A DNA stretch of 64,000 nucleotides. Source: Nocardioides sp. W7. Its GTDB lineage: Bacteria; Actinomycetota; Actinomycetes; Propionibacteriales; Nocardioidaceae. Both the position numbers and the translations under genes were made by a program. Location of the stretch: contig NZ_CP095078.1 of the NCBI RefSeq assembly GCF_022919075.1, positions 5,022,001 through 5,086,000 on the forward strand, written 5' to 3'. Under the pieces are notes generated by a model. It saw nothing but the letters and a program-made list of their open reading frames with translations. It did no database searches and had not been told where the DNA came from. Shown here one piece after another: positions 1 through 64,000 of this stretch (within the stretch, counting starts at the first letter, position 1; each line of letters begins with the position of its first letter).

Positions 1-480
1 GCCGAACTCCGCGTCCTCCTGGTCGAAGTCGACCCCGTTGCGCCACAGCAGGTAGTTGCGCCACTGGCCGACGCCGGACGTGCCCGCGAAGACGCCGAGC
101 ACCACCGAGATGCCGACCAGCAGCCAGGTGCGGATCGGGGTGACCGCCTCGCGGTAGCGGTCCAGCCCGGTCTGCTCCGGGGAGTTCGGGTGGAACAGCG
201 GCCGGGTGCGGTAGGCGACGTACATGCTCGCGCCGACCGCGAGCGCCATCACCACGCCGAACACCAGGAACAGGGCGACCCGGGTCCAGAGCAGGGTCGA
301 GAACACGTCGCCGTAGCCGGTGTCGTTGAACCACAGCCGGTCGGTGTAGATCGAGGCGAAGGTGGTCAGACCGAAGAACGCCAGGACCAGCACCACCGCT
401 GTGACGATCAGGGCGCGGGATCGTGCGCTGCGCGGCGGTGGCGCCGTGTCGCGCGGGTCCTGGTCGAAGAGCTCACTCAC
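1..480 (-). CDS. UPF0182 family membrane protein, N-terminal 160 residues (cut by window edge)
   Basis: The reading frame runs from a GTG at 480 off the left edge, so only the N-terminus is present. The visible part has an acidic/proline-rich cytoplasmic start and three hydrophobic helices at about residues 24-42, 64-90 and 116-134. This is the usual start of UPF0182 proteins, which are roughly 900-1000 residues long and have no firm function. The GTG overlaps the TGA of the upstream gene by four bases, so the two are translationally coupled. The same neighbours (a small hypothetical protein and a PDZ/S16 protease) are familiar next to UPF0182 in actinobacteria, which supports the call. Confidence 0.85.
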   Translation of the reverse strand, partial: MSELFDQDPRDTAPPPRSARSRALIVTAVVLVLAFFGLTTFASIYTDRLWFNDTGYGDVFSTLLWTRVALFLVFGVVMALAVGASMYVAYRTRPLFHPNSPEQTGLDRYREAVTPIRTWLLVGISVVLGVFAGTSGVGQWRNYLLWRNGVDFDQEDAEFG

Positions 481-1055
481 TGGTCTACCTCGGGTCCTTC
501 GGGGTCGTCGTGCAGGGTGTCCACCAGCAGCGCGAGCAGGCCGGGGACGAGATCGGAGCCGCCGACGACGGACTGGGCGTCGTCGTGGGCACGCAGTCGG
601 AGGGCACAGTACGTCGAGCCGGCGCGGGTCACACCGGCCACGATCCGCACCTCCTGGCGGTCGGGGTGCTCGCGGGCGAACTCCTCCGCGCTGGTGGGGT
701 CGTCGGGAATCGCGTCGTCGGCCCCGGGGGGCAGCACCAGCCGCTCCACGACGGCGGCGCAGCCGGCCACGCCGGGCGGCCAGGTGATCGACTCCAGCAG
801 CTGCTCCAGCAGCTGGCCCGGCGTCAGCTGGTCCTGCTCGACGGGGGTCAGCGACCCCTGGGCGGAGGCGGCGTCCAGGCCCATCAGCGAGGCGAGCGCG
901 GGCTCGCGCTCGACCAGCTGGGCGGTGTCGACGAGCGCGTAGAGCCGGGCGGGCTGGTCCCAGCCACCCTCGGCGATGTGCGACTCGATCTCGAGGACCG
1001 CCGCGGCGAGCGCGGGATCGACGTCGAAGTCACTGGTGTCGGTCGGAGAGGTCAT
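477..1055 (-). CDS. Conserved actinobacterial hypothetical protein (PPA1379-like), 192 aa
   Basis: A 192-residue, acidic, soluble protein without a signal peptide or membrane segment. I know of no function. It resembles the short protein usually found between UPF0182 and the PDZ/S16 protease in Propionibacteriales. The ATG at 1055 is preferred over upstream starts because it lies one base past the stop of the protease gene, whereas longer versions would run inside that gene. Its TGA overlaps the GTG of the UPF0182 gene. The three genes therefore look like one transcript. A role with the protease or the membrane protein is only inferred from position. Confidence 0.75.
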   Translation of the reverse strand: MTSPTDTSDFDVDPALAAAVLEIESHIAEGGWDQPARLYALVDTAQLVEREPALASLMGLDAASAQGSLTPVEQDQLTPGQLLEQLLESITWPPGVAGCAAVVERLVLPPGADDAIPDDPTSAEEFAREHPDRQEVRIVAGVTRAGSTYCALRLRAHDDAQSVVGGSDLVPGLLALLVDTLHDDPEGPEVDQ

Positions 1056-1056
1056 G

Positions 1057-2106
1057 TCAGGGGGCCTCGCAGCTCGGGAGGTCGGAGTCGGGGTCGGCGG
1101 CCCAGGCCTCGATGGCCTCGCGGGCGTCGTGCATGGTGTCGGCCTTGACCAGGCGCAGGCCGGGCCGCTCGACGCGCAGGGCCTCGTCGCAGTTGTCCGG
1201 CGGCACCAGGAACAGGTCGGCGCCGTCGGTGCGGGCGCCGGCGATCTTCTGCTCGATCCCGCCGATCGGGCCCACGCTGCCGTCGGCGGAGATGGTGCCG
1301 GTGCCGGCGACATCGTGGCCGTCGGTGAGCGGGCCCGGGGTGAGGGTGTCGTAGATGGCCAGCGAGAACATCAGCCCCGCGCTCGGTCCGCCGATCGCGG
1401 GGTCGATGTTGACCGAGACGTCGAACGGGAAGCGGTACGCCGGCCCCAGGCTGATGCCGATCTGCCGGGTTCCCTCCACCAGCTTCGGCGTCACCCGCAC
1501 GGTGATGCGCTTCCCGGCCCGCAGCACCTTGAACGCGACCGGCTCGTCACCCGCCGCCTGCACGGCCGAGGTGACCTGCGCACTGTCGGTGATCCGCTGA
1601 CCGTCGACGGCCAGGAGCAGGTCGCGGACCTGGAGGGCGCCGTCGGCGGGCATGCCCTTCTCGACGTACGACACCCCGAGCTCGGGCTCGACCTTCTCCC
1701 CCATCTCGGCGAGCGCGACGGCGGTCGCGGTGTCCTGCGAGGTGACCATGTCGACGGCGCCCTCGCGCTCGTCCTGCTCGCGGGTCTGGCCGTCGGGGTG
1801 CACGACGTCGTAGGGGTAGACCGCGTCGTCGTCGTCGAGCCAGGTGGCGATCAGCTCCGGCAGCCGCTTCTCGCCGTCCGGGCCCGCGAGCGAGACGTAC
1901 ACCGTGGTCATCCGCAGGTGGCCTCCGTCGCGGTACGTCGGGTGGCCCGTGACCGAGATGATCTCCCGGTCACCGTCCTTGCCCAGCACGTCGACAGTCA
2001 GCCCCGGGGAGTACGTCGCGTACGGGAGGGGCACCACGAAGGCGAGCGTGAGCAACGCCAGAAGCAGCGGCACGGCCACGATGGCGGCCACGGTGCGCTG
2101 CGTCAT
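1057..2106 (-). CDS. Membrane-anchored PDZ-domain Lon-like (S16) serine protease
   Basis: 349 residues. One N-terminal membrane anchor (about residues 5-27) is followed by an extracytoplasmic region, a PDZ domain (about 130-210) and a Lon-type S16 protease domain. The catalytic Ser-Lys dyad is visible: Ser242 in GGPSAGLMFS and Lys287 in GGIEQKIAG. The family (YlbL/SdrC-like) cleaves exported or membrane proteins; its substrate here is unknown. I chose the ATG at 2106, directly before MTQRTV and the anchor, over an upstream start at 2133 that would add nine charged residues. It is probably the first gene of an operon with the two genes that follow it. Confidence 0.88.
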   Translation of the reverse strand: MTQRTVAAIVAVPLLLALLTLAFVVPLPYATYSPGLTVDVLGKDGDREIISVTGHPTYRDGGHLRMTTVYVSLAGPDGEKRLPELIATWLDDDDAVYPYDVVHPDGQTREQDEREGAVDMVTSQDTATAVALAEMGEKVEPELGVSYVEKGMPADGALQVRDLLLAVDGQRITDSAQVTSAVQAAGDEPVAFKVLRAGKRITVRVTPKLVEGTRQIGISLGPAYRFPFDVSVNIDPAIGGPSAGLMFSLAIYDTLTPGPLTDGHDVAGTGTISADGSVGPIGGIEQKIAGARTDGADLFLVPPDNCDEALRVERPGLRLVKADTMHDAREAIEAWAADPDSDLPSCEAP

Positions 2107-2196
2107 GCGGCAAAGCCTCTCATCACGCCCCAATCGCCGACCGCTGCGGCTCTCACCAGCCGGCCCGACGGGCGGCTGCGGGGTGGGGTCAGGTGC

Positions 2197-2424
2197 TCAG
2201 GAGGCGCGTCGGGACGGCCGGACGGCGACGCCGGTGCTGCGGTCCCGCTCGGGCACCGGCGCGGCGTAGCGACGCGGGTGCTCGTGCTGCAGGGCGCGGC
2301 CGAGGCGATCGGCGGCGACGTCGCGGTCGACCTCGCCCCGGCCCTCGCGACCGGCCCAGCCGACCCAGCACATCGCCACCGCGGTCACCACGGCGGACGG
2401 CACGAGCCAGAGCAGGATCTCCAC
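2197..2424 (-). CDS. Small single-pass membrane protein, 75 aa
   Basis: Starting at the GTG at 2424, the product begins MEILLWLVPSAVVTAVAMCW, one transmembrane helix, followed by a basic, arginine-rich cytoplasmic tail ending PSRRAS. No recognised domain. A longer frame starts at 2478, but the GTG puts the helix at the very N-terminus, as expected for a small membrane protein. It lies between moaE and the S16 protease gene on the same strand with short gaps, so it could share the moaE transcript. Function unknown. Confidence 0.65.
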   Translation of the reverse strand: MEILLWLVPSAVVTAVAMCWVGWAGREGRGEVDRDVAADRLGRALQHEHPRRYAAPVPERDRSTGVAVRPSRRAS

Positions 2425-2459
2425 GCCTCGAGGGTAGGCGTCCGGGACGCGCTCACGGG

Positions 2460-2888
2460 TCAGGGCGCGCCGACCCACTCCTCCGTGCCGTCACCGAAGC
2501 GCTGGTGCTTCCAGATCGGCACCTCGGCCTTCAGGGTGTCGATCAGCGCCCGGGACGCGGTGAAGGCCTCGCCGCGATGGGCCGCGGTGGTCGCGACGAT
2601 CACCGCCAGGTCTCCGATCGCGAGCGTCCCGGTGCGGTGGACGGCGGCGACCCCCTGCACGTCGTACTCCTCGGCGACCCGGTCGCACACCGCCCGCAAG
2701 CGGTCCAGTGCGGTCGGATGGGCGGTGTAGTCCAGCCCGGTGACGCCCTTGCCGCCGTCGTGGTCGCGGACCCGGCCGACGAACAGCGTCAGTCCGCCGG
2801 AGGCGTCGTCGTCGAGCGCGCCGACGACCTCGGCGACGTCGAGGGGCGTGTCGCGCAGCTCGACCAGGCGCACGGCGGAATGGGGCAC
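2460..2888 (-). CDS. moaE: Molybdopterin synthase catalytic subunit MoaE
   Basis: 142 residues, the normal MoaE length. MoaE takes sulfur from thiocarboxylated MoaD to convert precursor Z (cPMP) into molybdopterin in the cytoplasm. The family signatures are present: the GRVRDHDGG segment (Arg40), HRTG near residue 85, and the two active-site lysines in LKAEVPIWKHQ (Lys120, Lys127), followed by GTEEWV. The GTG at 2888 is used because extension would run into the divergent gene at 2943. No moaD is adjacent. The molybdopterin pathway is relevant here because the window also encodes a molybdenum hydroxylase (44.2-48.0 kb) and MoeZ (58.1-59.3 kb). Confidence 0.93.
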   Translation of the reverse strand: MPHSAVRLVELRDTPLDVAEVVGALDDDASGGLTLFVGRVRDHDGGKGVTGLDYTAHPTALDRLRAVCDRVAEEYDVQGVAAVHRTGTLAIGDLAVIVATTAAHRGEAFTASRALIDTLKAEVPIWKHQRFGDGTEEWVGAP

Positions 2889-2942
2889 GTCGCGACGATA
2901 GTTGACGCGTGCCGGTTGCCGGGACGGCGTACCGTTGTCCCC

Positions 2943-4259
2943 ATGACCAATGACCCGTCGGACCAGCCCGACGACGGCCGGAACCCCTTCAAGGGCACGC
3001 CCTTCGAGCAGTTCTTCAGCGGCGCGATGGGCGGCCTCGGCGGATCCGGCGGTGCCGGCGGCTTCCCCGACCTCACCCAGCTCTTCGGCCAGCTCCAGCA
3101 ACTGATGCAGCCGTACGACGGCCCGCTCAACTGGACCCTGGCGACCGACCTCGCGCGCCAGCAGGTCGCCACCGAGCCCGACCCGACCCCCTCGCAGCGC
3201 CAGCGCGACGCGATCGCCGACGCCGTCCGGCTCGCCGACCACTGGCTCGACGCGACCACCGACTTCCCCTCCGGGGTGCAGTCGACCGCGGCCTGGAGCC
3301 GCGCGGAGTGGGTGGAGCAGACCCTCGCGGTCTGGAAGGTGCTCGTCGAGCCGATCGCGAAGCAGTCGGTGGACGGCATCAGCGGCGCCCTGCCGGAGGA
3401 GGCACAGGCCCAGGCCGGCCCGCTGCTCGGCATCCTCGGCAAGGCCGTCGGCGCGATCCTCGCCACCCAGCTCGGATCGGGGCTCGGCGCCCTGGCCGGC
3501 GAGGTGCTCAGCGTCTCCGACATCGGCCTCCCCCTCGGCCCCGCGGGCCGGGCCGCACTGGTCCCGACCAACGTCACGGCCTTCGCCGAGGGCCTGGACG
3601 TGAGCGAGGACGACCTGCTCCTCTACCTGGCGCTGCGCGAGGCCGCGCACCAACGGCTCTTCGCCCACGTGCCCTGGCTGCGCGACCACGTCATCGGGGC
3701 CGTCACCGACTTCGCCCACGGCATCCAGGTCAACGTCGAGGGCATGCAGGCGCGGATGGACGAGCAGCTGCGCGGCATCGACCCGTCCAACCCCGAGGCG
3801 ATCCAGTCGCTCCTCGAGGGCGGCATGTTCGACATGCCGAAGACGCCGGCTCAGGAGGCAGCCCTCCAGCGACTCGAGGTGGTGCTCGCCCTCGTCGAGG
3901 GCTGGGTGGACGAGGTCGTCAGCCAGGCCACCGTCGAGCGGATGCCGGCCGCGGCGAAGCTGCAGGAGACGTTCCGCCGGCGCCGGGCGGCCGGCGGCCC
4001 GGCCGAGGACACCTTCTCCACCCTCGTGGGCCTGGAGCTGCGCCCCCGGCGGCTGCGCGACGCCTCCACGCTGTGGGGCTCGCTGCGCACCCGGCAGGGC
4101 GTCGAGGCCCGCGACGGCGTGTGGATGCACCCCGACCTGCTGCCGACGCCCGCCGACCTCGACGACCCGCTCGGTTTCCGTGAGGACGCCACCGCGCCGG
4201 AGATCCTCAGCGACGACGACTTCGACAGCGAGCTGAAGAAGATGCTCGACGGCGAGTGA
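2943..4259 (+). CDS. DUF2342 zincin-like putative metalloprotease/hydrolase
   Basis: 438 residues from the ATG at 2943. An N-terminal Gly-rich stretch with FEQFFSGAMGGLGG is typical of the actinobacterial DUF2342 family (zinc-dependent metallohydrolase fold). The core helix ALREAAHQRLF (about residues 231-241) occupies the place of the family's metal-site helix, but it is not a classical HExxH, so catalysis is inferred from family only. Related proteins in F420-producing actinobacteria have been called F420-biosynthesis-associated; this is the other, general branch. Divergent from moaE and overlapping the Nudix gene by four bases (GTGA). Confidence 0.85.
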   Translation: MTNDPSDQPDDGRNPFKGTPFEQFFSGAMGGLGGSGGAGGFPDLTQLFGQLQQLMQPYDGPLNWTLATDLARQQVATEPDPTPSQRQRDAIADAVRLADHWLDATTDFPSGVQSTAAWSRAEWVEQTLAVWKVLVEPIAKQSVDGISGALPEEAQAQAGPLLGILGKAVGAILATQLGSGLGALAGEVLSVSDIGLPLGPAGRAALVPTNVTAFAEGLDVSEDDLLLYLALREAAHQRLFAHVPWLRDHVIGAVTDFAHGIQVNVEGMQARMDEQLRGIDPSNPEAIQSLLEGGMFDMPKTPAQEAALQRLEVVLALVEGWVDEVVSQATVERMPAAAKLQETFRRRRAAGGPAEDTFSTLVGLELRPRRLRDASTLWGSLRTRQGVEARDGVWMHPDLLPTPADLDDPLGFREDATAPEILSDDDFDSELKKMLDGE

Positions 4260-4888
4260 GCGACGACCACCGGCAACACCGACGCCTCCACGCCGACGCG
4301 CTGGCCGTCCTCACCGCCTGGGACCCGCCCTCGGCGGCCCAGGGGGCACTGCGGGACCGGTACGTCGCGCACCTGCGCGCGCATCCCGACGGCCTGACCC
4401 GCGCCTGCCGGCCCGACCACCTGACCGCCTCCACGGTGGTGCTGAGCGCCGACCGTAGCCAGGTGCTGCTGACCCTGCACGCGAAGGCGCAGCGCTGGTT
4501 CCAGCTCGGTGGGCACTGCGAGCCCGGCGACGCGACCCTGGCCGGCGCCGCCCTGCGCGAGGCGACGGAGGAGTCGGGGATACCCGGCCTGCGACTCGCT
4601 CCCCGGCCCGTGCACCTCGACGAGCACGAGGTGCCGTTCTGCGGGCCGGCCGCCGACGTGCACCACCTCGACGTACGGTTCGTCGCCGTCGCCCCGGCCG
4701 ATGCCCGGCACCGGACCAGCGACGAGTCCCTCGACGTCCGATGGTGGCCGGTCGACGACCTGCCGGACCCCGACCTGGTCGAGGTCGTCACGCACGCCCT
4801 GGCTCAGTCGACCTCCGAGGAGCCCCCGCGCGGCGACTCCCCCGGCGGCGAGTCGACCTGGGCCGCCGCCGACCAGCCCAGCAGATAG
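4256..4888 (+). CDS. Nudix hydrolase
   Basis: 210 residues. The Nudix box is at about residues 86-108 (GHCEPGDATL then LREATEESGI); an Asp stands where the first Glu of the consensus usually is, while the REx2EE metal-binding core is intact. Substrate unknown; the family cleaves nucleoside diphosphates linked to another group. The GTG at 4256 overlaps the stop of the DUF2342 gene, a common actinobacterial pairing. The last 28 codons are antisense to the end of the convergent peptidase gene, an 85-bp tail-to-tail overlap, so the C-terminal Ser/Gly/Pro-rich tail probably lies outside the folded domain. Confidence 0.88.
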   Translation: MSDDHRQHRRLHADALAVLTAWDPPSAAQGALRDRYVAHLRAHPDGLTRACRPDHLTASTVVLSADRSQVLLTLHAKAQRWFQLGGHCEPGDATLAGAALREATEESGIPGLRLAPRPVHLDEHEVPFCGPAADVHHLDVRFVAVAPADARHRTSDESLDVRWWPVDDLPDPDLVEVVTHALAQSTSEEPPRGDSPGGESTWAAADQPSR

Positions 4889-5352
4889 CCCTTGGCCCGC
4901 TCGGCCTGCGGGAAGCGGTCGACCCAGCTCCAGAACCGCTCGTCGTGGGCGGGCTCGAAGAGGTGGGCGAGCTCGTGGACGATGACGTAGTCGAGCACCC
5001 ACGACGGCATGCCCTGCAGCCGGTGGGAGAGCCGGATCGTCCGGTCCCCCGGCGTGCACGACCCCCACCGCGACTGCTGGTTGTCCACCCAGCGCACCGA
5101 CTCGGGGACCGCGATGCCGCCCAGGTACTGGTCGCTCAGCTCCAGCGCCCGTTCCAGCAGCTCCTGGTCGGAGGGCGCGCGCCGCTGCTCGGACTTCTCC
5201 AGCCGGGCGACCATGGTCGCCACCCAGTCCCGCTCCTCCTTGCGCGACAGCGAGGCCGGGATGAGGACCACGACCTTGTCGCCGTCACGGTAGGCGGACA
5301 CGGTGCGGCGGCGCCGCTTGGAGCGGCGCACCTCCACGTCCGGACGGGCCAT
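4804..5352 (-). CDS. YgjP-like (DUF45/M48-type) metallopeptidase
   Basis: 182 residues. The YgjP domain ends with the zinc motif HELAH (His126, Glu127, His130) and the downstream third ligand in EPAHDERFW (His136). The NQQSRWGSC segment before it is the other family signature. The family is a compact zinc peptidase with few characterised substrates, associated with type I restriction loci in some genomes but free-standing here. A basic N-terminus (RRSKRRRR) precedes it and there is no signal peptide, so it is cytoplasmic. Its 3' end overlaps that of the Nudix gene. Confidence 0.88.
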   Translation of the reverse strand: MARPDVEVRRSKRRRRTVSAYRDGDKVVVLIPASLSRKEERDWVATMVARLEKSEQRRAPSDQELLERALELSDQYLGGIAVPESVRWVDNQQSRWGSCTPGDRTIRLSHRLQGMPSWVLDYVIVHELAHLFEPAHDERFWSWVDRFPQAERAKGYLLGWSAAAQVDSPPGESPRGGSSEVD

Positions 5353-5398
5353 GACCGGAATCTAGGCCATCCGGGGCCACTTCGGGCCCCGCATTCGC

Positions 5399-6442
5399 CT
5401 ACTTGTTCGCCCACTCCAGCAGGCGGTCCTTCGCCCAGGTGTTGACGATCCGGTCCGGGTCGATGCCCGCCGCCTCGGCCCGTTCCGCGCCGTAGACGAG
5501 GAAGTCGAGCTGGCCGGGCGCGTGCGCGTCGGTGTCGATCGAGAACAGGCAGCCGAGGTCGCGGGCGAGCTCCAGCAGCCTGGTCGGCGGGTCTCTCCGC
5601 TCCGGACGCGAGTTGATCTCGACCGCCACGTCGTGCTCGGCGCAGGCCTCGAACACCGCCTGGGCGTCGAACTCCGACGGCGGCCGGGTGCCGCGGCCGC
5701 CGGTCACCAGCCGGCCCGTGCAGTGGCCGAGCACGTTGGTCCGCGGGTTGCGGACCGCGGTGAGCATCCGCTTCGTCATCGTCTTGGCGTCCGAGCGGAG
5801 CTTGGAGTGCACGCTCGCCACCCGGACGTCGAGGCGCGCGAGCAGCTCGTCGGTCTGGTCCAGGCTGCCGTCCTCGTTGATGTCGACCTCGATGCCCTTC
5901 AGCAGCGTGAACTCCGCACCGCCGGTGACCAGGTGCTCGTTGACCGCATCGACGACCCCGAGCTGACGGGCCAGGCGCTCGGCGCTGAGCCCGCGGGCGA
6001 CCTTGAGCCGCGGCGAGTGGTCGGTGAGCACCTGGTACTCGTGACCCAGCTCCATCGCCGTGAAGGCCATCTCCTCGATCGGAGACCCGCCGTCGGACCA
6101 GTCGGAGTGCGAGTGCAGGTCACCGCGCAGCCGGGCCCGCAGGGCGTGGCCGCCGGTCGTCAGCGGGCCGCCGTGCTCGCGCTCGGCTCTCGCGAGCCGC
6201 TCGGGCAGCCGCCCGGCGAGGGCCTCGGCGATCACCTTCGCCGAGCTCGCCCCGACCCCCGGCAGGTCGGTCAGGGTCCCCGCCTGCGCGGCCCGGCGCA
6301 GCTCGTCCTCGGGCAGCGGCAGCACCGCCGCTGCCGCCCCCCGGAACGCCTTGACCTTGTAGGTGTCCTCGCGGCCGCGCTCTAGCAGGAACGCGATCCG
6401 GCGCAGGGCGGTGACCGGCCCACCGTCGTACGACTCGCTCAC
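5399..6442 (-). CDS. PHP-domain protein with helix-hairpin-helix region (DNA polymerase X-type C-terminal half)
   Basis: 347 residues. Residues 1-85 form helix-hairpin-helix modules like the 8-kDa region of PolX (TLTDLPGVGASSAKVI at about 57-72). Residues 105-345 form a PHP metallo-phosphoesterase domain with DLHSHSDWSDG (His110, His112), TDHSP (Asp141, His142), GIEVDIN and the late SIDTDAH motif. The palm polymerase domain of full PolX is absent, so the product resembles the PolX exonuclease/phosphoesterase part alone. A DNA-repair or nucleotide phosphatase role is inferred. The GTG at 6442 is supported by the GGAGGAAAG ribosome site just upstream. The upstream region carries a cluster of DnaA-box-like sites. 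Confidence 0.87.
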   Translation of the reverse strand: MSESYDGGPVTALRRIAFLLERGREDTYKVKAFRGAAAAVLPLPEDELRRAAQAGTLTDLPGVGASSAKVIAEALAGRLPERLARAEREHGGPLTTGGHALRARLRGDLHSHSDWSDGGSPIEEMAFTAMELGHEYQVLTDHSPRLKVARGLSAERLARQLGVVDAVNEHLVTGGAEFTLLKGIEVDINEDGSLDQTDELLARLDVRVASVHSKLRSDAKTMTKRMLTAVRNPRTNVLGHCTGRLVTGGRGTRPPSEFDAQAVFEACAEHDVAVEINSRPERRDPPTRLLELARDLGCLFSIDTDAHAPGQLDFLVYGAERAEAAGIDPDRIVNTWAKDRLLEWANK

Positions 6443-6514
6443 TGTCTTTCCTCCACAGGTCCTGGACAGGCGTTCCCGCTGGTCAGGGCAGGGTACGCCG
6501 CCGCGACGCGATAG

Positions 6515-6600
6515 TTTTCCACAGGCTTCTCCAGGTCTGGAGCCGGTTCCTCCACGGAACGAGCCGCTCGTCCACAGCGTTCTCCACAGCTCTGTCCACA
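6515..6600 (+). promoter_or_regulatory. Cluster of four DnaA-box-like 9-mers
   Basis: Four same-strand 9-mers each differ from the actinobacterial DnaA box TTGTCCACA at one position: TTTTCCACA (6515-6523), TCGTCCACA (6568-6576), TTCTCCACA (6580-6588) and CTGTCCACA (6592-6600). The last three start exactly 12 bp apart. There is no dnaA, dnaN or AT-rich unwinding region nearby, so this is not oriC. It lies upstream of the PHP/PolX-like gene and could be a DnaA-responsive promoter or a DnaA titration site. Binding is inferred from sequence only. Confidence 0.45.
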
Positions 6601-6676
6601 GGCATTGACTTCCGGGCGTTGACCCGCATCGGGGCGGTCCCTAGCGTTGCGCGCAGACGGCCTCCGGGCCACCGAA

Positions 6677-6705
6677 CGACCCTCGCAAGGGGAAGGCGAG
6701 GGTCG
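6677..6705 (-). terminator. Hairpin terminator downstream of the enoyl-CoA hydratase gene
   Basis: Perfect 10-bp inverted repeat CGACCCTCGC / GCGAGGGTCG with a 9-base loop, about 70 bases past the stop of the leftward gene. There is no T-run, as is common for intrinsic terminators at this GC. Confidence 0.5.
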
Positions 6706-6776
6706 CGAGGTGGGCCGGGGGCCGCTGTCGTGTCGGGCTGTCGTGCCCGGACTGCCGTGTCGGGCCACTGGTGCGC

Positions 6777-7571
6777 TCAGGAGCCGGTGAAGGTGGGCGG
6801 ACGCCTCTCGCGGCTCGCCCGGATGCCCTCCTGCAGGTCATCGGTGGCCAGCGTGATCGGCTGCGCCATCGCCTCCCACTGCAGGCCACTCTCCAGGTCG
6901 CGGTGCCCGCCGTCGGCGAGCGCGAGTTTGGTGAGCCGGCTGGCGATCGGGGCGGTCGCGGCGATCCCGACGGCGGTGTCGAGCACCTCGTCGAGGAAGG
7001 AGTCCGGCTCGTGCACCCGGGACACCAGGCCGAGCCGGAGCGCCTCGTCGGCGTCGACGATCCGGCCGGTGAGCAGCAGGTCGCGGGCGTGCGCCTCCCC
7101 CACCACCTCGGGCAGCAGGTGGGTCGCCGCCATCCCGGGGTGCATGCCCAGCTTCACGAACGGGGCGCCCAGCTTGGCCCCGCGAGCGGCGTACCGCAGG
7201 TCGCAGGCGAGGGCGACGCAGAGCCCGGCCCCGATCGCGGCACCGTTCACGGCCGCGATCGTCGGGACCTCGAGCCGGCGTACGGAGAGCCAGGCCCGGT
7301 AGAAGGCGAGCATCCGGCTCCGCAGGTGGTCGACGGAGGCGTCCGGCTCGCTCGCGATCCAGCTGGTGTCCCCGCCGGAGCAGAAGGCCGAGCCCGCGCC
7401 GGTCACGACCAGCACGCGCAGCGACCGGTCGGCGGCCAGCTCCTCGACAGCCGCGACCCAGGACGACGTCATCTCCTCGGACATCGCGTTGCGCTGGTCC
7501 GGGTTGTCCAGGGTGATCAGCGCGACGCCGGTGGCGGGGCGCTCGAGACGCAGGTGGGGGAGGTCCGTCAT
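6777..7571 (-). CDS. Enoyl-CoA hydratase/isomerase family protein
   Basis: 264 residues of a crotonase-fold enzyme, which hydrates or isomerises acyl-CoA thioesters. Seen in sequence: the oxyanion-hole segments FCSGGDTSW (about 66-74) and AAVNGAAIGAGL (about 109-120), and the C-terminal region with RLTKLALADGG. The ATG at 7571 gives the standard N-terminus (LRLERPATGVALITLDNP); longer upstream frames are arginine-rich and not family-like. It stands alone, with no fatty-acid oxidation genes nearby, so the substrate is unknown. A hairpin follows it at 6677-6705. Confidence 0.9.
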   Translation of the reverse strand: MTDLPHLRLERPATGVALITLDNPDQRNAMSEEMTSSWVAAVEELAADRSLRVLVVTGAGSAFCSGGDTSWIASEPDASVDHLRSRMLAFYRAWLSVRRLEVPTIAAVNGAAIGAGLCVALACDLRYAARGAKLGAPFVKLGMHPGMAATHLLPEVVGEAHARDLLLTGRIVDADEALRLGLVSRVHEPDSFLDEVLDTAVGIAATAPIASRLTKLALADGGHRDLESGLQWEAMAQPITLATDDLQEGIRASRERRPPTFTGS

Positions 7572-7756
7572 GTCCGGGAGACTAGATGGTGGGTCGGATC
7601 GAGCCCCGAAACCCCGGCGGTGCGCCTCCTGCGCCCCGGCTCGGGGGTGTCGTAGGGTCGATACGGCCCGACGGCATCCGCCGCGGGACTTCCGGCGGGC
7701 TTCCCCACCCACCCCGTCGCGACGACCCACGTGAGACGAGAAGCAAGGAGGCCGTC

Positions 7757-7915
7757 ATGGCGGAGACCTGGAGCGGCGAGTTCTACTGCGTGAAGTGCAA
7801 GGAGAAGCGCGAGGCCGAGGGCGAGGTCAAGGTGAACGACAAGGGCACCCGCATGGCCAAGGCCGTGTGCCCCGTCTGTAGCACCAACCTCAACCGGATC
7901 CTCGGCAAGGCGTGA
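7757..7915 (+). CDS. DUF5679 small zinc-ribbon protein, 52 aa
   Basis: The ATG at 7757 follows a strong AAGGAGG site at 7744-7750. The 52-residue product has CxxC pairs in YCVKCKEKR (near residue 11) and VCPVCSTN (near residue 38), separated by a basic region, as in the DUF5679 family of actinobacterial zinc-ribbon proteins. Function unknown; nucleic-acid or protein contact is possible. It is a single gene closed by a perfect 14-bp hairpin. Confidence 0.88.
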   Translation: MAETWSGEFYCVKCKEKREAEGEVKVNDKGTRMAKAVCPVCSTNLNRILGKA

Positions 7916-7939
7916 CGTCACTCGCCCCATGAGCTGCGT

Positions 7940-7971
7940 ACGGCGGCGTCCCCTCGTGGGGACGCCGCCGT
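7940..7971 (+). terminator. Terminator hairpin after the DUF5679 gene
   Basis: Perfect 14-bp stem ACGGCGGCGTCCCC / GGGGACGCCGCCGT with a 4-base TCGT loop, 24 bases after the stop codon. No T-run follows. Confidence 0.75.
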
Positions 7972-8057
7972 CAACGTCTCGGCACGCACTCGCGCGTCGC
8001 TCCGCGCCTGTGGACGACGCCCGGCAGCACCGGCCCGCCGCGTGTGAGGCTGACGGC

Positions 8058-8837
8058 ATGCTCCCGTCCCGGCCCGTCCTGCTTCCCGGACTCCCGGTCC
8101 TGCGACGCGACGAACGACACCTCCAGATCGGCCTGGACCCGCCTCGATGCGCGGTGGTCCGCGACGATCCCGACGTACGACGGGTACTCGCCCAGCTGCA
8201 CGCCGGTCAGCCGCCTCTCCCCCGGACCGAGGCCGGTGCCCAGGCCCTCGACCAACTGGCCCGCGCCGGCCTGCTCGCCGACCTCGACGAGCTGGAGCGT
8301 CGACGGGCCAGCCGGCTCGAGGTCACCGTCGGTCTCGATGCCCCGGCCGACCTCACCCGGCCCGTCACCGACCGGTTGCGGGCCGCGGATCTCGTGGTCG
8401 CAGCCGACCTGGACCAGGCCGGCGTACTCCTGGTCCTGAGCGACGGTCAGGTCCCCCGGCAGCACCTGGACCCGTACGCCCGCGACGGCACGCCCCACCT
8501 CCTGGTGTCCACCGAACCGGTGGGCATGATCGTCGGTCCGTTCGTCGAGCCCGGTCGGACCGCCTGCGTGCGGTGCGTGGACGCCCACCTCGGCCTCGCC
8601 GACCCTCGGCGCGCCCTGCTCCTGGAGCAGGCGACGGTCCGGGTGCCCCGCGAACCCGTGCTGCACGCGGTCGCGCTGGCCTGGGCGGTCGCCGACCTGG
8701 TCGCGTGGGCCGAGGGCCGGGTGCCGTCGACCTGGTCGGCCACGGTCCGGTTCGACGCGAGCCTCGACGTACGACGCACGCCGTGGGCGCGGCACCCCGG
8801 CTGTGGCTGCGCGTGGGACCAGGCGCTGACCGGGTAG
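8058..8837 (+). CDS. Orphan TOMM cyclodehydratase/E1-like zinc protein
   Basis: 259 residues. The central and C-terminal parts resemble the E1/ThiF-like 'bacteriocin cyclodehydratase' proteins, including VGPFVEPGRTACVRCVDAHL (about 159-178). A tetra-cysteine zinc site is formed by CxxC at 170/173 and CxC at 249/251. In azole-peptide (TOMM) systems such proteins bind the leader peptide. Here there is no YcaO, dehydrogenase or precursor peptide nearby, so that role is not supported; actinobacteria often carry this protein alone. The ATG at 8058 begins MLPSRPVLLPGLPVL; a longer frame from 7929 would include the terminator hairpin and is rejected. Confidence 0.65.
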   Translation: MLPSRPVLLPGLPVLRRDERHLQIGLDPPRCAVVRDDPDVRRVLAQLHAGQPPLPRTEAGAQALDQLARAGLLADLDELERRRASRLEVTVGLDAPADLTRPVTDRLRAADLVVAADLDQAGVLLVLSDGQVPRQHLDPYARDGTPHLLVSTEPVGMIVGPFVEPGRTACVRCVDAHLGLADPRRALLLEQATVRVPREPVLHAVALAWAVADLVAWAEGRVPSTWSATVRFDASLDVRRTPWARHPGCGCAWDQALTG

Positions 8838-8838
8838 C

Positions 8839-9012
8839 TCACCACCACTCGCTGTCGAGTTTGCCCTCCATCGCGCGCAGGTGCTCGCGCGAGCAGGTCG
8901 GGCAGAAGGTCCGGGTCCGGCCGCGCTCGACCGCGGTGGTCCAGGTCAGGGCCGCCGCCGGGTCGTCGTCCTCGCTGTCTCGGCGACCGCAGAAGTCGCA
9001 GGTGCGCACCAC
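8839..9012 (-). CDS. Small zinc-ribbon protein, 57 aa
   Basis: On the minus strand two adjacent GTG codons (9012 and 9009) open a frame reading (M)VRTCDFCGRRDSEDDD, then an FCPTCSREHL segment, and ending DSEWW. Two CxxC pairs about 33 residues apart suggest one zinc ribbon; the protein is otherwise acidic. There is no recognised family. It is convergent with the cyclodehydratase-like gene with a one-base gap. Either GTG could start it. The hairpin at 9037-9075 isolates it from the small genes to its right. Confidence 0.7.
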   Translation of the reverse strand: MVRTCDFCGRRDSEDDDPAAALTWTTAVERGRTRTFCPTCSREHLRAMEGKLDSEWW

Positions 9013-9036
9013 TCCAGGGTAGGCGCCACGAACGCC

Positions 9037-9075
9037 AGGAGCCGGGCACGACCTCGAGGGTCGTACCCGGCTCCT
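9037..9075 (-). terminator. Terminator hairpin downstream of the whiB7 small-gene cluster
   Basis: Inverted repeat AGGAGCCGGG / CCCGGCTCCT (10 bp), one mismatch, then ACGACC / GGTCGT closing a TCGAG loop. It is 40 bases past the last stop of the leftward whiB7 cluster and upstream of the zinc-ribbon gene. Confidence 0.65.
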
Positions 9076-9115
9076 GCATCAGACACCCGCGATCAGGGTG
9101 CGCTGGGGTGGCCCG

Positions 9116-9310
9116 TCACAGTGCGCGGGCCAGGGCGAGCCGCGCCTGCTGCGCGGCTCGCTCGGCCTTGCGGGATAGACGTGCGGCACGGGCCACCTGG
9201 TGGCCAACGCGAAGCTGGCGCGCCTCTCCCAGGCGCGCGGACATTTGTGCGCGGGCCAGATCTTCGTTCATGAGACTCATGTCGTTGCTCCGGTTCAGGT
9301 AGGTGTTCAT
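9116..9310 (-). CDS. Small basic helical protein, paralogue A downstream of whiB7
   Basis: 64 residues from the ATG at 9310, with MNEDLARAQMSARLGEARQL as the conserved core and an Arg/Ala-rich helical tail ending RLALARAL. The C-terminal 54 residues match paralogue B at about 40 of 54 positions. The start at 9310 is preceded by AGAAGGACC, the same ribosome site as in B. An alternative ATG at 9280 has its own GGAG and would make the two proteins equal in length. No known domain, no cysteine, no membrane helix; the helix is amphipathic and strongly basic, which would suit binding to RNA, ribosome or membrane surface. It probably shares the whiB7 transcript. Confidence 0.7.
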   Translation of the reverse strand: MNTYLNRSNDMSLMNEDLARAQMSARLGEARQLRVGHQVARAARLSRKAERAAQQARLALARAL

Positions 9311-9339
9311 GTCGGGGTAGGTCCTTCTCAGTCAGGCGC

Positions 9340-9504
9340 TCAGAGCGCGCGGGCGAGGGCAGTGCGAGCCTGCGACGCGGCGAGCTCCGCGCGGCGGGTC
9401 ATCCGGTGCGCGCGGGCCAGCTGGTAGCCGCGACGCAGCTGCTGCGCCTCTCCCAGGCGCGCGGACATCTGCGCGCGAGCCAGGTTCTCGTTCATGACGT
9501 TCAT
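9340..9504 (-). CDS. Small basic helical protein, paralogue B downstream of whiB7
   Basis: 54 residues from the ATG at 9504, which follows AGAAGGACC. It begins MNVMNENLARAQMSARLGEA and ends RTALARAL. It is the tandem duplicate of paralogue A, 29 bases upstream of it. It lies 83 bases after whiB7; that gap contains a short direct repeat (GGTGCTGCGTGG, twice). Predicted to be a single charged helix. Function unknown; position suggests it is co-expressed with the WhiB7 antibiotic-response regulator. Confidence 0.72.
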   Translation of the reverse strand: MNVMNENLARAQMSARLGEAQQLRRGYQLARAHRMTRRAELAASQARTALARAL

Positions 9505-9587
9505 CTCGGTGGTCCTTCTCGGAGGTGGTTCGGCGGATGGTGGTGGTGCGGTGCTGCGTGGGTCGGTGCTGCGTGGTGCGGTGCCGC

Positions 9588-9902
9588 TCAGGCGGCGGTC
9601 TCGTCCTTGCGGGGACGCCCGCGGGGCCGCTTGCGGGGGATCACCGCTCCCTGGAGGAAGAGCTGGCCGCCCCAGACTCCCCACGGCTCGCGCCGCTGGA
9701 GAGCGCCGTCGAGGCATCGGGACCTGACCGGGCACTCCTGGCAGAGGGTCTTCGCGAACTCCACGTCGGCCGGCGACTCGGCGAACCACAGTTCCGGGTT
9801 CTTCACCCGGCACGGCAGCCGCTCGTCGTCGACCCGCTCCGCCTCGTCGTGCAGCTGGCCCAGGCTGGCTGCTTCGGTGCGGTCGAGAACACTGATGGTC
9901 AT
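9588..9902 (-). CDS. whiB7: WhiB7 iron-sulfur transcriptional regulator
   Basis: 104 residues with the WhiB [4Fe-4S] cysteines at 31, 54, 57 and 63 (CxxC at 54-57), the GVWGG turn at 75-79, and a C-terminal AT-hook RGRPRK at 94-99, which marks WhiB7 within the family. WhiB7 works with the primary sigma factor at promoters bearing AT-rich DNA next to the -35 and switches on intrinsic resistance genes after ribosome-targeting antibiotics. The ATG at 9902 has a strong GAAGGAGGTG site. Upstream lie a terminator, a 79-codon reading frame and a promoter, the arrangement of an attenuated whiB7 leader. Confidence 0.95.
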   Translation of the reverse strand: MTISVLDRTEAASLGQLHDEAERVDDERLPCRVKNPELWFAESPADVEFAKTLCQECPVRSRCLDGALQRREPWGVWGGQLFLQGAVIPRKRPRGRPRKDETAA

Positions 9903-9943
9903 GTTTCACCTCCTTCGGATCTGATCGCTTGCGTCTGATGCGC

Positions 9944-9987
9944 GGAAAACACAAAGGCCGCGAATCCCGGTGAGGGATCCGCGGCCT
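9944..9987 (-). promoter_or_regulatory. Attenuator (intrinsic terminator) in the whiB7 leader
   Basis: On the minus strand: stem AGGCCGCG / CGCGGCCT (8 bp), one A/C mismatch, then ATCCC / GGGAT around a 5-base loop, followed by TTTGTGTTTT. It sits 22 bases after the stop of the upstream ORF and 41 bases before the whiB7 ATG. whiB7 leaders in mycobacteria are known to use an upstream ORF plus early termination, relieved when translation of the ORF is impaired. The stem and T-tract are seen; the anti-terminator fold is not identified. Confidence 0.85.
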
Positions 9988-10009
9988 GGAGGCGACGACA
10001 CAGTGTTTC

Positions 10010-10249
10010 TCAACTGGTCGGTGGACTCCAGGCAGTGGTCCCCGGGACGTAGGCCGGGACGAGACCCCAGCCGCCCTTGATCTCGGTGATCTGGGTGGCG
10101 ACGCGGTCGCGCTTCGCGAGGGACGTGCCGGTGCCGGCGAACGTGCCGAAACCGGCGCCCCGCACGGTCGCGTCGAAGGCGTGGCCGCACATGGGCAGGG
10201 CGAAGCGAGACGGGGTCTGAACCGTCGTCATGAGCTTGGTGCTGTTCAC
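10010..10249 (-). CDS. Upstream ORF of the whiB7 leader, 79 aa
   Basis: A 79-residue frame from GTG 10249 with a strong AAGGAGGTGG site. It begins MNSTKLMTTVQTPSRF and ends VPGTTAWSPPTS, contains one cysteine, and has no known domain. Its stop lies 22 bases upstream of the attenuator stem, so ribosome progress through its 3' end could decide whether the stem forms. An internal ATG (MTTVQ) is an alternative start. Whether the peptide has any role beyond sensing translation is unknown. Confidence 0.75.
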   Translation of the reverse strand: MNSTKLMTTVQTPSRFALPMCGHAFDATVRGAGFGTFAGTGTSLAKRDRVATQITEIKGGWGLVPAYVPGTTAWSPPTS

Positions 10250-10326
10250 AGGGACCACCTCCTTCGGTACGTGTCGTGCGCTGGTCGTGCCAGGACCGTG
10301 ATGCGCGGTGTGTTCTTGGTGACGGA

Positions 10327-10375
10327 AAGTTACCGCGGGCTCTTGGTAAGGAGCAAACGATTTTATGACTATTTC
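10327..10375 (-). promoter_or_regulatory. Probable whiB7 promoter with AT-rich WhiB7-type box
   Basis: On the minus strand: -35 TTGCTC (10351-10356), 18-bp spacer, -10 TAACTT (10327-10332). Immediately upstream of the -35 is an AT-rich block (10357-10375, with ATAAAATCG), striking in this GC-rich window. That is where WhiB7 binds at autoregulated promoters. The predicted leader to the whiB7 start is about 420 bases. Confidence 0.65.
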
Positions 10376-10476
10376 GTGGGTTTCTTTTTCAACTGTCTCC
10401 ACGCGGCTTCCCGACACCGCGGATCGGGCGTCGGCGCGCGTGGAGTTTCCCGCTCCGTTGAGGGAGAAAGAGAGCC

Positions 10477-12516
10477 TCAGCCGACCAGGCCGAGGACGTC
10501 CTCGCCGTACTTCTCGACCTTGGACCGGCCTATACCACTGATGCGCAGCAGGTCCTGGGCCGAGCGCGGCTTGTGCTCCGCGATCAGCTGCAGGGTCGCG
10601 TCGGTGAAGATCACGAACGCGGGGACGCTCTCGTCGCCGGCCCGCGTCGTGCGCCACTCGCGCAGGCGCTCGAACAGCTCCTCGTCGTACGACGCCGGGC
10701 AGTTGTCGCACCGGCCGCGCTTCTTCTCCGCCCCGGTGTCGAGCGGCTTGCCGCACTCGCGGCAGCCGGCGACCTTCCGGCTGCGGGCCGGCGACCGCTC
10801 GACGCGGGCGTCGTCGGGCAGCAACGGATCGAGGAACCGCGACGGCTTGCGCCCGGCCCGGCCGCCCGGGTTGCGGGCCAGCGCCCAGGACAGCGACAGG
10901 TCGAGGCGCGCACGGGTCATGCCGACGTAGAGGAGTCGGCGCTCCTCCTCGACCGCGGCCGGGGTGTCGGCGTAGGTGATCGGCAGGGTGCCGTCCTGGA
11001 GCCCGCAGAGGAACACCGAGTCCCACTCCAGACCCTTGGCCGCGTGGAAGGTCGCCAGGGTGACCCCGTCGGCCACCGGCGCGTGCTGCTCGGAGGCCCG
11101 ACGGTCCAGGTCGTCGACGAAGGCACCGAGGTCTCCCCCGGCGGCCGCGAACTCGGAGGCCTGGTCGACCAGCGCCTGCCAGGACTCCCACCGGTCGCGG
11201 GTCTGGCCGCGGGTGGTGGGCGCCTCGGAGGTCCAGCCCATGCCCGCGAGCGTGCCGTGCACGTTCTCCAACAGCTCGTCTCCGGTCGCCTCGCCCTGCC
11301 CCGACCGCGCGGCGCCGCGGATCCGGGTCACCGCCTCCCGTACCTCGGGCCGGTCGAAGAACCGGGCGGCACCGCGGACGACGTACGGGAGCCCCCGGGC
11401 CGCGAGCGCCTCCTCGAAGGACTCGGACTGGGCGTTGATGCGGAACAGCACCGCGACCTCACCGAGCGTGCGGCCGCGGTCGCGCAGCGCCTTGATCTTC
11501 GCGGCGACCGCCTCGGCCTCCGCCACCTCGTCGGGGTACGGCGTGTAGGCGACCGTGGGTCCGGACGGACGCTGTGCCTGCAGCTTGACGCCCTGGCTCT
11601 CCGAGCCGGCCAGCAGCCTGTTGGCGGCCCCGACGACCTCGGGTGAGGAGCGGTAGTTGCGCACCAGCTCGACGGACGTGGTGCCGGGGAACTTCTTCGG
11701 GAAGTCGCGGAGGTAGTCGGCGTTGGCGCCGGCGAAGGAGTAGATCGTCTGGGCGGGGTCGCCGACCACGCAGAGCTCGTTGCGCCCGCCGAGCCACAGG
11801 TCGAGCAGGGCCGACTGCAGCGGGGAGACGTCCTGGAACTCGTCGACGACGAACCACTTGTACTGCCGGCGGACCTGCGCGGCGACCCGCTCGTCGTCGG
11901 CGAGCATGCCGGCGGTGAACAGCAACACGTCCTCCATGTCCATCCGGCCCTGGTTGCGCTTGACCTCCTCGTAGCTGCCGAACACCCGGCCGACCGTCTC
12001 CGGGTCGTGACCGGTGACCGAGCGACCGCGGGACGTGGCCACCCGGGCGTAGTCGTCGGGGTGGACGTTGCTGACCTTGGCCCACTCGATCTCGGAGGCC
12101 AGGTCGCGCAGCAGCGCCTGGTCGGCGGAGAGTCGCTGCCGGCGGGCCGCCGAGGCGAGCAGCCCGATCTTGGACTCGATCAGCTGGGGCAGCTCGGTGC
12201 CGTGGACGCCTGTCCAGAAGTAGCGCAGCTGACGCAGCGCGGCGGAGTGGAAGGTGCGGGCCTGGACGCCGCCCGCCCCGAGCTGACGCAGTCGGCCCCG
12301 CATCTCGCCGGCCGCCCGGGTCGTGAAGGTGACCGCCAGGACCTCGGTCGGGGCATAGACGCCGGACGCGACGCCGTACGCGATCCGGTGGGTGATCGCC
12401 CGGGTCTTGCCCGTGCCGGCACCGGCCAACACCCGCACCGGACCGCGCAGCGCCTCCGCGACCAGGCGCTGCTCGGGGTCGAGAGCGGCCAGCAGCTCGT
12501 CGGGCGCGGGGGGCAT
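10477..12516 (-). CDS. uvrD2: UvrD2-type superfamily 1 DNA helicase
   Basis: 679 residues. Motif I GAGTGKT (about 37-43), motif II VVDEFQDVSPLQ, the QTIY and ATFHAAKGLEWDSV motifs, and VGMTRAR show an active SF1A helicase. The C-terminus carries a tetra-cysteine segment (CREC then CDNC) and an HRDC domain ending GIGRSKVEKYG, the layout of actinobacterial UvrD2 rather than UvrD1 or PcrA. It is a cytoplasmic 3'-5' helicase in DNA repair. The ATG at 12516 starts MPPAPDELLAALDPEQ. Divergent from mycoredoxin, the usual actinobacterial neighbour. The whiB7-uvrD2 adjacency is also common in the phylum. Confidence 0.93.
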   Translation of the reverse strand: MPPAPDELLAALDPEQRLVAEALRGPVRVLAGAGTGKTRAITHRIAYGVASGVYAPTEVLAVTFTTRAAGEMRGRLRQLGAGGVQARTFHSAALRQLRYFWTGVHGTELPQLIESKIGLLASAARRQRLSADQALLRDLASEIEWAKVSNVHPDDYARVATSRGRSVTGHDPETVGRVFGSYEEVKRNQGRMDMEDVLLFTAGMLADDERVAAQVRRQYKWFVVDEFQDVSPLQSALLDLWLGGRNELCVVGDPAQTIYSFAGANADYLRDFPKKFPGTTSVELVRNYRSSPEVVGAANRLLAGSESQGVKLQAQRPSGPTVAYTPYPDEVAEAEAVAAKIKALRDRGRTLGEVAVLFRINAQSESFEEALAARGLPYVVRGAARFFDRPEVREAVTRIRGAARSGQGEATGDELLENVHGTLAGMGWTSEAPTTRGQTRDRWESWQALVDQASEFAAAGGDLGAFVDDLDRRASEQHAPVADGVTLATFHAAKGLEWDSVFLCGLQDGTLPITYADTPAAVEEERRLLYVGMTRARLDLSLSWALARNPGGRAGRKPSRFLDPLLPDDARVERSPARSRKVAGCRECGKPLDTGAEKKRGRCDNCPASYDEELFERLREWRTTRAGDESVPAFVIFTDATLQLIAEHKPRSAQDLLRISGIGRSKVEKYGEDVLGLVG

Positions 12517-12594
12517 CGAGGGAACATCTCCTGGGGACCGGTGGTTGGATCGGGTAGCAGTTCCAGACCCTAGACGCCGGAGGCGACAGTTCTG

Positions 12595-12846
12595 ATGTCG
12601 AGCACGTTCACGATGTACAGCACCCCGTGGTGCGGCTACTGCCACCGGCTGAAGGGCCAGCTCGACCGGGAGGGCATCGCCTTCGACATCGTCGACATCG
12701 AGCAGGTTCCGGAGGCCGCGCTGATCGTCGAGCAGGCCAACAACGGCAACCAGACCGTCCCGACGCTCGTCTACTCCGACGGCAGCGCACAGACGAACCC
12801 GTCGCTGATCCAGGTCAAGGAGAAGCTGGCCTCGCTGGCCTCCTGA
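12595..12846 (+). CDS. mrx1: Mycoredoxin (glutaredoxin-like, mycothiol-dependent)
   Basis: 83 residues with a thioredoxin fold and the CGYC active site (Cys13, Cys16) in STPWCGYCHRL, a cis-proline motif TVPTLVY and TNPS near the C-terminus. Mycoredoxins reduce protein-mycothiol mixed disulfides in the cytoplasm of actinobacteria. The ATG at 12595 follows GGAGGCGACAG. The TGA is immediately adjacent to the convergent nudC stop with no gap. Confidence 0.93.
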   Translation: MSSTFTMYSTPWCGYCHRLKGQLDREGIAFDIVDIEQVPEAALIVEQANNGNQTVPTLVYSDGSAQTNPSLIQVKEKLASLAS

Positions 12847-13755
12847 TCACCAGTGGCCGGGCAGCGGCCCGCCGTACCAGTGCTCGATCAGTGACCGGCT
12901 GATCGAGACGCCCTGCGGCAGCCGCACCCGCCCGGACTCCGCCTCGGCGCGGAGCTCGGCGCGCGTGAACCAGCGCGCCTCCTCGATCTCGTCCCGGTCG
13001 ACCTCGATGTCCGTGGAGGTCGCCCGGCCGACGAAGCCCAGCATCAGGCTGGCCGGCAGCGGCCAGGGCTGGTTGCCGAAGTACTCGACGTCTCCCACCG
13101 AGATGCCGGTCTCCTCGGCGACCTCGCGGCGTACGGCGTCCTCGAGCGTCTCGCCCGGCTCGCAGAAGCCGGCGAGGGTCGAGAACCGCCCCTCGGGCCA
13201 GACCGCCTGCCGGCCGAGCAGGCAACGCTCGTCGTCGGCCCCGGGCTCGCCCGCGGCGACGATCATGATGACGGCGGGGTCGGTGCGCGGGAACTGGGCG
13301 CGCCCGCACTGGGTGCAGGCCAGCTCGTGGCCGGAGGCACGCGGCACGAGGCCGCCTCCGCACCGCGGGCAGAACCGAGTCACGAAGAGCCACTCCGCGA
13401 GCCCGATCGCGTGCAGCAGCAGCGGTCCGCCCTCCAGAGAACCCTCGGCCAGCGGCGTGAGGAGGTCGCGCAGCCCGGCCCAGTCGCCGCCGGCCTGTGC
13501 GAGCTCGACCCCCGTGACGACGGCGAACCACGCCGCCTCGTCGCGCTCCCCCAGCAGCACCCGCACGCCCTCGGGCGCCTCCGCGGGCGAGACCCAGTCG
13601 AGCGCCCCGTCGCGCGGCTGCACGCGGGTGCCGGCGACCACGAGCACCCGGGTCCTCGGGTCGGCCCAGCGCTCCTCGAGCCAGGCCTCGTCCTTGCGTC
13701 GTACGGCGGCGCGGTCGTGCGGGTTGTCGACGATCCGGAGGTGGGGCTGGGTCAC
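12847..13755 (-). CDS. nudC: NAD(+) diphosphatase NudC
   Basis: 302 residues. A variable N-terminal domain is followed by a zinc ribbon (FCPRCGGG and ACTQCGRAQFPR), the Nudix box GFCEPGETLEDAVRREVAEE at about 204-223, and the NudC-specific NQPWPLPAS motif downstream. It hydrolyses NADH/NAD+ to NMN and AMP, and homologues also remove NAD caps from RNA. Divergent from deoD by 22 bases. Confidence 0.93.
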   Translation of the reverse strand: MTQPHLRIVDNPHDRAAVRRKDEAWLEERWADPRTRVLVVAGTRVQPRDGALDWVSPAEAPEGVRVLLGERDEAAWFAVVTGVELAQAGGDWAGLRDLLTPLAEGSLEGGPLLLHAIGLAEWLFVTRFCPRCGGGLVPRASGHELACTQCGRAQFPRTDPAVIMIVAAGEPGADDERCLLGRQAVWPEGRFSTLAGFCEPGETLEDAVRREVAEETGISVGDVEYFGNQPWPLPASLMLGFVGRATSTDIEVDRDEIEEARWFTRAELRAEAESGRVRLPQGVSISRSLIEHWYGGPLPGHW

Positions 13756-13777
13756 CCGGTCAGCCTAGGCTCGGACT

Positions 13778-14491
13778 GTGAGCACCCACATCGGCGCCCA
13801 GTCCGGGGCCATCGCGCCCGTCGTCCTGATGCCCGGCGACCCGCTGCGGGCCCGCTGGATCGCGGAGACCTTCCTCGACGACGCCCGGTGCTACACCGAG
13901 GTGCGCGGCATGTACGGCTTCACCGGCACCTGGCGCGGGCGGCCCGTCTCCGTGCAGGGGTCGGGGATGGGCCAGCCGTCGCTGGCGATCTACGCCCACG
14001 AGCTGTTCAGCGAGTACGACGTGCAGCGGGTGATCCGGGTCGGTTCCTGCGGCGCGATGACCGAGCGGGTCGCCGTCCGCGACATCGTGATCGCCTCCGG
14101 CGCCTGCACCGACTCCTCGATGAACCGGATCCGGTTCGAGGGCCTCGACTACGCCCCGGTCGCCGACTTCGGTCTGCTCAGGGCGGCGTACGACGCTGCG
14201 CAGGGCGCCGCCGGCGACGCCGCGGTGCACGTCGGGCTGATCTACAGCAGCGACTCGTTCTACCCCGCCCGGCCCGAGCTCTCGGCCCGACTGGTGGACC
14301 ACGGCGTACTGGCGGTCGAGATGGAGGCGAGCGCGCTCTACACGATCGCGGCGGGCTTCGGCCGGCAGGCGCTGGTGGTGTGCACCGTCTCCGACCACCT
14401 GGTCACCGGCGAGCAGACCTCGGCGCTGGAGCGCGAGCAGACCTTCGGGGCGATGGTCGAGATCGCGCTGACGGCCGGGCTCGACGGCTGA
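13778..14491 (+). CDS. deoD: Purine-nucleoside phosphorylase DeoD-type
   Basis: 237 residues, the length of hexameric bacterial PNP. Signatures: MPGDPLRARWIAE near the N-terminus, GSGMGQPSLAIYAHEL, RVGSCGAM, and the catalytic-Asp region CTVSDHLVTGEQTS. It cleaves purine (deoxy)nucleosides with phosphate to base plus (deoxy)ribose-1-phosphate. The GTG at 13778 is the only start that avoids overlapping nudC. A possible link to the nucleobase catabolism genes elsewhere in the window is suggestive only. Confidence 0.93.
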   Translation: MSTHIGAQSGAIAPVVLMPGDPLRARWIAETFLDDARCYTEVRGMYGFTGTWRGRPVSVQGSGMGQPSLAIYAHELFSEYDVQRVIRVGSCGAMTERVAVRDIVIASGACTDSSMNRIRFEGLDYAPVADFGLLRAAYDAAQGAAGDAAVHVGLIYSSDSFYPARPELSARLVDHGVLAVEMEASALYTIAAGFGRQALVVCTVSDHLVTGEQTSALEREQTFGAMVEIALTAGLDG

Positions 14492-14501
14492 TCGAGTCGG
14501 T

Positions 14502-14558
14502 CGACCCGTCGATCCTTCGGCGACACGCCGCGAAAAGTGCCGATTGAGTGACGGGTCG
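14502..14558. terminator. Extended inverted repeat between convergent deoD and a small membrane-protein gene
   Basis: CGACCCGTC (14502-14510) pairs with GACGGGTCG (14550-14558). Inside, after about seven unpaired bases on each side, CGGC..CAC faces GTGCCG. It lies between converging genes, so it is probably a bidirectional terminator. Confidence 0.45.
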
Positions 14559-14567
14559 CCGGCGGGG

Positions 14568-14753
14568 TCAGGAGCGGAAGGCCTTGAGGCCGAGTACGAA
14601 GACGCCGGCACCGAAGAAGCCGAGGACCGCGAACCCGATCCCCTGGTAGTCCTCGTCGCCACCGGCGACCCAGAGTCCGCCGACGACGGCCGGGGTCGCG
14701 CACATCAGGGCCAGCAGCAGGAGCGGCCAGGAGACGCCGCGGGATTCCGTCAC
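14568..14753 (-). CDS. Small two-helix membrane protein, 61 aa
   Basis: Begins MTESRGVSWPLLLLALMC. The two hydrophobic stretches (about 9-28 and 38-55) are joined by an acidic loop GGDEDYQG, ending LKAFRS. No family recognised. It is divergent from the flavin monooxygenase gene with only nine bases between start codons, so the promoters must overlap or be leaderless. Confidence 0.6.
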   Translation of the reverse strand: MTESRGVSWPLLLLALMCATPAVVGGLWVAGGDEDYQGIGFAVLGFFGAGVFVLGLKAFRS

Positions 14754-14762
14754 GCGTCGAGG

Positions 14763-15866
14763 ATGTCACTCCCCGTGACGGAAGTAGCAGCCGGTCCGGG
14801 GTGTTCCACCGACGTGGAGGTCCTCGACTCGCTCGTCATCGGCGCCGGCCAGGCCGGCCTCTCGGCGTCGTACCACCTCCGACGGCGGGGCCTCGACCAT
14901 GTCGTGCTGGACGCCGAGGCCGCTCCCGGCGGGGCCTGGCAGCACCGCTGGGACTCGCTCGCGATGCGCGACGTGCACGGGGTCTCGGCGCTGCCGGACT
15001 CGGTGTCCCCCACCGACCCCGAGGGCCGGGCCAACGTCGTGGTGCCGGCGTACTTCGCGACGTACGAGCGCGAGCACGACCTGCCCGTCGTCCGGCCGAT
15101 CCGCGTCGACACGGTCACCGAGCACAACGGGCTGCTGCTCACCCGCGCGGCCGACCGGACCTGGACCTCGCGGACCCTGGTCAACGCCAGCGGCACCTGG
15201 TCGCACCCGTTCGTGCCGCGCTACCCCGGCATGGACACGTTCCTCGGCGAGCAGCTGCACACCCACGACTACCCCGGACCGCTCCCCTTCCGCGGCCGTC
15301 GCGTGCTGGTCGTCGGCGGCGGCGCCTCAGCCGTGCAGCACCTCGGCGAGCTGGCGCCCGTCGCCGACACGCTCTGGGTCACCCGGCGGGAGCCGGTGTG
15401 GCGCACCGACGACTTCACTCCCGAGCTGGGGCGTCGGGTGGTCGCGCTGGTCGAGGAGCGGGTACGCCGGGGGCTGCCGCCGGCGAGCGTCGTCAGCGTG
15501 ACCGGGCTCGCGCTCCGCCCGCAGGAGCGGGAGGCGGAGCGACTCGGCGCCTATCGCCGGCTCCCGATGTTCGAGTCGGTCGAGCCGGACGGGGTGCGTT
15601 GGGCCGACGGCCGTTTCGAGCGCGTCGACGTGATCGTGTGGGCGACCGGCTTCCGGCCGGCGGTGACCCACCTGGCGCCGCTGCGGCTGCGCTCGCCGTC
15701 CGGCGGCATCCAGCTCGACGGCACGACGGCGGTCGCGGACCGCCGGGTGCAGCTGGTCGGCTACGGCCCCTCGGCCAGCACCATCGGGGCGAACCGGGCC
15801 GGACGCACAGCGGCCCGCGGCGTCGCTGACTGGATCAGCGCGAGCGCCGCGGGCCTGCCGGTGTGA
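14763..15866 (+). CDS. FAD/NAD(P)-binding flavin monooxygenase-like oxidoreductase
   Basis: 367 residues. An FAD-binding GxGxxG (VIGAGQAGLSASYHL, about 22-36), a second dinucleotide motif VLVVGGGASAVQHL near 182-195, the preceding LHTHDYPGP segment that resembles the FMO/BVMO fingerprint, and the ATGFRP motif near the C-terminus place it in the YhcJ/CzcO-like flavoprotein group. The substrate cannot be read from the sequence. The ATG at 14763 is chosen because longer frames overlap the divergent gene. Confidence 0.82.
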   Translation: MSLPVTEVAAGPGCSTDVEVLDSLVIGAGQAGLSASYHLRRRGLDHVVLDAEAAPGGAWQHRWDSLAMRDVHGVSALPDSVSPTDPEGRANVVVPAYFATYEREHDLPVVRPIRVDTVTEHNGLLLTRAADRTWTSRTLVNASGTWSHPFVPRYPGMDTFLGEQLHTHDYPGPLPFRGRRVLVVGGGASAVQHLGELAPVADTLWVTRREPVWRTDDFTPELGRRVVALVEERVRRGLPPASVVSVTGLALRPQEREAERLGAYRRLPMFESVEPDGVRWADGRFERVDVIVWATGFRPAVTHLAPLRLRSPSGGIQLDGTTAVADRRVQLVGYGPSASTIGANRAGRTAARGVADWISASAAGLPV

Positions 15867-15944
15867 CTACTTGCCGGTGACCTTCTTGGCCACCAGGCCG
15901 CCGACGGCTACGACGGCGATGACGAGGACGAGCTTCTTCAGCAT
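15867..15944 (-). CDS. 25-aa hydrophobic microprotein
   Basis: On the minus strand GAAGGAG is followed after a short gap by ATG at 15944 and 25 codons reading MLKKLVLVIAVVAVGGLVAK and ending KVTGK, then TAG. One transmembrane helix is flanked by lysines. It resembles the N-terminal part of small actinobacterial DLW-39-type proteins but lacks their tail. Its stop is directly adjacent to the convergent monooxygenase stop. The strong ribosome site and clean composition support expression. Function unknown. Confidence 0.6.
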   Translation of the reverse strand: MLKKLVLVIAVVAVGGLVAKKVTGK

Positions 15945-16031
15945 GGGGATCTCCTTCGACAGGGGTCAGGACGTGCGGGGCCATTCCACCCTGCCGGACC
16001 AAACGGACGCGGCAGCGACCCGCCGTCCGGC

Positions 16032-19000
16032 TCAGGTCGCGCTGAACAGCTTCTCCAGCTCCGCCCGTCCGGCCAGCCCCTCCGGCTCGACCAGCTCACC
16101 GGAGCGCACGTGGAAGAACGCGGCGCGGACCTGATCCAGGGGTACGCCGTGCAGCTCGGCCCAGGCCACCCGGTAGATGGCCAGCTGAAGCGGGTCCGGC
16201 TCCAGGTGGCGGCCGGTCTTCCAGTCGACCAGCAGGTAGCCCTCGCCCTCGCGGTAGACGGCGTCGATGCGGCCGCGCACGACCTGACCGGCCAGCACCA
16301 GCGCGAACGGCGGCTCCACCGCGTGCGGCACCCGGTCGGCGAACGGGCCGGCCTCGAAGCGCTCCACGAGCTCGGCCAGCTCGGCGTCGTCGGCGATCCC
16401 GGAGTCGGCGCGACCCGGCAGCTCGTCGGGGTCGAGGAGCAGCTGCTGGCCGAAGCGGCTCTCCACCCAGGCGTGGAAGCGGGTGCCGAACCGGGCCGCC
16501 GCCGACGGCTTGCGCGGCATCGGTCGGGCCAGGTCGCGGGCGAAGGCCTCGGGGTCGTCGCGCAGCCGCGCCAGCGAGGTCGCCGACAGGCTGGAGGGCA
16601 GCGGCACCTCGACGACCGTCGCCCGGTCGCGGGTCGCCTCCTCCAGGAGCCGGTCGATCTCGGTGTCCCACTGCGCCACCCGGTCGAGCAGCAGCATGTC
16701 CTCAAGATCGTCGGTGGCCTCCGGGTCCGCCTCGCGGACCCGGGCCGCCGCCTCGAGGCGGCGCTCCACCTCGCGGGTGTGGTGGGAGATCGGCCAGGCC
16801 AGGTCGGACGCCGCCTGGGCGTACGGGTTGGGCGCATCCTTGGCGGGCTTGTCGAGCCAGGCGTCGGGGAACGCGCCCCAGCCCTCCATCGCCTCGCGGG
16901 TGCGCTGGAGGTACGACGAGGGCCCGAGTCCGCCCTTGCGCTGGGGCGCCCAGCAGTAGGCGGAGACCCACAGCGTGTTCCGGGCGCGAGTCCAGGCGAC
17001 ATACCCGAGCCGCAGCTCCTCCAGGGCCTGGTGCTCCTTCGCGCGGGCCGCGAGCGCCTTGAGGTCCTCGGGGGTGTGCCCGGCCAGCGTCGGGAGGTCG
17101 CGGGCGTCGCCGCGCAGGGCCGTGGGCAGGACGAACGGGACGGTCAGCCAGCTGGACCGGGTCCGGTTGGTCGGGAACTTCTGCTCGACCACGCCGACCA
17201 GGAAGACCGCGTCCCACTCCAGGCCCTTGGCCCGGTGCACGGTGAGCAGCTTGACCGAATCGGCCTCCGACGGTGTGGCGACGTCGAGCCCCTGGCCGAA
17301 CTCGTCCTCGGCCTCCAGCCACGCCAGCAGCGCCGCGAGCGTCACCTGACCGTCGACCGCCTGGAACTCCGCGACCGCCTGGACGAACAGGTCGAGGTTC
17401 TCGCGCCGGGCGACCGCTGCCGGACTGACCGACGAGGCGAGCTCGACATCGATGCCGGTCACGTCGACGATGCGGCGGACCAGGTCGAGCAGCGGCTCGC
17501 CGATGGACGCGCGCAGGCGGCGCAGCTCGGTGGCCAGCAGCCCGAACCGCTCCCGAGCGTCGGGCGAGTAGTCGAAGTCGCGGGGGTCGCCGGGATCGCC
17601 GAGGGCGTCGCTGAGAGCCGGGATCTCGCTGGGGTCGGCCCCCTCCACCGCGGCACCCAGCTCGGCCTGCAGGTCGACGAGCGTGGTGGCTCGTACGGCG
17701 GGGCCCCCGCCCGCGAGGTCCCGCGCGCGCCGGCCCAGCAGGGCCAGGTCGCGCAGGCCGATCGCCCAGCGCGGGCCGGCGAGCACGGTCAGCAGGGCCG
17801 CGTTGGCGGTGACGTCCTGGATCAGGGTCAGCGTCGCGACGACCTCGGCCACCTCGGGCAGCCGCAGCAGTCCCTTGAGACCTACGATCTCGACCGGCAC
17901 CTCGCGCGCGGAGAGCGCGTCGAAGACCGCGGCGGCGTGGGCGTTGTCGCGCACCAGGACGCCGATCTCCCTCCAGCACGGGTCGGCGGTGCAGGCGGTC
18001 AGCGCGCGGTGCGTCGCGATCACCTCGGTGGCCAGCCAGGTCAGCTCGTCGTCCCAGGTCTCGTGCACGACCGCCCGCACCGCACCGGGGTCGGCCCCGG
18101 GCTTCGGCTCGAGCGGGCGCAGCTCGGGGCGGTCGGCGTACAGCTCGGCGGCCAGGTGGTTGGCCGAGGCCAGGATCCGCTCGTCGGAGCGACGGTTCAC
18201 CGTGAGCGGGTAGGTGCGACCCACCCCACCGAGGCTCGGGAAGTCCTGGCCGAACTCCAGGATGTTCGAGACCGATGCGCCACGCCAGCCGTAGATGGCC
18301 TGGTTGGGGTCGCCGACGGCCGTGACCGGGTGCCCCAGCCCGTGGTCGGCGTCGGGGCCGCTGAACAGCCGGCTCAGCATCAGGGCCTGGGCCACCGAGG
18401 TGTCCTGGTACTCGTCGAGGAGCACGACCTTGAACTTGCCGCGCTCGATCTCGCCGACCTCGGGGCACTCCTCGGCCAGCCGGGCGGCCAGCGCGATCTG
18501 GTCGGAGAAGTCCATCAGCCCGTGGTGGGTCTTGAGCCGGCGGTAGGCCTCGACCAGTCCGAGCAGCTCGGCGCGCTTGTCGATCGCGGCGATCGCCTTC
18601 TCGTTGACCGCCCGGTAGGTCTTGCGGTGCTCCGTGGCCATCCCCGCCTCCAGCAGCGGGCGCTGGGTCACGTCGTGGGCCCGCACCTGCGCGGGCGTGA
18701 CCAGGTGCTCGCTCATCTCGCCGTCCAGGGCGAGGAGGTACTGGACGACGTGGCTCGGTGAGTCGGTGAGCGTCTCGACCGCGGAGGTGTAGCGCTGCAC
18801 GGCGCGGGCGGCCAGCTGGTAGCGGCTGGCGTCGGCGATCAGCCGGGTGTCCGGCTCGTGCCCGATCCGCAGACCGTGCTCGGAGAGCAGGTTGGAGGCG
18901 AACGAGTGGTACGTCGCGACCGTCGGCTCCTCCAGCTCCTCGGCCTCGTCCTGCCCCGGGTCGACCGGCCGGGTGCCGCGCTCGGGCAGCAGGCCGGCTT

Positions 19001-19292
19001 GGCGCAGGCTCTCGCGGATCCGGCTCTGCAGCTCGGCGGTCGCCTTGGTCGTGAAGGTCAGCCCCAGCACCTCGTGCGGACGGACCCGGCCGGTGGCGAC
19101 CAGCCACACGACCCGGGCCGCCATCACGGTGGTCTTGCCGGAGCCGGCGCCGGCGATCACGACCGCCGGCTCCAGCGGCGCGGTGATCGCGGCGAACTGC
19201 TGGTCGCTGAAGGTCCACTCGGCACGCATCAGGTCGCGCAGCTGCTCGGGGGTGGTGATGTCGCTCGGCGGGGCGGCCGCGGTGATGGTCAC
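16032..19292 (-). CDS. adnB: AdnB-type helicase-nuclease subunit
   Basis: 1086 residues. N-terminal UvrD-like helicase: motif I GAGSGKTTVMA, motif II LLDEYQDTSVAQ, GDPNQAIYGWRG, and TVHRAKGLEWDAVF. The C-terminal RecB-like nuclease domain has the LLVDWKTGR catalytic core and RFGTRFHAWVE before it. AdnAB is the actinobacterial double-strand-break resecting motor-nuclease. The GTG at 19292 overlaps the adnA stop (GTGA); longer frames run inside adnA. Translational coupling fits a heterodimer made at 1:1. Confidence 0.93.
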   Translation of the reverse strand: MTITAAAPPSDITTPEQLRDLMRAEWTFSDQQFAAITAPLEPAVVIAGAGSGKTTVMAARVVWLVATGRVRPHEVLGLTFTTKATAELQSRIRESLRQAGLLPERGTRPVDPGQDEAEELEEPTVATYHSFASNLLSEHGLRIGHEPDTRLIADASRYQLAARAVQRYTSAVETLTDSPSHVVQYLLALDGEMSEHLVTPAQVRAHDVTQRPLLEAGMATEHRKTYRAVNEKAIAAIDKRAELLGLVEAYRRLKTHHGLMDFSDQIALAARLAEECPEVGEIERGKFKVVLLDEYQDTSVAQALMLSRLFSGPDADHGLGHPVTAVGDPNQAIYGWRGASVSNILEFGQDFPSLGGVGRTYPLTVNRRSDERILASANHLAAELYADRPELRPLEPKPGADPGAVRAVVHETWDDELTWLATEVIATHRALTACTADPCWREIGVLVRDNAHAAAVFDALSAREVPVEIVGLKGLLRLPEVAEVVATLTLIQDVTANAALLTVLAGPRWAIGLRDLALLGRRARDLAGGGPAVRATTLVDLQAELGAAVEGADPSEIPALSDALGDPGDPRDFDYSPDARERFGLLATELRRLRASIGEPLLDLVRRIVDVTGIDVELASSVSPAAVARRENLDLFVQAVAEFQAVDGQVTLAALLAWLEAEDEFGQGLDVATPSEADSVKLLTVHRAKGLEWDAVFLVGVVEQKFPTNRTRSSWLTVPFVLPTALRGDARDLPTLAGHTPEDLKALAARAKEHQALEELRLGYVAWTRARNTLWVSAYCWAPQRKGGLGPSSYLQRTREAMEGWGAFPDAWLDKPAKDAPNPYAQAASDLAWPISHHTREVERRLEAAARVREADPEATDDLEDMLLLDRVAQWDTEIDRLLEEATRDRATVVEVPLPSSLSATSLARLRDDPEAFARDLARPMPRKPSAAARFGTRFHAWVESRFGQQLLLDPDELPGRADSGIADDAELAELVERFEAGPFADRVPHAVEPPFALVLAGQVVRGRIDAVYREGEGYLLVDWKTGRHLEPDPLQLAIYRVAWAELHGVPLDQVRAAFFHVRSGELVEPEGLAGRAELEKLFSAT

Positions 19293-22200
19293 GAGAGCAC
19301 CGATCCGGCGGTCTTGTCGGGGCACAGGGCGTGGAAGGTGCACCGCTCGCAGTGCGCACCGGGACGGGCGACGAACTCCTCGCTGCGCAGCAGCGTCGCG
19401 GCCGCGACCAGCTGGTCCTCGACGAACCCCGCTCCCTCGACCGGCGGCGCCTGGCGCTGCACCTTCGGCTGGTCGTCGCCGTGGCGCAGCTGGACCAGCT
19501 CGGCCCCGCCCGGCCGGCCCGGACGGTCGACATCGGACAGCCACTCGTCGGCCGCGCCGTACTCGACGGCCAGCTGGTAGAGGCCCAGCTGGCTGTGCCG
19601 CTCGACCTGGGGGCCGGTGGGTGGGTACTTGCCGGTCTTGAGGTCGATGACGACCACCCGGCCGTCCTCGTCGAGCTCGAGGCGGTCGGCGTACCCGTTC
19701 AGCCGCACCACCTGACCGTCGGGCAGGCTCACCTGCGCCTGCATCCGCGGCTCGGTCGCCAGGACGGTGCGCGCGCCCGGTCGCTCGTGCCAGCCGACGA
19801 AGCGGACCAGCGCGTCGCGGACCGCCGCCCGCTCGCGGGCCCGTGACCAGGGGGTGCGGAACTCCAGCCGCGCCCACACCTCATCGACCAGCGGCATCAG
19901 GTCGGCATCGACGTCGACGGGCGAGGCGATCTCGCCCTTGGCGATCCGGTCGGCGATCGCGTGCACGACCTTGCCGAACCCCTGGCTCGCCGAGCTCACC
20001 ACCGCACCGCCGGCCTCCCGACTGAGGAACCACTGCGCCGGGCAGGTCACCAGCCCCTCGAGGGTGCTCGCCGAGATCGTCAGCGGCTGCTCGCTCGGAC
20101 GCACCGGCTGCGTGGCCCGGGTGGGCGCCCGGAGTCCCCACCACGACGCGGGGTCGGCGGCCGCGGCGACGGGCCGGCCGTGCACGTCGGTCGCGGCCAG
20201 CCGGCTGAGTCGTCGTGCCGCCGCCGCGCGCAGCGGCTCGGGCTGCTCGGGATCGGCGAGGGTGCGGCGCAGCTCGGCGACCAGGCCGGTCATCGAGAGC
20301 GGGCGCTGCGGCCGGCCGATCCGGTGCACGGGGTCGCGCCCGAGCTCGTGCAGGAACCGTGAGGGCTGCTCACCCTCGTCGTCGGCGGAGGCCACGGCCG
20401 TGACCACGAGCCGCTGCCGGGCTCGGGTCGCCGCGACGTAGAACAGCCGGCGCTCCTCGGCCAGGATCGCGCCCCGGGTCAGCGGCGGCAGCAGGCCGTC
20501 ACGGCTGATCCGGTCGGCCTGGAGCAAGGTGTCGCGGCGGCGCAGGTCGGGCCAGGCGCCCTCCTGGACGCGGGCGACGACCACCAGGCGCCACTCCAGG
20601 CCCTTGGACCGGTGGGCGGTGAGCAGCCGTACGGCGTCGCCGCGGACACCGCGGTCGGCGAGCGTGTCGGCCGGGATCTCCTGGGCCCTCAGCGTGTCGA
20701 CGAACGCCCGGACGCTGGTGTGCCCGCGTTGCTCCTCGACCCGCGCGGCCGTCTCGAACAGCGCGCAGATCGCGTCGAGGTCACGATGGGCGAGCCGGGC
20801 CCCGTGGCCCCCGCCACGGGTGGCGTGCCGCAGCCGGCGGCCCCAGTCGGAGCCCTCCCACAGGGTCCACAGCACCTCCTCGACGCTCGCCCCGTCCGCG
20901 AGCTCGCCCCGAGCCCGGGCGACCAGCACCGCGAGCCGGCGGGCCCGGGTCGCGGCGTCGCCCGGCACGCCGGCCAGCAGCGCGGGCTCCAGCACGGCGC
21001 GGCGCACCAGCTCGCGCGGCGCCGCCTCGGGCTCACGCTCGCGCAGCGCCCGGGTCAGCGCGCGCACGTCGGTCGCGTCGAGGCCGCCCAGCGGCGAGGT
21101 CAGCAGCGCCTCGGCCCGGTCGGCGCCGACGTGGTCCTGGGCTGCCGGGTCGTCGACCTCGGCGTCGCCGACCACGGCGAGCGCGGCGAGCAGCGGCACC
21201 GCGGCGGGCTCACGGACCAGGGGCGTCTCGTCACTGGCGACCTCCACCGGCACGCCGGCCGCGACCAGGGATCGGCGCAGGCCCGGGATCTCGGTGCGGC
21301 CCGAGCGCACCAGCACCGCCATGTCGGACCAGGCGACGTCGTCCTCGAGATGGGCCCGGCGCAGCAGGTCGGCGATGTGCTCGACCTCGGCGCGGGCGGT
21401 GTCGAAGGTCAGCGCCTGGACGGTGCCGGGCCCGAACTCGTGGGCGACGGGGGCCGGGTCGCGGAAAGCGGCGTACGTCGCGGCGGGGATCGACCCGGTG
21501 ACGCCGATGCCGGCCGCGATCGACCGGGAGGCACGCAGCAGCCGGGAACCGAACCGGCGGGTCGTCGCGAGCGCGACCACCCGGGCCGGCGAGCCGTCGG
21601 CCCGCGGGAACTGCCGGGGGAAGTCGAGGATGCCGCGGACGTCGGCGCCGCGGAAGCCGTAGATCGACTGGTCGGGGTCGCCGACCACCGTCAGGTCGCG
21701 CCCGTCGCCGGCCAGTGCTCGCAGCATGGCGACCTGGCTGGGATCGGTGTCCTGGTACTCGTCGACGAAGACGTGGCTGAGCTCGCGACGCAGCTCGTCG
21801 CGGTGCAGGTTGGCCTCGATGACCGCACGCGCGACCAGGTCGGGGTAGTCGACCGCGCTCTGGTCGCCCAGGACGTCGAGATACTGCTCCAGGAAGAAGC
21901 CGGCGGCCGCCAGCTCGGGGGCGCCCTCGCGCTCGCCGAGCTCGATCAGCTGGTCGGGATCCAGCCCGCGCTCGCGAGCCCGGGCGAGGACGGCGTGCAC
22001 CTCCTTGGCGAAGCCGCGGGTGCCGACCGCGGCTCGGAGCCCGGCGGGCCAGCGCACCGACTCCGGGTTGTCGGTGAGCAGCTCCTGGAGCACGACGTCC
22101 TGCTCGGGAGCCGACAGCAGCCGCAGGGGCGCGGCGTACAGCTCGGCCGGCGCGTAGCGCCGCACCAGCGCGTAGGCGAAGGAGTGGAACGTCGAGCTCA

Positions 22201-22498
22201 GGGGCGTCGCCATCGTGCGGCCCAGCCGCGCGGTCACCCGGTCGCGCAGCTGCTCGGCGGCCTTGCGGGAGAAGGTGAGGGCCAGCACCTGGTCGGGGCG
22301 GGCTCCCGCCTCCACCCGCGCGACGATCGCCTCGACCAGGGTGGTCGTCTTGCCGGTGCCGGGTCCGGCCAGCACCAGCAGCGGTCCACCGGGATGGTCG
22401 ACGACCTGCTGCTGGTGCTCGTCGAGCGTGGGCGCTGCGGGCGCGGCCGGTGCGGGTCGCAGGCGGAAGGCCGGCGTCTCGGTGGTGGTCGCGCTCAT
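19289..22498 (-). CDS. adnA: AdnA-type helicase-nuclease subunit
   Basis: 1069 residues, first gene of the pair. Helicase motifs: GPGTGKTTTLVEAI (about 48-61), FVDEYQDTDPSQ, GDPDQSIYGFRG and TAHRSKGLEWRLV. The C-terminal nuclease has VVIDLKTGKYPPTG and a terminal cysteine cluster CERCTFHALCP that, with an upstream Cys (CPAQWF), fits an iron-sulfur staple. Together with AdnB it unwinds and degrades broken DNA ends. Divergent from the DJ-1/PfpI gene by 58 bases. Confidence 0.93.
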   Translation of the reverse strand: MSATTTETPAFRLRPAPAAPAAPTLDEHQQQVVDHPGGPLLVLAGPGTGKTTTLVEAIVARVEAGARPDQVLALTFSRKAAEQLRDRVTARLGRTMATPLSSTFHSFAYALVRRYAPAELYAAPLRLLSAPEQDVVLQELLTDNPESVRWPAGLRAAVGTRGFAKEVHAVLARARERGLDPDQLIELGEREGAPELAAAGFFLEQYLDVLGDQSAVDYPDLVARAVIEANLHRDELRRELSHVFVDEYQDTDPSQVAMLRALAGDGRDLTVVGDPDQSIYGFRGADVRGILDFPRQFPRADGSPARVVALATTRRFGSRLLRASRSIAAGIGVTGSIPAATYAAFRDPAPVAHEFGPGTVQALTFDTARAEVEHIADLLRRAHLEDDVAWSDMAVLVRSGRTEIPGLRRSLVAAGVPVEVASDETPLVREPAAVPLLAALAVVGDAEVDDPAAQDHVGADRAEALLTSPLGGLDATDVRALTRALREREPEAAPRELVRRAVLEPALLAGVPGDAATRARRLAVLVARARGELADGASVEEVLWTLWEGSDWGRRLRHATRGGGHGARLAHRDLDAICALFETAARVEEQRGHTSVRAFVDTLRAQEIPADTLADRGVRGDAVRLLTAHRSKGLEWRLVVVARVQEGAWPDLRRRDTLLQADRISRDGLLPPLTRGAILAEERRLFYVAATRARQRLVVTAVASADDEGEQPSRFLHELGRDPVHRIGRPQRPLSMTGLVAELRRTLADPEQPEPLRAAAARRLSRLAATDVHGRPVAAAADPASWWGLRAPTRATQPVRPSEQPLTISASTLEGLVTCPAQWFLSREAGGAVVSSASQGFGKVVHAIADRIAKGEIASPVDVDADLMPLVDEVWARLEFRTPWSRARERAAVRDALVRFVGWHERPGARTVLATEPRMQAQVSLPDGQVVRLNGYADRLELDEDGRVVVIDLKTGKYPPTGPQVERHSQLGLYQLAVEYGAADEWLSDVDRPGRPGGAELVQLRHGDDQPKVQRQAPPVEGAGFVEDQLVAAATLLRSEEFVARPGAHCERCTFHALCPDKTAGSVLS

Positions 22499-22556
22499 GG
22501 GTCCATCTCAGCACCCGGCGCCGACAACCGTCGGCACCACCCGCGACGATGGGCCC

Positions 22557-23159
22557 ATGACTCCCCCGACCTCCAGGCGCACCGTGGCCATCCTCGCCTT
22601 CGACGACATGGAGGTGCTCGACTACGCGGGCCCGTACGAGGTGTTCAACGTGGCCGGCGAGCTCGGCGCGGATCGGCCCTTCGAGGTCTTCTCGGTCGGG
22701 CTGACCACGGGTCCGGCGGTCGGCCGGGGCGGGTTCACGGTGCTGCCGACGTACTCCCTCGACGACGCGCCGGCCTCGGACCTGCTGGTTGTGCCGGGCG
22801 GCGCCGGCACCCGGGCGCTGCTCGACGACGAGCGGCTGCTGGCGTGGCTGCGGGAGCGCACCGGCGAGGTCGAGCTGCTCGTGTCGGTGTGCACGGGCGC
22901 GCTGCTGCTCGGCGCGGCCGGACTGCTGGAGGGATGCCGGGCGACCACCCACCACGACGCGTACGACGAGCTCGCGGCGCTCTCCCCCACCACCGTGGTC
23001 GTGCGGGGCGAGCGGTTCGTCCGCTCCGCCCAGACGATCCTGACGTCGGCGGGCGTCTCGGCCGGCATCGACTGCTCGCTGCACGCCGTGCAGCTGCTGA
23101 CCGACGAGCACACCCGCGACGTGACCGTCTCCGAGATGGAGTGGGGCTGGCGCTCCTAG
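22557..23159 (+). CDS. DJ-1/PfpI family protein
   Basis: 200 residues of a class I glutamine-amidotransferase-like fold. The nucleophile elbow is LLVSVCTGALLLGAAGLL (Cys near 121), followed by TTHHDAYDEL and VRSAQTILTSAGVSAGIDC. This pattern is shared with isonitrile hydratase-like and AraC-associated DJ-1 proteins, without an AraC domain here. The reaction is unknown; stress protection or a small-molecule hydratase are possibilities. The ATG at 22557 gives the standard RTVAILAFDDMEVLD start. Confidence 0.85.
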   Translation: MTPPTSRRTVAILAFDDMEVLDYAGPYEVFNVAGELGADRPFEVFSVGLTTGPAVGRGGFTVLPTYSLDDAPASDLLVVPGGAGTRALLDDERLLAWLRERTGEVELLVSVCTGALLLGAAGLLEGCRATTHHDAYDELAALSPTTVVVRGERFVRSAQTILTSAGVSAGIDCSLHAVQLLTDEHTRDVTVSEMEWGWRS

Positions 23160-23207
23160 CCGCCCGCGCGGGCCTGTCGGCCGATCCGGGTGTGGGGGGC
23201 GTGGGGG

Positions 23208-23342
23208 GCGGTGGGCAATCCACCGTTACGGACCGGCAGTAGGTGGACCACGCACCGCGCCGTACGGCGAGTCGCGCGGCTCGCCGTGGCGGGGGTGAAA
23301 GATCCACCGTCCTGGGCCCGCAGACGGTGGACAACTCACCGA
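23208..23342. repeat. Pair of ~50-bp palindromic repeat units (site 1)
   Basis: Two imperfect copies (about 23208-23258 and 23291-23342) share a common layout: GGTG, then TCCACCGT, an inner GGxCCxGCAG, then GGTGGAC and a closing CACCG. The outer and inner parts are inverted repeats, so each unit can fold. The same layout recurs twice at 43493-43616. The site is downstream of both flanking genes. No protein-coding meaning is seen. Confidence 0.55.
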
Positions 23343-23372
23343 TCGGGCCGTCACCCGCGCACGGCCCGGGCG

Positions 23373-24467
23373 TCAGCCCAGATCGACGATGGCGGCGACC
23401 GGGCCACCGCCGTCGGGGCCCTGGTGAGCGGCGGAGACCGACACGAAGACCGCCGGGTCGCCGGTCACCGAGGCGGTGACGCCACCGACCGCGGCCTTGA
23501 TCTGGCGGTGCCAGTGCACGTCGGAGTCGTCGAGCATCGCGTTGCGGCGCCCGCGGACGGCGCCGTCCTGGGATACCTCGCACTTGAGGAAGACGTTGAC
23601 CAGCCTCCCGTCGAGGTCACCGGTGCGCGGCCGCTCGGGCAGGTCGAGGCCGGCGTCCTTGATCGCGTCCCAGATGCCGTCGGCGTCGAGGGCGTCCTTC
23701 ATCACCGAGTGGCCGATCCGGTAGCGACCGCCGACCCCCGTCGCGTTGCCGACCACGACGACCTGGGCGCGGTCGAGCTCCACGCCGGAGGAGCAGGAGG
23801 CGACCGATGAGAAGAGCGAGCGGTCCTTCAGCACGTCCTCGTCGCGGGGCATCTCGATCTCTCCGAGGGCCACGGCGATGCCGAGCGCCGTACCGCCGTT
23901 GGAGACGTCCATCGAGTGCAGGGTGTCCTCGGTGAAGACGTCCTGGCCGCGCGACTTCGCGTCGGCGATCGTGCTCAGGGTCAGCAGCGGCGTCTTCGTC
24001 TGCACGTAGTGCACGTCGGCGGCGTCAGAGATGCCGGCCCGCTCCATCGCGACCTTCACCGCGTCGGCCACCTTGGTGATCATCGCGGTCCGGCCGATGT
24101 CCTCGGGCAGCAGCACCTCGCTCATCGCGAAGCCCACGGTCAGCCGCTGCTCCTCGCTCGGCTCGGCATCGACGGTCGCGAAGATCGTCGCGTGCGGGCT
24201 GATCACGCCGTCGGTGCCGCCCGACCAGACGATCGGGATCTCCTTCACGGCGTCGGCGTCGGCGCCCTTCTCGACCAGCACCTCGCGGAACGCCCGGTCG
24301 GCGATGATCCGGGTGTAGTCGTTGACCCCGCCGTTGCCCTCGGTCTTCCCGATGATCGCGACGACGCGGCCGGCCTCCATCACGCCCTCGTCGATGAGCT
24401 TCGCGAGCTCGCTGGCGTCGGCGACGGAGTGGATCGGGACCTTGCGGACTTCGATGGCGCTGGGCAT
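23373..24467 (-). CDS. Ring-opening amidohydrolase (barbiturase/cyanuric acid hydrolase family)
   Basis: 364 residues, matching the AtzD/TrzD/barbiturase family, which uses three similar domains each with a Lys-Ser pair. Seen: [16 protein letters not shown] (about 83-98), [28 protein letters not shown] and [17 protein letters not shown]. These enzymes open a cyclic ureide: barbiturate to ureidomalonate, or cyanurate to carboxybiuret. I cannot tell which from sequence alone. It shares one base with the carbamate kinase stop (TGATG), so the two form an operon. The nearby molybdenum hydroxylase, nucleobase permease and carbamoyl-transfer genes favour barbiturate. Confidence 0.85.
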
Positions 24468-25414
24468 CAGGCGGGTTTCCTCTCGGGTACGACGACGGTG
24501 CCGGCGGCGCCGTCGAGGGCATCGGTGATCTGGCTCAGGCTGGTGATGAGGGCGCGCCGGCCACCCTGCTCGACGAACCGGCAGGCGGCCTCGACCTTGG
24601 GCGCCATCGAGCCGCTGGCGAAGTGGCCCTCGGCGGCGTACTTCCGCAGGTCCGGGACGGTCACCTCGCCCAGCGGCTCGGCCTGCGGCGTGCCCCAGTG
24701 GAGCACGGCGTTCGGTACGTCGGTGGCGACGACGAGCACGTCGGCGCGCAGGTCCCGGGCCAGCACCGCCGCCCCGAGGTCCTTGTCGACGACCGCCTCG
24801 ACGCCGCGGAGCCGCCCCTCGGCGTCGACCACGACAGGGATCCCGCCGCCGCCGGCGGCGATGGTCACGAGGCCCGCCGCGACCAGGGCCTCGATCGCGG
24901 CCAGGTCGACGATCGCCAGCGGCTCGGGCGAGGCGACCACCCGACGCCAGCCCTTCTCGCCGCGGTCCTCCCAGGTCTCGCCGTGCTCGACGAGCAGCGC
25001 CGCGTCGGCGGCCGGCAGGTAGCGGCCGATCGGCTTGGTCGGCCGGGTGAACCCGGGGTCGTCCCAGGCCACGAGCGTGCGGGTCACGACGGTCGCCGTA
25101 CGCCGGTCGACGCCGCGCTCGAGCAGCGCGGCGTCGATCGCGTTCATCAGCACGAACCCGAGCGTCGCCTGGGTCTGGGCGCCGCACCAGTCGAGCGGGA
25201 CCGGCGGCACGACCGCGGCGGCGAGCTCGTTCTTGACCAGCAGGTTGCCGACCTGCGGGCCGTTGCCGTGGGTGAGCACCACCTCGTCCCCGCGCGCGAC
25301 CAGGTCGGCGACGGCGGCGGCCGCGGTCGACGCCGCGGCGAGCTGGTCCTCGGGCCGGGCCCGACCGTCCGCGCTGGTCATGGCGTTGCCGCCGAGCGCG
25401 AGCAGGACCCTCAT
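24467..25414 (-). CDS. arcC: Carbamate kinase
   Basis: 315 residues. Amino-acid-kinase fold with the N-terminal [20 protein letters not shown] (about 49-60), the [10 protein letters not shown] segment near 167-176, [10 protein letters not shown] and the C-terminal [10 protein letters not shown]. Catabolic carbamate kinase turns carbamoyl phosphate and ADP into ATP, CO2 and ammonia. There is no arginine deiminase or ornithine carbamoyltransferase here, so it does not serve arginine fermentation. Its partner gene is the ring-opening amidohydrolase, and the likely carbamoyl-phosphate source in the window is the fdrA operon. Confidence 0.92.
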
Positions 25415-25448
25415 GCGTCGAACCTAGGGGCGGTCTCGCGGCGCGACA

Positions 25449-25465
25449 TTGGCGAGATCTGCCAA
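25449..25465. promoter_or_regulatory. Candidate operator upstream of the carbamate kinase operon
   Basis: Inverted repeat TTGGC-GAGATCT-GCCAA, 35 bases upstream of the arcC start. Its minus-strand reading TTGGCAGATC resembles TTGGCACATC at 50865-50874 in the pucR/fdrA promoter region. No binding evidence; a proposed regulator site only. Confidence 0.35.
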
Positions 25466-25516
25466 CGGATCGGGGTGGGGGCGGTAGGACCGGGGGTGCG
25501 GGAGCTCGATCGCAGA

Positions 25517-25600
25517 TTCATCACGGTATGCAGATCAGTTCGCACCTCCCACGGCGTACCCACCATGGGAGGTGCGAGCTCACCTGCATACCGTGATGAA
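25517..25600. repeat. 84-bp nested perfect palindrome
   Basis: Outer arms TTCATCACGGTATGCAG and CTGCATACCGTGATGAA pair perfectly over 17 bp. After a 7/7 internal loop, inner arms CGCACCTCCCA and TGGGAGGTGCG pair over 11 bp around a 14-base loop. It lies between the end of the SDR gene and the arcC promoter, so it could terminate SDR-operon transcription, but it is much longer than needed. No transposase or target duplication is evident. Confidence 0.7.
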
Positions 25601-25649
25601 CCCGAGGCTCCTGAGGCCCCTGGGCGTCCCCCACGACCCCGCCCAGGGG

Positions 25650-26387
25650 TCAGCGCCCGCCGGCCACCCGCAGCGTCGTACCGGTGACGTACGACGCCCG
25701 CCCGCTCAGCGCGAAGGCGACCACGTCGGCGACCTCCTCGGGCTCGCCGGCCCGGCCCAGCGGCACCAGCGGGCCGACCCGGTCGAGCCGCCCGGGCTCA
25801 CCGGCGTCCTCGTGGATCCGGGTGCGGACGATGCCGGGCGCGACACCGACGACGCGGATCCCGTCGGCGGCGACCTCCTGGGCGAGGCCGACGGTGAGGG
25901 CGTCGACGCCGGCCTTCGCGGCGGCGTATTGGACGTACTCCCCCGGCGAGCCCAGGGTCGCGGCGCCCGAGCTGATGTTGACCAGGACTCCGCCGGAGCC
26001 GCCGTACGAGCGACCGAGGGCGCGGACGGCGGCGCGCGCGACCAGCAGCGCGGCGGTGAGGTTCAGGTCCACGGTGCGCCGCACCACCTCGACCGGGGTC
26101 TCCGCGAGCGGCCCGAGGTGCAGGGTCGCCCCGGCGTTGTTGACGACGCCCGTCAGCGGCCGGGGCGCGGCCGCGAAGAGCTCGTCGACGGCGACGGGTT
26201 CGGTGAGATCGCCCGCGACCAGCATGACCGTGGCCCCGAGATCCGCTGCCTCGGCCGAGCAGGCGGCGGCCGCCGAGGCGTCGGCGCGGTAGCCGAGCAC
26301 CAGGTCGTGGCCGTCGGCCGCGAGCCGGAGCGCGATCGCCCGCCCGATGCCGCGGGTGCCGCCGGTGACCAGGGTGAGAGGACGCAC
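25650..26387 (-). CDS. Short-chain dehydrogenase/reductase
   Basis: 245 residues. Rossmann motif TGGTRGIG near residues 8-15, NNAG, catalytic Ser in NISSGAATL, and YxxxK in YVQYAAAKAG. The C-terminal region has GIVRTRI. NAD(P)-dependent oxidoreductase with unknown substrate, similar to 3-oxoacyl-ACP-reductase-like SDRs. It starts with GTG at 26387, seven bases after the stop of the transporter gene, so it may be the last gene of a four-gene operon. Confidence 0.9.
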   Translation of the reverse strand: MRPLTLVTGGTRGIGRAIALRLAADGHDLVLGYRADASAAAACSAEAADLGATVMLVAGDLTEPVAVDELFAAAPRPLTGVVNNAGATLHLGPLAETPVEVVRRTVDLNLTAALLVARAAVRALGRSYGGSGGVLVNISSGAATLGSPGEYVQYAAAKAGVDALTVGLAQEVAADGIRVVGVAPGIVRTRIHEDAGEPGRLDRVGPLVPLGRAGEPEEVADVVAFALSGRASYVTGTTLRVAGGR

Positions 26388-26394
26388 CCGGCGA

Positions 26395-27681
26395 TCACAT
26401 CACGAAGTACCGAAGCCAGACGTAGAGCCAGGCCACGCACAGCGACATGAAGGTCACGATCAGGCCGTTGCGGGTGAACTGCCAGAAGGTGATCGGCCGG
26501 CCGGCGCTGTGCGCGATGCCGAGGACCACGACGTTGGCGCCGGCCGCGACCGCGGTGGTGTTGCCACCGAGGTCGGCACCGAGCGCGAACGCCCACCACA
26601 GCGGGTTGCCCGAGGAGGTGTCCCCGGACGCCCCGACCAGGTCCTGCACGATCGGCACGGTCGCCGCGGTGTAGGGGATGTTGTCGACGAAGCCGCCGAC
26701 GATCGCCGAGCCGAAGAGCAGGGTGGTCGCGGCCACCAGCGGCCGGTCCCCCAGCGCGTCGGCGGCCAGCTCGCCGAGGTCGCCGATCACGCCGACCTGG
26801 ACCAGGGCGCCGACCAGCGCGAACAGCGCCATGAAGAAGACCAGCGTCCCCCACTCCACCTCCTCGAGGAACTCCTCGGAGCTGGTCCGGGTCAGCAGCA
26901 CCATCGCGCCGGCACCGAGCATCGCGACCACGGACGGGTCGAGGTGCAGCACCGTGTGCAGGCCGAAGGCGACCATCACCACCGTCAGCACGACCAGGCA
27001 GATCGCCAGCCGGCGCGGGTCCCGGATCGCGGACGCCGGGTCGAGCTGCACCGCGTCCTCGAGAGGTACGACGGCGCGCAGCTCGCGCCGGTAGAGGAAC
27101 CGGCACAGCACCACGAGGAGCGCCACGATCACGACCGTCACCGGCAGGGTGTGAACCAGGAAGTCGTTGAAGCTGAGCCCGGCCCGGCTCGCGATGATGA
27201 TGTTCGGCGGGTCGCCGATCAGCGTGGCGGTGCCGCCGATGTTGGAGGCGAAGATCAGCGAGACCAGGTACGGCGTGGTCGGCAGCCCGAGCCGCGCGCA
27301 CACCGAGAGCGTGACCGGGGCGACCAGCAGCACCGTCGTGACGTTGTCGAGCAGCGCGCTCGCCAGCGCGGTGACCACGATCAGCAGGCCCAGCAGTCGC
27401 GCGGGCCGGCCGCCGGAGGCCCGGGCGGCCCAGAGCGCGAGGTACTCGAAGAGACCGGTCTGCTTCAGCACGCCGACGATGACCATCATCCCGAAGAGCA
27501 GGAAGATGACGTTCCAGTCGACGCCGGTGTCGTGGTCGAAGAACGCACTGTCGGCGTCGACGAGCCCGAGCACCGTCATCGCGGCCACGCCGCCGAGGGC
27601 GGCGGCGACCCGGTCGATCCGCTCGGTCGCGATGAAGGCGTAGGCGACCAGGAAGACCCCGATCGCGGCGGCGGTGATCAC
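26395..27681 (-). CDS. ArsB/NhaD-type (ion transporter superfamily) permease
   Basis: 428 residues with about 11 hydrophobic helices. Two related halves carry the family re-entrant signatures SNIGGTATLIGDPPNIII (about 146-163) and LGADLGGNTTAVAAGANVVV, together with FVDNIPYTA. This is the pattern of NhaD/ArsB/citrate-type transporters, including P-protein homologues; the transported ion is uncertain. The start overlaps the antiporter stop (ATGA). Confidence 0.88.
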   Translation of the reverse strand: MITAAAIGVFLVAYAFIATERIDRVAAALGGVAAMTVLGLVDADSAFFDHDTGVDWNVIFLLFGMMVIVGVLKQTGLFEYLALWAARASGGRPARLLGLLIVVTALASALLDNVTTVLLVAPVTLSVCARLGLPTTPYLVSLIFASNIGGTATLIGDPPNIIIASRAGLSFNDFLVHTLPVTVVIVALLVVLCRFLYRRELRAVVPLEDAVQLDPASAIRDPRRLAICLVVLTVVMVAFGLHTVLHLDPSVVAMLGAGAMVLLTRTSSEEFLEEVEWGTLVFFMALFALVGALVQVGVIGDLGELAADALGDRPLVAATTLLFGSAIVGGFVDNIPYTAATVPIVQDLVGASGDTSSGNPLWWAFALGADLGGNTTAVAAGANVVVLGIAHSAGRPITFWQFTRNGLIVTFMSLCVAWLYVWLRYFVM

Positions 27682-29204
27682 CGGCGCCCACCGAGGTCGA
27701 CGAGGCGCGGTGCCGCGACGGCCCCGTCGTACCAGCCGGCGAGCCGGCCGCTGTCGCTGACCGCGCGGAGCCGTCGCTCGATCGCCTCCCCGTCCTCGCG
27801 GGGCGCGGCGAGGAGCACGTGGTCGCCGCCGCGCAGGTCGGTGCTCGGGGCCGGCGCGAAGATCTCGCCGTCGCGGACCAGCAGCGAGACCGCGGCACCC
27901 GGCGGCAGCCGCAGCTCGGAGATCTCGACCCCGACCATCCGGGACCCCTCGGGGACGGTGAACTGCAGCAGCGAGGCGTCGATGTCGTCGAGCGCCGCCG
28001 ACTCGATCGCGACGTCGCGGGGGTTGTGCGGGCGGGCCGCGCCGGTACGCCGCGCGACCCAGGGCAGGGTCGGCCCCTGGAGCAGGGTGAAGAGGACGAC
28101 GAGCAGGAAGACCACGTCGAAGATCCGTTCCGCGCCGGGCAGGCCGACGCTCAAGGGGATGGTGGCGAGCACGATCGGGACGGCGCCCCGCAGGCCGGCC
28201 CAGCTGACGAAGACCTGGTCACGCCACGGCATCCGGAACGGCGTCGCGCAGACGATCACCGACACCGGCCGGGCGATGAGCGTGAGTGCCGCGCCGACGA
28301 CGAGCGCGGTCGGGAGCGCGTCGAGGAGCCGTGCGGGGCTGGCCAGCAGGCCGAGCAGGATGAACAGCCCGATCTGGGAGAGCCAGGCCAGGCCCTCGGC
28401 GAAGGACTCGGTCGCGGAGCGGTGCGGGAGCCGGGAGTTGCCGAGCACCAGCCCGGCGACGTAGATGGCCATGATCGGGCTGGCCCCGAGCACGCCGGAG
28501 ACCGCGAAGGCGAGGAAGGCGATGGCGATGGTCGCCAGCGGGTAGAGCCCGGAGGCCGGGAGCGCGCTGCGCACCAGCACCCAGGTGCCGGCCCAGGCGA
28601 CCAGGCCGCCGACCAGCACCCCGACGACGAGCTGGAAGCCGATCTGACCGGCGATGCCGAGGGGTCCGGCGGTGTTCCAGGCGTCCGAGGTGACGACCGT
28701 GACCAGGATGATCACCGGCGGGTCGTTGAACCCCGACTCCGCCTCCACGGTCGCGCGCAGCCGGCTGCGGACCGGCAGCTGGCGCAGCACCGAGAACACC
28801 GCCGCCGCGTCGGTCGAGGAGGCCACGGCACCGAGCACGATCGCCGTGCGCAGGTCCACGTCGAGGACCAGGTGGACGAGCCCGGTGGTGACCGCGACGC
28901 TGATGAACACCCCGAGCGTCGCGAGCACCCCGGCCAGCGGGGCGACGGGCCGGACGGTCCGCCAGTCGGTGGTGAAGCCGCCCTCGGCGAGGATCACCGC
29001 GAGCGCGACGGTGCCGAGGACCTGGGTGAGGTCGGCGTCCTCGAAGTGCAGGCCGAGCCCGCCTTCGCCGATGGCCAGTCCGATGGCGAGGTAGATCAGC
29101 AGGCTGGGCAGGCCGGCGCGGCTGACGATGCGCACGGCCGCCACGGCGGCCAGCAGCACCGCCGCGCCGATGAGTACGACGACGTTGAGCTCGGCGGTCG
29201 TCAC
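27678..29204 (-). CDS. CPA1-type potassium/proton antiporter with C-terminal TrkA-C domain
   Basis: 508 residues: about 12-13 transmembrane helices with the NhaP-type core (VEAESGFNDPPVIILV, near 156-171), then a soluble region with a TrkA-C (RCK) domain (about 410-475, RMVGVEISELRLPPGA). This is the architecture of CvrA/NhaP2-type K+/H+ antiporters gated by a ligand. The GTG overlaps the stop of the SPFH-like gene and its own stop overlaps the next transporter, so it is the middle of a coupled operon, perhaps for pH or ion homeostasis. Confidence 0.9.
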   Translation of the reverse strand: MTTAELNVVVLIGAAVLLAAVAAVRIVSRAGLPSLLIYLAIGLAIGEGGLGLHFEDADLTQVLGTVALAVILAEGGFTTDWRTVRPVAPLAGVLATLGVFISVAVTTGLVHLVLDVDLRTAIVLGAVASSTDAAAVFSVLRQLPVRSRLRATVEAESGFNDPPVIILVTVVTSDAWNTAGPLGIAGQIGFQLVVGVLVGGLVAWAGTWVLVRSALPASGLYPLATIAIAFLAFAVSGVLGASPIMAIYVAGLVLGNSRLPHRSATESFAEGLAWLSQIGLFILLGLLASPARLLDALPTALVVGAALTLIARPVSVIVCATPFRMPWRDQVFVSWAGLRGAVPIVLATIPLSVGLPGAERIFDVVFLLVVLFTLLQGPTLPWVARRTGAARPHNPRDVAIESAALDDIDASLLQFTVPEGSRMVGVEISELRLPPGAAVSLLVRDGEIFAPAPSTDLRGGDHVLLAAPREDGEAIERRLRAVSDSGRLAGWYDGAVAAPRLVDLGGRR

Positions 29205-29668
29205 CGAGCGGGCCTCAGCACGACGTCGAGACCGACGACCTCCAGGCCGCGCACGTCCAGCCGCTCGAGGTCGGCCACGTCGCGGGCGCCGACGGCGCGG
29301 GCCAGCTCGTCCTCGAGGTCGGCCTCGGCGTCGGCCCGCGCGCGCAGGACCGTGTCGGCGGGCTCACCCGGGGAGGGCGGCCAGACCGGCACGGTGGTCT
29401 CGGCCAGCAGCCGCACGTCGTGCCCGTCGCGCGTCGTCGCGTGCACGCTGACCGCGAGCGGATCCGCCTCGAGCGGGAGCGCCTCGACCGCGTCCAGCAG
29501 CGGCCAGTGCCAGGCCGGCCCACCGCCCACGACCCGACGTACGACGCCGCGCCGGCTGACGACCAGCACGTGGTCGCGGGGCGTCCAGCGCAAGCTGGCG
29601 CCGGCGAGCAGAGCCAGGAGGGACACCAGCAGGAGAACCACCACGACCGCACCCTGTGGCTCCTGCAT
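29201..29668 (-). CDS. Short SPFH/band-7-like membrane-anchored protein
   Basis: 155 residues. One N-terminal transmembrane helix (about 8-24), then a segment resembling the start of SPFH proteins (RDHVLVVSRRGVVRRVVGGG, about 31-50) and a short helical tail. It is far shorter than a normal band-7 protein (about 280-400 residues) and lacks a long coiled coil. It is coupled by GTGA overlap to the K+/H+ antiporter, suggesting an accessory role. Low certainty on the domain. Confidence 0.6.
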   Translation of the reverse strand: MQEPQGAVVVVLLLVSLLALLAGASLRWTPRDHVLVVSRRGVVRRVVGGGPAWHWPLLDAVEALPLEADPLAVSVHATTRDGHDVRLLAETTVPVWPPSPGEPADTVLRARADAEADLEDELARAVGARDVADLERLDVRGLEVVGLDVVLRPAR

Positions 29669-29809
29669 GACGCCTCCTGTCCCGTGCTCGTCCGGCACCT
29701 CCGAGTCTTCGCGGAGGGCCGGATCGGGACCATGGGGGCTACCACCCATCTTCGGCCGTTCGGGTCCGGTCCCGCCGGTCCCGGCGCCGAGGCGTGGCAG
29801 GGTGGCGGC

Positions 29810-30772
29810 GTGCGCACCTGGACGCTGCCCCTGTACTGGAAGGTGTGCCTGATCAACGGCACCGTGTTCCTCGGCGGGACCGTCGCGCTGCTGCTGTCGC
29901 CGGCCAGCGTGTCCCGTCGGGCGCTGGTCTCCGAGGCCGTCGTGCTGACCCTGGGCCTGACCGTGATGCTGGTGACCAACGCGCTGCTGCTGCGCGCCAG
30001 CCTCGCCCCGATCGACCGGGTCGTGCGGCAGATGGCAACGGTCGACCTGCTCGAGCCCGGGCAGCGGCTCCCGGCCGGCACGGGCGGGCCCGGCGCCCGT
30101 CTGGTCGCCAGCTTCAACGCGATGCTCGACCGGCTGGAGGCCGAGCGCAGCAGCAGCGACGCCCGGGCCCTGGCCGCCGAGGAGGACGAGCGGCACCGGA
30201 TCGCCCGCGAGCTGCACGACGAGGTCGGCCAGCAGCTGACCGTCGTACTCCTCGGCCTCAAGCAGGTCCAGCAGCGGGCCCCGGCCGAGCTGGTGGCGGA
30301 GCTGGAGCTGGTCCGCGAGAGCGCGCGCGCCGGTCTCGACGACGTACGACGGGTGGCGCGCGAGCTGCGACCGGGGGTGCTCGACGACCTGGGCCTGCAC
30401 AGCGCGCTGGCCGCGCTGGCGACCGGGTTCTCCGGGCACGGCGGCGCGACGATCCGCCGCTCGATCGCGCCGGGCCTGCCCGCGCTCCCGCCGGAGACGG
30501 AGCTGGTGGTCTACCGGGTGGCCCAGGAGGCGCTGACCAACGCCGCCCGGCACGCGGGCGCCCGCGGGGTGGAGCTGACCCTGCAGCGGCTGGGCGACCG
30601 GGTGGTGCTCGGCGTCGAGGACGACGGCCGCGGTCTCCCGGCCGGTGCGAGCGGCGCCGGGCTGCGCGGGATGCGGGAGCGGGCCCGCTCGGTGGGCGGC
30701 GAGCTGGAGGTGACCGGGTCCCCGGGCCGCGGGACCCGGGTGCGACTGAGCGTGCCGGCGGGGTCCTCGTGA
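29810..30772 (+). CDS. NarL-type sensor histidine kinase
   Basis: 320 residues from GTG 29810. Two N-terminal transmembrane helices (about 14-31 and 43-62) with almost no outside loop, a HAMP-like linker, the HisKA_3 box RIARELHDEVGQQL with phospho-acceptor His136, and a HATPase domain with EDDGRGLPAG and GLRGMRERA. The lack of an extracellular sensor domain suggests sensing within the membrane or by a partner. Overlaps its response regulator gene by GTGA. Confidence 0.92.
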   Translation: MRTWTLPLYWKVCLINGTVFLGGTVALLLSPASVSRRALVSEAVVLTLGLTVMLVTNALLLRASLAPIDRVVRQMATVDLLEPGQRLPAGTGGPGARLVASFNAMLDRLEAERSSSDARALAAEEDERHRIARELHDEVGQQLTVVLLGLKQVQQRAPAELVAELELVRESARAGLDDVRRVARELRPGVLDDLGLHSALAALATGFSGHGGATIRRSIAPGLPALPPETELVVYRVAQEALTNAARHAGARGVELTLQRLGDRVVLGVEDDGRGLPAGASGAGLRGMRERARSVGGELEVTGSPGRGTRVRLSVPAGSS

Positions 30773-31416
30773 CCGTCCGGATCCTGCTGGCCGACGACCA
30801 CGCGCTGGTACGCCGCGGCGTACGCCTGATCCTCGACCAGGAGCCCGACCTGGAGGTGGTGGCCGAGGCCGGCGACGGCGCCGAGGCGGTGGCGCTGCTC
30901 CGGGAGGTGCCGGTCGACCTGGTCGTGCTCGACATCGCGATGCCCCGGATGACCGGGCTGCAGGCGGCCCGGGAGATCGCCCGGCGCCGCGAGCCGCCGC
31001 GGATGCTGATGCTGTCGATGCACGACAACGAGCAGTACTTCTTCGAGTCGCTGAAGGTCGGCGCGAGCGGCTACGTGCTGAAGTCCGTCGCCGACGAGGA
31101 TCTGGTCGCGGCCTGCCGGTCGGCGATGCGCGGCGAGGCGTTCGTCTACCCCGGCGCGATGAGCGCGCTGGTGCGCGACTACCTGGACCGGCTGCGCCGC
31201 GGCGAGCGGGTGCCGATGACCGCGCTGACCGAGCGCGAGAACGAGGTGCTCAAGCTGATCGCCGAGGGATTGTCCTCGAAGGAGATCGCCCAGGCGCTGA
31301 CCATCAGCGTGAAGACCGTCGAGCGGCACCGCGCGAACATCCTGGCCCGGCTCGGGATGCGCGACCGGACCCAGCTGGTCCGTTACGCGATCCGCGCGGG
31401 CCTGGTCGAGCCGTGA
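30769..31416 (+). CDS. NarL/LuxR-type response regulator
   Basis: 215 residues. Receiver domain with LLADDHALVRRG at the start, phosphorylation site Asp55 in LVVLDIAMPRM and Lys in YVLKSV. C-terminal LuxR-type helix-turn-helix LTERENEVLKLIAEGLSSKE (about 152-171). Pairs with the kinase just upstream. Its targets cannot be read; the divergent ion-transport operon is one candidate. Transcription ends at the hairpin at 31421-31484. Confidence 0.93.
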   Translation: MTVRILLADDHALVRRGVRLILDQEPDLEVVAEAGDGAEAVALLREVPVDLVVLDIAMPRMTGLQAAREIARRREPPRMLMLSMHDNEQYFFESLKVGASGYVLKSVADEDLVAACRSAMRGEAFVYPGAMSALVRDYLDRLRRGERVPMTALTERENEVLKLIAEGLSSKEIAQALTISVKTVERHRANILARLGMRDRTQLVRYAIRAGLVEP

Positions 31417-31420
31417 TCCC

Positions 31421-31484
31421 GGGTAGTCCGTCACACGAGGGGGGTCTACCCGCGAGTAACCATCCCTGGTGTGACGGACTACCC
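31421..31484. terminator. Bidirectional terminator between the response regulator and cupin genes
   Basis: Perfect 16-bp arms GGGTAGTCCGTCACAC (31421-31436) and GTGTGACGGACTACCC (31469-31484). The right arm contains the stop codon of the convergent cupin gene. A short inner AGGG/CCCT pairing extends the stem beyond a G/G mismatch. Confidence 0.75.
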
Positions 31485-31886
31485 CGACGCCAGCTCGAAG
31501 TCGTCGAAGTCGAAGCCGGGTGAGACCAGGCAGCTGACCAGCGCGTCGGCGTCGGTGGGGACGGTCCGCTGCCAGACCCCGGCGGGGACCAGCACCTGCG
31601 GGTTGTCGATGTCGCACACGACGCTCGTGGGGTCGGCGGGGCTCTCGGCGGAGCCGCCGAGCTCGAGGGTGACCGCGCCCGCGTGGGCGAGCCACAGCTC
31701 GTCGGAGGACACCCGGTGCCAGGCCGAGGACTCCCCCGCCGGCAGCAGGAAGTAGATCAGCGTCGCGGTCGGGCGGACCCGGCCGTCGGGCAGCGCCACC
31801 TCGACCGGCGACGCCCAGGTCTGGCGGTACCAGCCGCCCTCCGGGTGCGGCTCCAGGCCGAGCGAGACGGCGAGCGGCGGATGCAT
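31479..31886 (-). CDS. DUF985 (Cupin_5) family protein
   Basis: 135 residues. The HPEGGWYRQTW start, the TLIYFLLPAGESSAWHRV segment and the C-terminal SCLVSPGFDFDDFEL are the hallmarks of the DUF985 cupin family, a small double-stranded beta-helix with possible sugar-epimerase ancestry. No enzymatic activity is established for the family. The ATG at 31886 fits the family start; upstream frames are arginine-rich. Confidence 0.92.
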   Translation of the reverse strand: MHPPLAVSLGLEPHPEGGWYRQTWASPVEVALPDGRVRPTATLIYFLLPAGESSAWHRVSSDELWLAHAGAVTLELGGSAESPADPTSVVCDIDNPQVLVPAGVWQRTVPTDADALVSCLVSPGFDFDDFELASG

Positions 31887-31910
31887 GACGTGACCGTACC
31901 GGGACGCCGA

Positions 31911-31941
31911 ACGGCCGGCACCCCTGCGGGATGCCGGCCGT
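31911..31941 (-). terminator. Terminator hairpin downstream of the M14 peptidase gene
   Basis: Perfect 10-bp stem ACGGCCGGCA / TGCCGGCCGT with an 11-base loop, 24 bases past the peptidase stop codon on the minus strand. Confidence 0.65.
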
Positions 31942-31965
31942 CCGGATGGGTCAGCTCCGATCAGG

Positions 31966-34900
31966 TCAGCGGATCCTGATCGTCCTGACCGGGCTGGCCG
32001 AGGCCCGGACCAGGCTGCTGCCGGCATACTTGGCGCGCAGCGTGTGCCTGCCCTTCGTCAGCTTCAGCGTGAAGGTGATCGACCGGCCGGCGGCGAGCCG
32101 GACGACCTTGACCGTCCTGCCCTTGTCGGTGAGCACGATCCGGCCGTTGGTCGGCACGTTCGGGACGGCGAAGGTGATGGTCACCTTGGCCTTGCCCCGC
32201 TTCGCCGACCTGGCGACCTTGATCTCCTTGGCGGAGAGCCTCAGCGCCGAGCGCGCCTTCGCGACGCGCACCGTCACCGGTGCGCTGACCGACGGCTCGA
32301 AGCTCGAGTCGCTCGGCGTGAACCTCGCGACCAGCGAGGTGGACCCGGGCTTGAGGCCCGAGACCGTCAGGGTCGCCGCACCAGCGGCGGTGGGGCCGCT
32401 GGCGACCTCCTTGCCGCCGGCCAGCATGGAGACCGTGCCGGCCGTCGAGGTGGTTACCCTGACCGACGCCGAGCCCGGGTAGGTCACGTCGGCGACGGGG
32501 GCGATGGCGACGCTGGTCGCCTGGGGAGCGACCACGGCCGTGCCCTCCGGAGCGGCCCAGAACAGCGCCCGAGCCGCCTGGCTCAGCCCGCCCTTGGGGT
32601 GGGTGCGGAAGAACACCGAGGTACCGAAGACGAGCGACTTGGCCCCGGTGGTGGCGTTCACCGACGAGACGGCCGAGGCCTTGCCCGCGGCGTAGTCGGG
32701 ACCGTTGGTGGCCGTCGTTCCCCGCCAGTGACCCGCGAGCAGCGGGTCCGTCGCGTCGTAGGTCTGCTCGACCTTGACGTTCTCCCCCAGCGCGGAGAAG
32801 GAGTACGCCGGGTAGATGAACGACGTGTCCTGGGCGTACGGCGCGAGCACCGAGCCGGCCGGCGTGTCGACCGCGACGATGCCGTTGCCCGAGCCGTTGC
32901 CGTTGGTGACCGTGCCGGTCATCAGGCCGGCCGCGACCGCGGCGTTGAAGCCGGCGTTCGTGCGTCCCAGCAGGGAGCCGCCACGGTTCACGAAGCTCTG
33001 GACGGCGGCCCGGGCTGGGGCGAAGCTGGTGCCGGTCGGGTTGGTCTGACTCGGGGGCACGTCCGCAGTGCTGAAGTTGGTCCCGACCCACAGGAGGTCG
33101 ACGCCGTTCAGCAGCGTCGGGTTGCCGTTCAGCCCGGAGGCCGTGAGCTGGGTCAGGTCGTCGAAGCCCAGCTGCTGGAGCGACAGCTTGTCGTCCTGGT
33201 TGCCGACGTAGCCGATCGTCAGGTCCGACAGCGGCTTGGTGTCCTCGTCGTCGAGGGCAGCGAGCTCCGCGTCCGTGGCGGGCTCGAAGTCGATGCCGAA
33301 CTCCTCGGCGGCCTCGACCACCGCGGGGTACGACGCGGCGCCGACGACGGCGGAGCCGTCCGCCAGCATCGAGACCGGGACCTCGTCCTCCAGGAGCGCG
33401 TTGAGCGCCCGGTAGTCCGAGACACCCGCGACGTCGAAGGTGACGTAGTCGGGCGCAGACGGTGCCGTGCCCGCGGCCGGGACCGTGCCGATCGGGATGA
33501 CGGTGCCGAGCGGTGCGTCCGTGGTGAGGCCGACCTTGTCGACGGTCGCGCCCCACGTGTAGGAGTAGCTCCAGGCTGAGATGTCGTACATCGACGGCAC
33601 CTTGGCGGAGATGTCCTCACCCAGGTCGAGCAGCGAGTTCGCCAGGCCGCGCAGCGGCTGGTGCATGTCGACGACGTACGAGCCCTTCGGGTACGTCGTG
33701 GCGCCGACCAACGTGTCGGCCGCGAGCGTGCCGACCTCGATGTCGTGGAGCAGCAGCTGCTTCACGAGGCTCGTGGCGTCGCTCTCCGAGCGCTGGTCGC
33801 CACCGGTGGGGATGACGTAGGCGCGCGGCAGGGTGACCGGCTCCTGGTTGTCGACCACGTCCCACAGCGACTGCCACTGGGTCGGGCCGGGAACGCTGCC
33901 GACCTCGTCGGTCGTCAGGTTGTCCTTCGGCTCGCCGGCAGTCCCGCGCCGGAAGACCTCGATCTGGTTCTTGATCATGTCCTTGGCGTTGCCCGCCACG
34001 TTCATGTAGCCGACGATGCTCTCCATCGTCTGGAGCGCGACCTCGGTGTTGATGACGGCGTTCTCCGGCGACTGGCGACCGCCCGGGGCGTTGCGGGACT
34101 TGGGCAGCTCCACCGTGGCCGAGGCCGCGCCGTAGAACGCGGCGTACTGCGCGGTGAAGATCGGCGGGAAGTCGTCCCAGCCGTCGGGGGTGTCGCGGTA
34201 GGGGATCTTGATGAACCCGGTGTTCTCCGTGGTGTCGTCGTCGGTGGCCGGGTCGTAGTAGGTGTTGCCCGGGATGGCCGCGGCGACGACGTCCTTCTCG
34301 ACCTTCAGGGCGAGGGCGTAGTTGTGCGGCATGTAGAGGTCGTACTCGTAGTTCGAGCCGTGCGGCGGACCGCAGGGCTCCATCTGCAGCACACCGGTGT
34401 AGCCGTGGAAGTCGGCCGCGTAGATCGGCTGGATCGCCTGCGCCTGCCGGATGAACGACCGCGTCTCGGGGGTGGTGTTGGTGATCATGTCGCGGTTGGG
34501 GTCCAGGCCCAGCGCGGTGGCCCGGGTGGCGTTGGTGCGACCGTCGGGGTTCAGCGAGGGCGAGAAGTAGACCCGGTTGTTGGCCAGGACGCCGCGGACC
34601 TCGGACAGTGGGGCGGTGGCGAGGTGCTCGATGTACTGCATCGCAGCATCGGTCCCCTCCCACTCGTTGCCGTGGATGTTGTTGCTGATCCAGATCGGCG
34701 TCTTGTAGCCGTTCAACAGCGCGGTGTTGGCGGCCGCTGCGTCCGGGTCGTTCTTCATCTGGGACTTCCACGCGGCCTGCTCCGCGGTCTCCTCGACCGT
34801 CTCGGGCGCGGTGAGCGTGACCAGGTACAGGTCGCGGCCCTCGCTCGACTGGCCGACCACCTGGACGGAGATCCGGTCGCTGACGGCCATCAGGTCCAGC

Positions 34901-35229
34901 AGCTTCGGCGCGATGTCCGGGTGACCGATGAGCTCGGCGGTGTGCGCCGCGTCGTCGGCGTTGTCCCGGTAGATCTTCAGGTCCGGCTGGTAGGGGTACG
35001 ACGTCGGCATCGTGATCGGGTCGCCGGCGACCGCGGACTCGGCCGCCCTGCGGATCAGCTGTGCCTTGGACAGTGGCTCGACGGCCGTGGCCGTGGCGGC
35101 GCCGCGACCGCCTGCGGAGACGGTCGTGCCTGCCGGTTCGGCCGCCGCCGTCGTGCTCGTGCTGGCGAGCACCGACGTCGCGGCGAGCGCCAGGCCTGTC
35201 ACGCCGATCAGGGCGCGGGATTTCCTCAC
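31966..35229 (-). CDS. Large secreted M14 zinc carboxypeptidase with GATase-like and Ig-like domains
   Basis: 1087 residues from GTG 35229, which gives a clean signal peptide (RKSRALIGVTGLALAATSVL then an Ala/Thr-rich cleavage region). The M14 domain spans about 75-420: zinc ligands His186 and Glu189 in NIHGNEWEG, His275 in ADFHGYTG, NPDGR near 227, and catalytic Glu374 in ATVELPK. Residues about 600-900 look like a GATase1-type fold found in other large M14 proteins. Two Ig-like domains follow (about 910-1087). There is no sortase or anchor motif, so it is probably released. A start at 35271 would put 14 residues before the charged region. Confidence 0.88.
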   Translation of the reverse strand: MRKSRALIGVTGLALAATSVLASTSTTAAAEPAGTTVSAGGRGAATATAVEPLSKAQLIRRAAESAVAGDPITMPTSYPYQPDLKIYRDNADDAAHTAELIGHPDIAPKLLDLMAVSDRISVQVVGQSSEGRDLYLVTLTAPETVEETAEQAAWKSQMKNDPDAAAANTALLNGYKTPIWISNNIHGNEWEGTDAAMQYIEHLATAPLSEVRGVLANNRVYFSPSLNPDGRTNATRATALGLDPNRDMITNTTPETRSFIRQAQAIQPIYAADFHGYTGVLQMEPCGPPHGSNYEYDLYMPHNYALALKVEKDVVAAAIPGNTYYDPATDDDTTENTGFIKIPYRDTPDGWDDFPPIFTAQYAAFYGAASATVELPKSRNAPGGRQSPENAVINTEVALQTMESIVGYMNVAGNAKDMIKNQIEVFRRGTAGEPKDNLTTDEVGSVPGPTQWQSLWDVVDNQEPVTLPRAYVIPTGGDQRSESDATSLVKQLLLHDIEVGTLAADTLVGATTYPKGSYVVDMHQPLRGLANSLLDLGEDISAKVPSMYDISAWSYSYTWGATVDKVGLTTDAPLGTVIPIGTVPAAGTAPSAPDYVTFDVAGVSDYRALNALLEDEVPVSMLADGSAVVGAASYPAVVEAAEEFGIDFEPATDAELAALDDEDTKPLSDLTIGYVGNQDDKLSLQQLGFDDLTQLTASGLNGNPTLLNGVDLLWVGTNFSTADVPPSQTNPTGTSFAPARAAVQSFVNRGGSLLGRTNAGFNAAVAAGLMTGTVTNGNGSGNGIVAVDTPAGSVLAPYAQDTSFIYPAYSFSALGENVKVEQTYDATDPLLAGHWRGTTATNGPDYAAGKASAVSSVNATTGAKSLVFGTSVFFRTHPKGGLSQAARALFWAAPEGTAVVAPQATSVAIAPVADVTYPGSASVRVTTSTAGTVSMLAGGKEVASGPTAAGAATLTVSGLKPGSTSLVARFTPSDSSFEPSVSAPVTVRVAKARSALRLSAKEIKVARSAKRGKAKVTITFAVPNVPTNGRIVLTDKGRTVKVVRLAAGRSITFTLKLTKGRHTLRAKYAGSSLVRASASPVRTIRIR

Positions 35230-35285
35230 TGGTGTTCTCAATTCTGTCGACGGGACAGAGCCTGGCCGCACGCGGCCGGGATCCC

Positions 35286-35369
35286 TGTGAATGTCAGGAT
35301 GTCTGACAATCCGCTCCAGCGGGAGTCCCGTAACAGAGCATTCACAGACTTTCTCGACCAGTGGTCGAG
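35286..35369. promoter_or_regulatory. Inverted repeats in the 186-bp gap upstream of the M14 peptidase gene
   Basis: TGTGAATG (35286-35293) faces CATTCACA (35339-35346), and a second perfect palindrome CTCGACCA-G-TGGTCGAG is at 35353-35369. They could be operator sites for the peptidase gene or a terminator for hyuB. No clear -10/-35 is seen. Confidence 0.3.
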
Positions 35370-35415
35370 GGGATGCCAGGAGTCGGGACCTCTGCTAAGT
35401 GCTGCTCTTAGAACG

Positions 35416-37326
35416 TCACCGGGCGTCCACCTCGGCGTGCGTCGCACCCCCGGCCAGCCGCGCGTAGCCGGGACCGCGGTCGAAGAACGCGGAGGCGGCA
35501 GCCGGTCGGCCGGCGCGCTCGGCGGCGGTCGCCGCTGCGTCGTACGAGAGGTCGTCGGTGTCGACCGAGCCCGTCAGCACGACGCCGTACGACGCCAGCG
35601 CGGCCGCCGGCGAGACCTTGCGCCACACCACGTCGCGGACCACCAGCGCGGGGTCGCGCTCCCGCGGGTCGCCCCAGCCACCCCCGCCGGTGGTCCGGAT
35701 CCGGACCACCTCACCGGCCCGGATCGGCTCGGCGTCGGCCAGCGCGTCGACCTCGCGCTCCTCGGGTCCGCCCGGGTCGATGACGACCTGGAACGGCTGG
35801 CCGGCGAGGCCGCCCCGCACCCCCCAGCAGGCCAGGATCGAGCGGTCCGCGATGGACATGAAGTGCCCGTCCTTGAGCATCCGGATGTGCTTCTCATAGC
35901 CGAGACCGCCGCGGTACTTCCCCGCTCCCCCGCTGTCGACGGCCAGCGAGAGCGACTCGACGCGGAACGGGAAGCGCGCCTCGGTGAACTCGGTCGGCAG
36001 GTTGCGGCTGTCGGGCACCACGTGGATGGTGTCCTCGCCGTCGGCGTAGTAGCGCCCGCCCGAGCCGCCGCCGAGCACCTCGCGCATGAGGTACGGCCGG
36101 CCGTCGAGATCCTCGCCGTACACGCCGGTGTAGCGGATCGTCTCCTGGTCGGCCGGCATCCGGCCGTCGACCGCCTTGGCGACCACACCGGCGAGTACGC
36201 CGAGCAGCCGCAGGATCACGAACGTCCGGGCGTTGGTCGGCGCCGGGAAGACCGGCGTCAGCAGGGTGCCGGGCTCGGGGAAGCGCATCTCGATCAGCGG
36301 CACGATGCCCTCGTTGACGTCGAGCTCGGCCATCCGCTCCGGGCTGTCGGCGAGGTTGCGCAGGATCGGCGCGAGCCACTTCTTCAGGAAGACGCCGTCG
36401 CTGTAGTCGCCGCAGTGGTTGATCGGCCCCTTGGCCTGCGGACCGGTCCCGTCGAAGTCGAGGATCAGCCGCTCGCCGTCGGGGTCGTCGACGTCGGTGC
36501 GGGTGAGCGTGATCCGTTGCGTGTGCAGCATCGGCTCGTCGACGCCGTCGTGCTCGGCGTAGTCCTCCCAGGTCCAGGACCCGACGGGGATCTGGCTGAG
36601 GATCTCGCGGCGGTACGTCGTGGTCGTGCGGTCGATGATGGCGTCGAAGCAGGACTCGACGGTCGCCACGCCGTACCGGTCGAACAGCTCGCCGAGCCGG
36701 CGGGCGCCCATCAGGCAGGCCGAGCACTCCGCGTCCAGGTCGGCGGAGAGCGACTCGGGCATCCGGCTGTTGCGGGTCATGATGGCCAGCGCAGCCCGGT
36801 TGGGGACGCCGGCATCCCAGAGCTTGATCGGCGGGACCATCAGCCCCTCCTCGAACACGCTGGTCGCGTTGGAGGGCATCGAGCCGGGTACGGCGCCGCC
36901 GATGTCGTCGTGGTGGCCGAAGGCCTGGACGAAGGAGACGACCGCGCCTTCGCCGAAGACCGGGACGGTGACGCAGAGGTCGGGCAGGTGGCCGATGCCG
37001 CCCTCGGAGCGGTAGACGTCGTTGTGGAAGAACACGTCGCCGGGCTGCATGTCCTCGATCGGGAAGTCGCGGGCGATCGGGTGGACCAGGGCGGAGTACG
37101 AGCGGCCGGTGAGCTTGCGCAGCAGCCGGTCGTGGATGCCGGCCCGGAAGTCGTGGGCGTCGCGGATCATCGGGCTGCGGCTGGTGCGCGCGATGGCGGT
37201 CTCGACCTCCATCTCGACGCTGGCCAGTGAGCCCTGGACGATCTCGACCAGCACCGGGTCGGCCGATGCGCCCCGGTCGTCGGTGAGGAAGCCGAACGGG
37301 AACTGGGTGGGGGCACGACGGCTCAT
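35416..37326 (-). CDS. hyuB: Hydantoinase B/oxoprolinase family subunit
   Basis: 636 residues. Family features are PVLVEIVQGSLASVEMEVET near the N-terminus, SRSPMIRDAHDF, HNDVYRSEGGIGHLPD, FGHHDDIGG and a late Gly-rich TTGGGGWGDPRERDP. HyuB pairs with HyuA in ATP-dependent opening of hydantoins or oxoproline, and in related carboxylases. It starts seven bases after the hyuA stop, so both come from one transcript. The true substrate (N-methylhydantoin, oxoproline or another cyclic amide) cannot be decided. Confidence 0.9.
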   Translation of the reverse strand: MSRRAPTQFPFGFLTDDRGASADPVLVEIVQGSLASVEMEVETAIARTSRSPMIRDAHDFRAGIHDRLLRKLTGRSYSALVHPIARDFPIEDMQPGDVFFHNDVYRSEGGIGHLPDLCVTVPVFGEGAVVSFVQAFGHHDDIGGAVPGSMPSNATSVFEEGLMVPPIKLWDAGVPNRAALAIMTRNSRMPESLSADLDAECSACLMGARRLGELFDRYGVATVESCFDAIIDRTTTTYRREILSQIPVGSWTWEDYAEHDGVDEPMLHTQRITLTRTDVDDPDGERLILDFDGTGPQAKGPINHCGDYSDGVFLKKWLAPILRNLADSPERMAELDVNEGIVPLIEMRFPEPGTLLTPVFPAPTNARTFVILRLLGVLAGVVAKAVDGRMPADQETIRYTGVYGEDLDGRPYLMREVLGGGSGGRYYADGEDTIHVVPDSRNLPTEFTEARFPFRVESLSLAVDSGGAGKYRGGLGYEKHIRMLKDGHFMSIADRSILACWGVRGGLAGQPFQVVIDPGGPEEREVDALADAEPIRAGEVVRIRTTGGGGWGDPRERDPALVVRDVVWRKVSPAAALASYGVVLTGSVDTDDLSYDAAATAAERAGRPAAASAFFDRGPGYARLAGGATHAEVDAR

Positions 37327-37333
37327 GCTCGGC

Positions 37334-39412
37334 TCATTTCTGGGGGCTCCTCGTCACGATCAGGTTGAGGTACTCGTCCACGCGGAGGGTGAACCCGGGG
37401 TGCAGCGGCACCGTCGAGCCGAACTCCTCGATGATCGCCGGGCCGACCACCTCGGTCCCCGGCGGCAGGTCGGTGCGTTGGTGGAGCGGGGTGTCGACGT
37501 ACCCCTCGTCGGCGTCGAAGCAGACGCTCCTCGTCGGTCGAGTAGCCGGTGACGAAGGAGGCGGCGTATCGAGACCCTCGTGCCGCGCGATCTCCGGCCG
37601 CGTGATCGGCCCGATCCCCGACACCCGCAGGTTGACCCACTCGACCTGCTGGGTGGGGTCGCCGGCGAAGTCGTAGCCGTACGTCGCCCGGTGCTCGGTG
37701 TGGAACGCGTCCGCGACCGCGTCCGGGTCGAGCGGACCGGCCCCGACGGGGACCCGCACCTCGAAGGCCTGTCCGAAGTAGCGCAGGTCGGCGGTGCGCG
37801 CGAAGACGTGCTGCTCCGGGGCGAACCCCTCACCCGACAGGGCGACGGCCGCCCGCGCCGTGAGGTCGTCGTACACGCCCTCGACGACGGTGGGGTCGAG
37901 GGCGTCGGCCAGGGCGACGTGGGTCTGCACGTAGTCGTTCTTGACGTCGACGGTGAGCAGGCCGAACGCCGAGACGTTGCCCGGGTTCGGCGGCACCAGC
38001 ACGGTCGACAGCCCGAGCACGTCCATCAGCCGGCACAGCAGCAGCGACCCGGAGCCGCCGAAGGTGACCAGCACGAAGTCGCGGACGTCCAGCCCACGCT
38101 TGACCGTGACCTGGCGCAGGGCGTTCGCCTGGTTCCACGCGGAGATCTCCAGTACGCCGGCCGCGCACGCCTCCGGGGTGAGCCCCAGCCGGCTCGCGAG
38201 TGCCTCGACGCCGGCCCGGGCGGCGTCGACATCGAGCGGGATCTCCCCGCCGAGCAGGTGCGGCGGGATCCGGCCCAGGACGACGTGGGCGTCGGTGATG
38301 GTGACGTCGGCACCGCCCTTGCCGTAGCAGAGCGGGCCCGGGTCGGCCCCGGCCGACTGCGGGCCGACCTTCAGCGTGCCCTCGGGCGAGAGCCAGGCGA
38401 TCGAGCCGCCGCCGGCACCGACCGTGACGACGTCGATCATCGGGATCTTGCTCGGGAACGCCCCGACGCTGCCCTCGGTGGTGAGGGTGGGTTCACCACC
38501 GATGACCACGCTCACGTCGGTCGACGTCCCGCCGCCGTCGCTCGTGAGGACGCGGTCGAAGCCCGCGACCTTGGCGATCAGCGCGGCCCCCAGCGCGCCC
38601 GCAGCGGGTCCACTCAGGACCGTGGTGATCGGCTGGTGCACGACCTCAGCGGCGCTCAGCACGCCGCCGTTGCTCTTCATGACATAGAAGGGCGGGCTGC
38701 CGTAGGTCTCCAAGCGCTCGGCGATGTTGCGGACGTACGCCGAGAGCCGCGGCTTGACCGCCGCGTCGACGAGCGTGGTCATCGCGCGCTCGTACTCGCG
38801 GTACTCGCGCAGCACCTCGCTGCTGATGCTGACCACCGCGTCCGGGTGCTCCTCGCGCAGGATCTCCAGCATCCTCAGCTCGTGGGCGGGGTCGGCGTAC
38901 GCGTGCAGGAAGCAGACGCCGAGGGTGCCGACCCCGCGGTCGCGGAACCAGCGCGCGGTCTCGCGGGCGCCGTACTCGTCGAAGGGCCGCACCTCGGCCC
39001 CGGTCGGGTCGAGCCGGCCCTCGACACCGCGGACCAGGTCGCGCGGGACGATCCGGTCGGGCTTGACCCAGAAGTAGGAGTTGCCGTAGCCGTCGGGCAC
39101 CGACTGCCGCGCGATCTCGAGCATCGCCTCGTAGCCGGTGTTGGTGATGAACCCCAGCCGGTCGACCTTGCCCTCGAGGAGCTGGTTGGTCGCCACCGTG
39201 GTGCCGTGGCTGACTGAGCTCACGCTGTCGTCGGTGGCGTCGAGCAGCTCCAGCACCTTCGCGATGCCGGTCAGGAAGCCGTCCGCCGGGTTGCCCGGCG
39301 TGGACGGGGTCTTGGTGGTGACCAGCTCGCCGCTGTCCTCGTCGAGCGCCACCACGTCGGTGAACGTGCCGCCCGTGTCGATCCCGATCCGGATCCGTCG
39401 GTCCTCAGCCAT
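37334..39412 (-). CDS. hyuA: Hydantoinase A/oxoprolinase family subunit
   Basis: 692 residues. Actin-like ATPase fold with IRIGIDTGGTFTDVVALDED (about 7-26), SHGTTVATNQLLEG, VLTSDGGGTSTDVSVV, VGAGGGSIAW and GPAIIEEFGSTV near the end. It supplies ATP-driven activation of the cyclic amide bond to HyuB. The ATG at 39412 is used since the family starts with the actin-like phosphate loop. Residues about 613-630 (GLDTPPPSSPATRPTRS) are encoded by a REP-like element in frame in a variable linker, without disrupting the gene. Confidence 0.9.
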   Translation of the reverse strand: MAEDRRIRIGIDTGGTFTDVVALDEDSGELVTTKTPSTPGNPADGFLTGIAKVLELLDATDDSVSSVSHGTTVATNQLLEGKVDRLGFITNTGYEAMLEIARQSVPDGYGNSYFWVKPDRIVPRDLVRGVEGRLDPTGAEVRPFDEYGARETARWFRDRGVGTLGVCFLHAYADPAHELRMLEILREEHPDAVVSISSEVLREYREYERAMTTLVDAAVKPRLSAYVRNIAERLETYGSPPFYVMKSNGGVLSAAEVVHQPITTVLSGPAAGALGAALIAKVAGFDRVLTSDGGGTSTDVSVVIGGEPTLTTEGSVGAFPSKIPMIDVVTVGAGGGSIAWLSPEGTLKVGPQSAGADPGPLCYGKGGADVTITDAHVVLGRIPPHLLGGEIPLDVDAARAGVEALASRLGLTPEACAAGVLEISAWNQANALRQVTVKRGLDVRDFVLVTFGGSGSLLLCRLMDVLGLSTVLVPPNPGNVSAFGLLTVDVKNDYVQTHVALADALDPTVVEGVYDDLTARAAVALSGEGFAPEQHVFARTADLRYFGQAFEVRVPVGAGPLDPDAVADAFHTEHRATYGYDFAGDPTQQVEWVNLRVSGIGPITRPEIARHEGLDTPPPSSPATRPTRSVCFDADEGYVDTPLHQRTDLPPGTEVVGPAIIEEFGSTVPLHPGFTLRVDEYLNLIVTRSPQK
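37535..37576 (-). repeat. REP-like element in frame inside hyuA
   Basis: On the minus strand it begins GGTCTCGATACGCC and ends GGCTACTCGACCG. It shares this start with the element at 46669-46715, in the same reading frame (GLDTP). From memory, similar GGTCTCGATACG...CTCGACC repeats are common between genes in Nocardioides and relatives. Confidence 0.55.
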
Positions 39413-39520
39413 CCCTCGATCCAAGCGGTCCCCGCTCGCCCTGGCCATCGGCACAGGTTGACGGCTGGCCCTCGCAGATCTTGTGGACCACGTTCTCGGG
39501 GCGATGTCCCGCCCTTGCGC

Positions 39521-39555
39521 GGAGCGCCCGGCGCACCAGGTACGCCGGAGGCTCC
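39521..39555 (-). terminator. Terminator hairpin downstream of the acyltransferase gene
   Basis: GGAGCGCCCGGCG faces CGCCGGAGGCTCC with two mismatches and a 9-base loop, 19 bases past the acyltransferase stop. The sequence is related to the perfect hairpin at 63090-63124, including GGTACGCCGG and GGCTCC. Confidence 0.55.
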
Positions 39556-39574
39556 GTGCTCTGTGCTGACCTGT

Positions 39575-40246
39575 TTAGACGTCGGCGGCGCGCTCGTTGT
39601 AGACGCCCGCCATCTCCTGTCCCGACAGGGCCTGGATGGCGGTCATCACCTCGTCGGTCAGCTCGCGGCGAGCGCGCCCGAGCGGCTTGCCGTCGAAGCG
39701 GCCGGCGACCTGGATCGGCTCGCCGAAGGCGACGGTCACGGGCACGATCCGCGGCAGCCGGGCGTCGATCGGCTGCAGCTTCTCGGTGCCGCGCACGCCG
39801 ACCGGGACGATCGGGCAGCCGGCGGTGAGCGCGAGGTGCGCGACACCGGTGCGGCCGCGGTAGAGGCGGCCGTCGCGGGAGCGGGTGCCCTCGGGGTAGA
39901 TCCCGAACGCCTCGCCCCGGCCGAGCACCTCCAGCGCGGTGTCGAGGCTGGCCAGCGCGGCCCTGCTGTCGTCGCGGTCGACCGGCAGCATCCCGATCCC
40001 CTCGAACCACAGCCGGCTGATGGTGCCCTTCACGCCGGTTCCGGTGAAGTAGTCGGACTTCGCCAGGAAGGCCACCTTGCGCGGCACGATGATCGGGATG
40101 ACCAGCGAGTCGGCGAAGCTCAGGTGGTTGCTGGCCAGCAGGACCGGGCCCGTCGACGGGATGTTCTCCAGGCCCCGCACCGTCGGTCGCCACAGGGCCT
40201 TGGCCGCCGGAGCGACGACGGTGTGGATCACCGAGTAGACGTCCAT
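39575..40246 (-). CDS. 1-acyl-sn-glycerol-3-phosphate acyltransferase (PlsC-like)
   Basis: 223 residues. Motif I HX4D in ASNHLSFAD (about 38-46), motif III YPEGTRSRDG and motif IV CPIVPVGVRG mark a lysophosphatidate-type acyltransferase. It adds an acyl chain to a glycerophosphate lipid at the inner membrane face. The ATG at 40246 starts MDVYSVIHTVVAP. It stands alone, closed by the hairpin at 39521-39555. Confidence 0.9.
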   Translation of the reverse strand: MDVYSVIHTVVAPAAKALWRPTVRGLENIPSTGPVLLASNHLSFADSLVIPIIVPRKVAFLAKSDYFTGTGVKGTISRLWFEGIGMLPVDRDDSRAALASLDTALEVLGRGEAFGIYPEGTRSRDGRLYRGRTGVAHLALTAGCPIVPVGVRGTEKLQPIDARLPRIVPVTVAFGEPIQVAGRFDGKPLGRARRELTDEVMTAIQALSGQEMAGVYNERAADV

Positions 40247-40271
40247 GCGGCCCAGCATGGCGGTTACCGGC

Positions 40272-40339
40272 CGGTCCACGGATTCGCCGTATCAGGACCT
40301 GGGCGGCGGACCCGGCCGCTGACCGCAGACCGTGGACCG
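40272..40339 (-). terminator. Inverted repeat between the YqeY-like and acyltransferase genes
   Basis: Perfect 10-bp arms CGGTCCACGG (40272-40281) and CCGTGGACCG (40330-40339) with a 48-base spacer. It may be a terminator for the YqeY-like gene. The right side (CCGCAGACCGTGGAC) resembles part of the 50-bp palindromic repeats at 23.2 and 43.5 kb. Confidence 0.4.
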
Positions 40340-40376
40340 CCGACGCGCCGGTCTGGTCGGCTCGGCTCGACTTGAG

Positions 40377-40736
40377 TCAGCCCAGCAGGTCGGCGGCCCG
40401 GCGGGCCGCCACGGCCGCGACCGGGTCCCCGGCGGCGTCGTACGACGCGGCGGCGTCGAGCAGCTCCGCACGCTCGCGGGCGACGATGGCGCGCTCCTCC
40501 GCGTCGTCGAGGACCCGGCGCTCGGCCTCCGCCGCGCCGAGCCCGGCGGCCGCGCCGGCGACGTGCTCCGACGACACCTCGGCCGGCCCGGCCGCCCCGG
40601 ACGCGACCGGCACCGCCTCGGCGTTCTCCAGGGCCGCGATCGCCGAGCGGAGCGCCGCGGCACCCGCCCGGTCGCGGTCGAGACGGGCACGGGTCAGCCG
40701 GGCGCGCAGGTCGGCGCGGAGCGCGGAGTCGGTCAT
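40377..40736 (-). CDS. GatB/YqeY-like small helical protein
   Basis: 119 residues from ATG 40736. LRADLRARLTRARLDRDRAG followed by ALRSAIAALENAEAV (about 26-41) matches the start of YqeY proteins, which resemble the tail domain of GatB. The rest is Ala-rich and helical, and shorter than classical YqeY (about 148 residues). Function in tRNA-related processes is only suggested by homology. Thirteen bases downstream of the antiporter stop is its start, so it may be co-transcribed with it. Confidence 0.7.
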   Translation of the reverse strand: MTDSALRADLRARLTRARLDRDRAGAAALRSAIAALENAEAVPVASGAAGPAEVSSEHVAGAAAGLGAAEAERRVLDDAEERAIVARERAELLDAAASYDAAGDPVAAVAARRAADLLG

Positions 40737-40749
40737 GGGCGGACGGTAC

Positions 40750-42039
40750 TCAGGCCCGGTCGAGGCTGCCCACCCGTTTGAGCACCGGAGCGGCCAGCAC
40801 GCCGTGCAGGAGCACCGACGCAACGATCGTGAACCCGACCGTGGACCACAGCCAGTCGGCACCGAGGGACGGGTGCTCCCCCGCGGCGTAGGCCAGGTAG
40901 TAGATCGACCCGATCCCGCGTACCCCGAAGAACGCCGCGGCGGCCTGCTGGCCGCGGTCCAGCCCGCCCGTCTGGTGGGTACGACGGGCGAACGCTGCCA
41001 GCGCCACGAACCCGAACAGCGGCCGGATCACCAGCAGCAGCGCGAGCCCGATCGCCACGCCCCGCCAGTCCAGCGCGTCGAGCAGCCCCCGGGTCAGCGC
41101 GATGCCCAGCACTAGCAGCACGAAGAGGGTCAGCAGCCGCTCCAGCCGCTCGGTCACCTCGTGCATCGCCGCGTGGTAGTCGTGCGACCGCTCGGCGGAG
41201 CGGAAGGTCATCGCGCACGCGAAGACGGCCAGGAAGCCGTAGCCGCCGGCGATCTCCCCGACCCCGTAGGACCCGACCAGCGCCGCCAGGGCGAGCAGGG
41301 ACTCCCCCCGTTCGGCCACCCGCAGCGAGGCGCTGGCCGAGCGGAACGCGACGAAGGAGAGCAGTCGACCCATCACGATGCCGACCGCGACGCCGATCAG
41401 GATCTTGGCCACGACGTAGAAGGCGAACCACTCCAGGCCCCACAGGTGCAGGGTGCCCTCGGTCGCGAGCAGGATCGCCAGGTAGACGAACGGGAAGGCC
41501 AGGCCGTCGTTCAGCCCGGCCTCGGAGGTGAGCGTGAAGCGCAGCTCGTCGCGCTCGTCGACCTCGTGCTCCTTCTCCCCGGTCTGCGGGCCGGCGACCT
41601 GGACGTCGCTGGCCAGCACCGGGTCGGTCGGGGCGAGCACCGCACCGAGCAGGATCGCGGCGGGTGCCGCCAGGCCGGCCCACCAGCCGAGCAGCGCGAC
41701 CGCGCCGATGCACAGCGGCATCGCGATCCCCAGCAGCCGCCAGGTCGGCGCCCAGCCACCCCAGGTCCGCGGGTCCCGCACCGACAGCGGCCGGTCCAGC
41801 GCCAGGCCGACCCCCATCAGCGCGACGATCACCACCAGCTCGGTGACGTGCTCGATCGCCGCCCGGTTCTGCTGCGGGTCGATCGGCAGGCCGTCGGGCA
41901 GCGAGGTGAGCCCGAGCAGCATCCCCACGCCGACGAGCACCATCGGGGCCGAGATGGCCCAGCGGCTGAGGAGGTCGGGCAGGACGATCGCCAGCAGCAG
42001 GCTGCCGCCGGCGACGACGTAGACGAGATCGGCGGTCAC
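40750..42039 (-). CDS. Cation:proton antiporter, CPA1 family
   Basis: 429 residues and about 12 hydrophobic helices. The sodium/proton exchanger core is visible: APTDPVLASDVQV (about 136-148) and FTLTSEAGLNDGLAFPFVYL (about 168-187) with the conserved Asp. No C-terminal regulatory domain. It lies 18 bases downstream of the amidase gene on the same strand. Confidence 0.88.
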   Translation of the reverse strand: MTADLVYVVAGGSLLLAIVLPDLLSRWAISAPMVLVGVGMLLGLTSLPDGLPIDPQQNRAAIEHVTELVVIVALMGVGLALDRPLSVRDPRTWGGWAPTWRLLGIAMPLCIGAVALLGWWAGLAAPAAILLGAVLAPTDPVLASDVQVAGPQTGEKEHEVDERDELRFTLTSEAGLNDGLAFPFVYLAILLATEGTLHLWGLEWFAFYVVAKILIGVAVGIVMGRLLSFVAFRSASASLRVAERGESLLALAALVGSYGVGEIAGGYGFLAVFACAMTFRSAERSHDYHAAMHEVTERLERLLTLFVLLVLGIALTRGLLDALDWRGVAIGLALLLVIRPLFGFVALAAFARRTHQTGGLDRGQQAAAAFFGVRGIGSIYYLAYAAGEHPSLGADWLWSTVGFTIVASVLLHGVLAAPVLKRVGSLDRA

Positions 42040-42057
42040 GTCCCCCGGTACCCGGGG

Positions 42058-43476
42058 CTACGCCCGCGGTCGTACGCCAGCGGCCCCCTCGAACGCCGCC
42101 GCCACCTCGAGCAGCCGCCGGTCGGCGCCGTGCGGGGCCACGAGCTGCACGCCGACCGGCAGGCCGGCGGCCGTCCACCCGGCGGGCACCGAGATCGCGG
42201 GGCAGCCGGTGACGGTGATGAGGTACGCCGAGCGCATCCAGTCCAGGTACGTCGCCATCGGGCGGCCGTTGATCTCGGCGGGGAACTCCTGGTCCGCGGG
42301 GAACGGCGGCACCTGGGAGACCGGCAGCACCAGGACGTCGTACTGCTGGAAGAACAGGCGCATCCGCTCGGCGAGCGTGGTGCGCCGGGTGTAGGCGCGG
42401 GCGACGTCGGCGCCGCTCAGGTGCTCGCCGAGCCGGATGTTGTCGGCGAGCGACTGCTTGAGCTCGCCGGGGTGCTCGGCCAGCAGCGGGCCGAGCTTGG
42501 CGTGCAGGTGCCAGGCGCGCAGGGTGCGGAAGGTGTCGTCGGCCTCGCGCAGGTCGGGGTACGCCGCCGCGACGCGGGCGCCCGCACCGGCGAACGTCGC
42601 GGCGGACGACTCGACGACCGCGGCGACCTCGTCGTCGACCTCGAACGCGCCGCCCAGGTCGACGCTGAGCGCGACCCGGAGGCCGTCGAGTGCCCCGGCG
42701 CCGGGCGGCAGCGCCTCGGCGAAGACCCGGCCGGGGTCGCCGAGCGCGTGCGGCGCCCGAGGGTCGGGTCCGGCCAGCACGCCCAGCAGCAGCGCCAGGT
42801 CGCCCACGTCGCGGGCCATCGGGCCGCCGACCGAGGTGGTCTCCCACTGGTTGTACAGCGGCCACTCCGGCACCCGGCCCAGGCTCGGGCGCAGTCCGAC
42901 CACGCCGCAGAACGACGCGGGGTTGCGCAGCGAACCGCCCATGTCGGAGCCGTCGGCGAGCGGCACCATCCCGGACGCGAGCGCGGCCGCCGCTCCCCCG
43001 CTGGAGCCGCCCGCGCTGCGGGTCGGGTCGTGCGGGTTGCGGGTGGTGCCGAAGACCCGGTTGAAGGTGTGCGAGCCGGCCGCGAACTCCGGCACGTTGG
43101 TCTTGCCGAGCAGGACCACGCCGGCCCGGCGGATCCGCTCGACGATCAGCTCGTCCTCGTCGGGGACGTGGTCGGCGAAGAGCCGGGAGCCGTACGTCGT
43201 GCGCCAACCCGCCGTCGCGTGCGTGTCCTTCACCGCGAACGGCAGGCCGTGCAGGGCACCCAGCCGGCCGCCGTCGGACTGGTAGCGGTCGGCCTCGTCG
43301 GCCCCGGCCCGCGCCCGGTCGGCATCGAGGCTGACGATCGCGTTCAGCTCCGGGTTGCGGGCATCGATCCGCTCCAGGTGCAGCTCCAGCAGCTCGCGGG
43401 CGGAGACCCGTCGCTCCCGCACCGCCGCGACCATCGCGCGGGCGGACGAGTCAGGGGTGATCGGTGGCTGGCTCAC
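42058..43476 (-). CDS. Amidase-signature family hydrolase
   Basis: 472 residues. The Ser-cisSer-Lys triad region is clear: Lys in LPFAVKDTHATAG (about 82-94), the Gly/Ser core AGGSSGGAAAALASG (about 156-170) and the nucleophile in GSDMGGSLRNPASF (about 177-190). The family hydrolyses amides from malonamide to 1-carboxybiuret (AtzE) and allophanate (AtzF). The substrate cannot be read. It lies just downstream of the molybdenum-hydroxylase operon, making it a candidate for a late step of ureide catabolism. The GTG at 43476 lies in a sequence like the palindromic repeats that fill the gap upstream. Confidence 0.88.
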   Translation of the reverse strand: MSQPPITPDSSARAMVAAVRERRVSARELLELHLERIDARNPELNAIVSLDADRARAGADEADRYQSDGGRLGALHGLPFAVKDTHATAGWRTTYGSRLFADHVPDEDELIVERIRRAGVVLLGKTNVPEFAAGSHTFNRVFGTTRNPHDPTRSAGGSSGGAAAALASGMVPLADGSDMGGSLRNPASFCGVVGLRPSLGRVPEWPLYNQWETTSVGGPMARDVGDLALLLGVLAGPDPRAPHALGDPGRVFAEALPPGAGALDGLRVALSVDLGGAFEVDDEVAAVVESSAATFAGAGARVAAAYPDLREADDTFRTLRAWHLHAKLGPLLAEHPGELKQSLADNIRLGEHLSGADVARAYTRRTTLAERMRLFFQQYDVLVLPVSQVPPFPADQEFPAEINGRPMATYLDWMRSAYLITVTGCPAISVPAGWTAAGLPVGVQLVAPHGADRRLLEVAAAFEGAAGVRPRA

Positions 43477-43492
43477 CGGGGCCCCGGGGTGC

Positions 43493-43616
43493 GCGGTGAG
43501 CTGTCCACCGTTCGTGGCAGCGGATCGGTGGCTGGCGCACCGCCGACGCGGCGCGACCCGGTCGGGCGGTGAGCTGGGCACCGTTCCGGCCGCAGCATCG
43601 GTGGCTGCCTCACCGC
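43493..43616. repeat. Pair of ~50-bp palindromic repeat units (site 2)
   Basis: Unit 1 is about 43493-43543 and unit 2 about 43565-43616. Both read GCGGTGAGCTG, (T/G)(C/G)CACCGTTC, an inner G/C-rich part, ATCGGTGGCTG and CACCGCC. GGTGAG pairs with CTCACC, and CCACCG with CGGTGG. Unit 2 overlaps the coxG stop codon. A partial copy (ATCGGTGGCTGGCTCACCG) overlaps the amidase start at 43460-43479. The same repeat pair is at 23208-23342. Confidence 0.6.
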
Positions 43617-44248
43617 CGCCGCCCGAACAGCGAGCCCGCGACGACGCCCAGCAGCACCAGGCCGGCGCCGACGGCGATGCCCTTGAGGAAGTCGTCGGGG
43701 GCGGATGCCTTCGCGGGAGCGGTGAAGACCGTGGTCCCGGGGGCTGCGGGGGTCTCGACACCGGCCGGCGCCGGCGCGCCGGACTGATCGAGCGCTGGGC
43801 CGGCGATCGCGGCGCCGACGTTGCCGAAGAACTCGCCGGCCATCCGCTTCGAGACGCTGGTGAGCATCCGCTGGCCCACGCCGCCGACCATCCCGCCGAC
43901 CGTCGCGTCGGCGTCGTACGACACCTCGGTGCCGCCGTCGACCTCGGCGAACGAGACGGCGACCCGGGCGTCGACCGTGCCCGGCGCACCGGACCCCGAC
44001 AGCGTCATCACCAGCGAGCGCTCCGGGACCAGGTCGGAGAGCGTGCAGGTGCCGGCGTAGGTGCCCTTGATCGCGGCCACGCCGGCGGTGACGGTCATGT
44101 CGTAGGCGTGCTCGTTCCCAGGGATCGGGGGGCGGGCCGCCAGCCGCTCGCAGCCGGGGATGGTGGCCACGAGCACGGCCGGGTCGAGCAGGGCGTCCCA
44201 CACCTGGTTGATCGGCGCGGCGATGACGTTCGAACCCTGGATCCTCAT
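43610..44248 (-). CDS. CoxG-like SRPBCC protein with C-terminal membrane anchor
   Basis: 212 residues. SRPBCC domain (about 1-145: MRIQGSNVIAAPINQVWDAL, then PGCERLA and GTYAGTC), a Pro/Ala linker, and a C-terminal transmembrane helix (GIAVGAGLVLLGVVAGSLFG, about 189-208) ending RRR. CoxG proteins accompany aerobic CO-dehydrogenase-type enzymes; a mycobacterial CoxG has been reported to carry menaquinone for its enzyme. Here it is the last gene of the operon, its ATG overlapping the large-subunit stop. It could connect the hydroxylase to the quinone pool. Confidence 0.85.
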   Translation of the reverse strand: MRIQGSNVIAAPINQVWDALLDPAVLVATIPGCERLAARPPIPGNEHAYDMTVTAGVAAIKGTYAGTCTLSDLVPERSLVMTLSGSGAPGTVDARVAVSFAEVDGGTEVSYDADATVGGMVGGVGQRMLTSVSKRMAGEFFGNVGAAIAGPALDQSGAPAPAGVETPAAPGTTVFTAPAKASAPDDFLKGIAVGAGLVLLGVVAGSLFGRRR

Positions 44249-46656
44249 GCGGTGTGCTCCTGGCTGGGGTGGGACTGGCGCAGGTGGAAGAGCTCGGACG
44301 GCGAGATGGGCATCGCGGTGATCGCCAGGCCCGGGATGGACAGCCTCTCGGCGTCCTCGATCGCGGCCGCGAACACTGCGGCCGACGGGATCACGCCCGC
44401 CTCCCCCGCGCCCTTGATGCCGAGCGGGTTCAGCGGTGACGGGGTCTCGAGGTGGTCGATGTCGATGCCGTCGGGGACCTCGGTGACGTACGGCATCAGG
44501 AAGTCCATGAAGGAGGCGTTCTGCAGCTGGCCGTTCTCGTCGTACGCCATCCGCTCGTAGAGCGCGCCGGCCACGCCCTGGGCGACGCCGCCGTGGATCT
44601 GGCCCTCGACGATCATCGGATTGATCAGCTTCCCGCAGTCGTGGACGACGGCGTACTTCAGGATGGTGATCTCCGCCGTCTCCGGGTCGGTCTCGACGAT
44701 CACCGCGTGCATGCCGGAGGCGAACGTCGCCCGCTCGGGGCTGTAGAAGTCGCGGCCCTCGAGGCCCGGCTCCTCGTCCTCGGGCACCGGCGGCTTGCCC
44801 GGGTCGCCGACCGAGAACTGGGTCGCCGCCTTCGACGCCTCGTCGAAGGCGTAGCGCAGCGGGTTCGAGAGCACCGAGACCGTGCCCAGGTCGAGCGAGC
44901 TGCCCGGCGAGCCCTTCACCGAGACGACGCCGTCGACGATCTCCAGGTCCTCCTCGGACGCCTCGAGCGCCTCGGCGGCGATCTTCAGCACCTTCTCCTT
45001 GGCCCGCCTGGCGGCCAGGTGGATCGCCGAGCCGCTCATCACGGCGGCCCGCGAGGCGAAGGTGCCGACGGCGTACGGCATCCGCCGGGTGTCGCCGGTG
45101 ACGACCTCGACGTCCTCCAGTCGGACCCCCAGCTCGTCGGCGACCAGCTGCGCGAACACGGTCGCGTGCCCCTGGCCCTGGGTGGTCAGGCCGGTGGCGA
45201 CCTTGACCTTGCCGGTGGTCTCGATGTGCACGTGCGCGCCCTCGTAGGGGCCGACGCCGGTGCCCTCGACGTAGCAGGCCAGGCCGATGCCGACCCGCCG
45301 ACCGACCGCGGCCATCTCCTTCTGGAACGCGGGGAACTCGTCCCAGCCGACCAGCGCCTTGATCTTCTCCAGCGAGGCCGGGTAGTCGCCGGAGTCGTAC
45401 TCCAGCTCCCGCCCGTCCTGGAAGATCAGCCCCTGGTCGTAGGGGAACTCGTCGGGCTGGATGAAGTTCGTGGCCCGCACCTCCGCGCGGTCCTTGCCGA
45501 GGTACTCGGCGATCGCGTCCATGGTGCGCTCCATGACGAAGCAGCCCTGCGGCCGCCCGGCGCCGCGGTACGGCGTGACCATCACGGTGTTGGTGTAGAC
45601 CGACTCGAAGACGACCCGGTAGACCTCGGGCTTGTACGGCCCGAGCAGCTGGGTCGAGGTGATGATCGGGACGATCAGGCCGTACGGCGTGTACGCGCCG
45701 TGGTCGTGCCAGAACGCCACGTCGAGCCCGAGCAGACGGCCGTCGTCGTCGAACCCGACCTCGACGTGGTGCACCTGGCCGCGCTCGTGGGCGCTGGAGA
45801 TGAAGTGCTCGCGGCGGTCCTCGGTGAACTTCACCGTGCGGCCCAGCGCGCGGGCCGCCAGCGGGACGAGCAGCTCCTCGGGCCACGGGTGGTTGATCTT
45901 CACGCCGAAGCCGCCGCCCACGTCGGGGGTGATCACGTCGACCTGGCCGAGGTCGAGCTCCAGCTTCACCGCGACGACCGCGCGCACGCCGGTCGAGCTC
46001 TGGGTCGAGGTCCACACCTGCATCCGGTTGAGGTCGGGGTCCCAGCGGGCGACCGTGCCGCGGCCCTCCATCGGCGTGCAGGCGCTGCGCTCGACGGTGA
46101 GGTCGAGCTCGAGGCGGTGCGGCGCCTTCGCGATCGCCGCCTGCGCGTCGCCGGTCTGCTGCTCCATCCGGGCGCCGACGTTGCCCGGCACGTCCTCGTG
46201 GACCAGCCGGTCCGCGGCGCGGGCGGCGTCGATGCCGACGACGGGCGGCAGCACGTCGTACGTCACCCGGATGCGGTCGAGCGCGTCCTCGGCGACGTAG
46301 CGGTCCTCGGCGACCACGAACGCCACCGCCTCGCCGGCGTAGTTCACCTCGTCCTTGGCCAGGGCGTACTGCGTGCGGCCGTGAGTCAGGGCCGGGTGCG
46401 GGATCAGCAGCGGCAGCGGCTCGGCCATCGGACCGGTCAGGTCGTCGTGGGTCCAGACGGCGTGCACGCCCTCGAGGTCGAGCACCGCGTCGACGTCGAT
46501 GTCGACGATCCGGGCGTGCGCGTGCGGGCTGCGCAGCACCGCCGCGTGCAGGGTCGCCGGGCCTACAGCCACGTCGTCGACGTAGCGCCCCTGTCCGCGC
46601 AGGAACCGCTGGTCCTCGACCCGCTGCACCCCCTGGCCCATCAGCTTCGTGGTCAC
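44245..46656 (-). CDS. Molybdenum hydroxylase large subunit (xanthine dehydrogenase/CoxL family)
   Basis: 803 residues from GTG 46656, overlapping the iron-sulfur subunit stop. Mo-pterin binding segments include DVGGGFGVK, TPYRGAGRPQGCFVME (about 379-394) and QGQGHATVFAQLVADELG. The catalytic Glu is in IKGAGEAGVIPS near the C-terminus. The loop is the YRGAGR type, not the AYxCSFR of true form I CO dehydrogenase, so CO is an unlikely substrate. Family members hydroxylate heterocycles with water and pass electrons via FeS and FAD. A nucleobase permease heads the operon, which suggests a purine or pyrimidine substrate such as uracil or xanthine. Confidence 0.9.
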   Translation of the reverse strand: MTTKLMGQGVQRVEDQRFLRGQGRYVDDVAVGPATLHAAVLRSPHAHARIVDIDVDAVLDLEGVHAVWTHDDLTGPMAEPLPLLIPHPALTHGRTQYALAKDEVNYAGEAVAFVVAEDRYVAEDALDRIRVTYDVLPPVVGIDAARAADRLVHEDVPGNVGARMEQQTGDAQAAIAKAPHRLELDLTVERSACTPMEGRGTVARWDPDLNRMQVWTSTQSSTGVRAVVAVKLELDLGQVDVITPDVGGGFGVKINHPWPEELLVPLAARALGRTVKFTEDRREHFISSAHERGQVHHVEVGFDDDGRLLGLDVAFWHDHGAYTPYGLIVPIITSTQLLGPYKPEVYRVVFESVYTNTVMVTPYRGAGRPQGCFVMERTMDAIAEYLGKDRAEVRATNFIQPDEFPYDQGLIFQDGRELEYDSGDYPASLEKIKALVGWDEFPAFQKEMAAVGRRVGIGLACYVEGTGVGPYEGAHVHIETTGKVKVATGLTTQGQGHATVFAQLVADELGVRLEDVEVVTGDTRRMPYAVGTFASRAAVMSGSAIHLAARRAKEKVLKIAAEALEASEEDLEIVDGVVSVKGSPGSSLDLGTVSVLSNPLRYAFDEASKAATQFSVGDPGKPPVPEDEEPGLEGRDFYSPERATFASGMHAVIVETDPETAEITILKYAVVHDCGKLINPMIVEGQIHGGVAQGVAGALYERMAYDENGQLQNASFMDFLMPYVTEVPDGIDIDHLETPSPLNPLGIKGAGEAGVIPSAAVFAAAIEDAERLSIPGLAITAMPISPSELFHLRQSHPSQEHTA

Positions 46657-47186
46657 GGCGTTTCCTCGTTGGTCGAGGAGCCCTCGCGAGGAACGAGCGA
46701 GGGCGTATCGAGACCCAGCTCGGCGGCTCGCTCCACGGCCCTGACGATGTTCTGGTAGCCGGTGCAGCGGCACAGGTTGCCGGCGACCATCTCGCGGCAC
46801 TCCTCGTGCGTGGGGGTCGGGTTGGCCCGCAGCCCCGCGGTGATGGTGGTCAGGAAGCCCGGCGTGCAGAAGCCGCACTGCAGGCCGTGGCACTCCACGA
46901 ACGCCTGCTGCACGTTGCTCAGGGTGCCGTCGGGACGGGCCAGCCCCTCGACGGTGGTGATCTCCTGGCCCTGCGCGGAGACCGCGAACATCAGGCAGGC
47001 GCGCACCGGGGCACCGTCGAGCAGCACCGTGCAGGCGCCGCACACGCCGTGCTCGCAGCCGACGTGGGTGCCGGTGAGGCCGAGGTCGTGGCGCAGCGCG
47101 TCCGAGAGCAGCCGCCGACCCGGCACCCGGACGTCGTACGACGCACCGTTCACACTCAGGCGTACGTCGTGCAGCTCCTCGCTCAC
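46653..47186 (-). CDS. Molybdenum hydroxylase 2Fe-2S subunit
   Basis: 177 residues. Plant-type ferredoxin cluster (CEHGVCGACTVLLDG) and C-terminal helical cluster domain (CHGLQCGFCTPG then NLCRCTGYQNI): eight cysteines for two [2Fe-2S] centres. It passes electrons from molybdenum to FAD. The last about 20 residues (GLDTPSLVPREGSSTNE plus ETP) are not family-like; they are encoded by a REP-like element at 46669-46715 that extends the C-terminus. Stop and start overlap both neighbours by GTGA. Confidence 0.92.
   Translation of the reverse strand: MSEELHDVRLSVNGASYDVRVPGRRLLSDALRHDLGLTGTHVGCEHGVCGACTVLLDGAPVRACLMFAVSAQGQEITTVEGLARPDGTLSNVQQAFVECHGLQCGFCTPGFLTTITAGLRANPTPTHEECREMVAGNLCRCTGYQNIVRAVERAAELGLDTPSLVPREGSSTNEETP
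46669..46715 (-). repeat. REP-like element forming the C-terminus of the 2Fe-2S subunit gene
   Basis: The minus strand begins GGTCTCGATACGCC, contains CCCTCGC/GCGAGGG arms, and ends GGTCGA-like TCGACCAA. It shares the GGTCTCGATACGCC start and reading frame with the element in hyuA. It replaces or extends the normal end of the protein. Confidence 0.65.
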
Positions 47187-48022
47187 GGTGCCCCCTCCCG
47201 GGATCGGAGCTCCGCGTCCCGGACCGCCGACCCGACCACCCGCTCGGTGAGCACCCGCACCAGCTGGGAGCGGTACGCCGCGGTCGCGTGGATGTCGCCG
47301 ACGGGATCGAGCTCGGCCAGCGCGGCCGCGCCCCGCTCCCCGGCCGGGACGCCGCTCAGGTCGACGACCGTCGGCACGTCGCTGACCGACACGAACCCCG
47401 CCTTGACCGTCTCGCCGTCGGCCAGCGCCGCGACCCCGCACAGCGCGTAGTCGCCGTGCCGCCGCGCGATCTCCTCGAAGGCCACGCCGGCCCCGGCCGG
47501 AAGAGCCGGGAAGTCCGCCGACACCGCGATCTCGTCGGGGGCCAGCGACGACTCCAGCGGACCGAGGAACAGCTCGGCCGCGGCGATCGTGCGTCGGCCG
47601 CGCACCGAGGCCACCTCCACCGAGCCGCCGAGCAGGGTGAGCACGACCGGCATCTCGGCGGCCGCGTCCGCATGCACCAGCGAGCCCACCGTGGTGCCGC
47701 GGTTGCGGATCGTCGCGTGGGCGACGTGGGCCAGGGCCAGGCTGACGAGCGGCTGCGTGCGTCGTACCTCCGCCGAGGCGAGGACGTCGGCGTGCCGGGC
47801 CAGCGCCCCGATCCGGACCCCCCGGTCGTCGACCCGGATGCCGGCCAGCTCGGCCAGCCCGTTGATGTCGACCAGCGCGCTCGGCTGGGCCAGCCGCATC
47901 GACAGCAGCGGCACCAGGCTCTGGCCGCCGGCCAGCACCTTGGCGTGCGGGTCGGCGGCCAGCGTCGCGATCGCCTCGTCGAGGGTCGACGGGCGGTGGT
48001 ACGCGAACGGTGCGGGCTTCAC
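47183..48022 (-). CDS. Molybdenum hydroxylase FAD-binding subunit
   Basis: 279 residues of the CO-dehydrogenase medium-subunit type. FAD-binding motifs AGGQSLVPLLSMRL (about 31-44) and ATIRNRGTTVGSLVHADAAA (about 103-122) are seen, with the C-terminal domain following. It accepts electrons from the [2Fe-2S] subunit. The GTG overlaps the permease stop. Confidence 0.92.
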   Translation of the reverse strand: MKPAPFAYHRPSTLDEAIATLAADPHAKVLAGGQSLVPLLSMRLAQPSALVDINGLAELAGIRVDDRGVRIGALARHADVLASAEVRRTQPLVSLALAHVAHATIRNRGTTVGSLVHADAAAEMPVVLTLLGGSVEVASVRGRRTIAAAELFLGPLESSLAPDEIAVSADFPALPAGAGVAFEEIARRHGDYALCGVAALADGETVKAGFVSVSDVPTVVDLSGVPAGERGAAALAELDPVGDIHATAAYRSQLVRVLTERVVGSAVRDAELRSREGAP

Positions 48023-49377
48023 AGGTTCCGGGTCACCTCGCCCGCGGAGGCGTTCAGGTTGCGGGCCACCAGGTGGTAGTAGGCGATGACGACGATCGTG
48101 CCGAACGCGATGCCGGTGAGCGCGAAGTCGTCGGTGATCTCCAAGGTGACGTCGCCGACGCCGATGATGATGCCGGCGGCCAGACCGACCAGGTTGACGG
48201 GATTGGCGAAGTCGACCCGGTTGTCGACCCAGATCTTGGCGCCGACCAGGCCGATCATCCCGTAGAGGACGACGGTGATGCCGCCGAGGACGCCGCCCGG
48301 GGTCGCGTTCACGATGGCGCCGAACTTCGGGCACAGACCCAGCAGGATCGCCACGATGGCCGCCGCGTAGTAGGCGGCGGTCGAGTAGACCTTGGTCGCA
48401 CCCATCACGCCGATGTTCTCGGCGTACGTCGTCGTCGGGCTGCCCCCGAACAGGCTGGCCAGGGCGGTCGCGGCACCGTCGGCGCCGAGGGCCCGGCCCA
48501 TGTAGGGGTCCAGGTTCTCGCCGGTCATCTCGGCGACCGCCTTGACGTGGCCGGTGTTCTCGGCGATCAGCGCGATCACGCCCGGCAGCACGAGCAGGAT
48601 GAAGGTCAGCGAGAAGCTCGGGCCGTGTACGACGTCCACGCCGTCGGCGAGGGTGCCGCTCGGCAGGCCGATCCAGTCGGCGGCCTGCACGCCCGCCCAG
48701 GTCACCCGGTCGTGCTCGGTGGCCTCGGTCGCACCGCCGAGCACCGAGGTGATCGGGCCGAAGACGCCGTCGAAGAGCCACGAGACCAGGTAGCCGAAGA
48801 CCAGCGCCAGCAGCACGGCGATCCGCGACCAGAAGCCGGGGAGCAGCACCGCGGCGGCCACCATGAAGGTGGCGGTGAGCAGCGCGACCCACTGGTCCTG
48901 CGGCCAGTAGACGTCCGCGACCACCGGCGCCAGGTTGAAGCCGATGAGCATGACGACCGCGCCGGTGACGGCCGGCGGCAGGATCTTGTGGATCAGGCCC
49001 GCGCCGGCGAAGTGCACCAGCACGCCGACCGCCAGCAGCACCAGGCCGGCGACCAGGATCGCCCCGGTCACGTCCGCGGAGTCACCGTCCTGGCCCCGGA
49101 TCGCGACGACGCCGCCCACGAACGACGCGCTGGTCCCGAGGTAGCTGGGCACCTTGTTGCTGCACACCAGCAGGAACATGATCGTGCAGATCCCGGAGAA
49201 CATGATGGCGAGGTTGGGGTCGAGCCCCATCACCAGCGGGAAGACGAACGTCGCCCCGAACATCGCCACGACGTGCTGGGCGCCGAGGCCCGCCGTCTTC
49301 CCCCAGCTCAGCCGCTGGTGCGGCGCGACCGCCACCCCCGGAGCCGGGTCGACCTTCTCCCACGAGAACAACGACAT
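48019..49377 (-). CDS. NCS2-family nucleobase (uracil/xanthine) permease
   Basis: 452 residues with about 13-14 hydrophobic helices. NCS2 signatures: VAMFGATFVFPLVMGLDPNL (about 34-53), AENTGHVKAVAEMTGENLDP with the conserved Glu, GGSPTTTYAENIGVMGATKV, and PGGVLGGITVVLYGMIG. The family moves uracil, xanthine or urate with protons. It is the first gene of the permease-hydroxylase operon and the best clue to the enzyme's substrate. ATG 49377 follows GGAGGTGC. Confidence 0.92.
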   Translation of the reverse strand: MSLFSWEKVDPAPGVAVAPHQRLSWGKTAGLGAQHVVAMFGATFVFPLVMGLDPNLAIMFSGICTIMFLLVCSNKVPSYLGTSASFVGGVVAIRGQDGDSADVTGAILVAGLVLLAVGVLVHFAGAGLIHKILPPAVTGAVVMLIGFNLAPVVADVYWPQDQWVALLTATFMVAAAVLLPGFWSRIAVLLALVFGYLVSWLFDGVFGPITSVLGGATEATEHDRVTWAGVQAADWIGLPSGTLADGVDVVHGPSFSLTFILLVLPGVIALIAENTGHVKAVAEMTGENLDPYMGRALGADGAATALASLFGGSPTTTYAENIGVMGATKVYSTAAYYAAAIVAILLGLCPKFGAIVNATPGGVLGGITVVLYGMIGLVGAKIWVDNRVDFANPVNLVGLAAGIIIGVGDVTLEITDDFALTGIAFGTIVVIAYYHLVARNLNASAGEVTRNL

Positions 49378-49522
49378 GCCCGCACCTCCATCACCGGCGG
49401 CCCGCGGCCGCAGAGGAACCACAACGTAGTGATCCCCATGACACACCCTCGACGGCCACTCCTGCCGAAGGAACGCCGAATCCGCTGGCACCACTTGACC
49501 GCCGAGTCAGCAGAAGTGGTGG

Positions 49523-49553
49523 GCCGAGTCAGCACTACTGGTGCTGACTCGGC
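49523..49553 (-). terminator. Terminator hairpin after the pucR-type gene
   Basis: Perfect 13-bp stem GCCGAGTCAGCAC / GTGCTGACTCGGC with a TACTG loop. A second partial GCCGAGTCAGCA copy is at 49501-49512, and AAGCTCAGGAGGC is directly duplicated at 49554-49579, running into the regulator's 3' end. Confidence 0.75.
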
Positions 49554-49570
49554 AAGCTCAGGAGGCAAGC

Positions 49571-50842
49571 TCAGGAGGCGATCTCCAGGACGCGGAGGGC
49601 GACGGCGACGTCGAGGCGCAGGTGCGGGTCGGAGGAGAGCGGGCCGAGGAGACGTTCGAGCTTGGCCACCCGGTAGCGCATCGTGTTGTAGTGGAAGAAC
49701 TGCACGCGAGCGGCCTCGGCCACGTTGAAGTTCGTGTCCAGCAGCACCTGGAGGGTCTCGCGCAGGTCCGCGGCCTCGGTCGTGGCCAGGGCGAGCGGGC
49801 CGAGCACGTCGCGGGTGAAGGCCTCCAGCTCGCGGTCGTCGGTGATCAGCGCGATCAGCCGGTGCAGGCCGAGCTGGTCGAAGAAGGTCGTCGAGCCGCC
49901 GCCGTGCACCCGGCGCCCCACCTCGACCGCGCGCCGGGCCTGCGCGTAGGCGCCCGGCAGGTCCTCGAGATCGACGGCCACCCGACTCACCCCGACCGAG
50001 AACGGCCGGCGGCCACCGCCCTTGTCGCCGGCCACGGCCGTCACCACCCGTCGTACGACGGCCTCGCCGGCCACCGACTCCTCGGCGCCGGACGGGACCG
50101 GCAGCAGACTGACGACCTCGGAGGAGAAGTCGACGCAGGGGATGCCGGGGTCGACGCCGCGACCGACCTGCCGCCAGGCCGCCGCGAACCGCTCCTGCCA
50201 CTGCCGGCGGACGGCGCGCGCGACCGGCGCCTCGTCCGGTCCGGGCGGGTCGATCTCGGCGGCGACCACGACGACCGGCCGGAGCAGGTCCCAGCCGAAG
50301 GTGTCGGCGTGCTCGGCGACGTACTCCTCCCCGCCGGCACGGCGCAGGAAGACGTCGCGCAGGAAGTCGCCCTGGTACTTGTTCTCGACCGCGGAGACGG
50401 CCTGCTCGCGGATGATGACCAGGGCCGCCACGGCCGCCGCCCGCTCGAGCGCGTGCACGTCGTCGGAGGAGATCGGCGCGCCCGGCCGGACGCAGACGAG
50501 CCGGGCCAGGTCGGTGCCGGCCGCCGCGACCCGCAGCGTGCGCACCTCGCCGTCCCCCACCACCGCTCCGTGGCCCCCGATCCGCTCGACCCGGACCCGG
50601 CCGGTCGGGTCGACGAGATCGTGGTCGGCGAGCTGGGTGCGCTGCGCCTCGGAGAGCGCACCGGCACGCTCGCGGCCGTCGGTCGAGGTCACCAGGACGC
50701 CCACGTCGAGCACCCGCGCCACCTCGGCCGCGATCCCCCGCAGGTCGCCACCCTCGAGGGCGATCTGGGTGAGGCCGGTGTGCAGCGCGTCGACCCGGGC
50801 CAGCGCCTCGGCGGCGCCACCGTCACCGGTGCCTATCAACAT
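49571..50842 (-). CDS. PucR-family transcriptional regulator
   Basis: 423 residues. An N-terminal sensory region, a GGDEF-like central domain (about 195-310, VVVVAAEIDPPG to FSVGVSRV), and the PucR C-terminal helix-turn-helix ETLQVLLDTNFNVAEAARVQ then FHYNTMRYRVAKLERLLG. Such regulators often control purine, pyrimidine or amino-acid catabolism in actinobacteria. It sits between the permease-hydroxylase operon and the divergent fdrA operon and is the natural candidate to control both. The start at 50842 leaves a 76-bp divergent promoter region. Confidence 0.92.
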   Translation of the reverse strand: MLIGTGDGGAAEALARVDALHTGLTQIALEGGDLRGIAAEVARVLDVGVLVTSTDGRERAGALSEAQRTQLADHDLVDPTGRVRVERIGGHGAVVGDGEVRTLRVAAAGTDLARLVCVRPGAPISSDDVHALERAAAVAALVIIREQAVSAVENKYQGDFLRDVFLRRAGGEEYVAEHADTFGWDLLRPVVVVAAEIDPPGPDEAPVARAVRRQWQERFAAAWRQVGRGVDPGIPCVDFSSEVVSLLPVPSGAEESVAGEAVVRRVVTAVAGDKGGGRRPFSVGVSRVAVDLEDLPGAYAQARRAVEVGRRVHGGGSTTFFDQLGLHRLIALITDDRELEAFTRDVLGPLALATTEAADLRETLQVLLDTNFNVAEAARVQFFHYNTMRYRVAKLERLLGPLSSDPHLRLDVAVALRVLEIAS

Positions 50843-50864
50843 CTGCGCCCTCCTCGGGAGATCG

Positions 50865-50897
50865 TTGGCACATCCTCACATCGGTCAACCCTAGAAT
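50865..50897 (+). promoter_or_regulatory. Divergent promoter region of pucR-type gene and fdrA operon
   Basis: A -10-like TAGAAT at 50892-50897 precedes the rightward GTG at 50919 by 21 bases. TTGGCACATC at 50865-50874 resembles the TTGGCAGATC half of the palindrome upstream of arcC, and GTTG/CAAC flank the segment 50864-50889. A common regulator site is possible. Confidence 0.4.
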
Positions 50898-50918
50898 GAC
50901 CCGCTAGCGTCTGTCAGC

Positions 50919-51641
50919 GTGAGGCCCCACCGCCCGCTCCCGGCCCAGCACCGGGCCCCCCTTCCGGTCAGCGCACCGCCGCGCGTCCACGAGCGGCTCC
51001 GGGCCGCGCCGGACGGCCCGGTCACCGTGCTCCACCGAGGTCCGCACGCCGTGTACGTCGACCTGCACGGCTGGTGCACCGGCGTCGTCGACGCGCAGGC
51101 CGCCCAGGTGCCGTGCGCCCTGCGCGCCGCGGCCGGCGTGCTCGCCGAGCTCCCGGCGCGGACCGCGGAGGTCCGCGACGGCGTGCTCCACCTCGACGGT
51201 CGGCCGCTGGTCGTGGGCCGGTTCGTCCGGGTCGGCGTCCCCGCACTGGCGCTCACCGCCGACCGGCCGGCACCGCTGGGGGTCGAGGAGGTGCGCAGCC
51301 TGGTCGGCGCCGGCGACGGGCTCACGCCGTACGGCGACGACCAGCTCTGCGGCTGGCTGGCCGTGCACCGGGCCGCCGGCGTCGCGACCCCCGAGGTCGA
51401 CGCGGCGGTGCGGGCGATGGCGTACCGCACCACGCTGCTCTCCGCCACCCTGCTCGACTGCGCCCTGCACGGGGAGGCACTGCCCGAGTTCGGGGACTGG
51501 CTGCGGGTCGTCGGCACCCCTGCCGAGCGAGGCCGGGCCGCGGCGCTGGCGGCGATCGGACACACCTCCGGCCGCGGTCTGCTCACCGGGGGCCGGCGTG
51601 CCCTCGCCGGACTCGCACGGCGCAGCGGAAGCGCGGCATGA
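50919..51641 (+). CDS. DUF2877 domain protein (fdrA operon)
   Basis: 240 residues. The late Gly-rich segment LVGAGDGLTPYGDDQLCGWL (about 128-147) is the strongest DUF2877 signature; the C-terminus ends with HTSGRGLLTGG. In E. coli the corresponding gene (ylbF) lies with fdrA and ylbE in the allantoin cluster tied to oxamate carbamoyltransferase. The biochemical role of this subunit is not clear. The GTG at 50919 is the first start after the promoter, and the TGA overlaps the fdrA ATG. Confidence 0.82.
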   Translation: MRPHRPLPAQHRAPLPVSAPPRVHERLRAAPDGPVTVLHRGPHAVYVDLHGWCTGVVDAQAAQVPCALRAAAGVLAELPARTAEVRDGVLHLDGRPLVVGRFVRVGVPALALTADRPAPLGVEEVRSLVGAGDGLTPYGDDQLCGWLAVHRAAGVATPEVDAAVRAMAYRTTLLSATLLDCALHGEALPEFGDWLRVVGTPAERGRAAALAAIGHTSGRGLLTGGRRALAGLARRSGSAA

Positions 51642-53044
51642 GGACCCACGTCGAGCTCCGTCCCGGCGCGTACGCCGACTCCGTCGCCCTGCTCCAGGTC
51701 AGCCGCAGCGTCCAGCAGGTCGAGGGCGTGCTCGCGGCCCAGGTCGCGATGGCGACCGCACTGAACCTCGAGGTGCTCGCCGGCATGGGCTTCGACGTGC
51801 CCGCCGAGGCCACCACCAACGACCTCGTCGTCGCGCTGCGCGTCGCGGACGACGCCGCCGTCGAACGCGCCCTGGCCGCGGTCGCCGAGGCGCTGGCCGC
51901 GACGAGCCGCCGACCGACCGGCGGTGGCGAGGTGGCACCCCACCGCACCACGGCCACCGCGCTGCGCGACGCCCCCGGCGGGCTGGTCCTGGTCTCCGTC
52001 GCCGGCCAGCACGCCCTCGTCGAGGCGATGGACGCCCTCGACGCGGGCAGCGACGTGATGGTCTTCAGCGACAACGTCCCGCTCGAGCACGAGATCGCCC
52101 TGAAGCGCACCGCCGCCGAGCGCGGGCTGCTGGTGCTGGGCCCCGACTGCGGGACGGCCGTCGTCGACGGGGTCGGTCTCGGCTTCGCCAACGTGGTCCG
52201 CCCCGGACCGGTCGGCCTGGTCGCCGCGTCCGGCACCGGCTGCCAGCAGCTCCTCGCGCTGCTCGACCACGCCGGCGTCGGCGTCTCCTCCGCGCTCGGC
52301 GTCGGCGGCCGTGACCTGTCCACCGAGGTCGGCGGCCGGTCCACCACCGAGGCCCTGCGCCGGCTCGACCTCGACCCGTCGGTCGAGCTCGTCGTCCTCG
52401 TCTCCAAGCCCCCGGCCCCCGAGGTCGCCGCCACCGTGCAGGAGTACGCCGACCGCCTCGGCACGCCGGTCGAGCTCGCGCTCCTGGGTGCCGGCCGCCC
52501 CGACCTGACCGCGGCCGCCGAGGCGGTGCTGCGCCGGCTCGGCCACGCCGTCCCCACCTGGCCGGTCACCGGGAGCACCGGTCCGGCCACCCGCGGTCGG
52601 CGGCTGCACGGGCTCTTCGTCGGCGGCACGCTCTGCCAGGAGGCCAGGCTGATCGCGGAGGAGCGGCTCGGCACCGACCACCCGTTCACCGACTTCGGCG
52701 ACGACGCCTACACCGCCGGCCGGGCCCATCCGATGATCGACCCGACGCTGCGCCTGGAGCACCTCGCCCGGGTCGCCGCCGACCCGGACACGGCGGTGCT
52801 CCTGCTCGACGTCGTGCTGGGCCACGGCGCGGAGCCGGACCCGGCCGCGCTCCTCGCGCCGGCCATCACCGGGCTCGATGTCCCCGTCGTCGTCAGCCTG
52901 GTCGGCACCGCCGCCGACCCGCAGGACCTGGCCCGCCAGGCCGACGCGCTCGCCGGCGCCGGTGCCGAGGTGCACCTGTCCAACGCCGGCGCGGCCCGGC
53001 GCGCGGTGGCCCTCGTCGAGCAGCGCCTGGAGGCCCTGTCATGA
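51638..53044 (+). CDS. fdrA: FdrA-type protein (acyl-CoA synthetase-like carbamoyltransferase subunit)
   Basis: 468 residues. It resembles the succinyl-CoA synthetase alpha chain: VMVFSDNVPLEHEIALKR (about 146-163), VLGPDCGTAVV, the phosphate/CoA-loop LVAASGTGCQQLLALLDHAG (about 195-214), GVGGRDLS, and a repeat-like C-terminal half. FdrA with YlbE/DUF2877 has been linked to oxamate carbamoyltransferase, which moves a carbamoyl group from oxalurate to phosphate. There are no allantoinase or allantoicase genes here. ATGA overlaps tie it to both neighbours. Confidence 0.85.
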   Translation: MRTHVELRPGAYADSVALLQVSRSVQQVEGVLAAQVAMATALNLEVLAGMGFDVPAEATTNDLVVALRVADDAAVERALAAVAEALAATSRRPTGGGEVAPHRTTATALRDAPGGLVLVSVAGQHALVEAMDALDAGSDVMVFSDNVPLEHEIALKRTAAERGLLVLGPDCGTAVVDGVGLGFANVVRPGPVGLVAASGTGCQQLLALLDHAGVGVSSALGVGGRDLSTEVGGRSTTEALRRLDLDPSVELVVLVSKPPAPEVAATVQEYADRLGTPVELALLGAGRPDLTAAAEAVLRRLGHAVPTWPVTGSTGPATRGRRLHGLFVGGTLCQEARLIAEERLGTDHPFTDFGDDAYTAGRAHPMIDPTLRLEHLARVAADPDTAVLLLDVVLGHGAEPDPAALLAPAITGLDVPVVVSLVGTAADPQDLARQADALAGAGAEVHLSNAGAARRAVALVEQRLEALS

Positions 53045-54459
53045 CCAGCACCGTCGTGACCAGCACCAGCACCGTCGTCTCCGTCGGCACCGACCTGCTC
53101 GCCGATGCCCTCGCCGGTCAGGCGGTCGAGGTCCAGCGCGTCGACTGGCGCCCGCCGATGCCCGGCACGGAGTCCGATCTGGCCACCGTCGCCGCGGACC
53201 CGCTGCGCCACGACGCCAACCGGCGCGCCCTCGACGCCATGCTCGGTGTGACCGCCCGGCTGGTCGACGTCGCCCCGGCTGCCGAGGTGCTCGGCCTGCA
53301 GCGCGGCGAGTTCCTGCACGCCGGCCCGCCGATCACCTGGGACCGCGCGTCCGGCCCGCTGCGCGGCGGGCTGATGGCCGGTGCCGCGCTCGAGGGGCTC
53401 GTCGACGACCCGGAGGACGCCGTCGCGCTCTTCGAGTCCGGCTCCTCGGTGAGCCTGGAGCCGTGCCACCACCGCGCCACAGTCGGGCCGATGGCCGGGG
53501 TGGTCACCCCGGGCATGTGGATGTTCGTGCTCGAGGATCCGGCGAGCGGGCGTCGTACCCACTGCTCGCTCAACGAGGGCCTCGGCAAGGTGCTCCGGTA
53601 CGGCGCCTACTCCCCCGAGGTGCTCACCCGGCTGCGCTGGATGGGCGACGTGCTGGGCCCGCTGCTGCAGGCCGCCGTGCGCGCCAGCGAGCCCGTCGAC
53701 GTGACCGGCATCCTCACCCAGATGCTGCAGATGGGCGACGAGGCCCACAACCGCAACCGCGCCGGGACCCTGATGCTGCTGCGCGACCTCGCCCCGGCGA
53801 TGGTCCTCAGCAGTCACGAGGCCGGCGCGGCCACCGCCGACGTCGCCGAGGCGATCCGGTTCGTCGGCGCCAACGACCACTTCTTCCTCAACCTGGCGAT
53901 GCCGGCCTGCAAGCTCGCGCTGGACGCCGCCCGCGGCATCGAGGGCTCGACGATGGTCGTGGCGATGGCCCGCAACGGCACCGACTTCGGCATCCAGGTC
54001 GCGGGCACCGGCGACGAGTGGTTCACCGGTCCGGCCCAGGTCGCCGACGGGCTCTACCTGGGCGACTACGGACCCGACGACGCCAACCCCGACATCGGCG
54101 ACTCCGCGATCACCGAGACCGCCGGCATCGGCGGCTTCGCGATGGCCACCGCCCCCGCGATCGTGCGCCTGGTCGGCGGCAGCGTCCCGGACGCGCTCGC
54201 GACCACCCGCCGGATGCACGAGATCACCCTCGGCGAGAACCCGCGCTGGTCGGTGCCGGTGCTCGACTTCCAGGGCACCCCGACCGGCATCGACGTCACC
54301 CGGGTCTGCCGCACCGGCATCCTGCCGCAGATCAACACCGGCATGGCCGGCAAGGTCGCCGGCACCGGTCAGGTCGGTGCCGGCCTGGTGACCCCGCCGG
54401 CCGAGATCTTCCCGAAGGCGCTGGCGCGACTGGCCGAGCTGGCCCGGGGCCGGGGCTGA
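53041..54459 (+). CDS. DUF1116 (YlbE-type) protein, carbamoyltransferase partner of FdrA
   Basis: 472 residues of the DUF1116 family: RVDWRPPMPG near the start, GPPITWDRASGPLRGGLMAG (about 97-116), LMLLRDLAPAM, FVGANDHFFLNLAMPACKLA (about 276-295) and VAMARNGTDFGIQVAGTG. E. coli YlbE is the FdrA partner in the oxamate carbamoyltransferase locus. The gene overlaps fdrA by ATGA and ends the operon. No terminator hairpin is obvious in the 71 bases before the next gene. Confidence 0.85.
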   Translation: MTSTVVTSTSTVVSVGTDLLADALAGQAVEVQRVDWRPPMPGTESDLATVAADPLRHDANRRALDAMLGVTARLVDVAPAAEVLGLQRGEFLHAGPPITWDRASGPLRGGLMAGAALEGLVDDPEDAVALFESGSSVSLEPCHHRATVGPMAGVVTPGMWMFVLEDPASGRRTHCSLNEGLGKVLRYGAYSPEVLTRLRWMGDVLGPLLQAAVRASEPVDVTGILTQMLQMGDEAHNRNRAGTLMLLRDLAPAMVLSSHEAGAATADVAEAIRFVGANDHFFLNLAMPACKLALDAARGIEGSTMVVAMARNGTDFGIQVAGTGDEWFTGPAQVADGLYLGDYGPDDANPDIGDSAITETAGIGGFAMATAPAIVRLVGGSVPDALATTRRMHEITLGENPRWSVPVLDFQGTPTGIDVTRVCRTGILPQINTGMAGKVAGTGQVGAGLVTPPAEIFPKALARLAELARGRG

Positions 54460-54530
54460 GTACGCACACTCAGGCCGGTCGAGTAGGCCGCCGCTGACGC
54501 CGGCACCGGACCGGGTGGCTGGATGGGGGC

Positions 54531-56894
54531 ATGCCCTTCTACGACCCGACGCGGTGCCCCGACTGCGGGGCCGACCTGCCCGCCGTCCCCAGCCGGTGCG
54601 ACGCCTGCGACCTGCCGCTGACCGGCCAGACCGCCGTCCAGCTGCAGAGCGTGCTGCGGTACGCCGACCAGCTGCTGGGCCAGCTCCGCCGGCCGGCCCC
54701 GTCCGCGATCGCGCCGTACCCCGCCCCAGCGCCGCGCGAGCGCGAGCGCCGCGGTCCGCGCACCACCTCGGTGCCGGCCGTGCTGCTCGGCCTCGGGGCG
54801 CTCTGCCTGCTCGTCGCGGCACTGATCTTCCTGGCCGTCGCCTGGTCCTGGCTCGGCGTGGGAGGTCGTACGACGGTCCTGCTCGGCCTGACCGCGGGCA
54901 GCGCGGCGGCGGGGCTGGTGCTCGGCGGGCGCGGCCTGCGGGCGGCCGGGGAGGCGCTCACCGTCGTCGCACTGGGCCTGGTCCTGCTCGACGTCGCCGG
55001 CGCGGGCCGGGCGGGCTGGCTCGGCACCCATCCCGACGGCGTCCCGCTCGCGGTGTACGGCGGGGCGCTGGCCGTCGCCGGTCTCGCGCTCCTCACCCAC
55101 CCGTCGCGGCTGATCGTCCCGCAGTTGGCCGCGGCCACCGGCGTGGGCGTCCTGCTCGCCGGGCTGGGCGAGCAGACCGACCGGCTCCGGCTGCTGGCGT
55201 TCGTCGGCGTGCTCGCGTTCGCCGCACTGGCGTGGACCGGCCGGGCGCTGCGGGCGGCGGCCCTCCGGTGGCTCGCGCTCGCCGGCGCGGGCGTCAGCTG
55301 GCTGGTGCTGGCCGGCACCTCGGCGGCGCACGCGCTCGAGGATCCGACCCTGGCCGGCCAGTGGGCGGACGGCCGGGTGGCCGGCCTGCTCGCCGCCGCG
55401 GCGCTGCTCCTGCTTCCGGCGGCCTTCCGCCCGCTCCGGCCCGTGGCCCTCGAGCCGTGCCTGGCGCTGGCCGCTGCCGCGGTCACCGGTGCGCTCGCGG
55501 TGCCGGTCGTCGACGAGACCGCCACGGTCCTGGTCCTGGTCGCCTCCGCCGTGGTCGTCGCCTGGTCGGGCGTGCTCCTCCTGCTGCTGGGCTCCCGCTG
55601 GTCCCTGGTCGCGCAGGTGCCGCTGCTGATCGCGTGCGTCCCCGTGGCGGGAGCCACGATCACGCTCGGCCTGCTCGCCCTGTCCCGCACGCTCGACATC
55701 GGGACGCCGTACTCCGCGACCGCCGATGTCCGATTGGCCGCGCGGCTCGACCAGCCGCACCCGCTGGTGCTGCCTATCGCAGCTCTCACCATCGCCGTCG
55801 CCATCGCGAGCCTGGTGCCGCGCGCCCACCGGCGGACCGCAGCGGCCCGAGCCGCCGGACCACTCGGCCTCGCCGGCCTCGGCGGCGTGGCGCTGTTCGC
55901 CGCTCCCCTGGCTGCGGTCGTGCTGCCGCTGTCCGCGGCCGGCGCGGCCGTGCTGCTCGTCCGCCGGGTCCGCACCGGCCTCCTGGGGCTGGTCGCCGTC
56001 GCGGCCGCCGGAGCCGCGGTGCCCCTCGCCCTGCCGAGCGCCGGTCTCACGACCGCGACCGCGGTGGTGCTGAGCGTCGTCGCCGCCTCCGTTGCCCTCC
56101 GCGGGCCGGCCGAGGTCCGGCTGCTCGGCGGCGCCGCGCTGCCGCTCGCGCTCGCCACCGCCGCCTGGGCCGGCGGGGAGGTCGCCGGGCTCGACCCGTC
56201 GTACCGCTCCCTGCTGGTGCTGGCGCTGGTCGCGGCGCTCGCGCTGCCCCGCCCGCGGCCGGAGGTCGAGCTCGCGGCGGTCGTGGCGGCGGTGGCCGCT
56301 GCGCTTGCCGGGATCGACGACAGCACCCCGCTGGCGGTGCACCTGACCCTCGCCGGCGCCCTGCTCACGATCCACTCCCTGCTGCACCGCGACCGCCGGC
56401 CGCTGGCCTGGCCGGGCGGGCTGCTGCTCGCGGCCGCGACCTGGGTACGGCTCGCCGAGATCGGCGTCGAGGCGCCCGAGGCCTACACGCTGCCGAGCGC
56501 CGTCGCGCTCGTGCTGGTCGGTCTGTACCGGCTCACCCGCGACGGTCGCGCCGGCACCGCGACCGCGCTGCTGCCCGGCCTGGTGCTCGCCACCGTCCCG
56601 AGCCTGCTGTGGGTGCTCGCCGACCCGCTCACGCCGCGCGCGGTGCTGCTCGGCGCCGGCTGCCTGACCCTGGTGCTGCTCGGCGCCCGGCTGGGCTGGA
56701 GCGCTCCCCTGCTGGTCGGCGGCACCGTCGGTGCGCTCGTCGTGCTGCGCGAGTCCGCGCCGTACCTCGCCGAGACCCCGCAGTGGATCCTCATCGGCAC
56801 CGCCGGAGCCCTGCTCACGGTCGTGGGCGTCACCTGGGAGCGCCGCTCCGTCGAGCTGCACCGGGCGGGGGCGTACGTCGGCCGGCTGCGGTGA
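54531..56894 (+). CDS. Large multi-pass membrane protein with N-terminal zinc ribbon (SCO7613-like)
   Basis: 787 residues. A zinc ribbon RCPDCGADLPAVPSRCDACD at about 8-27 is followed by a cytoplasmic linker and about 20 hydrophobic helices from residue 83 to 770. This matches the actinobacterial SCO7613 C-terminal-domain membrane family, whose function is unknown. Strong Ala/Leu/Val bias. It ends at a strong hairpin shared with doxX. Confidence 0.75.
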   Translation: MPFYDPTRCPDCGADLPAVPSRCDACDLPLTGQTAVQLQSVLRYADQLLGQLRRPAPSAIAPYPAPAPRERERRGPRTTSVPAVLLGLGALCLLVAALIFLAVAWSWLGVGGRTTVLLGLTAGSAAAGLVLGGRGLRAAGEALTVVALGLVLLDVAGAGRAGWLGTHPDGVPLAVYGGALAVAGLALLTHPSRLIVPQLAAATGVGVLLAGLGEQTDRLRLLAFVGVLAFAALAWTGRALRAAALRWLALAGAGVSWLVLAGTSAAHALEDPTLAGQWADGRVAGLLAAAALLLLPAAFRPLRPVALEPCLALAAAAVTGALAVPVVDETATVLVLVASAVVVAWSGVLLLLLGSRWSLVAQVPLLIACVPVAGATITLGLLALSRTLDIGTPYSATADVRLAARLDQPHPLVLPIAALTIAVAIASLVPRAHRRTAAARAAGPLGLAGLGGVALFAAPLAAVVLPLSAAGAAVLLVRRVRTGLLGLVAVAAAGAAVPLALPSAGLTTATAVVLSVVAASVALRGPAEVRLLGGAALPLALATAAWAGGEVAGLDPSYRSLLVLALVAALALPRPRPEVELAAVVAAVAAALAGIDDSTPLAVHLTLAGALLTIHSLLHRDRRPLAWPGGLLLAAATWVRLAEIGVEAPEAYTLPSAVALVLVGLYRLTRDGRAGTATALLPGLVLATVPSLLWVLADPLTPRAVLLGAGCLTLVLLGARLGWSAPLLVGGTVGALVVLRESAPYLAETPQWILIGTAGALLTVVGVTWERRSVELHRAGAYVGRLR

Positions 56895-56907
56895 GCCGGC
56901 ATGCCGA

Positions 56908-56934
56908 AGGCCCCGGTGCCGAGCACCGGGGCCT
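56908..56934. terminator. Bidirectional terminator between the large membrane protein and doxX genes
   Basis: Perfect 11-bp stem AGGCCCCGGTG / CACCGGGGCCT with a CCGAG loop, between converging genes that end at 56894 and 56953. Confidence 0.8.
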
Positions 56935-56952
56935 GGGGTGTGACTGCTGCGG

Positions 56953-57546
56953 CTACTTCAGCCAGCCGTGACGCTGGACGAACGGGACCTTGGCCCAGAG
57001 ACCGCCGAGACCGAGGGTCCGGCCGGCGTCGGTCAGCGCGAGCATCGCGAGCAGACCGGCGTAGACGAGGTGGTCGTCCATGAAGGGGTTGTTCTCCGGC
57101 CAGAGCGCGGCGGCCCACATCAGGACCATCATCAGCGCCCCCGAGACGGCCGCGACCCGGATGCCGACGCCGGTGATCAGCGCCAGACCGATGCCGGCGA
57201 GGCCGACCATGAACAGCCAGTCGACGGCGGCGTAGCCGGCCAGCGAGTTGAAAGCGTCCGCGAAGGGGCCCTTGGTCGCGAAGCTCAGGAAGCCCTCGGT
57301 GGGGCTGCCGCCGTTGAGCCAGGACGAGTCCCGCTCGGTGGCGAAGCCGAGGCCGAAGAGCTTGTCCAGGAAGGCCCAGAGGAAGACCCAGCCGAGGGCG
57401 ATCCGCAGGCCGGCACCGACGTAGCGGGCGGCACGCGCGGGGCGGGTCTCGGGGGCGATCAGCTCGGGGTGGACGAAGTTCGGGTCGGGCAGGGTCGCGG
57501 CCCCGCCCTCGTGACGTCCTCGGTGGGTGAGGTGGATGTTCGACAT
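56953..57546 (-). CDS. DoxX family membrane protein
   Basis: 197 residues from ATG 57546, which follows GGAGGTCACACC. After a hydrophilic N-terminus come four transmembrane helices from about residue 44 to 175, with RIALGWVFLWAFLDKLFGLG as the DoxX start and a TDAGRTLGLGGLW tail. DoxX/DoxD proteins are quinone-linked redox or redox-stress membrane proteins; its partner is not adjacent here. Confidence 0.88.
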   Translation of the reverse strand: MSNIHLTHRGRHEGGAATLPDPNFVHPELIAPETRPARAARYVGAGLRIALGWVFLWAFLDKLFGLGFATERDSSWLNGGSPTEGFLSFATKGPFADAFNSLAGYAAVDWLFMVGLAGIGLALITGVGIRVAAVSGALMMVLMWAAALWPENNPFMDDHLVYAGLLAMLALTDAGRTLGLGGLWAKVPFVQRHGWLK

Positions 57547-57662
57547 GGTGTGACCTCCTGCTCCGGTGGTGACGTTCTCTGACACCACCACTCTCGCCGC
57601 GCGCGCCGCTCCCGGTCAGTGCCGGACGTCGCGCGGGTGGAGGACCTAGGTCCCGAAGCCGG

Positions 57663-57971
57663 TCAGGCCTGCTGCGGCGGCAGCCAGAAGGCGGCCTTGA
57701 TGTCGACGCTCCCCGAGGGCCGCAGCGGGGTGCCCTCCTCGAGATAGGTCTGGCGCGCCTCGTCGAGATGGCTCGGCGGCAGCGACCCGTCGGCGCGCAC
57801 CACCCGCCACCACGGCACCCCGCCGCCGTGGGTCGCCATCACGTTGCCGACCCGGCGCGGGCCGTACCGGCCGAGCGCGTCCGCGATGGCGCCGTACGTC
57901 GTGACCCGGCCGCGCGGCACCTGCTCGACGATCGCGAGCACCGCCTCGACGTACTCCTCGGGATGCCTCAC
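57663..57971 (-). CDS. Alkyltransferase-like protein (MGMT/ATL family)
   Basis: 102 residues. GRVTTYGAIADALG and GNVMATHGGGVPWWRVVRAD match the DNA-binding domain of O6-alkylguanine transferases, but the PCHRV active-site cysteine is replaced by Trp (PWWRV), and the next His by Trp. ATL proteins bind alkylated guanine and flag it for nucleotide excision repair instead of repairing it. The double Trp is less usual than the PWHRV of described ATLs. Confidence 0.92.
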   Translation of the reverse strand: MRHPEEYVEAVLAIVEQVPRGRVTTYGAIADALGRYGPRRVGNVMATHGGGVPWWRVVRADGSLPPSHLDEARQTYLEEGTPLRPSGSVDIKAAFWLPPQQA

Positions 57972-58020
57972 GCCCCGAACGCTAGCGGCCGGCTCCGGGC
58001 AGCGTGCTGCCCCGACGACG

Positions 58021-58056
58021 CGAACGACCCGCCCGCGGATGCGGACGGGTCGTTCG
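58021..58056 (-). terminator. Terminator hairpin downstream of moeZ
   Basis: Perfect 11-bp arms CGAACGACCCG (58021-58031) and CGGGTCGTTCG (58046-58056), with an inner CGC/GCG. About 30 bases past the moeZ stop on the minus strand. Confidence 0.75.
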
Positions 58057-58085
58057 GGACGGGCGGTGCCCGGAGGCTCCGTGCG

Positions 58086-59285
58086 TCAGTACGTCGGCTG
58101 CGACGGGTCGATCTGGTTGACCCAGGCCACCACGCCACCGCCGACGTGGACGGCGTCGGCGTACCCGGCGCCCTTCACGATGGCGAGCGTCTCGGCCGAG
58201 CGGACGCCGGACTTGCAGTGCATGACGACCTGCTTGTCCGCGGGCAGCTTCTCCAGCGCGGAGCCGTTGAGGAACTCGCCCTTGGGGATCAGGACCGAGC
58301 CGGGGATCTTGTTGATCTCGTACTCGTTGGGCTCGCGCACGTCGACGAGCACGAAGTCGCGGGTGCCCTCCTCGCGCTCCTTCAGCATGTGCTCCAGGGT
58401 GGTGACCGAGATCGTCGAGCCGGCGGCCGCGTCGGCCGCCTCGTCGGAGATCGCGCCGCAGAAGGCGTCGTAGTCGATCAGGCCGGTGACGGTGGGGTTC
58501 TCGCCGCACAGCGCGCAGTTGGGGTCCTTGCGGACCTTCAGCTTGCGCCACTCCAGCTCGAGGGCGTCGTAGATGACCAGCTTGCCGATGGCCGGGTCGC
58601 CGATGCCGGTCAGGACCTTGATGGCCTCGTTGACCTGGATCGAGCCGATCGCGGCGCACAGGACGCCGAGCACGCCGCCCTCGGCGCAGCTCGGGACCAT
58701 GCCCGGCGGCGGGGGCTCGGGGTAGAGGCAGCGGTAGCACGGCGCGTCCGGGGCCATGCTGGGCGCGAAGACCGAGGCCTGGCCGTCGAAGCGGTAGATC
58801 GAGCCCCACACGTAGGGGATCCCCAGGAAGTACGCCGCGTCGTTGACCATGTAGCGGGTCGCGAAGTTGTCGGTGCCGTCGACGATCAGGTCGTAGCCCC
58901 TGAACACGTCCATGACGTTGTCGTTGTCGAGGCGCTGCTCGTGCAGGATCACCTCGACGTACGGGTTCGCCTCGGCGATCGACTCCTTGGCCGACTGGGC
59001 CTTGGACTTCCCGATGTCGGACTGGCCGTGGATGATCTGGCGCTGCAGGTTGGACTCGTCGACCTCGTCGAACTCCGCGATGCCGAGCGTGTGGACCCCG
59101 GCGGCGGCCAGGTAGAGCAGGGCCGGGCTGCCGAGGCCACCGGCCCCGATCACCAGCACCTTGGCGTTCTTGAGCCGCTTCTGCCCGCTCATCCCGACGT
59201 CGGGAATGATCAGGTGGCGGCTGTAGCGACGCACCTCGTCGATGGTCAGCTCGTCTGCGGGCTCCACCAGGGGCGGGAAGGACAC
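58086..59285 (-). CDS. moeZ: Adenylyltransferase/sulfurtransferase MoeZ
   Basis: 399 residues. MoeB/ThiF-type E1 domain: VLVIGAGGLGSPALLYLAAA (about 42-61), a zinc site from CYRC and CALC pairs, then a rhodanese domain ending with the persulfide Cys in VMHCKSGVRSAE. In actinobacteria it activates the small sulfur carriers (MoaD, CysO, thioamide carriers). GTG 59285 follows GAGGAGAGAGCC. It could supply sulfur to molybdopterin synthase for the hydroxylase in this window. Confidence 0.92.
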   Translation of the reverse strand: MSFPPLVEPADELTIDEVRRYSRHLIIPDVGMSGQKRLKNAKVLVIGAGGLGSPALLYLAAAGVHTLGIAEFDEVDESNLQRQIIHGQSDIGKSKAQSAKESIAEANPYVEVILHEQRLDNDNVMDVFRGYDLIVDGTDNFATRYMVNDAAYFLGIPYVWGSIYRFDGQASVFAPSMAPDAPCYRCLYPEPPPPGMVPSCAEGGVLGVLCAAIGSIQVNEAIKVLTGIGDPAIGKLVIYDALELEWRKLKVRKDPNCALCGENPTVTGLIDYDAFCGAISDEAADAAAGSTISVTTLEHMLKEREEGTRDFVLVDVREPNEYEINKIPGSVLIPKGEFLNGSALEKLPADKQVVMHCKSGVRSAETLAIVKGAGYADAVHVGGGVVAWVNQIDPSQPTY

Positions 59286-59461
59286 GGCTCTCTCCTCGTG
59301 TTGCGTTGGTCGTCGAACGCTCGGGCAACACCGGGCGGCCCGTCCGTGTTCCCTCCCATGTTCCCCGCGGCGCCGCGCCTCGCCGTACCGCGTCCCGTCA
59401 TCCGGACTCGACGTACCTGCGGGTAGGGTTCTGCGCTGCAGGACACACGTCAGGAGCACAG

Positions 59462-60100
59462 GTGAGCGCAGGGCAGTACGACGTCGAGGGGACCCGCCCC
59501 CGGGGTGGCCGGATGCCGCGGCGCGAGCGCCGCGCCCAGCTGCTCGAGTCGGCGCTCGGCGTGTTCGTCGCCCAGGGCTACCACGCGGCGGCGATGGACG
59601 ACATCGCCGAGCGGGCCGGTGTCTCCAAGCCGGTGCTCTACCAGCACTTCCCGGGCAAGCTCGACCTCTACCTCGCCCTGCTCGACGTCTCCTGCGACCA
59701 GATCATCGACAACTGCCGCCAGGCGCTGGAGTCCACCCAGGACAACAAGCAGCGGGTGGCGGCGGCCATCGACGTCTTCTTCGCCTACGTCGCCGAGGAC
59801 ACCGGCGCGTTCCGCCTGGTCTTCGAGTCCGACCTGACCAACGAGCCGGCGGTGCGCACGCACGTCGAGCGGGTCACCACCGAGTGCGCCACGCTGATCG
59901 CGGAGGTCATCCACGACGACACCGGGCTGCCCGACGAGGCGTCCCGCCTGCTCGCGGTGTCCCTGGTGGGAATGGCCCAGGTCTCGGCGCGGTTCTGGCT
60001 GACCGAGGCGGGCGGCATCAGCCGCCCCGACGCGGCCGCGCTCGTCGCGGGGCTGGCCTGGCGCGGCATCCGGGGCTACCCGAAGACCGACGAGCACTGA
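59462..60100 (+). CDS. TetR-family transcriptional regulator
   Basis: 212 residues. N-terminal TetR helix-turn-helix (RRAQLLESALGVFVAQGYHA, about 22-41, then DDIAERAGVSKPVLYQHF) and a ligand-binding C-terminal domain. GTG 59462 follows CAGGAG; an in-frame ATG at 59513 is an alternative. It is divergent from moeZ. The order moeZ, TetR, DUF3107, ferritin-like, DEAD helicase is conserved in many actinobacteria. Ligand unknown. Confidence 0.9.
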   Translation: MSAGQYDVEGTRPRGGRMPRRERRAQLLESALGVFVAQGYHAAAMDDIAERAGVSKPVLYQHFPGKLDLYLALLDVSCDQIIDNCRQALESTQDNKQRVAAAIDVFFAYVAEDTGAFRLVFESDLTNEPAVRTHVERVTTECATLIAEVIHDDTGLPDEASRLLAVSLVGMAQVSARFWLTEAGGISRPDAAALVAGLAWRGIRGYPKTDEH

Positions 60101-60164
60101 GCCGCGACAACCCCCGAGCCACCTGCACCACCCACCGAACGAACCCCGAACCGAAGGAGTACCC

Positions 60165-60386
60165 GTGGAGGTCAAGATCGGCGTCCAGCACTCGCCGCGC
60201 GAGCTGGTCGTGGACACTGCTGAGTCCGCCGAGAGCGTCGAGAAGCTGCTCGCGGACGCCGTGGCGGCCGGTGGCGTCTTCGTCCTGACCGACACCAAGG
60301 GCCGCAAGACCATCGTCCCCGCGGTCGGGATCTCGTACGTCGAGATCGGCGGCGGCGTCTCCGGCCAGGTCGGCTTCCGCAGCTAG
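60165..60386 (+). CDS. DUF3107 family protein
   Basis: 73 residues from GTG 60165, which has GAAGGAG upstream. It reads MEVKIGVQHSPRELVVDTAE, ending GISYVEIGGGVSGQVGFRS: the short beta-rich DUF3107 family that is widespread in actinobacteria next to a TetR gene. Function unknown. Confidence 0.92.
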   Translation: MEVKIGVQHSPRELVVDTAESAESVEKLLADAVAAGGVFVLTDTKGRKTIVPAVGISYVEIGGGVSGQVGFRS

Positions 60387-60402
60387 CACCGAACCGACCC
60401 CG

Positions 60403-60678
60403 ATGCTCGTCAGCGACCTGTTGTGGGCCCTCCTGGGTGGCGCGGGCATCGGGATCCTCGGCAAGTGGCTCGCCCCGCCCGGGCGGGACGAGGTGCCGCT
60501 GTGGGTCACCGTGCTCTGCGGAGTCGGCGGCGTCTTCGTCGGCAACGCGATCTACATCAGCGTCTGGACGCCCACCACCCCCGGCTTCGACTGGTGGCGA
60601 CACGTCTGGCAGGTCGGCGTCGCCGCCGTGCTGGTCACCGCCGCGGCGGCCGCCTCCGGCCGCCGGCGGGACCGCTAG
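60403..60678 (+). CDS. Small three-helix membrane protein (GlsB/YeaQ/YmgE-like)
   Basis: 91 residues with three hydrophobic helices (about 5-22, 33-53, 68-84) and a Gly-rich first helix, LLGGAGIGILGKWLAPPGRD, similar to transglycosylase-associated GlsB/YeaQ proteins. Its start is 16 bases after the DUF3107 stop, so the two are likely co-transcribed. Function unknown. The family assignment is tentative. Confidence 0.65.
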   Translation: MLVSDLLWALLGGAGIGILGKWLAPPGRDEVPLWVTVLCGVGGVFVGNAIYISVWTPTTPGFDWWRHVWQVGVAAVLVTAAAAASGRRRDR

Positions 60679-60705
60679 CGCGGGTCAGCTGGTACGACGG
60701 CCCGC

Positions 60706-61431
60706 TCAGCTGTCGAGGCCGAGCTCGGTCATCCGGTCGGTGTGCCGCTCGGTGAGCCGGGCGAACATCCGGCCGATCGCCGCCAGGTCGAGCCCGGGCC
60801 GGTCCACCCCGCCGGCCAACAGCGACGACAGCGCGTCGCGGTCGGCCGCGACCCGCTGGGCCTGGATCAGGGCCTCCCCCATCAGTCGCCGGCCCCACAG
60901 CGCCAGCCGGCCGCCGAGGCGGTGGTCGGCCACGATCGCGGCGCGGACCCGGTCGACGACGAACGCGGCGTGCCCGGTGTCCTCCAGAGAGGCCACCACC
61001 AGGTCGCGCGTGGCGCTGTCGAGGTAGGCGGCGATCTCGCGGTAGAAGTCGTTGGCGAGCCCGTCGCCGACGTACGCCTTGATCAGGCCCTCGAACCAGT
61101 CCGAGGGGGCCGTGTGCTCGTGGAACAGGTCGATCGCCTCGCGGAACGGCTTCATCGCCGCGAACGGGTCCGCGCCGAGCTCGGTGATCCGCGCATGGAC
61201 CGCGGCGACCTTCGTGAACTCCCTGCTGGCCATCGTCGCGATGGCCACCTTGTCCTCGAGCGTCGGCGCGAGCTTGGCGTCCTCGGCCAGCCGCTCGAAC
61301 GCCGAGATCTCGCCGTACGCGATGACGCCGAGCAGGTCGACGACGGCCTCGCGGTAGACCGGGTCCTGGAAGGCCAGGGGCGTTCCGTCGTCGAGGGAGC
61401 CCTCGGGCGTGTCGGCTGTCGATGGGGCCAC
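60706..61431 (-). CDS. Ferritin-like protein (MiaE-type hydroxylase fold)
   Basis: 241 residues, nearly all helical. The Glu/His helices of a di-iron four-helix bundle are suggested by YGEISAFERLAEDAKL (about 39-54), ASREFTKVAAVHARI, and later DWFEGLIKAYVGDG and DTGHAAFVVDRVRA. It resembles the ferritin-like proteins related to tRNA hydroxylase MiaE that neighbour RhlE-type helicases in actinobacteria. The true substrate is unproven. Divergent from the helicase gene. Confidence 0.78.
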   Translation of the reverse strand: MAPSTADTPEGSLDDGTPLAFQDPVYREAVVDLLGVIAYGEISAFERLAEDAKLAPTLEDKVAIATMASREFTKVAAVHARITELGADPFAAMKPFREAIDLFHEHTAPSDWFEGLIKAYVGDGLANDFYREIAAYLDSATRDLVVASLEDTGHAAFVVDRVRAAIVADHRLGGRLALWGRRLMGEALIQAQRVAADRDALSSLLAGGVDRPGLDLAAIGRMFARLTERHTDRMTELGLDS

Positions 61432-61597
61432 CCACGCACCCTACCGATAGACTGGTCCGCAAGAGGGCGCGCCCGCCCGTGGTCATCACGACCTAAAGCG
61501 AGCCGCCCCGGTATGTGCGCGGCAGACCGCACCTGAGTCCGCCGCTTCCGACTTCTCCCTCGGTCGATCCCGGCTGACTCCAGAAAGCGACAAGATC

Positions 61598-63073
61598 CTG
61601 ACCACGTTCCGAGAGCTCGGGGTTATCCCCGAGATTTGCGATGCCCTGGACCGCCACGGCATCACGACCCCCTTCGCCATCCAGGAGATGACCCTCTCCG
61701 TCGCCCTGATGGGCACCGACCTGATCGGCCAGGCCCGCACCGGCACCGGTAAGACCCTCGCGTTCGGCATCCCGGTGCTGCAGCGCAGCGTCTCGCCGAC
61801 CGACCCGGCGTACGCCGACCTGCCGCAGGGCAAGCCGCAGGCCCTCATCGTCGCCCCGACCCGCGAGCTCGCGCTCCAGGTCTCCAGCGACCTCTCCATC
61901 GCCAGCAAGGACACCGGTCTCCGGGTCCTGACCGTCTACGGCGGCGTCGGCTACGACACGCAGCTGGAGACGCTGGAGTCCGGCGTCGACATCGTCGTCG
62001 GCACGCCGGGCCGGCTGATCGACCTCGCGAACCGTCGCGCCCTCGACCTGTCCCACGTGCACGCGCTGGTGCTCGACGAGGCCGACGAGATGCTCGACCT
62101 GGGCTTCCTGCCCGACGTCGAGCGGATCCTGCGGATGACGCCCGAGACCCGCCAGACGATGCTGTTCTCGGCCACCATGCCGTCGGCGATCGTGGCGCTG
62201 GCCCGCATCCACATGCGGCACCCGATGAACATCCGCGCCGAGTCGTCGTACGACACCTCGATGGTGCCGGCGACCGCGCAGTTCATCTACCAGGCCCACG
62301 ACCTCGACAAGCCGGAGATCATCGGCCGGATCCTGCAGGCCGAGGACGCCGAGAAGATCATCGTCTTCACCCGCACCAAGCGGCAGTCGCAGCGGATCGC
62401 CGACGACCTGGCCGAGCGCGGCTTCAGCGCCAGTCCCCTGCACGGCGACATGGCCCAGGTGGCGCGCGAGAAGGCCCTGACGAAGTTCCGCGAGGACAAG
62501 ATCCGGGTCCTGGTCGCGACCGACGTCGCGGCGCGCGGCATCGACGTCCGCGGGGTCTCGCACGTCATCAACTACACCTGCCCCGAGGACGACAAGACCT
62601 ACGTCCACCGGATCGGCCGCACCGGCCGCGCCGGCGCGTCGGGCATCGCGATCACCTTCGTCGACTGGGCGGACCTGCACCGCTGGAAGATGATCAACAA
62701 GACCCTCGACCTGCCCTTCGACGAGCCGCAGGAGACGTACTCCACCTCCGAGCACCTCTTCCACGACCAGGGCATCCCGCCCGGCACCAAGGGCCGCATC
62801 GTCGACCCGGCGCCGGTCGAGCGCAAGCCGCGCGAGGACCGCGAGCGGCGGGACGGCGATCGTGCCGCGCGCTCCGGCAACCGCAACCGGACGCGCACCC
62901 GCAGCGGCGACAAGGTCGCCTCCGAAGGCTCGGCCCCCGCCGCAGCCGCCTCCGAGACCGCTCCGCCCGCCGAGGGTGGCGAGCGCCCCGCCGGTGCGAG
63001 CCGCAACCGGCGCCGCCGCCGATCCTCCGGTGGTGGCGGCTCCGACGCCGCTCCGGCCCCCGCGGACGCCTGA
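61598..63073 (+). CDS. DEAD-box RNA helicase (RhlE-type), apparent non-canonical start
   Basis: 491 residues if translation begins at the CTG at 61598 (LTTFRELGVIPEICDAL). The Q motif region (FRELG to TTPFAIQ), motif I ARTGTGKT, DEAD box LVLDEADEMLDLGF, SAT motif FSATMP and helicase C motifs ARGIDV and HRIGRTGRAG are intact. The C-terminal about 95 residues are basic and low-complexity (RNRNRTRTRSG-like, then RRRRRS), typical for RNA binding. From the stop at 61448 to the ATG at 61688 there is no in-frame ATG, GTG or TTG; starting at 61688 would remove the Q motif. Either a CTG/ATC start or a sequence error is implied. Confidence 0.85.
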   Translation: MTTFRELGVIPEICDALDRHGITTPFAIQEMTLSVALMGTDLIGQARTGTGKTLAFGIPVLQRSVSPTDPAYADLPQGKPQALIVAPTRELALQVSSDLSIASKDTGLRVLTVYGGVGYDTQLETLESGVDIVVGTPGRLIDLANRRALDLSHVHALVLDEADEMLDLGFLPDVERILRMTPETRQTMLFSATMPSAIVALARIHMRHPMNIRAESSYDTSMVPATAQFIYQAHDLDKPEIIGRILQAEDAEKIIVFTRTKRQSQRIADDLAERGFSASPLHGDMAQVAREKALTKFREDKIRVLVATDVAARGIDVRGVSHVINYTCPEDDKTYVHRIGRTGRAGASGIAITFVDWADLHRWKMINKTLDLPFDEPQETYSTSEHLFHDQGIPPGTKGRIVDPAPVERKPREDRERRDGDRAARSGNRNRTRTRSGDKVASEGSAPAAAASETAPPAEGGERPAGASRNRRRRRSSGGGGSDAAPAPADA

Positions 63074-63089
63074 GCCTGACGATCGACCC

Positions 63090-63124
63090 GGAGCCCCCGG
63101 CGTACCTGGTACGCCGGGGGCTCC
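63090..63124. terminator. Bidirectional terminator between helicase and L,D-transpeptidase genes
   Basis: Perfect 17-bp arms GGAGCCCCCGGCGTACC and GGTACGCCGGGGGCTCC separated by one T (the effective loop is larger). It lies between converging genes ending at 63073 and 63186. Confidence 0.8.
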
Positions 63125-63185
63125 GTCGTCGTCGGCCGGCTCGCACTCGACGCCGGAGCGCACGTCGTACGCCCGGGGCTCCGGC

Positions 63186-63872
63186 CTACGCCGTCACGAC
63201 GACCGTGGTGCCGAGCGGCGCGAACTCCCACAGGGCGATCGCGTCCGCGCGGCGCTGCCGGACGCAGCCGTGGGACTGCGGGGTGCCGAGCTGGGCGACG
63301 GTCTGCACCTGCTTGCCCTCGTCGACGGGGATGTCGTGGAAGCCGATGGCGGCGCCGGTGTCCCCGCGGGTGAACCGCACGAAGTACTTCATCGTCCCGG
63401 AGTCGTCGATGCCGACGGCGTCCTCGGAGCGCGAGTAGACGTCGTACGTGCCGGGGTCCAGGTTGTCGGAGAGGCTGCCGGAGACCGGATAGGTACGACG
63501 CACCTGCTCGCCCTCCTCGACCAGCCACACCCGCTGCCTGCTCTCGCTGAAGACGATGCGGCGACCGCTGCCGGAGTCCGCCGGCAGGGTGGTGTCGGCG
63601 GCGGGGTCGACCACGACCGGAGCGACCGGCTCGGCCTGCGGGGTCGGCTCCGCCGCGCTCGCCCGGTCCGCGGCGACCTCGGCCGCCGCGGGCTGCTGGT
63701 CGGCCTGCTTGTCCTGCACGATCGCGGCCGAGGGGCCGCCGGAGCCCGACAGGGCGGCGGGCAGCGCGCCGGTGCCGCCGAGCACCGCGACGGCGGTGAC
63801 CGCCAGCGAGGCTCCCAGCACCGAGATCCGGCCGTAGCGGGGCCGGACCGAGGTCGCCTTGTGCCGGCTCAC
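63186..63872 (-). CDS. L,D-transpeptidase (YkuD domain), membrane-anchored
   Basis: 228 residues. An N-terminal transmembrane or signal segment (about 16-40) is followed by an Ala/Pro/Glu-rich linker to about residue 100, then a YkuD domain with catalytic GFHDIP (His179) and SHGCVR (His201, Cys203). The enzyme makes 3-3 cross-links in peptidoglycan outside the cytoplasm. A Gln replaces the usual Met or Leu after HGCVR. The GTG at 63872 overlaps the stop of the upstream gene. Confidence 0.9.
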   Translation of the reverse strand: MSRHKATSVRPRYGRISVLGASLAVTAVAVLGGTGALPAALSGSGGPSAAIVQDKQADQQPAAAEVAADRASAAEPTPQAEPVAPVVVDPAADTTLPADSGSGRRIVFSESRQRVWLVEEGEQVRRTYPVSGSLSDNLDPGTYDVYSRSEDAVGIDDSGTMKYFVRFTRGDTGAAIGFHDIPVDEGKQVQTVAQLGTPQSHGCVRQRRADAIALWEFAPLGTTVVVTA

Positions 63873-64000
63873 TTCTTCTTCGCCCGCCGGGTCGGCTTGC
63901 GCTGGGAACGGACGACCAGGTTGGCGGCGACCTCCCGGTAGGCGGCCGCGCCCTTGCTCGACCGGCTGGTGGCGAGGATCGACCGGCCGGCGGCGGGGGC
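63869..64000 (-). CDS. C-terminal fragment, possibly a MinD/ParA-like ATPase (cut by window edge)
   Basis: The frame enters from the right edge and ends at the TGA at 63869-63871. The visible 43 residues read GRSILATSRSSKGAAAYREV, then AANLVVRSQ and a Lys/Arg-rich end KPTRRAKKK. This resembles the tail of actinobacterial MinD/ParA-like ATPases, but too little is visible for a firm call. It is coupled by GTGA overlap to the L,D-transpeptidase. Confidence 0.35.
   Translation of the reverse strand, partial: APAAGRSILATSRSSKGAAAYREVAANLVVRSQRKPTRRAKKK

Follow-up and report, generated by a model that had tools for sequence, protein, structure and literature searches.

AllFGH as a probable ureidomalonate transcarbamylase in a proposed actinobacterial gene cluster for oxidative uracil degradation

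A gene cluster for oxidative uracil degradation, with the transcarbamylase AllFGH in place of ureidomalonase, is probably encoded in a 64,000-nucleotide stretch of the Nocardioides sp. W7 chromosome (contig NZ_CP095078.1, positions 5,022,001 to 5,086,000; here called the window), ureidomalonate being the predicted AllFGH substrate. It is likely, moreover, that this ATP-conserving, phosphorolytic uracil branch, in which AllFGH would act as ureidomalonate transcarbamylase, extends over no fewer than nine actinobacterial families, which belong to more than one class, and that the urea-releasing pathway of Rhodococcus is the exception.

In the proposed pathway, uracil would be taken up by a permease and oxidized to barbiturate by a molybdenum (Mo) hydroxylase, barbiturase would open the ring to yield ureidomalonate (N-carbamoyl malonamate), and AllFGH would split this N-acylurea with phosphate into malonamate and carbamoyl phosphate. 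Carbamate kinase would convert carbamoyl phosphate and ADP to ATP, NH3, and CO2, and, as the most tentative step, an amidase may hydrolyze malonamate to malonate and NH3. Compared with the Rhodococcus route, the net difference would be the gain of one ATP, with no urea for disposal. Ureidomalonate is proposed by analogy: oxalurate, the substrate of Escherichia coli AllFGH, is ureidomalonate minus one CH2. No link of AllFGH to barbiturate or ureidomalonate was found in the open-licence literature, which is weak evidence of absence.

The allHFG operon and its divergent regulator

The transcarbamylase genes and the adjoining regulator are as follows:

49571..50842, minus strand: PucR-type regulator, divergent from allHFG; HTH_30 (PF13556) and GGDEF_2 (PF17853)
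50919..51641, plus strand: AllH (DUF2877), third subunit of the AllFGH transcarbamylase; GTG start; PF11392, 70.5 bits
51638..53044, plus strand: AllF (FdrA); ATG start; Ligase_CoA PF00549, 109.9 bits; NCBIfam FdrA NF004760, 363 bits
53041..54459, plus strand: AllG (DUF1116/YlbE); ATG start; PF06545, 312 bits

Coordinates and Pfam matches agreed with the sequence-only reading of this region as a DUF2877-fdrA-DUF1116 operon diverging from a PucR gene, with ATGA overlaps at both the AllH/AllF and the AllF/AllG junctions. AllH and AllG passed their Pfam cut-offs, and AllF passed PF00549, its NF004760 score lying below the model cut-off of 433. AllF, AllG, and AllH, which jointly form the oxamic transcarbamylase of E. 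coli (Kim & Kim 2024, PMC11326118), are encoded together in the window. The suggestion that the locus is a good place to learn what DUF2877 does has been overtaken by that study; the role of the AllFGH subunits is already known in outline, and the partner pathway proposed here is new.

All 12 positions invariant across 29 AllH sequences, that of E. coli included, are kept in the AllH of the window (GxGxGLTPxxDD...HTSG). Solved relatives were 3DMY ("Protein fdrA," 212 bits) for AllF and 3CLQ for AllG. A profile search found no solved relative of AllH, and an AllH structure predicted from two input sequences was discarded (pLDDT 45). Chance is excluded by the domain matches together with conservation across many genomes. 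PucR adjoins barbiturase in other classes too.

Barbiturase, carbamate kinase, and the Mo hydroxylase block

A barbiturase and a carbamate kinase gene, both omitted from the sequence-only reading, lie in the same window, 25 to 30 kb from allHFG:

23373..24467, minus strand: barbiturase; PF09663, 478 bits
24467..25414, minus strand: carbamate kinase; TIGR00746, 346 bits (cut-off 358); NF009007, 312 bits, over cut-off
25517..25600, no strand assigned: inverted repeat 5' of the kinase and barbiturase genes; two 38-nt arms, 89% complementary, 8-nt loop
25650..26387, minus strand: SDR oxidoreductase, accessory and not constant; PF13561; in 4 of 11 clusters compared

The barbiturase and kinase genes have one base in common; the kinase lies 25.5 kb from allHFG in the window and adjoins AllH in other classes. 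No other copy of the 18-nt core of the inverted repeat was found within the window. The barbiturase is 81.5% identical to that of Rhodococcus erythropolis and matched the PDB barbiturase 5HWE at 635 bits, versus at most 327 bits for cyanuric acid hydrolases, and its database name, cyanuric acid hydrolase, is misleading. Residues N190, H320, K324, V344, and S345 make up the full specificity signature, Asn-His-Lys-Val-Ser/Ala, of the barbiturases (group VI of the AtzD/Bar family; PMC3758960).

A permease, a Mo hydroxylase block (44245-48022), and several hydrolase genes lie between this pair and the PucR gene:

48019..49377, minus strand: NCS2 permease, uracil type; RutG/uracil permease models best
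47183..48022, minus strand: Mo hydroxylase FAD subunit; PF00941
46653..47186, minus strand: Mo hydroxylase 2Fe-2S subunit; PF01799, PF00111
44245..46656, minus strand: Mo hydroxylase large subunit, candidate uracil dehydrogenase; NF040766, 1501 bits
43610..44248, minus strand: CoxG-like protein of the Mo hydroxylase; PF06240; in 11 of 11 clusters compared
42058..43476, minus strand: amidase-signature hydrolase, candidate malonamate amidase; PF01425, 359 bits
37334..39412, minus strand: HyuA-like ATP-dependent amidohydrolase subunit; PF01968/PF05378; in 10 of 11 clusters
35416..37326, minus strand: HyuB-like subunit; PF02538; in 10 of 11 clusters

The earlier suggestions that a Mo hydroxylase is the partner of the trio, and that the carbamoyl donor, here predicted to be ureidomalonate, differs from that of allantoin fermentation, were supported. 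The permease matched the PDB uracil permease at 178 bits versus 47 bits for the uric acid-xanthine permease. The best solved relative of the Mo hydroxylase large subunit was quinoline 2-oxidoreductase (447 bits). Uracil is the predicted substrate of the Mo hydroxylase; the NCBIfam label of the large subunit, CO dehydrogenase group 5, is misleading. An aerobic CO dehydrogenase (form I) was rejected: PYRGAGR is present in the large subunit, and the CSFR-type active-site loop of CoxL was not found there. Malonamidase E2 was likewise rejected as a match for the window amidase, being a remote relative (95 bits) that gives no support for that function.

Co-occurrence and linkage across actinobacteria

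Among 149 Nocardioidaceae genomes, AllG and barbiturase occurred together in 64 and were both absent from 77, with 6 and 2 genomes carrying one of the two (Fisher p = 2e-32, shared ancestry ignored). The two genes lay within 7 to 36 kb of each other in 53 of 54 same-contig pairs, the last pair spanning the origin of a circular contig, and carbamate kinase was at most 200 bp from barbiturase in 65 of 66 Nocardioidaceae genomes. In a phylum-wide sample of 396 genomes, AllG was present in 23 of the 25 genomes with a PF09663 protein, including all 23 with the barbiturase signature; the remaining two, without AllG, carried the cyanuric acid hydrolase signature R-T-R-G-G. Other classes had the genes in a single co-directional operon, BARB-NCS2-CK-AllH-AllF-AllG-MoM-MoS-MoL-CoxG, with a cytosine deaminase-like gene inside it in two clusters.

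Co-absence was seen in Rhodococcus. Among 40 named barbiturase genomes, AllG was present in all 35 from other genera and absent from 4 of the 5 from Rhodococcus; R. koreensis had AllG of a divergent type only, and the barbiturase type was missing from all 5. Carbamate kinase was found in 35 of 35 versus 1 of 5. In the AllG tree, a single clade (SH-aLRT 94) contained 56 sequences, of which 55 came from barbiturase genomes and one was on a 5.6-kb contig; the actinobacterial clade does track with barbiturase, one of the outcomes that the sequence-only reading had proposed to look for.

Alternative explanations

The window amidase shares 42% identity with the enzyme encoded directly after the Rhodococcus barbiturase, an amidase that is a candidate ureidomalonase, and could therefore itself be a true ureidomalonase releasing malonate and urea. 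AllFGH and carbamate kinase would then use another N-acylurea, for example one derived from thymine (5-methylbarbiturate) or from a HyuAB substrate. HyuA and HyuB, conserved nearly like the core genes in Nocardioidaceae, are left unexplained by the proposed scheme, and the sister AllG clade combines HyuAB, Mo hydroxylase, and AllFG with barbiturase absent; both observations count against the AllFGH-ureidomalonate pathway. The absence of an amidase beside several barbiturase clusters weighs on both sides: it counts against the proposed pathway, and, where barbiturase and kinase are clustered and the genome has an AllG of the barbiturase type, it argues against an amidase as the ureidomalonase. 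In the two shortest clusters (L092 and L093), AllHFG directly follows barbiturase, and neither carbamate kinase nor amidase was detected. Furthermore, urease is absent from 52 of the 64 Nocardioidaceae genomes with AllG and barbiturase, for which urea would be a dead end. Urease and the cluster showed no association either way in the 149 genomes (with/without urease, 12/52 versus 12/73; p = 0.50), so "urease-negative" is no general rule. A ureidomalonase role for the amidase is, on balance, unlikely.

Slightly less probable still is that AllFGH is an ordinary oxamic transcarbamylase clearing oxalurate, on which the E. coli enzyme works (PMC11326118), from the cell's own purine/allantoin pathway via a PucG-like transaminase, its proximity to barbiturase reflecting a general nucleobase island. 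The checks made found no allantoin genes in the window, as the sequence-only reading had stated; the genome does, however, carry a purine/allantoin locus at 2.254-2.274 Mb, which encodes urate oxidase, HIU hydrolase, OHCU decarboxylase, allantoinase (at 2.267 Mb, the only one of curated level in the genome), allantoate amidohydrolase, and the PucG-like transaminase. This locus might yield oxalurate, and the genome encodes urease; both points count against AllFGH acting on ureidomalonate. A complete allantoin-to-oxalurate pathway elsewhere, under shared regulation, had been named as contrary evidence: an allantoin locus is there, but it is unlinked, 2.8 Mb from allHFG, with a regulator of a different type and its own HpxZ-domain (oxalurate-type) amidase. 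AllG and allantoinase were not associated in the 149 Nocardioidaceae (31/39/26/53; odds ratio 1.6, Fisher p = 0.18, ancestry ignored), 33 genomes with AllG and barbiturase had no curated-level allantoinase, and barbiturase-bearing Rhodococcus genomes were without barbiturase-type AllG. Unlike in the enterobacterial ALL pathway, the trio was neither linked to allantoin genes nor associated with allantoinase in its occurrence. The placement of the trio outside allantoin fermentation held up: the trio is not a remnant of allantoin use, and in many actinobacteria it belongs to a conserved set that includes barbiturase and carbamate kinase.

Carbamoyl phosphate is a precursor common to several pathways, and a mainly anabolic module passing ureidomalonate-derived carbamoyl phosphate to arginine or pyrimidine synthesis rather than to the kinase is highly improbable, given that the kinase gene overlaps barbiturase here, stays close to it in nearly all Nocardioidaceae genomes with barbiturase, and has an arrangement comparable to that of the catabolic E. 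coli allFGHK operon. The shared-precursor role has been stated for E. coli (PMC11326118).

Implications

If the AllFGH-ureidomalonate pathway is correct, another substrate and a well-defined function would be added for a transcarbamylase family that was recognized as recently as 2024, and many actinobacterial FdrA, DUF1116, and DUF2877 genes unlinked to allantoin genes would be explained. The oxidative uracil pathway, regarded as rare and urea-forming, would become common, with a predicted ATP gain. Genes could also be tested directly for two poorly assigned activities, uracil/thymine dehydrogenase and, through the candidate in Rhodococcus, ureidomalonase.

Comparison with known systems

In nitrifiers, AllFGHK adjoins biuret/triuret genes (PMC12625717). 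As in the window, AllFGH and carbamate kinase stand apart from allantoin genes there, but oxalurate is the assumed substrate and barbiturase is unmentioned in that paper.

The oxidative pyrimidine route of R. erythropolis comprises uracil/thymine dehydrogenase, barbiturase, and ureidomalonase and ends in malonate and urea (reviewed in PMC3758960). The Rhodococcus locus shares with the window an orthologous barbiturase, PucR, NCS2 permease, Mo hydroxylase subunits, and CoxG, and differs in having an amidase directly 3' of barbiturase and neither AllFGH nor kinase.

In E. coli, AllFGH interconverts carbamoyl phosphate plus oxamate and oxalurate plus Pi (PMC11326118) and, with the carbamate kinase AllK, serves allantoin fermentation (PMC11326118, PMC9843812). 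The same three subunit families are encoded in one operon in both systems, with identities of 38% for AllF, 45% for AllG, 29% for AllH (C-terminal part), and 41% for carbamate kinase, and with the gene order H-F-G in the window versus F-G-H in E. coli. Unlike in E. coli, allantoin genes are not nearby in the window, where the trio is linked instead to barbiturase, a Mo hydroxylase, and a uracil-type permease, and the predicted substrate is ureidomalonate rather than oxalurate.

The allHFG operon and its partners

The sequence-only reading had proposed an operon of three genes, and domain searches bore this out, giving the identities AllH, FdrA and AllG, with ATGA at both junctions:

50919-51641, + strand, AllH (DUF2877; Pfam PF11392)
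51638-53044, + strand, AllF (CoA-ligase/FdrA; domain searches)
53041-54459, + strand, AllG (Pfam PF06545)

AllG and AllH are the names in present Pfam use. In 2024, Kim & Kim showed that fdrA, ylbE and ylbF jointly code for oxamic transcarbamylase, which catalyzes oxalurate + Pi <-> oxamate + carbamoyl phosphate (PMC11326118). The AllH of the window kept 12 of 12 positions that were invariant among 29 AllH sequences, E. coli among them; no solved structure related to AllH was found. The pucR gene (49571-50842) diverges from allHFG, and past it lie genes for an NCS2 permease, a Mo hydroxylase of three subunits, CoxG, and an amidase. Between pucR and the permease gene, GCCGAGTCAGCA occurs three times at 49501-49553, as two direct copies and one inverted copy with a 13-bp perfect hairpin, and exact copies within the window are limited to this interval.

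Partners missing from the sequence-only reading were present in the same window: a barbiturase gene (23373-24467, - strand), the single PF09663 ring-opening amidohydrolase match in the whole genome, and a carbamate kinase gene (24467-25414), whose stop codon shares one base with the barbiturase ATG. The window barbiturase was 81.5% identical to the PDB 5HWE barbiturase sequence, which matches the gene of Rhodococcus erythropolis NBRC 15567 perfectly (100% identity). The window protein scored 635 bits to 5HWE, no score to a cyanuric acid hydrolase exceeded 327, and it contained the complete barbiturase specificity signature, Asn-His-Lys-Val-Ser (PMC3758960). These identities, scores and residues counter the NCBIfam equivalog label NF052395, cyanuric acid amidohydrolase, which the protein also received (472 bits; cut-off, 360). 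Just upstream of the kinase-barbiturase pair, 38-nt arms that are 89% complementary around an 8-nt loop (25517-25600) form a candidate operator or attenuator.

The nearest relatives of the permease were uracil permeases. The Mo hydroxylase large subunit (44245-46656) had PYRGAGR and lacked the CSFR loop; among proteins of solved structure, quinoline 2-oxidoreductase was its best match. Despite PYRGAGR and the pyrimidine cluster, the NCBIfam model NF040766 calls this subunit a CO dehydrogenase large subunit (group 5; 1501 bits), a label that may misdirect searches for CO oxidizers.

Conservation of the cluster

Among 149 Nocardioidaceae genomes, AllG was found in 70, barbiturase in 66, and both in 64 (p 2e-32, not corrected for shared ancestry). 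Of 54 AllG-barbiturase pairs on one contig, 53 were 7 to 36 kb apart, and the remaining pair spans the origin. The six genomes with AllG only comprised G065, whose allHFG abuts the edge of a 5.6-kb contig, and five with divergent AllG. In 65 of the 66 barbiturase genomes, no more than 200 bp separated carbamate kinase from barbiturase. Barbiturase, kinase, CoxG, the large and FAD Mo hydroxylase subunits, and permease occurred in all 11 clusters compared in full, and HyuA, HyuB, the 2Fe-2S subunit, AllF and AllG in 10 of the 11 (detection by clustering). Three compact genomes (G011, G033 and G041) had hardly any other genes between the cluster members, which implies that the antiporter, two-component and peptidase genes of the window are insertions or neighbors.

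In a tree of 86 AllG sequences, one clade (SH-aLRT, 94) had 56 rows, comprising G065 and 55 from barbiturase genomes, so that an AllG clade does track barbiturase, as the sequence-only reading had suggested it might. Extra AllG copies elsewhere in barbiturase genomes fell outside this clade, and E. coli AllG was far outside both it and its sister (SH-aLRT for the union, 97). The sister clade occurs with Mo hydroxylase and HyuAB, without barbiturase, and its HyuAB may be the ring-opening enzyme in a related pathway:

Loci L114, L116 and L117 (L115 partly), Mo hydroxylase-HyuA-HyuB-AllF-AllG(-AllH), without barbiturase

Across 396 genomes of the phylum, AllG was present in 23 of 25 PF09663 genomes; the other two had R-T-R-G-G, the cyanuric acid hydrolase signature. 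In other classes, the genes formed one co-directional operon, BARB-NCS2-CK-AllH-AllF-AllG-MoM-MoS-MoL-CoxG, with pucR divergent, or, in the shortest form, BARB-AllH-AllF-AllG-MoM-MoS-MoL (BARB, barbiturase; CK, carbamate kinase; MoL, MoM and MoS, Mo hydroxylase large, FAD and 2Fe-2S subunits). A merely frozen neighborhood is unlikely because gene orders differ. Two barbiturase-AllFGH operons contained a cytosine deaminase-like amidohydrolase gene (L096, 11899-13209; L111, 68-1195). Divergent actinobacterial AllG families distant from barbiturase (loci L121 to L131 and L132 to L135) likely act on other substrates; some of these loci had AllF and a kinase on the opposite strand, and some had SDR genes, with AllF not detected.

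Allantoin as an alternative source

AllG was not associated with allantoinase in the 149 genomes (31/39/26/53; p 0.18). The genome does have a purine/allantoin locus at 2.254-2.274 Mb, encoding urate oxidase, HIU hydrolase, OHCU decarboxylase, allantoinase, allantoate amidohydrolase and a PucG-like transaminase, which could make oxalurate. Because this locus has its own fusion of an amidase and an HpxZ domain (oxalurate catabolism), it has no obvious need of AllFGH. In a purine locus (L067, 16732-18204), an HpxZ-like domain fused to an amidase is a candidate one-protein oxalurate hydrolase.

Proposed route and comparison with Rhodococcus

Oxalurate and ureidomalonate are both N-acylureas, one CH2 apart. 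In the simplest reading, uracil would be the substrate of the Mo hydroxylase, and AllFGH would convert ureidomalonate + Pi to malonamate + carbamoyl phosphate, from which carbamate kinase would make ATP; malonamate would go to the amidase. The barbiturase, transcarbamylase and kinase families and their linkage were assigned from sequence. The earlier hint of another carbamoyl donor was judged right, the putative donor being ureidomalonate. HyuAB (37334-39412 and 35416-37326, - strand) may open a further ring, 5-methylbarbiturate from thymine being one option. Of 80 loci, 46 had a CoA-transferase III close to the kinase-barbiturase pair, and two of these also had a fused AccD/AccA-type carboxyltransferase nearby; together they perhaps provide a route from malonate via malonyl-CoA to acetyl-CoA:

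L161, 11110-12297 and 16370-17806; L152, 4340-5521, CoA-transferase III and fused AccD/AccA-type carboxyltransferase near barbiturase

Among the open-access papers searched, none linked oxidative uracil degradation to AllFGH. The known oxidative pyrimidine pathway ends in malonate and urea (PMC3758960, citing Soong et al. 2001, 2002), and the characterized barbiturase came from R. erythropolis. In contrast to the clusters described here, the Rhodococcus loci (five genomes) have an amidase gene directly after barbiturase and neither carbamate kinase nor AllFGH. This amidase (L152, 11233-12726; also L154, L155 and L177; 76 to 84% identical to each other) is a candidate ureidomalonase. Whole-genome searches found no AllG in four of the five Rhodococcus genomes and only the divergent type in R. 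koreensis, and no carbamate kinase in four of the five. The other named barbiturase genomes that were searched, 35 in number, all had AllG and kinase. Therefore, the transcarbamylase and kinase are largely co-present or co-absent, and they are lacking where a urea-forming enzyme has been described. The cluster probably encodes a new form of the known oxidative breakdown of uracil, in which one step is phosphorolytic and saves ATP; we infer the AllFGH substrate in this step to be ureidomalonate.
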